From: Desulfotignum sp.
GTDB taxonomy: Bacteria > Desulfobacterota > Desulfobacteria > Desulfobacterales > Desulfobacteraceae
DNA: 36,713 nt
Direction: 5' to 3'
Assembly: GCA_011390615.1 (NCBI GenBank)
Contig: JAABSB010000010.1
Span: 1-36,713 of the forward strand
A program made the position numbers and the translations under genes. Below the pieces are notes generated by a model. It saw nothing but the letters and a program-made list of their open reading frames with translations. It searched no databases and was not told the DNA's origin. Position 1 is the stretch's first letter. Each line of letters starts with the position of its first letter. Of the stretch, positions 1 through 36,713 are shown piece after piece.

Positions 1-1
1 G

Positions 2-196
2 GTGCAGCTCAAGGATGGGCGAAAGATGACAGAAGAGGATGTGATTGCATTTGCCAAAACCAAACTGTCGTTGTACAAGGTTCCAAGGAAGGTGCTTTTT
101 GATGAGGTTCCCAGAAACCCCACAGGAAAATTGATGAAACCCCAGCTCAGACAAAAATATACCGGCCGCAAAGAGGCGTTCAAACAGCTGGTATAG
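2..196 (+). CDS. Acyl-CoA synthetase (AMP-binding), C-terminal fragment
   Basis: This is the last 64 residues of an AMP-forming acyl-CoA ligase; the gene begins left of the window. The ligase activates a carboxylic acid to its CoA thioester through an acyl-adenylate. The visible part is the small C-terminal domain: the segment LSLYKVPRKV followed by the VPRNPTGKLMK motif, where the lysine after PTGK is the conserved adenylation lysine of the ANL superfamily. The reading frame is open to the left edge, so no start should be assigned. A TRAP transporter follows in the same direction about 90 bases downstream, which suggests that the transported acid may be the substrate activated here (inference). 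The substrate cannot be read from this fragment. Confidence 0.85.
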   Translation: MQLKDGRKMTEEDVIAFAKTKLSLYKVPRKVLFDEVPRNPTGKLMKPQLRQKYTGRKEAFKQLV

Positions 197-217
197 GTTC
201 CAGACCAAAGTTACAAC

Positions 218-247
218 CAGTGCGGATGCAAAGGGCCCCCCGCACTG
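218..247 (+). other. Hairpin between the acyl-CoA ligase gene and dctP
   Basis: A perfect 8-bp inverted repeat, CAGTGCGG at 218-225 and CCGCACTG at 240-247, encloses a 14-base loop. No T-run follows, so it does not look like an intrinsic terminator. It lies about 40 bases before the dctP start and could protect or define the 5' end of a processed dctP transcript. Confidence 0.5.
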
Positions 248-288
248 ACAGCAATATAACTTTAACCGTAAGGAAAGGAACAGACATT

Positions 289-1365
289 ATGAGATTTCCA
301 ACAATTTTTAGCTTTTTGCTGGTATTGACGGTGGCCATCTTCACGTTAACAGGTTCCGGTCTGGCTGCTGCGCCCTCACTTGACAAATGGAAACCCGATT
401 TTGACCCAAAAGGTGCCAAATACCGGTGCATTGTTTCCAATGTTTCCACACCTGCCCTGGTGGGCACCCATGCCGGATTTGAAATGCGGGATGAGTTGTG
501 GAAACGTACCAACGGTCAGATTTATATTGATTTTAAACCCCTTTCAATCCTTGGCGGTGAGGTGGAGGTGCTCAACATGCTACAGATGGGCGCCATCCAG
601 GGCATGGGCGTATCTTCCGTGGCATCCACCAACCTGGGGCCCAGGTTCGGTATCGTCAACCTGCCGTTTCTGGTGGATTCCTTTGAAAAACTGGACAAGT
701 TCATCTCCAATGAAAAATTGTTCAGCCATTTTTTAAACGCCATGGACCACCAGGGTATCACGGGTCTGGATATCACCGGATACGGCCACTATGGCTGGGC
801 CACCACTGAACCGGTGAGAACCATTGCAGATGCAAAAAAAATAAAATTCCGGACTGCCGAAGCTGCCGTAAACCAACTGTCTTACAGAAACTGGGGATTC
901 AATCCGGTGTCCATGCCTTGGCCTGATGTGCCGGTGGCATTGAAACAGGGGGTTATCACCGGTCTGGATCATACCCTGGCCGTGTGCTACCTGACCAAGA
1001 AATTTGAAGTGGCCAAATATTTTACCGAGATCAACTATGCCCAGGGTCTGTTTATCTGGATTTTCAACAAGGCATGGCTGGCCAGCCTGCCCGATGATTT
1101 GCGGCAGACATTTATTGAGACGGTACATGATGTTGCCGCTGCCAACCGGAAAAAAACGGCTGTCTGGGAAGAGGAGAACAAAAAGGCTGCCCAGGCGGAA
1201 GGGGTGGAATTCATCCAGCTGCCTGAAGCGGAAATAGAAATTCTCAAAGACCAGAGCCAGGCCACATATGAAAAATATGCTGAAGAGATCAACAAACTTT
1301 ATCCCGGAGATACCTATAAACCGGATAATTATCTTAAGGAAGTGCAGGATTTTTTAAGCGAATAG
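289..1365 (+). CDS. dctP: TRAP transporter substrate-binding protein (DctP family)
   Basis: Periplasmic solute-binding subunit of a tripartite ATP-independent periplasmic transporter, which delivers an organic acid to the DctQ/DctM membrane pair. The protein is 358 residues from the ATG at 289, typical of the family. I chose this start because AAGGAAAGG lies just upstream and it opens directly into a signal peptide (MRF, a hydrophobic stretch to about residue 22, then an Ala-rich cleavage region GLAAA). An in-frame start at 220 would place 23 unconvincing residues before it. The segment KIKFRTAEAA matches the region where DctP proteins carry the arginine that salt-bridges the ligand carboxylate (established for the family). 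The ligand is unknown; the upstream acyl-CoA ligase hints at a carboxylate that is activated after uptake. Hairpins lie on both sides of the cistron. Confidence 0.93.
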   Translation: MRFPTIFSFLLVLTVAIFTLTGSGLAAAPSLDKWKPDFDPKGAKYRCIVSNVSTPALVGTHAGFEMRDELWKRTNGQIYIDFKPLSILGGEVEVLNMLQMGAIQGMGVSSVASTNLGPRFGIVNLPFLVDSFEKLDKFISNEKLFSHFLNAMDHQGITGLDITGYGHYGWATTEPVRTIADAKKIKFRTAEAAVNQLSYRNWGFNPVSMPWPDVPVALKQGVITGLDHTLAVCYLTKKFEVAKYFTEINYAQGLFIWIFNKAWLASLPDDLRQTFIETVHDVAAANRKKTAVWEEENKKAAQAEGVEFIQLPEAEIEILKDQSQATYEKYAEEINKLYPGDTYKPDNYLKEVQDFLSE

Positions 1366-1378
1366 AATCAGAGATTTG

Positions 1379-1410
1379 GGTCAGGCCTGTTTTATCATGC
1401 AAGCCTGACC
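1379..1410 (+). other. Intercistronic stem-loop after dctP
   Basis: Arms 1379-1389 and 1400-1410 (11 bp with one mismatch, core GGTCAGGC/GCCTGACC) close a 10-base loop. The stem starts 13 bases after the dctP stop and has no T-run. A weaker repeat, CAACTT at 1412-1417 and AAGTTG at 1434-1439, follows. Such a stem can block 3' exonucleases and keep the binding-protein message more abundant than that of the membrane subunits. Confidence 0.6.
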
Positions 1411-1467
1411 ACAACTTGAAAGATCAACTCTCAAAGTTGCTTTAATCATTAGCCTGGGATTGTGTTT

Positions 1468-1950
1468 ATGTCTGGAAAAGTACTTAGGAAACTGGATAAA
1501 GCTGCCAGCCATTTTGAAGAATGGACCCTTTTCATTATTGTTATCGCAGCGTTGATCGCTTTGTTTTTCAATGTTGTACTGCGGTATGGATTTAATTACA
1601 CCCTTGCCTGGAGTGAAGAATTGGTGCGGATTGTGATTATTTACTCCACGTTCGTGGGGGCCAGCGTGGCGGTCAAGCAGCGGGCCATGATCCGGATTGA
1701 CGCCGTGGTCCAGATTTTTCCCAAACTCAAAAAAGGCCTGACTTTTTATACCAATATCCTGATGCTGGTGTTTGCCGGGATGATGATTTATTATGGATAT
1801 AAAATGACCCATCTCCAGTATTTGACCCACCAGAAAACCATCATCATGCAGATTCCCCTGGTTGTTGTATACGCCGTCATGCCTGTTACAGGCATGATGG
1901 TGTTTCTCAGGACGATTCAGGTGATGGTTCAGGATTTTACATCAAAATAA
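1468..1950 (+). CDS. dctQ: TRAP transporter small permease (DctQ family)
   Basis: Small membrane subunit of the TRAP transporter, 160 residues from ATG 1468; a GTG at 1462 would add two residues. Four hydrophobic helices are visible at roughly residues 18-40, 50-70, 90-110 and 128-150. The segment after the first helix, LRYGFNYTLAWSEEL, is the family's recognisable R-Y-x-F...W-S-E-E pattern. The gene lies between the binding protein and the large permease in the usual P-Q-M order. The ribosome site is weak, in keeping with lower expression than dctP. DctQ is needed for transport in characterised systems and sits in the inner membrane next to DctM. Confidence 0.92.
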   Translation: MSGKVLRKLDKAASHFEEWTLFIIVIAALIALFFNVVLRYGFNYTLAWSEELVRIVIIYSTFVGASVAVKQRAMIRIDAVVQIFPKLKKGLTFYTNILMLVFAGMMIYYGYKMTHLQYLTHQKTIIMQIPLVVVYAVMPVTGMMVFLRTIQVMVQDFTSK

Positions 1951-1965
1951 AAAGGGCCTTTTTCC

Positions 1966-3258
1966 ATGCAGACAAGTGATCTGATTATTCTCTGTGTTCT
2001 GTTGGGGTGCATGTTTACCTATGTACCTGTTTTTCTGTGCCTGTTTTTCACCGCTGCCATAGGGCTGATTTTTTTTCTGGACATGCCCCTGGGTCTTTTG
2101 ATTCAGACCCTTTTCAGGAGTCTGGATAATTTTTCTCTGGTGGTCGTGCTGTTTTTTATCCTTTGCGGCAATATCATGAGCAAAGGAAAAACCGTGGAAA
2201 AACTCATCAACCTGGCCAACGCCCTGGTGAGCTGGCTGCCCGGCGGCCTGGGCATGGCAGGGGTCATCGGATGCGGGCTGTTCGGCGCCATCTCAGGTTC
2301 CACTGTGGCTACGGTTGTGGCTTTAGGCGGGTTCATGATCCCGGCCCTGATGAAAAACGGGTATGATGAAAAATATACCCTGGGGCTCATGACCACCTCT
2401 CCGAACCTGGGGGTAATAATTCCCCCCAGCATCAGCATGATATTTTATTCCATGATCAGCAATGTCTCTTTGGAAGGATTGTTCATCACCGGGTTCATCC
2501 CCGGGCTGTTGATTATTTTCTGTGTCTGTCTTTACAGCTGGCTCAAATACCGGAACAGAACCGATATCAAACGGCTGCCCGCACCCAGAATGGGTGATTT
2601 GCTGGCGATTTTCAAGGAAGGCTTCTGGGCATTGATGCTCATTGTTATCATCTTTGGCGGGATATTCTCCGGGATGTTCACAGCCAATGAGGCAGCGGTG
2701 GTGGCATCTGTATATGCGCTTTTTGTGGAATATTTTATCTACCGGTCCATGGGCTTTGACGACATCAAGGATGTGACCGTGAGTTCTGCGGTCACATCAG
2801 CCACCCTGCTGCTTATCGTGGCATCAGCCACCTGTTTCGGCAGGTATCTTACTTTTGAAAATATCCCCAACCGGGTGGCAGAGGTGGTGGTGGCAACCAT
2901 CCAGTCTCCGATCATGTTTTTACTGGCCATGAATATTCTGCTGCTCATCATCGGCATGTTCATGGATATTATTTCTGCAACCCTGATTCTGGGGCCGGTA
3001 TTCCTGCCGCTTCTTGGGCCGTTCAATGTGGATCCCATGCATTTTGGCCTGATCATGACCGTAAACCTGGCCATTGGATACTGTACCCCGCCCATGGGGG
3101 TAAGCCTGTTTATCACCGGGGCCCTGGCCAAGCGGGATATTATCTACGTGTCCCGGGCCATATGGCCGTTTCTGATCATACAGCTCTGCGTGCTGTTTTT
3201 CCTGACCTATTTCCCCCAGGTGGTTCTGTTTCTTCCCCGGATGTTCGGGTATAACTAA
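1966..3258 (+). CDS. dctM: TRAP transporter large permease (DctM family)
   Basis: Large permease that carries the ion-coupled translocation pathway, 430 residues, the usual length. The sequence is hydrophobic throughout, with about a dozen helices. Family signatures include GAISGSTVATVVALGGFMIP near residue 105, the PPSISMIFYSMIS stretch near 155, and the C-terminal half repeat with MDIISATLILGPVFLP and GYCTPPMGV. The start is ATG 1966 with AGGG about nine bases upstream. The stop codon overlaps the stop of the opposing receiver gene by 4 bases and no terminator separates the two. Substrate unknown. Confidence 0.95.
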   Translation: MQTSDLIILCVLLGCMFTYVPVFLCLFFTAAIGLIFFLDMPLGLLIQTLFRSLDNFSLVVVLFFILCGNIMSKGKTVEKLINLANALVSWLPGGLGMAGVIGCGLFGAISGSTVATVVALGGFMIPALMKNGYDEKYTLGLMTTSPNLGVIIPPSISMIFYSMISNVSLEGLFITGFIPGLLIIFCVCLYSWLKYRNRTDIKRLPAPRMGDLLAIFKEGFWALMLIVIIFGGIFSGMFTANEAAVVASVYALFVEYFIYRSMGFDDIKDVTVSSAVTSATLLLIVASATCFGRYLTFENIPNRVAEVVVATIQSPIMFLLAMNILLLIIGMFMDIISATLILGPVFLPLLGPFNVDPMHFGLIMTVNLAIGYCTPPMGVSLFITGALAKRDIIYVSRAIWPFLIIQLCVLFFLTYFPQVVLFLPRMFGYN

Positions 3259-3806
3259 ATTCCCTTATCAATGACATTGGCACTGTGACGGAGCCGCTCC
3301 TGGATACCCCGGGACACCGTCCAGTGCTGCTCAAAATCATCCCAGAAGTCCCGGTTTTCATCTTTCCAGTTGTCACCAAACCGCAGGTCAAAGTGGTCTC
3401 CGAGTTTGTCAAACAAAAGCTTCCAGGTGGGTTTCCCCTGGCTTCTTGCACCCATCAGTTCGTCAATCAGGGTGTCCAGGTCACTTAAATGCTCCTTTGA
3501 CAGATAGGAAATGGCACCTTTTTTAATGGATTCAATCAATGACCTGGGATTCATGGCATTGGCGGTGAGCATGATGGCCGGGATATCCCGTTTGACACAT
3601 TCTTCCAGCAGCTTGATGCCGTTGACCCCCATGATGTCAAGGATAGCCAGATCATAGCGGGTGTTAAATATTTTTTCCGATGCCGTCTCATAATCTTTTG
3701 CCACATCCACCGTTGCCGTATCAAGGATCTCCTGGATGGTTTCAATGATGTCCTGTTCATCATCCACTGCCAGTATGTGTTTGTCTTTAAGAAAGGACTT
3801 GGTCAT
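3255..3806 (-). CDS. Stand-alone receiver-domain response regulator
   Basis: A 183-residue response regulator with an N-terminal CheY-like receiver (residues about 9-125). The acidic pair is D15/D16, the phospho-acceptor D57 (LAILDIMG), the switch threonine T81 (MLTAN) and the conserved lysine K104 (YLSKE). The remaining 60 residues are charged and aromatic (DNWKDENRDFWDDFEQHW) and show no DNA-binding or enzymatic domain, so output is probably by protein contact. The start ATG 3806 has a strong AAGGGGGA site. No kinase is adjacent; the histidine kinase at 8827 is the nearest one. The gene converges on dctM with a 4-base overlap, so their transcripts may run into each other. Partner and process are unknown. 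Confidence 0.88.
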   Translation of the reverse strand: MTKSFLKDKHILAVDDEQDIIETIQEILDTATVDVAKDYETASEKIFNTRYDLAILDIMGVNGIKLLEECVKRDIPAIMLTANAMNPRSLIESIKKGAISYLSKEHLSDLDTLIDELMGARSQGKPTWKLLFDKLGDHFDLRFGDNWKDENRDFWDDFEQHWTVSRGIQERLRHSANVIDKGI

Positions 3807-3828
3807 GGTGATTCCCCCTTACTTAATA

Positions 3829-3858
3829 TTTATATTAAAAGGTTTTATCTTCTGTTAA
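3829..3858 (-). promoter_or_regulatory. Candidate promoter of the receiver gene
   Basis: Read on the minus strand, TTAACA (3858-3853) and TATAAA (3834-3829) are separated by 18 bases; an overlapping ATATAA gives 17. A long A/T-rich tract lies upstream (3870-3935). The predicted start point falls about 15-20 bases before the ATG at 3806. This is a motif match only. Confidence 0.4.
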
Positions 3859-4337
3859 CTTTTTATTGTTTTGTGATATTCGGGTTTTTTTAAAAAAAGA
3901 TTAATAAGTATGGTTTTATTTCCTAATTTTAATTAGTTACCGGAACCAGGTGAAAAAGTCAAGAAGGAACGCTAGAAAGTACCACAGCACCGGCCCCGCA
4001 AGAAATCTTGCCAGGCACAGGACACCCCGGAAGGCGGACGTTATTTTGGCGGACTCCGTTTATATGAGATTACGCAGTGTTGCAGCAGAATTATGATTGC
4101 GAACCCGGGCCATATTATGATAAGCAGGTGACTGCGCCAGGCTGAACAAGGGCACGGGTAGAACATGATTGGTAACACAGGTATGGATAAAGATGGATTT
4201 TGTTGACAGGGCAAAGGGTTTTTACAGAACGCTAACTGGAGCAGGCAGGGAGTCTGAACCAGTTATGGTCCCCAAAGCAGTACAATTCCGGGTATCCCGT
4301 AAATTTGGTGTGATTTCCGGCGCAGGGGTAATCTATT
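3859..4337. other. Long intergenic region without a convincing gene
   Basis: This is the only gene-free stretch over 300 bases (with the promoter region, 3807-4337). The left part is A/T-rich with a TTTTTTTAAAAAAA tract near 3886-3900. From about 3950 the composition changes to G/C-rich and several short pairings appear: GCAAGA/TCTTGC at 3998-4003 and 4006-4011 around an AA loop, a repeated GGCGGAC at 4033-4039 and 4048-4054, and CGGACTCCG at 4050-4058. Only tiny reading frames are present. A TTGACA occurs at 4203-4208 without a good -10. It may be an unrecognised structured RNA, a long pgeF leader or decayed coding sequence; I could not match it to RNase P, tmRNA, SRP RNA or a riboswitch class. 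Confidence 0.4.
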
Positions 4338-5135
4338 ATGGCGCCGGATGATGCATCCACTGGCTTGTATCCATTAAGGTTTTCCCATCTGACCGGGTGT
4401 CCGGATCTGGTCCATGGCGTGTTTGACCGCAAAGGCGGGGTGAGCAGGCCCCCTTTTGACACCCTGAATGTGGGGTTCAGCCCTGGTGATGATCCAGCCG
4501 CAGTTACAGAAAACCGAAACCGGATACTGTCATATCTTGGCCTGTCCCGGGCGTTGTTTTTACACCAGGTGCATGGCAGCGATATTCTGGTGATGCCCTC
4601 CGAGAACACAGATGCAAAATTGTTCTGGAAACCGGGCATGCCCGAGCCCACAGTCTGTGCAGCAGCTGACGGGGTGGTCACAGATCTGTCCGGCCTTGCC
4701 CTGGTGATTCAGGTGGCAGACTGTCAGGCAGTGATGATGGCGGATCCCCAAAAAAAGGTTATTGCCAATGTGCACTCAGGATGGCGGGGCAGTCTGGAAA
4801 ACATCATTGGAAAATGCGTGGATGTGATGACCGGCAGGTTCGGGTGCCGGCCCAAGGATATTCTGGCCGGGGTATCTCCTTCTCTGGGTCCCTGCTGTGC
4901 TGAATTCATACATTTCCGTAAAGAAATCCCTCAGAATTTGTGGCAGTATAAACATCCGGTCAGAGATGATTTTGATTTCTGGGCACTTTCCCGTGACCAG
5001 CTGATGGAAAAAGGTCTGTTCCGTGAACACATTGAAAATTTGTATCTGTGTACCCGGTGCCGGCCGGAGCAATTTTTTTCTTTTCGAAGGGCAAAGAAAA
5101 CCGGCAGATTTGCCTGTGCAATAGGTCTTTTGTGA
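4338..5135 (+). CDS. pgeF: Peptidoglycan editing factor PgeF (YfiH/laccase-domain family)
   Basis: A 265-residue member of the DUF152/YfiH family, annotated as multicopper polyphenol oxidase or peptidoglycan editing factor. Characterised members act on purine nucleosides or prevent incorporation of wrong residues into UDP-MurNAc peptides. The three metal ligands of the family are present: H79 in HQVHGS, C129 in VADCQ and H146 in HSGWRG, followed by the GPCCAEF loop. The usual ADCxP is ADCQA here, a small departure. The start ATG 4338 follows AGGGGTAA. The gene stands alone upstream of the F0 operon, from which it is separated by a promoter. Confidence 0.9.
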   Translation: MAPDDASTGLYPLRFSHLTGCPDLVHGVFDRKGGVSRPPFDTLNVGFSPGDDPAAVTENRNRILSYLGLSRALFLHQVHGSDILVMPSENTDAKLFWKPGMPEPTVCAAADGVVTDLSGLALVIQVADCQAVMMADPQKKVIANVHSGWRGSLENIIGKCVDVMTGRFGCRPKDILAGVSPSLGPCCAEFIHFRKEIPQNLWQYKHPVRDDFDFWALSRDQLMEKGLFREHIENLYLCTRCRPEQFFSFRRAKKTGRFACAIGLL

Positions 5136-5171
5136 TGCAGCAAAAGAATGCAGGATCAGGTTTTTTTCACG

Positions 5172-5200
5172 TTGACTTCACAAGGAGCATATGGTATTTG
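5172..5200 (+). promoter_or_regulatory. Candidate sigma-70 promoter of the atpZIBE operon
   Basis: TTGACT (5172-5177) and TATTTG (5195-5200) are separated by exactly 17 bases and lie between the pgeF stop and atpZ. The transcript would carry a leader of about 50 bases. This is the best promoter match in the gap. Confidence 0.5.
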
Positions 5201-5255
5201 CTCAAAGGTAAATTGATCTTTGAACGGCCAGAGACCAATATAAGAGAGGCGGCAG

Positions 5256-5474
5256 ATGAAAAAGGAAACCGGCAAAAACCTCAGAGAACTTGGTTATTTT
5301 GCCAGCCTCGGCATATCAGTGGCGCTTTCGATTTTTATCGGCCTCGGACTGGGACTCTGGCTGGATAAGAAATTTGATACAGATCCTGTCCTGATGTTTG
5401 TGGGTCTGGCCTTAGGCATTGTTGCCGGGTTCAGCAATATCATCAGGGCCGGTAGAAAAGGGAAGAATTATTAA
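5256..5474 (+). CDS. atpZ: AtpZ/AtpI-family F0F1-ATPase accessory membrane protein
   Basis: A 72-residue protein with two transmembrane helices (about residues 12-33 and 43-62) joined by the short loop LWLDKKFDTDP, the pattern of the AtpZ/AtpI family at the head of many F-ATPase operons. Family members are linked to Mg/Ca supply or assembly of the c ring. The start ATG follows AGAGAGGCGG. The stop codon overlaps the next start in TAATG, so the two small membrane proteins are translationally coupled and probably act together. Confidence 0.85.
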   Translation: MKKETGKNLRELGYFASLGISVALSIFIGLGLGLWLDKKFDTDPVLMFVGLALGIVAGFSNIIRAGRKGKNY

Positions 5475-5875
5475 TGCAGGATTTGACAAAAGTGGTTGAC
5501 CTTGTCACAAAAGCCAACTGGCTGCTGCTGGTGCTTGCCGGTTTGGCAGCGCTTATGACCACGCCCATGCCTGTTTATCTCGGGGTGGTGGCCGGCGGAT
5601 TGATTGTGGCAGTCAATTTTCATCTTTTGAAGAAAACCATTAATAACAGTATTCGTCCTGAGGTGGTATCAGAAAAGGGGCGGTCCCTGGTGGGGCATGT
5701 CCTGGTGAAATATTATATCCGATTTGCCGTCAGCAGTATCCTGATCTTTCTGCTGATATCAAACCATATTGTTCATCCGCTGGGTCTTCTGGCGGGGCTA
5801 TCGGTGGTGGTTGCAAGCGTGTTCCTGGTAACGCTGCTTGTGGTGACAAGACTATATTTTAAGGAGGCAGTATAA
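5474..5875 (+). CDS. atpI: ATP synthase subunit I (AtpI family)
   Basis: A 133-residue integral membrane protein with four predicted helices (about 15-33, 34-52, 78-97 and 100-125), matching the ATP synthase I family. The product is thought to be an assembly helper for the c ring rather than a structural subunit. It starts at ATG 5474, one base inside the stop of atpZ, and ends one base before the GTG of atpB. An AAGGAGG at its 3' end serves atpB. Confidence 0.85.
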   Translation: MQDLTKVVDLVTKANWLLLVLAGLAALMTTPMPVYLGVVAGGLIVAVNFHLLKKTINNSIRPEVVSEKGRSLVGHVLVKYYIRFAVSSILIFLLISNHIVHPLGLLAGLSVVVASVFLVTLLVVTRLYFKEAV

Positions 5876-5876
5876 G

Positions 5877-6566
5877 GTGGAACATCCATATTTATTTCTG
5901 ACATCTGTGTTCGGACTGTTTGGCTTGGAAGAATGGGCAGCACACCATCCCCATGTGACATATATGTGGCTGGCCATGGTTATTTTGATCGTTTTCGGCT
6001 GGCTGGCAGGTAAAAGCGTATCCCTGGTGCCGGAAACAGCCCAGAATGTGTTTGAAGTCCTGATTTCAGGCATGGAAGAATTTGTGGTCAGCATCACCGG
6101 AGAAGAGGGACGTAAATCCTATCCTTTGTTGATTTCAATTTTTTTGTTTGTCCTGGTGGGCAATCTCATGGGTCTGGTGCCGGCTTTCTATCCCCCAACG
6201 GCCAGCGTGAATACCACCATGGCACTGGCGCTCATAGCGGTGGGCTGGAGCCATGTGGTGGGTGTCTGGCACCATGGATTCAAATATATCAAACACTTTT
6301 TGGGACCGGTACCCCTGATGATCCCCTTGTTTCTCCCTATTGAGCTTATTGCCCATACTGCCCGGGTGCTGTCTTTGACCTTTCGTCTCTTTGGAAACAT
6401 GATGGGCCATGAACTGGTGGTACTTATTCTGCTCATGCTGGGCGGCATGTTCCTGGCACCGCTTCCGGTAATGGCAATGGGGGTTTTTGTAGCCCTGGTC
6501 CAGGCGTTTGTTTTTTTTCTTTTGTCCACCATGTATATTGCCGGGGCCATTGAAGAAGCACATTGA
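5877..6566 (+). CDS. atpB: ATP synthase F0 subunit a
   Basis: Stator subunit of the ion channel of F-type ATP synthase, 229 residues. The essential arginine is R170 in SLTFRLFGNMMGHE, preceded by the PIELIAHTAR helix that carries conserved polar residues. Five or six helices are evident. The start is GTG at 5877, with AAGGAGG 9 bases upstream; an ATG start in the right place is absent. The gene sits between atpI and atpE. The b, delta, alpha, gamma, beta and epsilon genes are not in the window, so the F0/F1 genes are split, as is common in Desulfobacterota. Confidence 0.96.
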   Translation: MEHPYLFLTSVFGLFGLEEWAAHHPHVTYMWLAMVILIVFGWLAGKSVSLVPETAQNVFEVLISGMEEFVVSITGEEGRKSYPLLISIFLFVLVGNLMGLVPAFYPPTASVNTTMALALIAVGWSHVVGVWHHGFKYIKHFLGPVPLMIPLFLPIELIAHTARVLSLTFRLFGNMMGHELVVLILLMLGGMFLAPLPVMAMGVFVALVQAFVFFLLSTMYIAGAIEEAH

Positions 6567-6647
6567 TACTGTTTTTTTACGGGAAATGGAAGAAGCCCGT
6601 TTGTTGTAGTTATATTCATTTAACTTAAAGGTTAGAAGGAGTAAAAA

Positions 6648-6917
6648 ATGGAATTTCTTGTTGGAAGTGTATGGGCAGCAGGCCTGGCTATCGGTATTGC
6701 TGCATTCGGTTGCGGTATTGGACAGGGTTTGGGTCTGAACGGTGCCATGAGCGGTATTTCCAGAAATCCGGAAGCTGCCGGTAAAATTCAGGTGAACATG
6801 CTCATCGGTCTGGCACTCATCGAATCTCTGTGTATTTATGCACTGGTTGTATCATTGATTCTCATGTATGCCCATCCTGCCCTGGAGGCTGCTACTGCTG
6901 CGCTTGGCGCACACTAG
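6648..6917 (+). CDS. atpE: ATP synthase F0 subunit c
   Basis: Proteolipid of the rotor ring, 89 residues with two helices (about 7-33 and 50-75) and the polar loop SRNPEAAGK between them. The first helix has the glycine pattern GCGIGQGLG; the ion-binding carboxylate is E59. Q26, E59, S60 and Y64 align by position with Q32, E65, S66 and Y70 of sodium-binding c subunits such as that of Ilyobacter, while the usual T67 is leucine here. Coupling ion is therefore uncertain. The start has a strong AGAAGGAG site, and an 80-base spacer from atpB gives it its own leader. A strong terminator follows. Confidence 0.96.
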
Positions 6918-6946
6918 GCCATCCAAAGCGCAAGTAAAATAGATGA

Positions 6947-6991
6947 CAAAAAGGTGCAGGGCAGCATGCCCTGCACCTTTTTGTTTTATTT
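6947..6991 (+). terminator. Intrinsic terminator of the atp operon
   Basis: A perfect 17-bp stem (6947-6963 with 6967-6983, core GGTGCAGGGCA) has a GCA loop and runs into a T-rich tail through 6991. It lies 30 bases after the atpE stop. Because the stem has A-runs on its left side it could also act on the opposite strand. Confidence 0.92.
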
Positions 6992-7093
6992 GTGTAACCA
7001 CAACTTTGTTTTTTTTTGTCAAAAATTGTGTCATAATGTTTTAAAATTTTGGCCTGCATGTATGATCCATTTCAACACGGAAGGGGGGACGTC

Positions 7094-7528
7094 ATGAACC
7101 ATTCATCCATTGAGTTTGTGCCCATGCCGGAAGATGCCGGACAGCAGATACGGCGCTTTTTCCGCGTGCCGCTGGATACAGGCGAATCCATCAGTGTTCT
7201 CATTGCATCAGTCTCCTATCCTGTTTCAGACATAAGCCTTGGCGGCATAAGCATTCTTCTTGAAGACAACCAGGCCTTTGAAATCGGAGCGGACCTGCCC
7301 GGCTGCAAGCTGCATTTCAAAAAAACCGTGCTGTCTGATTTGACCGGACGTGTCAGGCACTGTTCACCCTCTGCCCGGGGCAGTGATCTGTGGCAGTTTG
7401 GTATCCAGTGGCTCCATGTGAAAGAATCCCAGAAAAAAGCGCTGGAGCAGATCCTGATCCAGCTGAAAAAAAGTGCACTGGCATTGTCAAAGACCGCTTT
7501 GCCGGAAGAAACAGATGAGGAAAGATGA
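7094..7528 (+). CDS. PilZ-domain protein (probable c-di-GMP receptor)
   Basis: A 144-residue single-domain PilZ protein. The two c-di-GMP contact motifs are present: RxxxR as R20-R-F-F-R24 and D/NxSxxG as D46-I-S-L-G-G51, so nucleotide binding is likely. A C-terminal helix (about 112-135) follows. I chose ATG 7094, which has a GGGGGG-type site seven bases upstream, over an in-frame start at 7049 that lacks one. The stop overlaps the next start (ATGA), and the next two genes follow without gaps, so this receptor probably feeds c-di-GMP information to the ParA-like ATPase downstream (inference). The HDOD-GAF-GGDEF protein at 21067-23061 is the only cyclase in the window. Confidence 0.88.
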   Translation: MNHSSIEFVPMPEDAGQQIRRFFRVPLDTGESISVLIASVSYPVSDISLGGISILLEDNQAFEIGADLPGCKLHFKKTVLSDLTGRVRHCSPSARGSDLWQFGIQWLHVKESQKKALEQILIQLKKSALALSKTALPEETDEER

Positions 7529-7833
7529 ATCAGAAAAAAGATATCATGGGAAAAATTCTGGCTGGGAACGATGCGGGATCAGAAGGCCAAACCCGTGAGC
7601 TGGACTGCCTGATATACCGCAGGGAGCCAGGAGATCCTGAAGAGGTCCCGTTTTATGAACCGTCAGATGATTCCTGGAAGGTATCCAAAGATAACGTATC
7701 GGTGGAGGTGTGGGAAAGCAGGGCCAAGATACGGATGCGGGTTTCTCTGGATAAGAACCGGCAGGTTTCCATGAAGCGGATAGCCAGTATTGCCGTGGAT
7801 GCGATTCTCAAAGAGCTGAAAAAGGAGGATTAG
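7525..7833 (+). CDS. Small conserved-context protein of unknown function
   Basis: A 102-residue soluble, charged protein that I do not recognise. It has no signal peptide or membrane helix. The N-terminal 45 residues look flexible and acidic (PGDPEEVPFYEPSDDSW); the second half alternates basic and hydrophobic residues (ESRAKIRMRVSLDKNRQVSMKRIASIAVDAILKEL) and ends in a probable amphipathic helix. It overlaps the PilZ gene by 4 bases and ends one base before the GTG of the ParA-like gene, with AAAGGAGG in its 3' end. Being sandwiched like this, it is probably an adaptor between the two proteins, but that is only inferred from position. Confidence 0.75.
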   Translation: MNQKKDIMGKILAGNDAGSEGQTRELDCLIYRREPGDPEEVPFYEPSDDSWKVSKDNVSVEVWESRAKIRMRVSLDKNRQVSMKRIASIAVDAILKELKKED

Positions 7834-7834
7834 G

Positions 7835-8773
7835 GTGATTATCGTCTGTCCCAAATGCAGCAGAAAGCACAACGTCAGTTTGGATGCGGTAAAGCCCCAC
7901 ATTGGTTCCGGCAAAAAACTTACCGCCACCTGTAAATCCTGCAGGCACAGATTCCCGGTTCATGTGGATGCACTTTTTGCCCAGGCCGGGCAGCAGGAGC
8001 CCCCAAAAACATACAAGGCAAGAAAAATTTGTGTGACCCTCAGCAAGGGCGGGGTTGGTAAAACCACCACTGCCGTCAATCTGGGCAGCGGGCTGGCCCT
8101 GGCCGGGTATAAAGTTCTGCTGGTGGATACTGACACCCAGGGGCAGTCAGCATATATACTGGGAAGAAAGCCTGCGGCCGGGCTTACCGAATTGCTCACC
8201 CAGGAGCTGACACCCAGAGAATGCATTCTGGAGGCACGTAAGAATCTGTGGCTTCTGGGGGGTGGCAAATCCCTGGCAGGTGTCAAGCGGATCATTGACC
8301 GGAAGAGTTTCGGGGCGGAATGGACCCTGTCTGAAGCCATGTCAGCTTTAGATCATGAATATGATTTTATCATAATGGACACCTCGCCGGGATGGGATCA
8401 GCTGATTGTCAATGTTCTGTTCTATGCCACCGAAGTTCTGGTGCCTGTTGCACTGGAGATTATGCCGCTGCACGGCTTGTCAGAATTTTTAAAAAGCCTT
8501 GGTTCCATTCAGAAATACCGCAAAGAGATACAGCTCAAATACATTGTGCCTACCTTTCTGGACACCCGGATCAAAGGCCCCCAGAATCTGTATGCACAAT
8601 TGAAAAAATTATATCCCGAGACCATTTGTTCACCGATCCGTTACAACGAAAGTCTGTCAGAAGCCCCGTCCTTTGGCAAAACCATTTTTGAATTTGCACC
8701 GGGGTCCACTGCTTCTGCGGATTATCGAAAGCTGGTAAGAAAAGTAAGTTTAAATGAAAACGCCCTTTTATAA
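7835..8773 (+). CDS. ParA/MinD-like ATPase with N-terminal zinc ribbon
   Basis: A 312-residue protein with two parts. Residues 1-45 form a finger with C5-x2-C8 and C33-x2-C36, like the MJ0042/zinc-ribbon family. Residues 65-300 are a ParA/MinD-type ATPase with the deviant Walker A K71-GGVGKTT (signature lysine K71), Walker A' VDTDTQGQ near 98 and Walker B-like IIMDTSPG near 182. Such ATPases position cargo by ATP-driven dimerisation on DNA or membrane. No ParB gene is adjacent and no chromosomal replication genes are here, so it is more likely a protein-positioning ATPase than a segregation factor. The start is GTG 7835 with AAAGGAGG upstream. There is no C-terminal amphipathic MinD helix that I can see. 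Confidence 0.85.
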   Translation: MIIVCPKCSRKHNVSLDAVKPHIGSGKKLTATCKSCRHRFPVHVDALFAQAGQQEPPKTYKARKICVTLSKGGVGKTTTAVNLGSGLALAGYKVLLVDTDTQGQSAYILGRKPAAGLTELLTQELTPRECILEARKNLWLLGGGKSLAGVKRIIDRKSFGAEWTLSEAMSALDHEYDFIIMDTSPGWDQLIVNVLFYATEVLVPVALEIMPLHGLSEFLKSLGSIQKYRKEIQLKYIVPTFLDTRIKGPQNLYAQLKKLYPETICSPIRYNESLSEAPSFGKTIFEFAPGSTASADYRKLVRKVSLNENALL

Positions 8774-8826
8774 AAGGCCCGGCCATACCGTAACCTGTCT
8801 GGATTCCATTGACCAGGAAATCGGTA

Positions 8827-10857
8827 ATGGGACTTAGAGCACGTATTATCATCGTTGTCGTAGTTGCCAGCAGCATTATCAATCTGTTCTTGTGTTTTTA
8901 TTTCATTGCCCAGATCAGGGAACTGGAACTCAAAAGCCTCAGAGATAAAATAAACAAAACCACCCATATGATGAAACTGGTGAATGCCAGACCCCTTTAC
9001 AATGTGGACAAGGAAACCCTGAAAATCAATATGGAGACGTTTTTTGACGATGAAAACATGAAACACATCTCCATCCATGAAGCAGATATCGACGTCAATA
9101 TCCAGTTTGCCAGAAAATTTGACCCCAATGCCATGGATATCGAAAAAAGTTTTTATATATCATATAAAGGACTGAACCTGGGAAAAATGCGGGTGGTGTA
9201 TTCCACCAGCCTGATTGAGAAAAAGCTGGCAAAATTCCGGTCCCAGATGCTGGTTTTTACTTTTGGTGTCATTCTGGCCATGGTGGTGATACTGGGGTTT
9301 GTCATCAACCGGTTGATGGCGCCTATAACCAGGCTGGCTGTTGCTGCTTCTGATATTGCGGCGGGAAATCTTGAAAGGCAGATTCCAAAAGGCGGGACAG
9401 GTGAAGTGGGAATCCTTGCCAGAAATTTTGCTTCCATGCAGGATGCTGTCAAGGAGAAAATCAATGACCTGGCCCTTACCAATAAGCATCTTAAAAATCA
9501 GATTCAGCAAAAGGAAATGAATGAAAAAAAGATACTTCACCAGAGCAGAATTATCTTTTCGGTAAACACTTTTTTTCAAAAATCCATGATGGCTGCATCC
9601 CGTCAAGAGGTTGCAGAACTTTTTATTCCCATTGCCCTGGCAGTTATTGACAGCAGGTACTGTTTTGTGGGGGAAGTGGATAAAGCGAATCCAGAGCGTA
9701 TGCATATTCTGGCAATTTCCCGGCAGGCCCTTGCCGACTGCGCCCTTACCGATATGGAAAAAGAGCTACGGTTAAAGGGTACATGTATCACAGGTATCCG
9801 GGCCCGGATCATCAGGGAAAACATTGGGGTTATTGCCAATAACCCTGCTGTCCATCCGGATATCGGCCACATGCCCGATGCCCATATTCCCCTTGAAAAC
9901 TTCATGGGCATTCCCATGCGGGTGGGGTCGGAAACCAACGGCATTGTGGCATTCAGCGGAAAAAATGAGGGGTATGACGAAGGGGACAAGGAAGCAGCCC
10001 AGATACTGACAATGGCATTGACTGAGGCATTGAACCTCAAGCGCCAGGAAGAGGAAAAACTCAGGCTGGAAGAAATGATGATACAGTCAGAAAAAATGGT
10101 GTCTCTGGGCAGTCTGGCCGCAGGCATGGCCCATGAAATAAACAATCCCCTGGCCGGTATTCTGCAAAATACCCAGGTGATCCAGAACCGTTTGAAAAAC
10201 AGGCTGCCTGCCAATCTGGCAGCAGCCAGGGAACTGGCGCTGGATCTGGACCGCATGACCGCATACATGGAAAAACGCGACATCTTTAAAATGACGGATG
10301 CGATTCTCACGGCGGGCAGGCGGGCAGCAGCCATTGTTTCCAATATGCTCTCTTTTTCCAGAAAATCGTCTTCAGGATTTGTCCATGAAGATCTGGAAAT
10401 GCTTTTGGACCAGACCCTTGAACTGGCAAAAAGTGATTATAACCTGAAAAAGAGATTTGATTTCAAAAAGATTCGCATAGAACGGGACTACATGCCCGGC
10501 CTGCCCAAAGTTTCCTGCAAGGCCAGTGAAATCCAGCAGGTGTTTTTCAATATCCTGTCAAACGGGGCCCAGGCCATGATGTCAGATCCAATGAACCAGG
10601 ATCCGTGTTTTTTCCTGCGCCTGTTCATGCAGCATGACATGGTCAGTGTCCAGATTCAGGACAACGGCCCCGGCATGAACGCAGCGCAGAGAAAACGGAT
10701 ATTTGAACCCTTTTTTACCACCAAAAGCGTAGGGGAGGGCACTGGCCTGGGCCTTGCGGTTTCCTATTTCATCATCACAGAAAACCACAAGGGCCGGATT
10801 CAGGTGGCATCCAGTCCCGGTCAGGGCAGCTGTTTTACCATCAACCTGCCGGTGTAG
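8827..10857 (+). CDS. Membrane sensor histidine kinase with HAMP and GAF domains
   Basis: A 676-residue kinase from ATG 8827, which has AGGAAATC upstream; a TTG at 8809 would add six residues. Order: membrane helix 1 (about 5-28), extracytoplasmic domain of about 110 residues, helix 2 (about 141-161), HAMP (about 162-215), a coiled segment, a GAF-like domain (about 240-405), then HisKA with the phospho-acceptor H436 ([14 protein letters not shown]) and HATPase_c with N box ([12 protein letters not shown]), G1 (DNGPGM), F box (FEPFFTTK) and G2 (GTGLGLAV). No receiver domain is fused and no regulator follows. It comes 53 bases after the ParA-like gene in the same direction. A hairpin overlaps its stop codon. 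Confidence 0.92.
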
Positions 10858-10882
10858 TACCGGCAGAAAGCTTTGGTTTTTT
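10846..10882 (+). terminator. Probable terminator overlapping the kinase stop codon
   Basis: Arms CTGCCGGT (10846-10853) and ACCGGCAG (10859-10866) pair perfectly around a 5-base loop that contains the TAG stop codon. A TTTTTT tract follows at 10877-10882, about ten bases later than is ideal, so termination efficiency is uncertain. Confidence 0.5.
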
Positions 10883-10952
10883 CAGAGGCGGTTGCACAGT
10901 AACGCCTGTGATGTTTCAGGCTGTTTCGCCCGGCAGGGCCGTGCAAAAAAAC

Positions 10953-11384
10953 TTACAGGCTGGAAATCTCCTCGGCACTGATAACCCTGATCTGTCTTTC
11001 TTCCAGGATTTCCAGCGCTTTTTTGTGGTCATCGAATCGAAATACCATGATGGCGTTTTTACACTGGGGGTTGGCAAAGGCATACATGTATTCCACATTG
11101 ACGTTCTGCATCCACAAGGGATCCAGTACCTTGTTGAGACCGCCGGGTTCGTCTGTGACTTCCACCGCGAGCACCTTGGTTCTTCCCACGGTAAATCCTT
11201 CTTTGCGCAGCGCCGCTTCAGCCTTGTCATTATTGTTTACAATGAGTCTGAGCACGCCGAAATCCGTGGTGTCAGCCAGGGACAATGCCCGGATGTTCAC
11301 GTCTGCATCCCGCAGGATCGCGGTGACTTCCGCCAGCCGGCCTTCTTTGTTTTCAATGAATATGGATATCTGTTCGGCAAGCAT
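10953..11384 (-). CDS. Tandem ACT-domain protein linked to phenylacetate-CoA ligase
   Basis: A 143-residue protein made of two ACT-like repeats (about 4-65 and 70-138). The first begins with QISIFIENKEGRLAEVTAILRDADVNIRAL, the typical ACT strand-helix-strand with the ligand-loop glycine; the second begins VLAVEVTDEPGGL. ACT domains bind amino acids or related small molecules. It lies 14 bases after the phenylacetate-CoA ligase gene with a strong AAAAAGGAG site; this pairing recurs in many anaerobes and suggests a regulatory subunit or sensor for that ligase (family knowledge plus inference). It converges with the kinase gene across a 95-base gap. Confidence 0.87.
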   Translation of the reverse strand: MLAEQISIFIENKEGRLAEVTAILRDADVNIRALSLADTTDFGVLRLIVNNNDKAEAALRKEGFTVGRTKVLAVEVTDEPGGLNKVLDPLWMQNVNVEYMYAFANPQCKNAIMVFRFDDHKKALEILEERQIRVISAEEISSL

Positions 11385-11398
11385 ATGGGGTCTCCTTT

Positions 11399-12703
11399 TT
11401 ATAGGGTTCGTTTGTCAATCACCCGGACGGCCTTGCCCTGGCTCCGCTGGATGGCTTTGGGCTCCACCAGCATGACCCTGGCAGATACCCCCAATGTTTC
11501 CTTTATGTCCCTGGCAATCTGATTTTCCATGGTCTGGAGGCTTTTGATATCATCACTGAAAAGGCCTTCATTGATCTCCACTTTCACCGTCAGGGTGTCC
11601 AGGTTGTCTTTTCTATCCACTTCCAGCTGGTAATGGGGAAGGGTTTCCCTGGTATCCATGAGCACGCTTTCGATCTGGGATGGAAACACATTGACCCCCC
11701 TGATGATGAGCATGTCATCTGTGCGGCCGGCTGGTTTGGTCATGCGGATATGGGTTCTGCCGCAGGTACAGGGTGTGGGGTTTAAAGATGAAATGTCTCT
11801 GGTGCGGTACCGGATGACAGGAAAGGCTTCCTTGGTAATGGAGGTGAATACCAGCTCGCCTTCTGCACCAGGGGGAAGCTTCTTTCCTGTGTCAGGATCA
11901 ATGATCTCTACAATAAAATGGTCTTCAAATACATGGAGCCCGTTTTGTTCTTCCTTGCACTCAATGGACACGCCAGGGCCGATGATTTCACTGAGACCAT
12001 ATATATCCACCGCTTTGAGGTGGAGTTTGGCTTCCAATTCGGCCCGCATATTTTCTGTCCAGGGTTCGGCCCCGAAAATACCCGAGGTAAAAGACAGGTC
12101 CTTGAAATCCACACCCATTTCATCTGCCACCTCTGCCAGGTGGAGAATATAGGACGGGGTGCCGCACAAAATAGTGGGCTTGAAATCCTTCATAATGGTA
12201 ATCTGGCGTTTGGTGTTTCCGCCGGATACCGGAATCACCGAAGCTCCCAAGCGCTCCGCCCCGTAATGGGCCCCAAGTCCACCTGTGAACAGCCCGTATC
12301 CAAAGGCATTGTGGATGATGTCTCCGGAACCGGCCCCGGCAGCTGACAGGCTCCTGGCCATGAGATCGGCCCAGGTATTCACATCACGCCGGGTGTATCC
12401 TACCACAGTGGGTTTGCCGGTGGTGCCTGATGAGGCGTGAATTCTCACCACCTGCTCCATGGGGACGGCAAACATACCATAGGGATAGTTGTCCCGCAAA
12501 TCCTGTTTCGTGGTAAAGGGAAGATGCTTCAGATCGTCCAGGGTCTGGATGTCTTTGGGGGATATTCCTGCAGCATCAAAGCTTTTTTTGTAAAACGGCA
12601 CGGTTGCATACACCCGGTGAATGGTGGTCTGGAGCCGCCGCAGCTGGATGGCTTCAAGGCCTTCCCTGGGCATGGTTTCAAAATCAATATCAAAAATGGG
12701 CAT
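11399..12703 (-). CDS. paaK: Phenylacetate-CoA ligase (PaaK family)
   Basis: A 434-residue AMP-forming aryl-acetate CoA ligase, the usual length for PaaK. Motifs include the P-loop SSGTTGKPT at 91-99, [10 protein letters not shown] near residue 236 and the C-terminal AMP-binding_C domain with [10 protein letters not shown]. The reaction is phenylacetate (or indoleacetate or another aryl acetate) + ATP + CoA to the thioester. In anaerobes this often serves degradation of aromatic amino acids through 2-oxoacid oxidation. The start ATG 12703 has AAAAGGAAA upstream. It lies between a crotonase and an ACT protein on one transcript. The exact acid cannot be read from sequence. Confidence 0.9.
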
Positions 12704-12756
12704 GGGGATTTCCTTTTAAAAATACAGGCTGCTGCCCGGGCCGGGGTTGGGCCGGG

Positions 12757-13545
12757 TCAGTTGAGCCCCCCTGTGAACACGGGTTTGCGTTTTTCCAGAA
12801 AGGCGGATGTGCCTTCTTTGGCATCAGCACTGGCCATGGTCAGGCCGAATGCATCATTTTCAATCCTGCAGCCGGTCTCAAGGTCTGCATTGGTACCGTT
12901 GTGAATGACTTCCTTGGCAGCCCGAAGGGCCACACGGCCTTTGGCGGCGATGGTGCCAGCGGTTTTCATGACCGCATCCATGAGATCTTCAGGGGCACAT
13001 ACCTGGTTGACCATCCCGTATTCACATGCCTGCCGGGCGGTAATGTTTTTTCCTGTGAACACCATTTCCCTTGCCCGGTTGCTGCCCACAATGCGGGCCA
13101 GGCGCTGGGTGCCCCCAAAACCCGGGATCAGGCCCAGATTGATTTCCGGAAGTCCGAAAACAGCTTTTTCAGAGGCATAGATAAAATCACAAGCCAGGGC
13201 GGCTTCAGAACCACCGCCCAGGGCGTATCCATTCACTGCGGCGATGGCTGGGATGGGCAGGTCTTCAATTTTTGAAAACACCTTCTGGCCTTTTCTGGAA
13301 AAAAATTTTCCCTGGAGGGGAGTCATTTTGGTAAGCTCCATAATATCCGCACCTGCCACAAATGCTTTATCCCCGGCACCGGTGAGCACCAGGACCCGTA
13401 TTTCAGGATCGGCCTGCACCTGGTCCAGGGCCTGGTCAAGGTCGTCAAACATGGCATTGTTCAAGGCATTCAATGCCTTGGGCCGGTTGAACTGTATCAA
13501 AGCAATGTTGTTTTCCATTGTCAGGATAATGTTTTCAAAAGACAT
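12757..13545 (-). CDS. Enoyl-CoA hydratase / crotonase
   Basis: A 262-residue crotonase-fold enzyme, expected to hydrate short-chain trans-2-enoyl-CoA. Both catalytic glutamates of true hydratases are present: E114 (GGGSEAA) and E134 (LPEINLGLIPGFGGTQ), and the oxyanion-hole segment AGADI is intact. I chose ATG 13545, which has AAGGAGAAA directly upstream; the longer frame to 13590 adds a lysine-rich tail without a site. It follows the amidase gene by 41 bases and precedes paaK, so it may take part in acyl-CoA oxidation with that ligase. The closest known activity is 3-hydroxybutyryl-CoA dehydratase (Crt). Confidence 0.93.
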   Translation of the reverse strand: MSFENIILTMENNIALIQFNRPKALNALNNAMFDDLDQALDQVQADPEIRVLVLTGAGDKAFVAGADIMELTKMTPLQGKFFSRKGQKVFSKIEDLPIPAIAAVNGYALGGGSEAALACDFIYASEKAVFGLPEINLGLIPGFGGTQRLARIVGSNRAREMVFTGKNITARQACEYGMVNQVCAPEDLMDAVMKTAGTIAAKGRVALRAAKEVIHNGTNADLETGCRIENDAFGLTMASADAKEGTSAFLEKRKPVFTGGLN

Positions 13546-13586
13546 GGGTTTCTCCTTGCATTTTTTTGGTTTTCTTTTTTCATATA

Positions 13587-15392
13587 TCACAATTGCCGCG
13601 GGTTTGTTGCATCAACATATTTTTGTACCCCGTCTGCAATGGCATTGCAGATATCTTCCTGATAGGAAGGGGTCAGCAGCCGCTTACATTCTTGTTTATT
13701 GGAAATAAATGAGGTTTCAATGAGAATGGAGGGCATGCGGGCTCCCAGCAGCACATAAAACGGGGCCTGTTTAACACCCAGATCCTTGATGCCTGTATAT
13801 TTTTTGGTCATTCCCTGGATCAGGGCCTTGTGCACATCATTGGCAAGGCGGGTGGATTCACCGATCTTGGCATGTTTCATCAAATCACTTAAAATAAATT
13901 CCAGATCGGAAATATTTTTCCTGGAGGTGGCGTTTTCCCTGGCAGCCACAGCAATGGCCTGTTCATCCGTGGCCAGGTTCAGAAGATATGTTTCGATGCC
14001 GGCCAGGTTTTTGTTCCGGGCCGCATTGGTATGCAGGGAAATGAACAGATCAGCCCGCTGGGTATTGGCAATGGCGGTTCTTTCTTCCAGGGTCAATTTT
14101 GTATCAGTGCTCCGGGTGAGGGTCACGGTGCATTTGAGGCGGTCCCGCAGTTTGACAGCCAGGGTTTTGGCCATTTGCAGCACAATATCTTTTTCCCACA
14201 CTCCTTTGATATACCCCGGTGCCCCGGGGTCCGGGCCCCCATGGCCCGGGTCAATGACGATTTTCTTTACTCCCAGGGCCAACTGCCGGGCGATGTCTGA
14301 TGATTTCAGGTTGTCTGTGGTCATGGGGCTGGTTGTGAGAACATCCTCTGTTTTGGCTGCTGCCTTTTGTACCGTCAGATGTTCCCCTGCGCCGTTACCC
14401 GTGCCCCAGACATCAATAACGATCCGGAACGGGTCTTTTAAGGAAAAAATCTTATAGTTTTCAAATGACTTGATGTCCACCACCACCCTGACGGTGTGGG
14501 GAAGATACTGGCCTGCCCTCGCCTGTTTGAGCAGATCATCATTGATCGGGGTATGTTCTGCAACCTCTTTTCCCAGCCTTGACTGGGGGATATCCACGTA
14601 AAGCCGTTGAAACGGTATGTTCAGGTCAGGGTCTTTTTTGAGCAGGTGGTGGGAATAGGTTCGGTCCCGGGTGGCGTTGATGACTATTCTGGTATATTCC
14701 GGGTTGGACCAGAACCGCAGGTCCGTGACATGGGCATCTGTACCGGACATTTTCTGGTCAGCGGGCCGGTCCCCTTCAGGGGTATCTGCTTCAGCAAACC
14801 CGTTCATTTCCTGCAGGTCTGATTCACGGGTTGTGGTTATCCGATCAAAATCCGCATCCTGGTTTGTGTTTTTGTCGGCTGTATCCGCAATGTCCAGGGT
14901 TTCTTTTTTTGTTTCCGCTTTTTTTGACCGGATGTGCTTAGGGGGATGGGTCTGGGGATCCGGACTTTCAGAAAGGGAGGTGAGCTGGGTTTTGGCCCGG
15001 GCATTATAGGCGGATTCCGGGTATTTGTTTCGTATTCTTACCAGCAGATCAATGGCCCGGGTTTTGTAGATCTCATCCTTGGAAAGGCTGAACAGCTGCA
15101 GGTAAAGTTCGGCAGCTTTGTACATACCGGCCGGGGCCCAGGAACTTTCAGGATCTATCTTATAGATGGCTTCATACCGGTGGATACAACCCAGCCATTC
15201 CGATACTTTCTGCCGTTTCACAGGGGAATTGCGCAGGGTTTTGAAACAGGCATCCGCAGCCAGGTATTTCTGCTTGGGAACCTGCGCCATGCCGGTTTCA
15301 ATGAAATCGGTCCAGAACAATAACAGGCAGATACCAGCAGCTGCAACCCAGATGGATCGGCAGGATATACTGTATGGCCGGCAAAAAAACAT
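13587..15392 (-). CDS. N-acetylmuramoyl-L-alanine amidase (AMIN + Amidase_3)
   Basis: A 601-residue exported cell-wall amidase that cleaves the MurNAc-L-Ala bond and helps daughter-cell separation. Order: N-terminal signal/anchor helix (about 13-27), a helical tetratricopeptide-like region (about 40-150), a charged linker rich in Thr/Asp/Lys, an AMIN domain (about 222-335) that localises amidases to the septum, and the catalytic Amidase_3 domain (about 375-595). Zinc and catalytic residues are present: H384 (DPGHGG), E400 (VWEKDI), H454 (SLHTNA) and E559 (ILIETSFISN). It starts 3 bases after the mutS stop, so translation is probably coupled. The N-terminal TPR-like segment makes it longer than the AmiC standard of about 420 residues. 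Confidence 0.92.
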   Translation of the reverse strand: MFFCRPYSISCRSIWVAAAGICLLLFWTDFIETGMAQVPKQKYLAADACFKTLRNSPVKRQKVSEWLGCIHRYEAIYKIDPESSWAPAGMYKAAELYLQLFSLSKDEIYKTRAIDLLVRIRNKYPESAYNARAKTQLTSLSESPDPQTHPPKHIRSKKAETKKETLDIADTADKNTNQDADFDRITTTRESDLQEMNGFAEADTPEGDRPADQKMSGTDAHVTDLRFWSNPEYTRIVINATRDRTYSHHLLKKDPDLNIPFQRLYVDIPQSRLGKEVAEHTPINDDLLKQARAGQYLPHTVRVVVDIKSFENYKIFSLKDPFRIVIDVWGTGNGAGEHLTVQKAAAKTEDVLTTSPMTTDNLKSSDIARQLALGVKKIVIDPGHGGPDPGAPGYIKGVWEKDIVLQMAKTLAVKLRDRLKCTVTLTRSTDTKLTLEERTAIANTQRADLFISLHTNAARNKNLAGIETYLLNLATDEQAIAVAARENATSRKNISDLEFILSDLMKHAKIGESTRLANDVHKALIQGMTKKYTGIKDLGVKQAPFYVLLGARMPSILIETSFISNKQECKRLLTPSYQEDICNAIADGVQKYVDATNPRQL

Positions 15393-15395
15393 GGG

Positions 15396-18059
15396 TCAGA
15401 CACCTGCCTTTTTTTTCATGTCATGGAGAAAATTCAGGGCATCCAGCGGGGTCATATTGGAGATATCCGCCTGTTTGAGCATCTGTGACAGATCCTTTTC
15501 AACGGTGTCAAACAATTCCATCTGTCCGGGGGCATGTCCGGGTTTTCTGCGTTTTCTGGATCTCGTTTTTTCAGGGACAATTTCCGGTACCTGGCCGCTG
15601 CCCTGTTTTTCAATGGCTGCTAGCACCTGTTTGGCTGCTGTGATGATCTGGTGGGGGACCCCAGCCAGACGGGCCACCTGGATGCCATAGCTTTTGTTGG
15701 TGCCTCCCTGGACCAGCTGCCGCAGGAATACAATATTGTCGTTGAACTCTTTTACTGCAATGTGGAAATTGCGTATCCGGGGTTTGGTATCCTCCAGCCG
15801 TATCAGTTCATGGTAATGGGTGGCAAACAGGGTTTTCACCCCTTTACCGAAAAGATCGTGCAGAAAAAGGGCAACCGCCCAGGCAATGCTCATGCCGTCA
15901 TAGGTGGAGGTGCCTCTGCCGATTTCATCCAGGATGACCAGGGAATCGGGTGTGGCATTGTTCACGATGTTGGCGGTTTCTTCCATTTCCACCATAAATG
16001 TAGACTGGCCGGAACTTAAGTTGTCCAGGGCCCCCACCCGGGTAAAGATGCGGTCTACCAGGCACAAAGATGCCTTTTTTGCCGGCACAAAAGAGCCCAT
16101 CTGTGCCATGAGAACCGTGAGGGCCACCTGACGGAGCACCGTGGATTTGCCTGCCATATTGGGGCCGGTGATCAAAAGAATCTGGTTGCGGTCATTGTCC
16201 ATCTCAATGGAATTGGGCACATACCGCTCGCCGATGATCAGTTTTTCCACCACAGGATGCCGGCCGTCTGTGATGGCGATGCAGCCCTGGTCATTGATAT
16301 CGGGCCGGGTGTATCCGTTTTCCGATGCCGCCCTGGCCAGCCCCTGGAGTACATCCACCTTTGCTATGAAATCCGCCATTTTCAGAATTGCCACGGCATT
16401 GTCCACCACCTGGTTTCTTACGGTACAAAAGATTTCGTATTCCAGGGCGCTGCGCTTGTCCTGGGCGTTTAAGATAGTGGATTCCACCTGTTTCATCTCA
16501 TCGGTGATGAACCGTTCCGCATTCACCAGGGTCTGCTTGCGGATGTAATTGTCCGGCACCTGCCGGGCCTGGGTTTTGGACACCTCGATAAAATAGCCGA
16601 ACACCTTGTTGTATTTTATTTTCAGGGAAGACAATCCGGTTTTCTGTTTTTCTTCAGCCTGGGCTTTGGCAATCCAGGACTTTCCATCACGGGAAATGGA
16701 TACCAGTTCATCCAGCTCCTTGCTGTATCCGTCATTGATCAGACCCCCTTCATTGAGAACATGGGGGGCATCTTCCCTGATGGCGGTTTTGATAAGATCT
16801 GCCAGGCTGCCCAGCCGTTCCAGGGTGGGCGCCAGATCATCCACCCGGCTGCCGTTGAGCAGCGGGTGATCCAGGCGGGTGAGAATGGTGAACAATTCCG
16901 GCAGCCGGGCCAGAGAATTTTTCAATGCCAGCAGGTCCCGGGCATTTCCCTGGCCCATGGAGATCTTGCTGCCCAGCCGTTCCAGATCATATACGGATTT
17001 GAGAACAGCTGCCAGGCTCCGGTGGAAATGGGGGGCTTTTGTCAGCTGTTCCACCGCTCCTAAGCGCTGTTCAATCTTATGCCGGTCCACCAGAGGATGC
17101 CGTATCCAGTCTTTTATCAGCCGGCTGCCCATGGCGGTGACGGTCTTGTCCAGCACTGCTACCAGGGATCCTTTTTTGTCCTGGGTCTGGAGGTTGGCCA
17201 GCAGTTCCAGGTTCCGGCATGACCGGTCATCCAGCTTTAAAAAATGTGCCAGGTCATAGGGACGGATTTGAAAAATATGGGTAATGTCCTGCATCTGGGT
17301 ATCCTGGACATAGGCCATGACCGCACCGGCAGCACAGATGGCAGCAGGCATATGGCCGATGCCGAACCCGTTGAGGCTGACGGTGTCAAATTTTTTTGTC
17401 AGCCGTTCTCTGGCATCTGCTTCCTGGAAGACGGAAACGGGCAGATAGGTAACCTGGCGCCCGGTAAATGCCTGGCGCAGGGTTTTGTAAGCCGGGTCTT
17501 TTTCATAGGGTTCCGGCAGCAGAATTTCTCTGGGGTCCTGTTTTACCGCCTCGTCAATGAGGGCCCCCGGTATATAGGCCCCCTGTTTTTTTATTTCACA
17601 GGTGGTGAAGGCGCCGGTGGAAATATCCAGGCAGGCCATGGCGGCACGGTCTTTGACCACGGTCAGGGACAAAAGAAAGTTGTTGGCGGTTTTATCCAGC
17701 AAAGATTCATTGAGAATCATGCCCGGGGTGATGACCCGGACCACTTCTCTTTTCACAAGTCCTTTGGCAGCGGATGCGTCTTCCACCTGGTCACAGATGG
17801 CCACCTTGCATCCGTTTTCAATAAGTTTTGCAATATAGGTGTCTGCAGCACGGTAGGGCACCCCGCACATGGGAACCGGAGATGCATCGTTTTTGTTTCT
17901 GGATGTCAAAGCGATTTCAAGGATGGCTGCAGCTTTTTCTGCATCCTGAAGGAACATTTCATAAAAATCCCCCATCCGGTAAAACAGGATGGCATCCTTA
18001 TACTGCTCCTTGATGGCCAGATACTGTGCCATCATGGGGGTTTGTCTGGTTTCACTCAT
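15396..18059 (-). CDS. mutS: DNA mismatch repair protein MutS
   Basis: An 887-residue full-length MutS, the mismatch-recognition ATPase. The Phe-x-Glu mismatch motif is in RMGDFYEMF near residue 33. The ATPase has Walker A GPNMAGKST at 632-640, Walker B VILDEIGRGTS and the signature region DNLSSGQSTFMVEM. The C-terminal region with a short helical tail fits the dimer/tetramer segment. The start ATG has only a weak ribosome site and lies 20 bases after the LapA-domain gene. MutL is not nearby. Its operon mates are an envelope protein and a cell-wall amidase, not repair genes. Confidence 0.98.
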   Translation of the reverse strand: MSETRQTPMMAQYLAIKEQYKDAILFYRMGDFYEMFLQDAEKAAAILEIALTSRNKNDASPVPMCGVPYRAADTYIAKLIENGCKVAICDQVEDASAAKGLVKREVVRVITPGMILNESLLDKTANNFLLSLTVVKDRAAMACLDISTGAFTTCEIKKQGAYIPGALIDEAVKQDPREILLPEPYEKDPAYKTLRQAFTGRQVTYLPVSVFQEADARERLTKKFDTVSLNGFGIGHMPAAICAAGAVMAYVQDTQMQDITHIFQIRPYDLAHFLKLDDRSCRNLELLANLQTQDKKGSLVAVLDKTVTAMGSRLIKDWIRHPLVDRHKIEQRLGAVEQLTKAPHFHRSLAAVLKSVYDLERLGSKISMGQGNARDLLALKNSLARLPELFTILTRLDHPLLNGSRVDDLAPTLERLGSLADLIKTAIREDAPHVLNEGGLINDGYSKELDELVSISRDGKSWIAKAQAEEKQKTGLSSLKIKYNKVFGYFIEVSKTQARQVPDNYIRKQTLVNAERFITDEMKQVESTILNAQDKRSALEYEIFCTVRNQVVDNAVAILKMADFIAKVDVLQGLARAASENGYTRPDINDQGCIAITDGRHPVVEKLIIGERYVPNSIEMDNDRNQILLITGPNMAGKSTVLRQVALTVLMAQMGSFVPAKKASLCLVDRIFTRVGALDNLSSGQSTFMVEMEETANIVNNATPDSLVILDEIGRGTSTYDGMSIAWAVALFLHDLFGKGVKTLFATHYHELIRLEDTKPRIRNFHIAVKEFNDNIVFLRQLVQGGTNKSYGIQVARLAGVPHQIITAAKQVLAAIEKQGSGQVPEIVPEKTRSRKRRKPGHAPGQMELFDTVEKDLSQMLKQADISNMTPLDALNFLHDMKKKAGV

Positions 18060-18079
18060 GGATGGGTTATAAAAACTGT

Positions 18080-18643
18080 CTATTCCTTGGGGAGGGTCTT
18101 GTCATGGTTCCGGGTCTCTGATCCGTCTTGTGCCAAAGGGCTGGCAGCGTCTGCATCCGGTTCCTGGGAATCTTTGGATTCAGAGTCTTTATCACCGGGT
18201 GTGTCTGCATCGGATGTGCCGGGTGCTGCAGAATGTTTTTCATCAGATGCATCTGATGGGCCGGCCAGTCGGGTTTTTTTTTCAGAATTATTTTCAGACA
18301 GTCCCTTTTTGATATAGGGATCATGGATGAACACATCCAGCCTGGCCTGCAGGTCCCTGTTTCTGGTGGTCAGTTCCGTGATTTCTGCTTCTTTTTTTTT
18401 GATCTCCCGGCCCAGTCCATAAGCGGTTACCAGGCCTTTGAGGCCGGTAATCAGCAGGCCCAGGCCAAAGCAGATGCCCCAGAATGCCCAGTTGGGCAGG
18501 GGCGGGGCGGTCCAGTGCCACTGGTTGAATTTTAAATCAAGGGCCAGGGATCTGGTGGTATTGAAATAATCAATATTCTGGTAAATCAAAAGCCCGAGCA
18601 GTCCAAGTATGATCAGCATAAACAAAAATTTGATGGTCTTCAT
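18080..18643 (-). CDS. LapA-domain membrane protein with acidic tail
   Basis: A 187-residue protein with two N-terminal helices (about 5-24 and 51-73) separated by a short periplasmic segment, followed by a coiled stretch (REIKKKEAEITELTTRNRDLQARL); this is the LapA/DUF1049 pattern linked to lipopolysaccharide assembly. The last 70 residues are low-complexity and rich in Ser, Asp, Glu and Pro, probably disordered. I chose ATG 18643, preceded by TGGAGAAG, over the frame start at 18703. A good promoter lies about 50 bases upstream. It is the first gene of the lapA-mutS-amidase transcript. Confidence 0.82.
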   Translation of the reverse strand: MKTIKFLFMLIILGLLGLLIYQNIDYFNTTRSLALDLKFNQWHWTAPPLPNWAFWGICFGLGLLITGLKGLVTAYGLGREIKKKEAEITELTTRNRDLQARLDVFIHDPYIKKGLSENNSEKKTRLAGPSDASDEKHSAAPGTSDADTPGDKDSESKDSQEPDADAASPLAQDGSETRNHDKTLPKE

Positions 18644-18691
18644 GCATCTTCTCCAAGTGCTTTTCCAAGGGTAAATATTTACGTTTGGGTG

Positions 18692-18720
18692 ATCATAGAG
18701 CAATTTTTGTTTTTTTTCAA
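18692..18720 (-). promoter_or_regulatory. Strong candidate promoter for the LapA-mutS operon
   Basis: On the minus strand TTGAAA (18720-18715) and TATGAT (18697-18692) are separated by 17 bases. Two A-runs lie in the spacer. The expected start point is near 18685, giving a leader of about 40 bases before the ATG at 18643. Confidence 0.6.
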
Positions 18721-18757
18721 ATTTTCTTTTGCCATTCAGCTTCTTAGACCGTTATAT

Positions 18758-19309
18758 TTAAATAAAAACCGGGTTGATCACATTGACTTTTTCACGCAGG
18801 GGGAAAAGGGACCAGTTCAGGGCCGCAAAAGGGATATGGGATGCCACCTCAATGCAGGACACATGAAGGTGGGACAAAAGCGGTGATCCTTTGGTCCGGG
18901 TGTCAAAGGTGCGGGCAATGATCCGGCCGGCCCCAACCCGGGTACCTGGTGTTATTTCGTCACAGGGTGCCAGGTGGGAAAAGACCTCCAGCACCCTGGT
19001 GGGCCCGCCGGCTGTATACTCCGGTTCCACCACCAGGGTGTGACCCAGAAAGTCTTCACACAGATTTACCACGGTTCCCGTGGACCAGGCAGGCACTAAA
19101 GTACCCGGTGCCAGGTGGCGGATGGTTTTGTCAAAGGTTCTGAAAAAACAGATATCAATGCCTTCATGGGCGGCATGGCGGGTTTTAAAATTCCCCCACC
19201 ATTTGCTTTTGCTGTCTAACAGCATGCCCGGATAAAATACCCACTCTATGCCGTCTTTCAGATTGTTGGCTGTTGCAATGGATGAAAGGTATTGTTTGAA
19301 CCGCGTCAT
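18758..19309 (-). CDS. Leaderless LytM/M23-like metallopeptidase-fold protein
   Basis: A 183-residue protein with the ligand pattern of the LytM (M23) fold in the right order: H48-x3-D52 (HEGID), H112 (FSHLAP) and H147-L-H149 (SHLHVS). The surrounding turns (PGTLVPAWSTGTVV, ITPGTRVGAGRIIA) also resemble the beta-sheet of M23 peptidases, which are zinc enzymes cutting peptidoglycan cross-bridges. No signal peptide or membrane helix is visible, which is unusual for a wall hydrolase. The start ATG 19309 shares its A with the TGA stop of the CooT-like gene (TGATG), so the two are coupled. Function may be cytoplasmic metal or ligand binding rather than wall cleavage. The assignment comes from motif pattern only. 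Confidence 0.6.
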   Translation of the reverse strand: MTRFKQYLSSIATANNLKDGIEWVFYPGMLLDSKSKWWGNFKTRHAAHEGIDICFFRTFDKTIRHLAPGTLVPAWSTGTVVNLCEDFLGHTLVVEPEYTAGGPTRVLEVFSHLAPCDEITPGTRVGAGRIIARTFDTRTKGSPLLSHLHVSCIEVASHIPFAALNWSLFPLREKVNVINPVFI

Positions 19310-19500
19310 CACACCGCTTTGAGGATGATCTTGTGTCCCATCAGATTGATATCTTCTATGATGCCGGATACCTGCTGTTGTTCACCTAAAAGTCCTTTAA
19401 GGACAAACCGGTTTTTCCCGGCCGGGGTGATGGCTGCCACATTTTCCATGATCAGTTTTTCCGTGCCGTTTTCTTTCAGATATACATTGGATTCACACAT
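19309..19500 (-). CDS. cooT: CooT-family nickel-binding small protein
   Basis: A 63-residue protein beginning MCESNVYLKENGTEKLI, the N-terminal signature of the CooT family, in which Cys2 takes part in nickel binding by a homodimer. In Rhodospirillum rubrum CooT supplies nickel for carbon monoxide dehydrogenase. I chose ATG 19500, with GGAG eight bases upstream; the longer frame to 19587 would put the conserved Cys2 inside the protein. No CODH or hydrogenase genes are in the window. The stop overlaps the start of the LytM-like gene. Confidence 0.82.
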   Translation of the reverse strand: MCESNVYLKENGTEKLIMENVAAITPAGKNRFVLKGLLGEQQQVSGIIEDINLMGHKIILKAV

Positions 19501-19605
19501 GATAGTCTCCATATAGTTGGTAACTCGTTTGGTTTGTTGTCCCATGCCGCATTGCCCGGGCATCCTGTCCCATATTTTTACCATCACCCCTCATAATTTT
19601 ATTTC

Positions 19606-19615
19606 TCATACCTCA
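19606..19615 (-). repeat. Dispersed 10-mer TGAGGTATGA
   Basis: One of four exact copies of this 10-mer in the window; the other three are at 26289, 26303 and 26353. Here it sits between the candidate cooT promoter and the cooT start, followed by a second GGTATGAG-like unit and a shared ATTATGAGG, so the similarity with the hut copy extends past the 10-mer. Confidence 0.6.
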
Positions 19616-19629
19616 TACCGCTCGTCCAT

Positions 19630-19659
19630 TATATACCATTGCTGTTCATGCAACTGCAA
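19630..19659 (-). promoter_or_regulatory. Candidate promoter of cooT
   Basis: On the minus strand TTGCAG (19659-19654) and TATATA (19635-19630) are 18 bases apart; TATAAT overlaps two bases downstream. It would give a leader of about 120 bases that contains the TGAGGTATGA repeat. Confidence 0.4.
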
Positions 19660-19697
19660 GGGGTTTACATGCCGGTGCTGCACCAGATGCCGCCCTG

Positions 19698-21053
19698 TTA
19701 AAAGAAAAGCGGGTCAGGGTTGTGCTTTGTAATTTTTTTGCACCGGCCATACAGCAGGTCATCCATGAAAAGGGCAATGCGCTGGTTGATACTGTTTCTG
19801 CTGATATAGAACCGCACCAGGCGGTGCGCAAGGGAATTTGGTTTGGTGTAGGGGCACACGGATATGCACATGCCGCAGTCCGATCCAATGGTTTTCCAAT
19901 AGGAAAAACATTTTTCCTGGTCGATGGACCAGTGAAAAAACCCGCGGGATTTTGGCTCATCCCCTGTGGTGATGGACCCGGACGGGCAGTTGCGGGCACA
20001 TTTTTTACAGATGCGGCAGAAATGTGCCATGAAAAGGGCTTTTCCCGGACCGGAATCCGGCAAAGCCAGGGTGGTCGTCACCACAGCCAGGCGCACACAG
20101 GGACCCCGGGTTTTGTGCATAAAAATGCCCATGCGGCCCAGCTCCCCGAGTCCTGACTCCACTGCCGGGGGTACGCAGAGCACTTCGTAGTTGCCGTCAT
20201 TGTGGGCCCGGGCTTCATACCCGAACTGCCGCAGATACCCGGCCACAATATTGGAAATCTTGGCGGCTTCCACATATTTTCTGGCAGATTCCTGGATCAC
20301 CGCGGCAGTGGGGCTGTTTTTGAGCATGCGGATTTCCATGGGCACCACAATCACAATAGCCGTGGTGTGGGTCTGGTCGGTGGGTTCTCCCCAGCCTGCT
20401 GCATACCTGCCTTTTCGGCTGTAGAAATGGTGGGGGGCCAGGTTTACAAATCCGGTATCGCACCCGCCGTAGAACCGGACCAGATCGCAGATTGTGCTGG
20501 TGATCTTCCGGGAATCCACTTCCCTGGGGGGGGCGGCAGGTTCTCCGCAGGATGCGGGAATGGTTGTGTACAGGTATGCAAAGGCCGCTTCATAGCAGGG
20601 CGTGGTATAGTTATCGAAATACACCTGGCCGGGGTCGCCGAAATCCGGTTTGCTGTGGATCTGCTGGTCATGGGAATGGTTTTCCGGGCGCATGCGGTAG
20701 TAAGTGTCAGCCAGTTTGGGGTGATTTTTCAAATTGTTTCTGGCAAACATGTGGTCCCGTTCATCAAACTGGATCGCCGCTGATAGATCCATTGCCCGGG
20801 TTGTTTCCGGGAAAAACCGGAACAATGATACAATGCAGAAAAGGACAGCCCCTGTGAAAAACACCAGGTTCAGTACCGAAGAATCATGGGTTGTAACAAA
20901 TGTCCACAAAAGGGCCCATGCCAGAATAAATCCAAGACAGATGAGGCATGCCCGGAATTCTTGTTCCCAAAATGATGAGACGGTCAGAAGTAAGAAAAAA
21001 AGACCAATCCCCACAAACACAGCCTGCACCCCCCAAAAAACAACATCCGCCAC
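19698..21053 (-). CDS. Reductive-dehalogenase-like protein with N-terminal membrane helices
   Basis: A 451-residue iron-sulfur protein that resembles reductive dehalogenases (RdhA), corrinoid enzymes using organohalides as electron acceptors. Three membrane helices (about 4-27, 33-53 and 58-78) replace the usual TAT signal, so it anchors itself. The body contains CYEAAFAYLYTTIPASCGEP, the GGCDTGFVNLAPHHFYS region and SGLGELGRMG, a stretch shared with RdhA and QueG. Two 4Fe-4S motifs follow: C346-x2-C349-x2-C352-x3-C356-P and C382...C393-x2-C396-x3-C400-P. I chose GTG 21053, with AGGAGG five bases upstream, immediately before helix 1; the longer frame to 21173 overlaps the upstream gene by 107 bases. 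No rdhB anchor or maturation genes are adjacent. Genomic surveys describe a class of putative RdhA with N-terminal helices; dehalogenation by this class is not established as far as I know. Confidence 0.82.
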   Translation of the reverse strand: MADVVFWGVQAVFVGIGLFFLLLTVSSFWEQEFRACLICLGFILAWALLWTFVTTHDSSVLNLVFFTGAVLFCIVSLFRFFPETTRAMDLSAAIQFDERDHMFARNNLKNHPKLADTYYRMRPENHSHDQQIHSKPDFGDPGQVYFDNYTTPCYEAAFAYLYTTIPASCGEPAAPPREVDSRKITSTICDLVRFYGGCDTGFVNLAPHHFYSRKGRYAAGWGEPTDQTHTTAIVIVVPMEIRMLKNSPTAAVIQESARKYVEAAKISNIVAGYLRQFGYEARAHNDGNYEVLCVPPAVESGLGELGRMGIFMHKTRGPCVRLAVVTTTLALPDSGPGKALFMAHFCRICKKCARNCPSGSITTGDEPKSRGFFHWSIDQEKCFSYWKTIGSDCGMCISVCPYTKPNSLAHRLVRFYISRNSINQRIALFMDDLLYGRCKKITKHNPDPLFF

Positions 21054-21066
21054 AGCATCCTCCTGA

Positions 21067-23061
21067 TTACCCTTCCTCCACTCTGTTTCTGCCTTTTTCC
21101 TTTGCCCGGTAAAGGGCTTTATCCGCACGGGCAATGAGATCATCTCTGTTTCTGATGTTTTTTGTGTATTCACTGATACCGGCGCTGATGGTCAGGGCGG
21201 TGCCTGGAAACCGGCTGGCCAGAAGCCGGCCCAGGTGTGCAATTTCTTTGCGGATTCTTTCGGCATATACAAGGGCTTTGGACAGCTTTGTGTCGTTGAG
21301 AACCACAATGAATTCCTCACCGCCATACCGTCCCACATGATCGAAAGGCCGGGATAATCTCTTCAGGGTCGTGGCAATGAGTTTTAAGATATTGTCACCG
21401 GCCTGGTGTCCGAATTGATCATTGAACAGTTTGAAATAATCGATATCAATCATCACCAGAGAGAGGGCGGTTTCTTCTTCCACTGCTTTTCTGAATGCTT
21501 TTGCCAGCAGTTCATCTATTGCCAAACGGTTCAAAAGACCGGTGAGTCCATCCTTGCGGGAAGCGGCTTTTGCTTCTTTGTACAAGCCGGCATTTTCCAT
21601 GGCCATGCCCAACTCATTGGCCACGATGGCAATGGCGGACAGTGTATCCGGCAGGATGGGCTTTTGGGATACGATGTTGTCCATGCCCAGAATGCCGATC
21701 ACTTTGTTCTGGCTGCAGAAGGGTACGATCACCATTTCCGTGATCTTGAATGCTTCCAAAGCTTTTTTCTCTCCGGCGCTCCCGCCTGTGATCAGGACCG
21801 GTTCCTTGTTTCTTAGGCAGGAGACAAACCCGCCGGCCGACCAGTTGATGGGGATTTCAAGAGCGCGCAGATCCATGCTGGTGTCTGTTGCATCAAACCA
21901 CTCATACACCCTGAGCCGCCGCAGGGTTTTGACCATCCGCATGATATACAGCCGGTCGAACCGAAAGTCCTTGTATACCGCTTCCAGGGTGGTGGTGATT
22001 ATGGCTTTTGGGTCTAGGCTGCGATGGGGCGTGGTAAGGCTGTACCGCAGTCTGGAAATTTCTTGGTCCGGCAGGTGCTGGTCATTTGTGAAATAATACT
22101 GGGTGTTGATACTGCCTAGCTTCAGATTGGCCCGAAACATGTTTTCCCTGAATTTACCGGGGGAGGGGAAAACAAAATTGTAAAACCGGGAGACTGCCTG
22201 CATCTCTTTGTCCATGCAGGTGATCAGCCGGGAAAAATCAATGCGGCCGGGGTCGATTATTTTTTCAACTTCCGGCTGAAGCACCGGGGGACGGATAACA
22301 TCAACCGACCCCATCCCCTGGATCCAGGATAGAAAATCGGCCAGGGATACAATTGCCACAAGGCAGGCATCCTGCTGCGAAAGATTCAGGTGTTCATACT
22401 GCTGGTGATGGTATCTGACGGCAAGAGAGAGGGGATCGGGCAGGTGCCACAGGGTACTGAAATATGCCCCGATCTCATCATGGCCCATGCCCATTATGGC
22501 TTTTTCTTCGGCAATCAGGGTGCCGGTATGTCTGGCCACATTGGCGATGAATCCGTCATAATTTACCCGGCCGTAAAGGTCGAAAATAATTTTGCCCAGA
22601 TCATGCAGCAGGCCGCAGATATAAGCTTGGTCCGGATTCGGATATCTGCATTCTTCTGCAATTGTTCGGCTTAAGATTGCCACGCAAAGGCAGTGGCGCC
22701 AGAAGAAAATTCGGTCAAAATGCTGTTTTTTTTCTGGTTTGATCATTTTTTCAAATACGGTGACCCCCAGGGAAATTTTTTTAACCTCATCAAACCCAAG
22801 AAGGATGACCGCATCGGAAACTCCGGTGATCCGGTGCCTGGGGCTGTACAGGGCTGAGTTGGCAATCCCCATAACTTTGGCGGCAATACCGGGATCGGTC
22901 TCCACGATCCGGGACAGGTCGGCAGCTGAAGCGTCTTCATCACCACAGATTTCAAGGAGTTTGGCCATGGCAGGAGAGATACTGGGGATCTCTTTGACAC
23001 AAGGGGACAACACCTGTTCAATATCAGATGCCAAAACACGCCTGGGTTTGGTGTCAGCCAT
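21067..23061 (-). CDS. HDOD-GAF-GGDEF diguanylate cyclase
   Basis: A 664-residue signalling protein. Order: HDOD domain (about 18-220, ISPAMAKLLEICGDEDASAADLS region with CGLLHDLGK), linker, GAF-like domain (about 345-490) and a C-terminal GGDEF domain (about 505-662). The active-site loop is GGEEF at 580-584, a catalytically competent variant, and the inhibitory I-site RxxD is present as R571-P-F-D574, so it should make c-di-GMP with product feedback. I chose ATG 23061, with AAGGGG upstream. It ends 13 bases before the start of the RdhA-like gene, with that gene's AGGAGG in between, so the two may be co-transcribed. Confidence 0.92.
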   Translation of the reverse strand: MADTKPRRVLASDIEQVLSPCVKEIPSISPAMAKLLEICGDEDASAADLSRIVETDPGIAAKVMGIANSALYSPRHRITGVSDAVILLGFDEVKKISLGVTVFEKMIKPEKKQHFDRIFFWRHCLCVAILSRTIAEECRYPNPDQAYICGLLHDLGKIIFDLYGRVNYDGFIANVARHTGTLIAEEKAIMGMGHDEIGAYFSTLWHLPDPLSLAVRYHHQQYEHLNLSQQDACLVAIVSLADFLSWIQGMGSVDVIRPPVLQPEVEKIIDPGRIDFSRLITCMDKEMQAVSRFYNFVFPSPGKFRENMFRANLKLGSINTQYYFTNDQHLPDQEISRLRYSLTTPHRSLDPKAIITTTLEAVYKDFRFDRLYIMRMVKTLRRLRVYEWFDATDTSMDLRALEIPINWSAGGFVSCLRNKEPVLITGGSAGEKKALEAFKITEMVIVPFCSQNKVIGILGMDNIVSQKPILPDTLSAIAIVANELGMAMENAGLYKEAKAASRKDGLTGLLNRLAIDELLAKAFRKAVEEETALSLVMIDIDYFKLFNDQFGHQAGDNILKLIATTLKRLSRPFDHVGRYGGEEFIVVLNDTKLSKALVYAERIRKEIAHLGRLLASRFPGTALTISAGISEYTKNIRNRDDLIARADKALYRAKEKGRNRVEEG

Positions 23062-23148
23062 TATCACCCCTTAACCATCGTCTTGTCGGGATAAAGAGAT
23101 CTGCCAAAGAAAAACAAAATACCCTCTCTTTTCAAAAAAAGGCAAAAA

Positions 23149-23184
23149 AGGTAACTTCTGACCCCGACCCCATATTTAACAGTG
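23149..23184. repeat. G/C-rich repeat-like remnant upstream of the cyclase gene
   Basis: The stretch contains CTGACCCCGACCCC followed by ATATTT, read on the minus strand as GGGGTCGGGGTCAG. Sequences of this appearance often flank REP-type or IS200-like elements in bacterial genomes. No transposase or second copy is in the window, so its identity is uncertain. Confidence 0.3.
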
Positions 23185-23235
23185 TAAAGGAAATGATTTG
23201 AAATAGCAACTTCAGAAGCGTTTCAGGCTGAGATG

Positions 23236-24492
23236 TCAAACAGATCGGTGTTCTGTCCGTCCTGCAATGACAACCATTTTTACGGGGGTGATGCCGGTGA
23301 GATAACACAGGTCTGCCGGGGATGCCACATCCCAGATCACAAAATCCGCATCTTTACCCGGTTCCAGGCTGCCTTTGCGGTCTGCCAGGCCCAACGCCTT
23401 TGCCCCGTGGATGGTGGCCCCGGCCAGGGCCTCTTCACAGGTCAGTCCGAACAGGAGGCAGGCCATGTTCAGTACCGGGATCATGCTGTGCACCGGGCTG
23501 GATCCGGGATTGAGGTCCGTTGCCACGGCCATGGGAATGCACAGGCGCCGGAAAACGTCCAACGGCGGTACTTTTTTTTCCTTCAGATAGTAGAACGCCC
23601 CCGGCAGCAGCACCGCCACCGTGCCGTGCGCAGCCATTTTTTCTGCACCCTCTGTGGACAGGTATTCCAGGTGATCACAGGACAGTGCCCCCATTTGTGC
23701 AGCCATGGCCGTTCCGCTGGAGTCGGACAATTGCTCTGCGTGCAGCTTGACGGCAAATCCCAGGACAATGGCTGTTTCAAGCACCTGCCGGGTTTGTTCC
23801 CGGGAAAAGGCGATGGTTTCACAGAAAGCATCCACGGCCGTAGCAATGCCCTGATGCTTCACCGCAGGCAGCATCACCTGGGTAATTTCGCTGATATAGT
23901 CATCGGAACGGGAGGCAAATTCCGGGGGCAGGGCATGGGCACCTAAAAAAGTGGCGGTGATATGCTGGGGACAGGCTTTATTTAGCCGGCCGGCCACGGC
24001 CAGCATCTTAAGTTCCGTGTCCAGATCCAGGCCGTATCCGGATTTGATCTCTACGGTGGTGATACCCTGGGTGAGAAAATGGGCCATGCGACTGGATGCC
24101 AGGTCAAACAGGGTATTTTCTGAGGCAGCCCGGGTGGCTTTGACCGTGGACACAATACCGCCCCCGGCCTTTGCAATGTCAGCATAGGATGCCCCGTCTA
24201 GGCGCATCTCAAATTCCTTTGCCCGGGAACCGGCCCAGATCAGGTGGGTGTGGCAGTCCACAAACCCGGGCAGTATCCATTGGTTCCGGCAATTTGTTAC
24301 CATTTTACAACCAAGGGTTTCGGGCAGGGCATCCATTGGCCCGATCCAGGCAATTGATTTTCCGGATACCGCCAGGGCCGCATTTTCCATAATGCCGTAA
24401 TTCCCTTTGGCCATGGTGGCCACACGGCAGTGGGTGAACACCTGGTCGACATTTTCGGGGAATGGATTGCTGGTGTCAGGGAGAGTGGTCAT
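23236..24492 (-). CDS. hutI: Imidazolonepropionase HutI
   Basis: A 418-residue amidohydrolase for the third histidine-degradation step, 4-imidazolone-5-propionate to N-formimino-L-glutamate. Metal and substrate residues are in place: H81-x-H83 (VDCHTHLIWAGSR), the KSGYGLDLDTELKML segment, HAEQLSD, CDHLEY and the aspartate of ATDLNPGSSP. The start ATG 24492 has GAGGAAA upstream and lies 10 bases after the hutU stop. It is the last gene of the minus-strand hutUI transcript. Confidence 0.97.
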   Translation of the reverse strand: MTTLPDTSNPFPENVDQVFTHCRVATMAKGNYGIMENAALAVSGKSIAWIGPMDALPETLGCKMVTNCRNQWILPGFVDCHTHLIWAGSRAKEFEMRLDGASYADIAKAGGGIVSTVKATRAASENTLFDLASSRMAHFLTQGITTVEIKSGYGLDLDTELKMLAVAGRLNKACPQHITATFLGAHALPPEFASRSDDYISEITQVMLPAVKHQGIATAVDAFCETIAFSREQTRQVLETAIVLGFAVKLHAEQLSDSSGTAMAAQMGALSCDHLEYLSTEGAEKMAAHGTVAVLLPGAFYYLKEKKVPPLDVFRRLCIPMAVATDLNPGSSPVHSMIPVLNMACLLFGLTCEEALAGATIHGAKALGLADRKGSLEPGKDADFVIWDVASPADLCYLTGITPVKMVVIAGRTEHRSV

Positions 24493-24502
24493 GGATATTT
24501 CC

Positions 24503-26203
24503 TCACATGTTGATCATGGGCAGTTTTACCCCTTTGTCATTGGCCACATCAATGGCGGTCTGGTACCCGGCATCGGCATGGCGGATGATGCCGGTGCCAG
24601 GGTCATTGCGCAGCACCGTGGTCACCCGTTTTTCCGCTTCATCTGTGCCGTCGGCCACGGTCACCTGCCCCGCATGCAGGGCATAGCCGATGCCCACACC
24701 CCCGCCGTCATGGAAAGACACCCAGGTGGCACCGGAAGCCACATTGGTCATGCAGTTGAGCAATGCCCAGTCTGCCACGGCATCAGACCCGTCCTTCATG
24801 GCTTCTGTCTCCCGGAAAGGCGAGGCCACAGACCCGCAGTCCAGGTGGTCCCGTCCGATGACAATGGGTGCCTTTACCTTTCCGGTCCGTACCAGTTCGT
24901 TGAACAGTTTTCCCGCCTTTTCCCGCTCCCCGTATCCCAGCCAGCAGATCCTGGATGGCAGGCCCATATGTTCGATTTTTTCCCCTGCCATTTTCAGCCA
25001 GTTGATCATTTTGGTTTTTTCCGGGAACAGCTGCATGAGGGCTTCATCCGTCACACTGATATCTTCCGGGTCACCGGACAGGGCCGCCCACCGGAACGGG
25101 CCCTCGCCTCTGCAGAACAGCTCTCTGATATAGGCCGGTACAAAACCGGGATAGTCCATGGCATTGTCCACCCCCTTTTTCATGGCCTGGGCCCGCAGGT
25201 TGTTGCCGTAGTCAAAGGCAACGGCACCTTTGTCTTTCATGGCAAGGATGGCGCGCACATGTTCGGCCATGGAGTGCAGCGCCATCTCTTTGTAGGTGCC
25301 GGGATCGGATTTCCGCAGTTTCAGGGCATCTTCAAAGGAGATGCCCCTGGGAAAATACCCGTTGAGCTCATCATGGGCGCTGGTCTGGTCGGTGATCACA
25401 TCCGGGATAAATCCTTTATCCATCATGGCCGGCAGGATATCACCCACATTGGCGCACAACCCGATGGACAGGGGACGGCCTGTATCTGCTGCCTGCCGTG
25501 CCATGGCAATGGCCTGGTCCAGGTCGGGGGCTTCAACATCCAGATAGCGTTTTTCCAGCCGCTTGGTAATGCGGGAGGGATCGATTTCAATGCACAGGGC
25601 CACTCCATTGGCCATGGTCACGGACAGGGGCTGGGCCCCGCCCATCCCCCCAAGACCTGCAGTGACCACGATTTTGCCTGTGAGATCAGCGCCATAGTGT
25701 TTCTGGCCCAGGGAGGCAAAGGTTTCATAGGTACCCTGTAAAATGCCCTGGGTTCCGATATAGATCCATGACCCGGCAGTCATCTGACCGTACATGATCA
25801 GCCCTTTCTTGTCCAGTTCATGAAAATAGTCCCAGTTGGCCCAATGGGGTACGATATTGGCGTTGGCAATGAGCACCCGGGGAGCGTATGTGTGTGTTTT
25901 GAGCACGCCCACGGGTTTGCCCGACTGTACCAGCAGAGTTTCATCGTTTTCCAGATCCAGCAGGGTTCTGACAATGGCATCAAAGCAGTCCCAGTTTCTG
26001 GCGGCCTTGCCCAGCCCCCCGTAAACAATGAGTGCATCCGGATTCTCTCCGTTGTCCGGATCCAGGTTGTTGCACAGCATGCGCAAGGCTGCCTCCTGGT
26101 ACCAGCCTTTGCAGTGGAGCTGGCTGCCCCTGGGGGCCTTCACCGACCGGGGTTTGCCGCAGCCGATTTTCAGATCTTGTAACAGTTTTTTCCTGGCATC
26201 CAT
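24503..26203 (-). CDS. hutU: Urocanate hydratase HutU
   Basis: A 566-residue NAD-dependent urocanase, the second step, urocanate to 4-imidazolone-5-propionate. The NAD-binding loop [11 protein letters not shown] is near residue 190, and the conserved active-site cysteine is C420 in LPSRICWLG, equivalent to Cys410 of the Pseudomonas enzyme. The length agrees with the family (about 555). The start ATG 26203 has a strong GAGGAGG site. It is the first gene of hutUI and is transcribed away from hutC. Confidence 0.98.
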
Positions 26204-26221
26204 TTTTTCCTCCTCAAGGTG

Positions 26222-26250
26222 TTGACTTTTATGTGTGGATTGGCTATTAC
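26222..26250 (+). promoter_or_regulatory. Candidate hutC-hutH promoter
   Basis: TTGACT (26222-26227) and TATTAC (26245-26250) are separated by exactly 17 bases on the plus strand. The palindromic operator begins inside the -10 element. Confidence 0.55.
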
Positions 26251-26265
26251 TTGTCTATACAAGTA
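26248..26265. promoter_or_regulatory. Palindromic operator, probable HutC site
   Basis: An inverted repeat, TACTTGT-CTAT-ACAAGTA, has perfect 7-bp arms. It resembles the TTGTATATACAA-type sites bound by HutC and other GntR/UTRA repressors. It overlaps the -10 elements of both divergent promoters, so one bound dimer could silence both hut transcripts; urocanate is the usual inducer in this family. Confidence 0.7.
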
Positions 26266-26280
26266 TAGATATCATGTCAA
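26254..26280 (-). promoter_or_regulatory. Candidate hutU-hutI promoter
   Basis: On the minus strand a consensus TTGACA (26280-26275) precedes TATAGA (26259-26254) with a 15-base spacer, shorter than ideal. The -10 lies within the palindromic operator. Confidence 0.45.
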
Positions 26281-26288
26281 GCGTTTTT

Positions 26289-26362
26289 TGAGGTATGAAT
26301 TATGAGGTATGAGGATGTTAGCCAGGCAATTTTCCGTCCTAAACCTCACCTTTCATACCTCA
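26289..26362 (+). repeat. TGAGGTATGA repeat cluster and hairpin in the hutC leader
   Basis: TGAGGTATGA occurs at 26289-26298 and 26303-26312 and, inverted, at 26353-26362. The outer copies form a perfect 11-bp inverted repeat (26289-26299 with 26352-26362) around a 52-base loop. The cluster lies between the hutC promoter and the GTG start. It may be a small mobile repeat or a leader structure. Confidence 0.6.
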
Positions 26363-26379
26363 CAACTAAAGGATTTATA

Positions 26380-27108
26380 GTGGAAACTTCAGTAAGGCCC
26401 CGGGCTTTGTATGAACAGATCAAGCAGCAGATCATGCAGGAGATTGATGCCGGCCGCCTGACACCCGATGACCGGGTGCCATCGGAAACCCGTCTGGCAA
26501 AGGAGTTCAGGGCCTCCCGCATGACCGCTAACCGGGCACTCAAGGAGTTGGCCGAAGAGGGCCGCATCATCCGGATCCAGGGGGTAGGCACCTTTGTGGC
26601 CCGGCCCAAGCCGGAAGCGGCCCTGCTGGAGATCAAGAGCATTGCCAGAGAAATCGCCGACTGGGGCGGGGTCCATTCCTGTGAGGTCCTGGTGCTGGCA
26701 GAAGAAACAGTGACCCGGGATATCGGTACAAAAATGGGCCTGGCCCCGGGCACGGATCTCTTTCATTCCATTGTCCTGCACAAAGACCGGGGGGTGGGAG
26801 TACAGTATTCAGAGCGCTATATCAATCCAAAGGTGGCCCCGGATTACCTGGCACAGGATTATACACAGATCACCCCCAGTGATTACCTGCTTAAGGTTGC
26901 CCCGGTCCAGGAGGCGGAACATGTGATTGAGGCGGTGCGGTGTCCTTCCCATGTGCGTGCCCACCTACAGATCAGTGCGGATGAACCCTGCCTGCGCCTG
27001 ACCCGGCGCACCTGGTCCTTTGACCGTGTGGCCACCTTCAGCACCATGATTTCACCGGGCTTCCGGTATAAACTCAAGGGAAAATTCAACAGAGGAACAA
27101 ACCAATGA
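26380..27108 (+). CDS. hutC: Histidine utilisation repressor HutC (GntR/UTRA)
   Basis: A 242-residue GntR-family regulator with an N-terminal winged helix (about 8-75, SRMTANRALKELAEEGRIIRIQGVGTFVA) and a UTRA ligand-binding domain (about 95-235). I chose GTG 26380, preceded by AAAGGA with a 7-base spacer; it gives the normal HutC length and begins right before the YEQIKQQI helix. The frame stays open to an ATG at 26302, but that extension translates the TGAGGTATGA repeats. The gene overlaps hutH by ATGA and diverges from hutU across the operator, so it probably controls both transcripts and itself. Confidence 0.93.
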   Translation: METSVRPRALYEQIKQQIMQEIDAGRLTPDDRVPSETRLAKEFRASRMTANRALKELAEEGRIIRIQGVGTFVARPKPEAALLEIKSIAREIADWGGVHSCEVLVLAEETVTRDIGTKMGLAPGTDLFHSIVLHKDRGVGVQYSERYINPKVAPDYLAQDYTQITPSDYLLKVAPVQEAEHVIEAVRCPSHVRAHLQISADEPCLRLTRRTWSFDRVATFSTMISPGFRYKLKGKFNRGTNQ

Positions 27109-28637
27109 ACCAGACCATTGTCGTGAATGGAAATGATTTTCAACTGGAAGATTTGGTGGATATTGCCAGAAATAGCCGAAATATCGCCATTGCCGATTCC
27201 TCCAAAGCCCGAATCAACAAGGCCCGGACCCTGGTGGACACCTGGGTGAACAATGGAGAGCGCATTTACGGTGTGACCACCGGTTTCGGGGCCCTGTCCG
27301 AGGTCACCATTTCCCTGGCAGACACTCGGCGGCTCCAGAAAAAAATTTTGTTTTCCCATGCTGCCGGCATGGGGCGGGAGATGGAAGCGGATGTGGTCCG
27401 GGCCATGATGGCCCTGCGGATCAATGATTTCTGCCGGGGCAATTCCGGGCTGCGTCTTGAAACCATCCAGATGCTGGCGGACATGCTCAACAGCGGCATT
27501 GTGCCCATGGTGCCGGAAAAAGGGTCGGTGGGGGCCAGCGGGGACCTGGTGCCCATGGCCCACCTTGCCCTGGTGATGATTGGTGAAGGAGAAGCCTTTG
27601 TGGACGGCATCCGCATGTCCGGTGTCAAGGCCTTGGCATCCCGGTCCCTGGAACATTTGGAACTGGCGGCCGGAGAAGGCCTGGCCCTGATCAACGGCAC
27701 CCAGTTCATGATTGCCCTGGGGTGCCTGGCACTGCATGATGCCCTGAACCTGTGCAAGCATGCGGATATTGCCGCATCCATGAGCCTGGAAACCCTCATG
27801 GGCACCAGAACCGCCTTTGATCCCAGGATCCACCAGGCACGGCCCCACCAGGGCCAGATCATGGCGGCCCAAAACATGCTGAAAATTACGGAAAATTCAG
27901 AAATCATCTCTTCCCATGAGGACTGCTCCCGGGTCCAGGATGCCTATACCCTGCGGTGTTCTCCCCAGGTTCATGGGGCGTCCTGGGATGCCTTTGCCTA
28001 TGTGGACAAGGTGATCCGGGTGGAAATGAACGCCTCCACGGAAAACCCATTGATCTTTCCTGAATCCGAAGAATTTTTATCCGGCGGCAATTTCCACGGC
28101 CAGCCCCTGGCCCTGGCCTGTGACTTTTTGGGCATTGCCATAGCCGAGCTGGCCAATATCTCCGAGCGGCGCATCGAACGCCTGGTGAACCCCTACCTGT
28201 CTGGTTTGCCGGCATTTCTGGTGGAAGACGGCGGGCTCAATTCCGGGTATATGATCGCCCAGTATGCGGCAGCGGCCCTGGTGTCTGAAAACAAGGTGCT
28301 GGCCCATCCCGCATCCGTGGATTCCATCCCGACCTCTGCCAACAAGGAGGACCATGTTTCCATGGGGGCCATTGCCGCCAGAAAATGTCGGGATATCGTG
28401 GAAAACGCCGAAGATGTCATTGCCATTGAATTGTTGTGCGGGGCCCAGGCCATTGACCTGTTCACCAATATCAAGGCAGGGGAGGGCACCCTGGCAGCAT
28501 ATAACACCATCCGGCAGCAGGTGGATTACATGAAAGAAGACCGGCTGCTGTCCACAGACATTGCAACAATCAAACAGATGCTCAAAGAGGGGGCCATTGT
28601 CCGGGCAGTGGAAGCGGCAGTGGGCAAACTGTACTAA
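27105..28637 (+). CDS. hutH: Histidine ammonia-lyase HutH
   Basis: A 510-residue lyase that converts L-histidine to urocanate and ammonia, the first step of the pathway. The MIO prosthetic group forms from A144-S145-G146 in GSVGASGDL. Further family segments include YGVTTGFG near the N-terminus, the NGTQFM segment and the QDAYTLRCSPQVHG-like VQDAYTLRCSPQ. The start ATG 27105 overlaps the hutC stop, so the repressor and the first enzyme are made together. Confidence 0.98.
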   Translation: MNQTIVVNGNDFQLEDLVDIARNSRNIAIADSSKARINKARTLVDTWVNNGERIYGVTTGFGALSEVTISLADTRRLQKKILFSHAAGMGREMEADVVRAMMALRINDFCRGNSGLRLETIQMLADMLNSGIVPMVPEKGSVGASGDLVPMAHLALVMIGEGEAFVDGIRMSGVKALASRSLEHLELAAGEGLALINGTQFMIALGCLALHDALNLCKHADIAASMSLETLMGTRTAFDPRIHQARPHQGQIMAAQNMLKITENSEIISSHEDCSRVQDAYTLRCSPQVHGASWDAFAYVDKVIRVEMNASTENPLIFPESEEFLSGGNFHGQPLALACDFLGIAIAELANISERRIERLVNPYLSGLPAFLVEDGGLNSGYMIAQYAAAALVSENKVLAHPASVDSIPTSANKEDHVSMGAIAARKCRDIVENAEDVIAIELLCGAQAIDLFTNIKAGEGTLAAYNTIRQQVDYMKEDRLLSTDIATIKQMLKEGAIVRAVEAAVGKLY

Positions 28638-28638
28638 C

Positions 28639-28651
28639 GCGGGAAGCCCGC
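28639..28651 (+). other. Short hairpin after hutH
   Basis: GCGGG and CCCGC pair around an AAG loop two bases after the hutH stop. The nearest T-rich tract begins some 17 bases further on, so it is at best a weak terminator between the convergent hutH and UPF0280 genes. Confidence 0.3.
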
Positions 28652-28710
28652 AACCCAGGTGCCGCTCCTTATTTTCTTGTTTTTTAAACAGAAACTGTCG
28701 CGTAAGGCGC

Positions 28711-29436
28711 CTAAAGCCGCACCAGCTTCAGGCTGCCCCACAGCCCGATCTGTGCGCCCACAACGATCACCAGGCCCTGGATCCCGGGGATCTGCCTGCC
28801 TTTTTCCAGGGTGCCGGGGATGTCATCACCGGTGTTGACCCGGTTGGCCAGGCCGGTGGCTGTGGCATCCGCCAGCATGCAGGACCGGGCCATGACCATG
28901 ACTGCATCTGCCTTGCCAAAACTTGTGGAATGCCCGAATGTGCCTGATGAGGTGCAGACCCCGAAGCCGGTGTCCTGTTTAGGCACCTGTATGCCCGTGG
29001 TCATACTGAATGGAGAGCTGCCGGCAAAAATCGTGAGTACGGTGTCGGTGCGGGAGCAGATAAAAATATCGCCGCCGTTTTCCACGATGACCTCGGAAGA
29101 AAAGGACAGCAGATGCCGGCCGGTATACTCAGCCACTGCCCCTGCCACGGCTGCCATGGGTCCAACCTGTGCCGCAGCGGCCGCATGCGCCATATCCCGG
29201 ATGATCAGAGATGCCTTGTCCGGAACTTTTACAGGCACCAGGGAGCCGGCAAAGGCGGGATGCTTTTGGATATGGTGTTCTATCAATCCCCGGCACCGGC
29301 CAACCGCCTGGATGGCCTGTTTCGACAGGTCGGTAGCCGCCTGGATGTGCAGGTTGGTCTCCTGTACAGTTATTTCAAAGGAAGTCAGCCCTTTTTTCCT
29401 TTGCTGCTGCCGGTAAATGCGGCGGTCTTCAAACAT
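28711..29436 (-). CDS. UPF0280 family protein (ApbE-like fold)
   Basis: A 241-residue protein of the UPF0280 family, related in fold to the flavin transferase ApbE. Recognisable segments are AAAAAQVGPMAAVAGAVAEY, VENGGDIFI, SFGKADAVMVMA and ADATATGLANRV. No signal peptide is present. The family has no agreed function; members are common in methanogens and anaerobes. The start overlaps the last 8 bases of the dGTPase-like gene, so translation is coupled. Confidence 0.85.
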   Translation of the reverse strand: MFEDRRIYRQQQRKKGLTSFEITVQETNLHIQAATDLSKQAIQAVGRCRGLIEHHIQKHPAFAGSLVPVKVPDKASLIIRDMAHAAAAAQVGPMAAVAGAVAEYTGRHLLSFSSEVIVENGGDIFICSRTDTVLTIFAGSSPFSMTTGIQVPKQDTGFGVCTSSGTFGHSTSFGKADAVMVMARSCMLADATATGLANRVNTGDDIPGTLEKGRQIPGIQGLVIVVGAQIGLWGSLKLVRL

Positions 29437-30598
29437 GGTCCACCGGTTTGGGACGCAGACGGGCAGGGGCCTGGCGGATAAAATAGGAATCGGTCATGCC
29501 GGAGATGAAATCCCGCACCATCTGGGGGCGCGAATGGGTCTGGCAGTAGGTGTTGGACATGTCCGCCAGAAACCGGGTAAAGATGGCAGATGACCGGTTT
29601 TTTTTTTCCAGGTCATCCAGGTATCGGGAAAACAGGTGTTCATATATTGTGCCGATGGATCCCAGGTGCTGTTTGATGGCCGGGTTTTTGTATATACGGC
29701 TGTAATTGAAATCTTTGAGTGTCTGCAGGGCCTGGCTAGTTTCTTCTGAAAACCCCACAAAGGGCTGGTCCAGGCTGGTTGCGATCAGATCGGTCACCAG
29801 GGTGAACACTATGGTGCCGTTGGTGCTGCCCAGGGTTGTGCGGCACAGATCCGGGATCTGGTCGCGTTTTACCACTCCCAGGCGGATGCCGTCCTCCAGG
29901 TCCCGGCCGATGTAGCTGATGGTGTCGGCCATGCGCACCACGCACCCTTCCAGGGTCATGGGAGAAAAGCCGGCCTGCTTTTTTTTGTGAAACGATCCGA
30001 TCATGTGGTCCAGATCGGCAAAGGTCCTTTGTCCATGTGGTGCCAGCTGTTGGATATGGGTTTCACCGTCATGGCACAAAATGGCATCCAGGGTCTGGAG
30101 GCTCAGGTTCCACCCGCTGCCCTTGCGTTCAATTTTATCCAGAAACTGGAGGCTCTGGACATTGTGGTGAAAATATCCGGCCCCGCCGGCATGGGTCAAT
30201 CTGGACAAAAACCGCTCGCCGTCATGGCCGAACGGGGGATGACCGATGTCATGGCCTAAACTGGCCGCCTCGATCAGGTCCTGGTTGAGCCCCAGGTAAC
30301 GGCCGATGGTTCTTGCCACCCGGGACAACAGCTGCACATGCAGTACCCGGTGGGTGAGATGGTCGTTCTGGATCAGGGAAAAGACCTGGGTTTTGTCAAT
30401 GTACCGGGTAAAGGCCAGGGAGTTGAGTATCCGGTCAGCATCCTGGCTGAAGGCCTGGCGGTATTCATTGTGTGCCATTTTTTCTGGATGCCGCCGGACA
30501 GCAGACCGGGAAAGACATGCCAGGGATCCCAGCGTTTCCTGTTCCCTGTTGTCCAGGCGCTGCTGCAGATCCCTGGCTTTTTTCAGGCGGTCATCCAC
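29429..30598 (-). CDS. dgt: dGTPase-like HD-domain triphosphohydrolase
   Basis: A 389-residue HD-superfamily protein related to deoxyguanosinetriphosphate triphosphohydrolases, which split dNTPs into nucleoside and triphosphate. Metal residues are visible: H83 (LTHRVLH), H116-D117 (SLGHDIGHPPFGHDGE), and the later MADTISYIGRDLED aspartate. H120 and H125 in the same loop are typical of the Dgt group. Sequence length and the missing insert fit the shorter 'dGTPase-like, type 2' group. The ribosome site is weak. It lies between an Mrp-type ATPase and UPF0280. Confidence 0.9.
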   Translation of the reverse strand: MDDRLKKARDLQQRLDNREQETLGSLACLSRSAVRRHPEKMAHNEYRQAFSQDADRILNSLAFTRYIDKTQVFSLIQNDHLTHRVLHVQLLSRVARTIGRYLGLNQDLIEAASLGHDIGHPPFGHDGERFLSRLTHAGGAGYFHHNVQSLQFLDKIERKGSGWNLSLQTLDAILCHDGETHIQQLAPHGQRTFADLDHMIGSFHKKKQAGFSPMTLEGCVVRMADTISYIGRDLEDGIRLGVVKRDQIPDLCRTTLGSTNGTIVFTLVTDLIATSLDQPFVGFSEETSQALQTLKDFNYSRIYKNPAIKQHLGSIGTIYEHLFSRYLDDLEKKNRSSAIFTRFLADMSNTYCQTHSRPQMVRDFISGMTDSYFIRQAPARLRPKPVDHV

Positions 30599-30695
30599 GG
30601 TGTGATCCCTGTCATCTCAATTCAGGCGGTTAACAGGGACGGACAACATTCGGACAAACGGGATTTGTTCACATGTCCGGCCCCTGATACACCAT

Positions 30696-31565
30696 CTAAA
30701 GCTGTTTGATGATGTTGTCCACCACCTTGCCAAAGGCTTTGGTAAACGGGGTTTCTTTGTCCTGGAACATGATGGGAACCCCCTGGTCCCCTGAAACCAC
30801 CACGCCGGTGTCAAAGGGGATGGAACCCAGAAAGGTGAGACCTTGTTCCCTGGCGGTTTTTTCGCCGCCCCCGTTCATGAACAGGTCAATGGCTTCATTA
30901 CAGTGGGGACAGGTAAAACCGGACATGTTTTCCACGATGCCCAGAGTTTTGAGTTTCACGGTTTTGCAGAAAGATATGGATTTTCTGATGTCTGCCAGGG
31001 CCACCTCCTGGGGGGTGGTCACAATCACGCCCAATGCTTCAGGAATGGTCTGGACTACGGTAAGGGGCTCGTCTCCGGTGCCGGGAGGCGCGTCAATGAC
31101 CAGAAAATCCAGGTCTCCCCAGTCCACCATGCCCACAAACTGCTGGATCATGCCGGCCTTGGCTGGCCCCCGCCAGATGATGGCCTGGTCCTTGTCCTGC
31201 ATCAGGGCCTGAACAGACACCACTTTGAGGTTGTCATTGATCTGTTTGGGAATAAGGCGCTGCTGGTCAGGGGTGATATCCAGCAGTTCGGTGAGTCCCA
31301 GCATCTGGGCAATGGACGGTCCATGCACATCCACATCCATAAGCCCTGTCTTGTATCCCTTTTTTGACAACACCGCTGCCAGGTTGGCGGATACACTGCT
31401 TTTGCCCACGCCGCCCTTGCCTGAGAGTACGAAAATCTTATGTTTTATCCTGGCCAGAGACGTCTTGATCATGGCCTGCTGTTCCTGCTGTTTTCTGGCC
31501 ATATCCCCTTCCTGGGAAGGACATCCCTGGGGTTTTTTTGCCTTGTCAACGCTGTCGTGAATCAT
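30696..31565 (-). CDS. Mrp/NBP35-type iron-sulfur carrier ATPase (ApbC family)
   Basis: A 289-residue P-loop ATPase that in its family carries 4Fe-4S clusters to target apoproteins. The deviant Walker A is GKGGVGKSS at 49-57, Walker B is FLVIDAPPGTGDEP, and the cluster-binding CxxC is in GFTCPHCNEAI. A short N-terminal stretch has a Cys (GCPSQEG) as in the longer Nbp35-like forms. I chose ATG 31565, in the reach of AAGGAG; the frame start at 31628 lacks a site. It follows the LolB-like gene in the same direction. Confidence 0.9.
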   Translation of the reverse strand: MIHDSVDKAKKPQGCPSQEGDMARKQQEQQAMIKTSLARIKHKIFVLSGKGGVGKSSVSANLAAVLSKKGYKTGLMDVDVHGPSIAQMLGLTELLDITPDQQRLIPKQINDNLKVVSVQALMQDKDQAIIWRGPAKAGMIQQFVGMVDWGDLDFLVIDAPPGTGDEPLTVVQTIPEALGVIVTTPQEVALADIRKSISFCKTVKLKTLGIVENMSGFTCPHCNEAIDLFMNGGGEKTAREQGLTFLGSIPFDTGVVVSGDQGVPIMFQDKETPFTKAFGKVVDNIIKQL

Positions 31566-31640
31566 TGTATTGTATATCTCCTTTTGAGAGGTCCATGGTT
31601 GCTGTCTTAATTTTAATGGTTGCACCACAACCTATAATTG

Positions 31641-32399
31641 TCATGATCCGCCTGGTGTCAACTGGAAAACCGATTCTTTTACAGGTATGTTGGGCCAGAA
31701 ACGGGTGATGCGTACCTGGGCTTTTTGCAGGCTGCCGCTGGTAATGGTCATGTGCACAGGGACCATGTTTTTTTTAATCCTGTCAAAGGCATGGTAATGG
31801 ATTTCCCAGCGGGCGGTATCCTCTCTGTCCAGCAGCCGCAGCGTATTTAAGGTATCATCTGGTTGCAGCACCAGTTCCTGGGAAAGAGAACTGAACTTTT
31901 TGCGCAGCCTGATTCGAAAAGGGTCATTCGGCAGAAACCAGGCATCATCAAAACTCTGGACAGGGATTCGCCCTAAGAGCAGGGATATCAAATCCGAGAG
32001 CCTTACCGGCACCTGGGTGTAGGGTTCCAGATCAGGGTTTTCAGATGCTGGAGAATAGGGTTTGTGGCGGCCTGTATGGGAAAGAAAGGTAACCCGGCTG
32101 CCGTCTGCCACAATGGTCTCCACAGGATGACCAGAGGCGGTGAAGGTCATGCGTACCTTGTTGGGGGCCTGGGCAGCCCAGGCGATCTGGAACGTCTGTA
32201 TGCTGTTTCCTGATTCCAGGCGCACCCTGCCGGTTCCCTTGCTTGTGCGGATGTCTTGATTCATGTTCCGGATGGCTGCTGCAGACTGCCATGCTGTCTT
32301 GTCCAGAACTGGATCAGTTTCGGGCCGGGGTTTGGCACAGCCGGTCAGGCATACAGCGCAGACCAGGGCAGTAAGAAACAGGATATGGACAGGTTTCAT
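31641..32399 (-). CDS. LolB-like outer-membrane lipoprotein
   Basis: A 252-residue lipoprotein with signal peptide and lipobox L-T-G-C21. The mature part has beta-strand-rich stretches (FQIAWAAQAPNKVRMTFTASG, ETIVADGSRVTFLS) like the LolA/LolB or DUF4292 fold used in lipoprotein or lipid handling. A +2 alanine predicts outer-membrane sorting. The start overlaps the TPR lipoprotein stop by 4 bases, so the two are coupled. True LolB function is not shown; it may be a structural relative. Confidence 0.75.
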   Translation of the reverse strand: MKPVHILFLTALVCAVCLTGCAKPRPETDPVLDKTAWQSAAAIRNMNQDIRTSKGTGRVRLESGNSIQTFQIAWAAQAPNKVRMTFTASGHPVETIVADGSRVTFLSHTGRHKPYSPASENPDLEPYTQVPVRLSDLISLLLGRIPVQSFDDAWFLPNDPFRIRLRKKFSSLSQELVLQPDDTLNTLRLLDREDTARWEIHYHAFDRIKKNMVPVHMTITSGSLQKAQVRITRFWPNIPVKESVFQLTPGGS

Positions 32400-34183
32400 T
32401 CCTCGGGCTTCTGTTCTTTCAGGGTATCAGGGAGGGGTAGATGCTGTTCTAGGTCCTTGATTTTTGTTTCAAGTTCCTGCACCAGGTCTGCATCTTCCGC
32501 TTTTGCATTGACAATGGCTTTGTGATACACAGCCAGGGCTTTGAATAACCGGCCGGTTTTGACATAGGCATCTGCCAGATGGCTGGCAATAATGGATTCA
32601 TATTCTGTGAGGGTTGCAGCCTTTTCCAGATAAAAGACTGCTTTTTCATATTCTTGTTTTTTATAATACACCCATCCCATGCTGTCTGTGATATAGCCGT
32701 CATCCGGTTTGATTTTCAGGGCTTTTTTTATCAAAGCCTCAGCCTGGTCCAGGTGAATTCCCAGATCAGCATAGGTGTAGCCCAGATAGTTGAGGGCAGA
32801 GGCATCATCCGGATCGATGCGGATAATTTCCTTCATTGTGGCAATACACGCTTCCTTTTGTCCTGCCTTGTCCTGAATCGCTCCCAGCCGGAACAGCAGC
32901 GATGTGTTTTCAGGTGCATCTGCCAGACCTTTGGTAAGCAGGTCCATGGCTTTTTCCAGATGACCTTCCTGTTCATAAAATGCAGAAAGATAGGATATGA
33001 TATCAATATCTTTGGGATTGTTTTTGTGGTGGTCTTCAAGAAATACTACAGCCTTTTCTCCCTGACCCATTTTTCGGTATAAAAATCCAATCGTCAAAAG
33101 GGTTTTTTTGTACTGGGGGTGGGCAGACGATACGTTGAGATAATGATGGATGGCCTCTTCTGGATTGTCTGCTGATTCATGGGCCATCCCCAAAAAAAAA
33201 TTGAGATTGTCATTGTCCGGATCTGACTTGAGCAGTTCGGAAAAAACAATCACTGCATCATCATACCGTTTTTGTGAAATATAGGTATCCACCGCCACCA
33301 TGACCATCCGGGAGCTGGTTGCTGCATTTTTTCCCAGTTCATTGAACAGATTTTCGGCTTTGTCTTTTTGTCCTGTTTTTTGGTAGATCAGGGCTGTTTC
33401 CAGTAAAGCACGGTCATTATCCGGTTCTATTTCCAGGATTTCTTCATAGATTTCCAGCATTTTTTCATAGCTGGTATCCTCTGCCTGGCGGCGCAGAATT
33501 TCAACGCGTTTAAACCTGGGCTCAACCAGATCCGGTTCCAAGTGAATGGTTTTTAAAAATGCCTGTTCTGCAGCAGTGTAATTTCCGGAAAGAAGATGGG
33601 CTTCACCCAGATAAAAATGGGCCACATAATATTGGGGCAGGTGGGCAGCCATTCGGGAAAACAATTCCAGGGCCCGGGAAAACTGTTGGTTTTCCATGAA
33701 TATTTTTCCCAGGCGCAGATAGGTTTCCTTGTTTTCCGGGTCCAGTTCCAGGATTTGGCGCAACAAAGAAAGCATTTGGTCCTGGCTGCCGGTGTCTTTT
33801 TTCAGGCGCACCAGCATGAGCAGGTTGTCCACATCATCTGGATCTTTTTCTGCCAAAGCCTCTGCCAGTGCCAGCGCATTTTCTTCCTGTCCCATTTCAA
33901 GATGCAGCCGGATAAGATCCCGTTGTAAAAAAGCGGATCCAGGATCTTCTGCAATGGCCTTTTCAAGGGATTTGACTGCTGATTCAAGCTGGTCCTGCTG
34001 GTGCAGTACCAAAGATTCCATATAGTAATATCTTGCAGACAAAGATTGTGCGGGTACTGATTTATTCTGGGGTGAAATATCTGCCGAAGCCTGGACAACG
34101 GGTGCTGCAGGCTGGATCTGGTTGCACCCTGAAAAGCAGAAAACCGCTGCCAGTATGCATATTGGGATACTAAATTTTTTCAT
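32396..34183 (-). CDS. Tetratricopeptide-repeat lipoprotein
   Basis: A 595-residue lipoprotein built almost wholly of TPR units (roughly 14 to 16), a scaffold for protein complexes. The start ATG 34183 gives a normal lipoprotein signal of 20 residues ending F-S-G-C20; an in-frame ATG at 34210, three bases after the rpoH stop, would lengthen the n-region by nine residues and would be translationally coupled. Neither has a clear ribosome site. The +2 Asn suggests outer-membrane location. It precedes the LolB-like gene, and both may act in outer-membrane assembly. Confidence 0.88.
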   Translation of the reverse strand: MKKFSIPICILAAVFCFSGCNQIQPAAPVVQASADISPQNKSVPAQSLSARYYYMESLVLHQQDQLESAVKSLEKAIAEDPGSAFLQRDLIRLHLEMGQEENALALAEALAEKDPDDVDNLLMLVRLKKDTGSQDQMLSLLRQILELDPENKETYLRLGKIFMENQQFSRALELFSRMAAHLPQYYVAHFYLGEAHLLSGNYTAAEQAFLKTIHLEPDLVEPRFKRVEILRRQAEDTSYEKMLEIYEEILEIEPDNDRALLETALIYQKTGQKDKAENLFNELGKNAATSSRMVMVAVDTYISQKRYDDAVIVFSELLKSDPDNDNLNFFLGMAHESADNPEEAIHHYLNVSSAHPQYKKTLLTIGFLYRKMGQGEKAVVFLEDHHKNNPKDIDIISYLSAFYEQEGHLEKAMDLLTKGLADAPENTSLLFRLGAIQDKAGQKEACIATMKEIIRIDPDDASALNYLGYTYADLGIHLDQAEALIKKALKIKPDDGYITDSMGWVYYKKQEYEKAVFYLEKAATLTEYESIIASHLADAYVKTGRLFKALAVYHKAIVNAKAEDADLVQELETKIKDLEQHLPLPDTLKEQKPEE

Positions 34184-34213
34184 GGATTTTATTACACTGT
34201 GTGTTGGCATATT

Positions 34214-35179
34214 TTATTGGCTGTGGTCATACATGTCGAAATCCGGCATGTCTTTTTTAAAAAAGGCTTTCATCTTTTTGAGGATATTGTTTTCAATCTG
34301 CCGTACCCGTTCTCTGGAGATATTGTATTCTTCACCGATTTCCTGGAGGGTCTGGGGAGAGTCTGAAAAAATTCGCCGTTCAAAAATTTCCAGTTCTCTG
34401 TCATTGAGGGTTGTTTTAAAGTCAGTCACCTTGGTGTGTAAAATGTCTTCAATTTCTTTTTTCGCCATCTGATCTTCAGAGGAATCCGATTCTGTATTGA
34501 TAAATTCGATGCGCTCGGTGTTGGAATCGTTTTTTAACGGCTCATCCAGGGACAGGTCCCAGTTGGCCAAACGCTGGTCCATATCCATCACTTCTTTTTC
34601 AGATACCCCCAGCCGTTCAGACAAAAGCTTGGGTTTTGGATCAAACCCCTGTTCAATGAGCAGCTGCTTTTCTTTTTTCAAGCGGAAAAACAGTTTGCGC
34701 TGGCCCTGGGTGGTGCCGATTTTAACCATGCGCCAGTTGTCCATGATGAATTTGAGGATATAGGCTTTTATCCAGAATGAGGCATAATAGGAAAATTTTA
34801 CATTTTTATAGGGATTGAATTTCTTGACCGCCTGGACCAGGCCGATATTGCCTTCCTGGATCAGGTCCAGCAGGTTCTGCATCCAGATCCGCTGGAATTC
34901 AAGGGCAATTTTCACCACCAGCCGCAGATTGGAGGTGGTCATGATGTAAGCGGCCTCCTGGTCTCCTTCCTCCTGAATCCTTTTGCCCAGTTCAATTTCA
35001 TCTTCCCGGTTCAGCAGTTTGTACCTGTTGATTTCATTCAGGTAGCTCTGTATGGGGTCTGACTTGACCAGGGCTTTTGAATTGGATGCCCTTACCTTGG
35101 GCACCGGAAGGAGAAAGTCTTTTTTGGACAACCTTTTTTTATCTGTTTCAGAATGATTCTGATCTGCTTTGTTTTTCAT
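34214..35179 (-). CDS. rpoH: RNA polymerase sigma factor RpoH-like (sigma-32)
   Basis: A 321-residue group 3/RpoH-type sigma factor. Region 2 carries SNLRLVVKIALEF and NLLDLIQEGNIGLVQAVKKF. The RpoH box, Q160-RKLFFRLK, distinguishes it from RpoD and RpoS. Region 4 has TLQEIGEEYNISRERVRQIE. It would direct heat-shock or envelope-stress genes. A lysine-rich N-terminal extension of about 40 residues is unlike the E. coli form. The TPR-LolB genes follow directly, which suggests that they belong to a stress-linked unit. Confidence 0.92.
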   Translation of the reverse strand: MKNKADQNHSETDKKRLSKKDFLLPVPKVRASNSKALVKSDPIQSYLNEINRYKLLNREDEIELGKRIQEEGDQEAAYIMTTSNLRLVVKIALEFQRIWMQNLLDLIQEGNIGLVQAVKKFNPYKNVKFSYYASFWIKAYILKFIMDNWRMVKIGTTQGQRKLFFRLKKEKQLLIEQGFDPKPKLLSERLGVSEKEVMDMDQRLANWDLSLDEPLKNDSNTERIEFINTESDSSEDQMAKKEIEDILHTKVTDFKTTLNDRELEIFERRIFSDSPQTLQEIGEEYNISRERVRQIENNILKKMKAFFKKDMPDFDMYDHSQ

Positions 35180-35234
35180 TCAATGAACCTTCAGCAATGC
35201 AAATGATATGTAAAAATTTTACTATACCATTATC

Positions 35235-35303
35235 ATGGTTTGTATTAAAGCAATAAATTTTGCAAACCATCAAAGTCCAGGTATTTTTTACTGGACTTTT
35301 TTT
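35235..35303. other. Two adjacent hairpins with a U-tract upstream of tRNA-Arg
   Basis: The first pairs ATGGTTTG (35235-35242) with CAAACCAT (35263-35270). The second pairs AAAGTCCAG (35272-35280) with CTGGACTTT (35291-35299) and runs into seven T's. Read on the plus strand it looks like a terminator, but no plus-strand gene precedes it. It may end a small RNA, or form part of the rpoH leader in the other orientation. The CTGGAC of the second arm and TTAAAA (35314) are 17 bases apart and could be a weak tRNA promoter. Confidence 0.4.
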
Positions 35304-35331
35304 AATGTATCTGTTAAAAAATCCTTCTGTT

Positions 35332-35408
<77 letters not shown>

Positions 35409-35424
35409 ATAATATCAAGGGTTT

Positions 35425-36537
35425 TCAGCTTTTTGGGTTGAAAGCCTTTTTTTCTGTGTGAGAGTCTGTGTGAGAAAACTCAATGAAACTCTGATCTAAA
35501 CACCCGACAGCGGCACGTTCTCCATCCCCAATTGAATGAAGATAAATTTCTGTCGTCACCCTGCTTTCATGGCCAAGAATTCTTTGAACAATTCCTATGG
35601 GTACCTTTTCGTGATCAAGCATGGATGCACCAAAGTGCCTTAATGCATGATACCTGAAATATTTCACATCCGTCTTTTTACAGAGGGTTTTCATTATTAT
35701 TTTACGGTCAATATAGGGCCCTACAACCCAGGCCCCTTTCTTTTTGCTCCAGTATCTGTGCCAGAACACCCAGGGCTTTTCTGGATCACGGTTTTTATAC
35801 CGGTTGCTCAGGGTTTCAAACAGCTTTTGATTTAATGGAATCCGCCTTGGAGTCAAATGACCCCCCTTTTTTTTTCTTGTGTAAAGGACCAGATATTTGT
35901 CCTTTAAATTGACATCATTCCATGTTAATCGATTGATTTCGCTTATTCTACCCATGGTGCAAATGATGGTCCAAAGGTAATCTTTTGTGTCTGGACTTGC
36001 AGCATTGACAACCTTAATGACATCTTCTTTGGGTGGCACATATTTTTCTTTTTTTTCAACCGGGAAAAATTCTATACCCAATGTTGGATTTTCCTTAACC
36101 CATCTCCTGGGTGCTTTTATCCCGAAATTAAACAGACTTTTTAACAGACGCAGCTCCTTGTTGGCTGTCATGGCGGACACATCCCGTTTGCGTTTCAACA
36201 AAAAAGATTGGACCATATCAACGGTTATCTCATAACATTTTTTCTTCCCCCAGTATGAACACCATCGTTTGGCGTAAAAAATGTTATCTGAATAATGCCG
36301 TTCTGAACAATATTCTTTCAAGTAGTCAAGTCTCCTGTTCACCAGTTCCAAGAAGTCCATGTCGGTTGGGATCGGATCTGTTATCAGATGAAGTTCCGGA
36401 TTTTCCACCCCCTTTCTTTTTTCTGCCTCGGCCTGTTTGGCCTCTCTTTTGGTTTTGAACCAGGTTTTTGTGTACCGATTCCCGTTGAGGGTGAAGTCGT
36501 ATCTCCACCCCTTTCCTTTTACAAAATATAAACTCAT
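35425..36537 (-). CDS. int: Tyrosine recombinase / phage-type integrase
   Basis: A 370-residue site-specific integrase with an N-terminal arm-binding domain (about 1-50), a core-binding SAM-like domain (about 60-155) and the catalytic domain (about 165-345). Active-site residues are R197 (MGRISEI), K223-225, H297-x2-R300 (HALRHFG), H323 (LGHES) and the nucleophile Y332 (TEIYLHS). I chose ATG 36537, with AAGGAGG eight bases upstream; the frame continues to 36576. It points at the 3' end of tRNA-Arg, as integrases of elements inserted in tRNA genes do. A/T content is higher than in the core genes, in keeping with a transferred element. The far end is outside the window. Confidence 0.93.
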   Translation of the reverse strand: MSLYFVKGKGWRYDFTLNGNRYTKTWFKTKREAKQAEAEKRKGVENPELHLITDPIPTDMDFLELVNRRLDYLKEYCSERHYSDNIFYAKRWCSYWGKKKCYEITVDMVQSFLLKRKRDVSAMTANKELRLLKSLFNFGIKAPRRWVKENPTLGIEFFPVEKKEKYVPPKEDVIKVVNAASPDTKDYLWTIICTMGRISEINRLTWNDVNLKDKYLVLYTRKKKGGHLTPRRIPLNQKLFETLSNRYKNRDPEKPWVFWHRYWSKKKGAWVVGPYIDRKIIMKTLCKKTDVKYFRYHALRHFGASMLDHEKVPIGIVQRILGHESRVTTEIYLHSIGDGERAAVGCLDQSFIEFSHTDSHTEKKAFNPKS

Positions 36538-36700
36538 AGAGATCCTCCTTTTTGGGGAAAAATAGAGAACCTCCAAGCTTCCTACCGCCCAACAGCTGCC
36601 AGTTTTTGTACACCCAGGATGTACTCTTCCGGAGATATTCGGCGGCCTCCTCGACTGTTAGAATATCGTGTCTGGATTTTGTGTCAATGATTTTTGACAA
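36326..36700 (-). CDS. Helix-turn-helix excisionase-like protein, overlapping int
   Basis: A 124-residue frame whose first 65 residues look like the HTH_17/excisionase family: ILTVEEAAEYLRKSTSWVYKNWQLLGGRKLGGSLFFPKKEDLYEF. These small proteins bind attachment sites and control excision. The frame starts with a TTG at 36700 and stays open toward the right edge, so the true start may lie outside the window. Its 3' 212 bases lie inside int in another frame, and the translated tail (RGRKKKGGGKSGTSSDN) is low-complexity, so either the gene really overlaps or its last part has been shifted by an indel. The HTH part is convincing; the tail is not. Confidence 0.6.
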   Translation of the reverse strand: MSKIIDTKSRHDILTVEEAAEYLRKSTSWVYKNWQLLGGRKLGGSLFFPKKEDLYEFIFCKRKGVEIRLHPQRESVHKNLVQNQKRGQTGRGRKKKGGGKSGTSSDNRSDPNRHGLLGTGEQET

Positions 36701-36713
36701 GGTCTCTGTTCCC

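Follow-up and report, generated by a model that had tools for sequence, protein, structure and literature searches.

The window, by which we mean the whole stretch of 36,713 nucleotides analysed here, carries on its minus strand a gene (the RDH gene) for a 451-residue membrane-anchored protein of the reductive dehalogenase (RDase) family RdhA. The gene sits in a cluster of histidine-utilisation (hut) genes, a point absent from the initial annotation of this DNA. The relevant features are as follows.

19698..21053, minus: RDH gene, membrane-anchored RdhA-family protein, 451 aa, GTG start
20967..21050, minus: transmembrane helix 1 (residues 2-29), aligning with RdhB helix 2 (AlphaFold model and profile match)
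20958..20966, minus: EXE motif E30-Q31-E32 (E30 in 42/42 sequences, E32 in 36/42)
20889..20957, minus: transmembrane helix 2 (residues 33-55), aligning with RdhB helix 3 (model and profile match)
20823..20879, minus: transmembrane helix 3 (residues 59-77), connecting the hairpin to the body (AlphaFold model)
20274..20276, minus: Tyr260, aligned to the catalytic Tyr337 of DhPceA (Tyr246 of SmPceA), 42/42
20091..20093, minus: Arg321, aligned to Arg396 of DhPceA (Arg305 of SmPceA) and Lys488 of NpRdhA, 42/42
19983..20018, minus: 4Fe-4S motif 1, CRICKKCARNCP, residues 346-357
19851..19910, minus: 4Fe-4S motif 2 region, C382 to CGMCISVCP, residues 382-401
19746..19844, minus: C-terminal helices, residues 404-436, with K404, H410, R414, D431 and Y435 set against the menaquinone pocket of DhPceA
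21067..23067, minus: HDOD-GAF-GGDEF protein, 13 bases upstream of the RDH gene
23236..24492, minus: hutI, imidazolonepropionase (TIGR01224, 1.1e-136)
24503..26203, minus: hutU, urocanate hydratase (TIGR01228, 4.6e-279)
26302..27108, plus: hutC, histidine-utilisation repressor, divergent (TIGR02018, 1.6e-81)
27105..28637, plus: hutH, histidine ammonia-lyase (TIGR01225, 5.7e-207)

The GTG start codon has AGGAGG 5 bases ahead of it, and homologues use the same start residue. The reading frame stays open as far as 21173. A longer start would give 481 or 491 residues and with them a positively charged N-tail that speaks for the opposite topology; it was rejected because homologues begin at the start residue of the 451-residue form and AGGAGG precedes that start. 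The AlphaFold model, built from 42 aligned sequences (mean pLDDT 92.2, pTM 0.90), has helices at residues 2-29, 33-55 and 59-77, followed by the body, and both 4Fe-4S motifs, CXXCXXCXXXCP (residues 346-357) and CXXCXXXCP (residues 393-401), are present. There is no RR pair anywhere in the 451 residues and hence no TAT motif, and neither rdhB nor a maturation gene was found among the neighbours whose families were searched. On these points the initial annotation, which had described three helices joined to an RdhA-like body with two 4Fe-4S motifs, an anchor of its own, and the lack of a TAT motif and of RdhB or maturation genes beside it, is borne out.

The protein thus lacks the TAT signal and neighbouring rdhB of respiratory RdhA, and has the features of the hybrid putative RDases: three N-terminal helices, EXE, FeS1 and FeS2, with neither TAT nor rdhB. 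A gene of hybrid type was reported by Jochum 2018 (PMC6129605), and Atashgahi 2019 (PMC6797604) described the hybrid putative RDases as a class forming a clade separate from the known RDases; the class with N-terminal helices that the initial annotation mentioned as noted in genomes does therefore exist in the literature. Its published members share with the present protein the three helices, EXE after helix 1, both FeS motifs, the absence of TAT and RdhB, a similar length and, among the hosts, Deltaproteobacteria. What is added here to this known class is a charge bias that suggests an inverted anchor, a set of invariant residues, and a neighbourhood of hut and other catabolic genes.

Membership in the RdhA family was assessed by profile scores, fold and phylogeny. 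The RdhA model TIGR02486 gave 133.3 bits (E = 1.7e-38), below its curated cut-off of 160.35, which several hybrid relatives do exceed, and the QueG model TIGR00276 gave 22 bits against a cut-off of 200. The search against RdhA profiles proposed in the initial annotation therefore placed the protein far nearer to RdhA than to QueG, although under the curated RdhA threshold. PF13486 had no match in the protein, and in one search the control genomes were without a match too. The matches to PDB sequences were NpRdhA (best), SmPceA and DhPceA. In a Foldseek search with the model, chains of SmPceA, NpRdhA and DhPceA occupied ranks 1-36 (E 7.3e-18 to 5.9e-16), QueG followed the RDase chains with E-values from 8.7e-6 upwards, and MMACHC, which handles B12, was matched weakly at E 0.02-0.04.

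The tree was calculated with FastTree on 99 catalytic cores; for its rows 74 sequences were found, of which 9 were already aligned, 12 were excluded (11 as duplicates or fragments, 1 as masked) and 53 were added. All 53 hybrids fell within one 55-tip clade (support 0.82), whose two remaining tips (L050 and L052) are both without helices. Five TAT-type RdhA, two PceA, NpRdhA and the other 35 helix-less forms lay outside it, and E. coli QueG was a very distant outgroup. The separate hybrid clade agrees with that of Atashgahi 2019. Membership in QueG, the placement that the initial annotation had named as fatal to its reading, is ruled out by the profile scores, the fold ranking and the tree, and the 451-residue protein belongs to the RdhA family. 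No QueG above its cut-off was found in the host's own genome (assembly 83% complete). One of the two helix-less tips in the hybrid clade, L050 (G114:C1 around 160829), is a 679-residue frame with an RdhA-like C-terminal part and an N-terminal part that resembles, by eye, an electron-transfer flavoprotein alpha subunit; since it is nested without helices among the hybrids, it has perhaps changed its electron donor.

Residue conservation was determined in a set of 42 sequences consisting of the window protein, 32 loci from a scan of genome contigs (38 loci less L021, L024, L032, L033, L036 and L037, which are truncated or incomplete) and 9 hybrids from a phylum sample of 297 genomes. No substitution occurs in any of the 42 at E30, Y260, R321, any Cys of the FeS motifs, H410, D431 or Y435; position 404 has Lys in 31 of them and position 414 has Arg in 36. 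In the alignment to solved chains, Y260 and R321 correspond to Y337 and R396 of DhPceA, and K404, H410, R414 and D431 to its menaquinone-pocket residues K489, H495, R499 and D515, while Y435 falls, by manual count, one residue off the pocket Y520; the roles of the DhPceA residues are those given by Cimmino 2023 (PMC10624902). The pocket His is also found in TM-less relatives, so that it is weaker as evidence for quinone use and was not taken as proof of it.

In the alignment, helix 1, EXE and helix 2 of the hybrids pair with helix 2, EXE and helix 3 of RdhB. When a profile of the hybrid N-terminus was run against 282 membrane ORFs from the loci, the best non-hybrid matches were seven RdhB-type hairpins (those of L133, L134, L147, L152, L207 and L177, the last being the same as L208, and one in L135 at the beginning of a 518-residue frame), with E-values of 1.9e-6 to 1.6e-4, and the next match was at 7e-4; two of the nine RdhB (L205 and L206) were matched weakly. 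These RdhB-type proteins were taken beside RdhA genes from the same order, and among the RdhA whose start is known (it is missing in L205-L207) a TAT motif is present in L133, L134, L135, L152 and L208 and absent in L147.

Orientation was estimated from the charge bias, counted as Lys plus Arg in hand-cut segments. The EXE loop of PceA2B2 lies on the P-side (Cimmino 2023, PMC10624902), and the bias placed EXE outside, as expected, in 7 of 8 RdhB with L147 as the exception, a count of related rows in which L133/L134 and L205/L206 are near-duplicates and which are not independent. Among the hybrids the sign was opposite: the EXE loop and the segment after helix 3 carried more charge than the N-tail and loop 2 in all 42, as for a body inside, where the 42 are not independent votes because they are mutually related and about half come from one family. 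The Arg of the EXE loop belongs to the motif and is found in RdhB also; when this loop was omitted from the hybrid count, 35 of the 42 remained inward, 4 were outward and 3 tied. The hybrid anchor thus looks like an RdhB hairpin in inverted orientation, and, judged from the charge bias and the lack of TAT, the body probably faces the cytoplasm; the inward facing is preferred since a cofactor-bearing body is found with no TAT motif. This is the topology, unlike that of the exported enzymes, which had been suggested from the helices in the initial annotation.

We now turn to the gene order. In all 20 related loci with upstream sequence (L003-L021 and L023; 57-72% identical; one MAG is the source of both L006 and L021), the first recognised gene upstream of the RDH gene is hutI; L033 and L036 start inside the gene and hence lie outside this count. 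The gap between the two genes is 33 nt or less in 14 of the 20. The pair is kept in L005, L007, L016 and L120, where the cluster has no canonical hutU, and in L122, where the usual downstream genes were not found within 6 kb; this persistence suggests co-transcription. The genomes of L005, L007, L016 and L120 carry a HutU-type gene elsewhere, that of L120 (G553) with one internal stop codon. We rejected the idea that the RDH protein stands in for a missing urocanase, because a HutU-type gene was present in 8 of 8 genomes searched.

The diguanylate cyclase gene does end 13 bases before the RDH start, as was stated in the initial annotation, but the shared expression proposed there from this spacing has become less attractive, since hutI precedes the RDH gene in 20 of 20 loci whereas the cyclase was seen only in one genus. 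The HDOD-GAF-GGDEF gene was seen beside the RDH gene in four genomes (the window, G304, G301 and G303), before or after it, and of the 20 hutI-linked loci L003 alone shows a cyclase, after the RDH gene, some contigs ending nearby. A functional coupling to the cyclase was not adopted for this reason.

The window, L005, L120 and L124 share a largely collinear gene order from the dGTPase/DUF genes to MutS, so that the position in the hut cluster may be inherited synteny. Within the genus, the RDH gene is intact in 3 of 13 genomes (assemblies 77-98% complete) and hutI is above cut-off in 12 of 13, while G301 (L131) and G303 (L132) retain only a 5′ remnant beside the diguanylate cyclase, indicating loss within the genus; histidine use thus does not need the RDH gene. 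G300, G302 and G305 have a CooT-like gene as the first recognised one after hutI. A separate case is L120 (G553:C1:3896972-3898144), in a single-contig genome, where the hut-linked match is without residues 299-320 and the N-terminal 31, and is either decaying or a variant.

Outside the hut-linked group, none of 16 hybrid loci from other groups, several of which have short flanks, matched the hut genes of the window, and none of 18 further hybrid loci of Desulfobacterota (L102-L119) did. A formiminotransferase lies on the opposite strand near L029 (by Pfam) and near L031 (by eye). In 12 of the 18 Desulfobacterota loci, the adjacent gene on the same strand is one of transport or catabolism: a TRAP transporter in L103, L104 and L106, an AMP-binding ligase in L112, L113, L114, L115 and L118 (all of family f120), an acyl-CoA synthetase-like gene in L105 and L107, an enoyl-CoA hydratase-like gene in L109, and a beta-eliminating lyase (PF01212, amino-acid lyases) in L102. 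These neighbours were typed by Pfam in L102, L104, L105, L106, L107, L109, L113 and L114 and by similarity to window proteins in L103, L112, L115 and L118. An FCD-GntR regulator is found beside L104, L106 and L114. The hybrids therefore show a catabolic pattern with partners that differ by clade. In L102 the lyase (173-1615) is accompanied by a pyrogallol hydroxytransferase-like molybdoprotein (5164-7725), encoded on the opposite strand some 2 kb upstream, and we read these neighbours as a second amino-acid or aromatic link.

Taking the family, the fold, the invariant catalytic residues, the relation of the hairpin to RdhB and the gene order together, we consider that the protein is best explained as a cytoplasm-facing, quinol-fed hybrid reductase which is an accessory of histidine utilisation, and put the probability of this reading as a whole at roughly 55%. 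A single chain would combine an RdhB-like hairpin with an RdhA-family corrinoid/4Fe-4S reductase whose catalytic body is cytoplasmic; helix 1, EXE and helix 2 would form the inverted hairpin and helix 3 would link it to the body. Menaquinol, which is probably the donor, would enter from the cytoplasmic side a pocket to which the hairpin and both C-terminal helices contribute, and electrons would pass through the two 4Fe-4S clusters to cob(I)alamin, the corrinoid being predicted, and on to a small cytoplasmic organic substrate. The initial annotation had proposed a cytoplasmic donor; a soluble one is possible, but the RdhB-like hairpin and the pocket residues favour menaquinol oxidised at the cytoplasmic side. 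In the hut-linked loci, the enzyme would strip a halogen, or some other group open to reduction, from a compound of the histidine or urocanate type for the Hut enzymes, and the gene order suggests that the substrate is perhaps a halogenated histidine or urocanate. Halogenated histidines have reportedly been described by Birkedal. Since quinol oxidation and substrate reduction would take place on the same side, the step itself would conserve no energy. Extended to the class, so that hybrids in general are inside-out menaquinol:organohalide oxidoreductases turned from respiration to catabolism, with the hut subgroup dehalogenating histidine or urocanate through menaquinol, the proposal becomes speculative and we rate it as rather unlikely in its entirety.

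Several other explanations share part of this evidence. The strongest of them, which we regard as a substantial though lesser possibility, is a general detoxifying or electron-sink RDase that stands beside hutI through inherited gene order and is unrelated to histidine: the partly collinear block, the loss and remnants within the genus and the groups without a hut link all fit it, but the short hutI gap in most loci (at most 33 nt in 14 of them) and the survival of the hutI-RDH pair where hutU is absent from the cluster or the downstream genes have changed do not. Somewhat less probable, though worth serious attention, is a cytoplasm-facing reductase of the same family acting on a non-halogenated substrate, for instance a compound that arises in histidine degradation as an intermediate or oxidation product. 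QueG exemplifies RDase relatives able to reduce non-halogenated substrates. That precedent, the hut linkage, the single strong RdhA match in the host genome and the description of the class as one without known activity (Atashgahi 2019, PMC6797604) speak for such a reaction, against which stand the Tyr and Arg equivalents, which are those of RDases, the tree position among RDases far from QueG, and the absence of a candidate reaction.

We consider quite improbable a respiratory-type hybrid RDase whose body is periplasmic like that of PceA2B2, with quinol oxidised outside and energy conserved. The hairpin is similar to that of RdhB, whose EXE in PceA2B2 is on the P-side, Cimmino 2023 (PMC10624902) anticipates a structural relationship between hybrids and PceA2B2, and the TMHMM predictions in Atashgahi 2019 (PMC6797604) gave mixed orientations, many of them exoplasmic. 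Here, however, the charge bias is uniformly inward (42 of 42) and opposite to that of 7 of 8 RdhB, a body with two 4Fe-4S motifs has no TAT motif, and catabolic or transport genes are the neighbours in 12 of 18 loci.

The menaquinol:organohalide oxidoreductase PceA2B2 (8q4h) shares with the 451-residue protein the RdhA body, the catalytic Tyr and Arg, the FeS motifs, the EXE hairpin and the pocket K/H/R/D; it differs in consisting of two chains, with TAT export and with EXE and body in the periplasm, whereas the present protein is one chain without TAT, with the opposite charge bias and with the pocket Tyr shifted by one residue. The cytoplasmic catabolic RDase NpRdhA resembles it in the FeS motifs, the catalytic Tyr and the cytoplasmic body, predicted in our protein, and is the best PDB sequence match; unlike it, NpRdhA depends on NADPH, comprises about 700 residues, carries a Lys where our protein has Arg321, and has no pocket His and no such anchor. 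QueG, the epoxyqueuosine reductase, shares a related fold, the 4Fe-4S module and a weak profile match, but 22 bits compare with 133 for the RDH model and it is a distant outgroup in the tree. Where neighbours of the published hybrids are given in the sections cited above, they are described as being without rdhB, in contrast to the hut-linked subgroup and the other catabolic neighbours seen here. Transcripts of an RDase gene without rdhB have been described, and possible cytoplasmic dehalogenation suggested (PMC12090745). Among the matches listed for the reductive dehalogenase literature with histidine, imidazolonepropionase, urocanate or catabolic terms together with TRAP transporters, and for hybrid or transmembrane forms from 2019 on, no title or abstract concerned a hut link, and the paper that combines reductive dehalogenase, histidine and imidazolonepropionase concerns, in the part consulted, fluoroacetate. 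A paper that describes singly brominated tyrosine in nereid jaws cites Birkedal 2006.

The host is related to marine sulfate reducers, and the hut neighbourhood offers a concrete lead to the function of an uncharacterised class. Atashgahi 2019 (PMC6797604) asked whether hybrids are RDases, how they could be exported to the exoplasmic side without TAT, and what their substrates are. These questions become directly testable through the inward charge bias, for which RdhB serves as the opposite control, and through the recurrent position of the gene behind hutI, in a cluster that also encodes the repressor HutC. If the proposal is true, a respiratory module has been inverted for catabolism, and halogen cycling is tied to amino-acid degradation.

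Some minor observations complete the description. At the gathering threshold, no known RNA family was found in 18000-29000. A palindrome, CTTGTCTATACAAG, at 26250-26263 between the divergent hutC and hutU is a plausible candidate for a HutC operator. On the other side of the RDH gene, 19309-19587 encodes a CooT-like protein (PF10133) and overlaps a gene (18758-19312) with a sub-threshold peptidase-M23 match; the CooT-like gene comes after this position in several genomes, whether or not they carry the RDH gene. Desulfobacterota also contain many TM-less, mostly TAT-less RdhA-like genes (L054-L067 and L136-L156), which by eye have a DctQ-like neighbour in L062 and an ABC-permease-like neighbour in L056. 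Close to the end of the window, 35425-36576 encodes a phage-type integrase.
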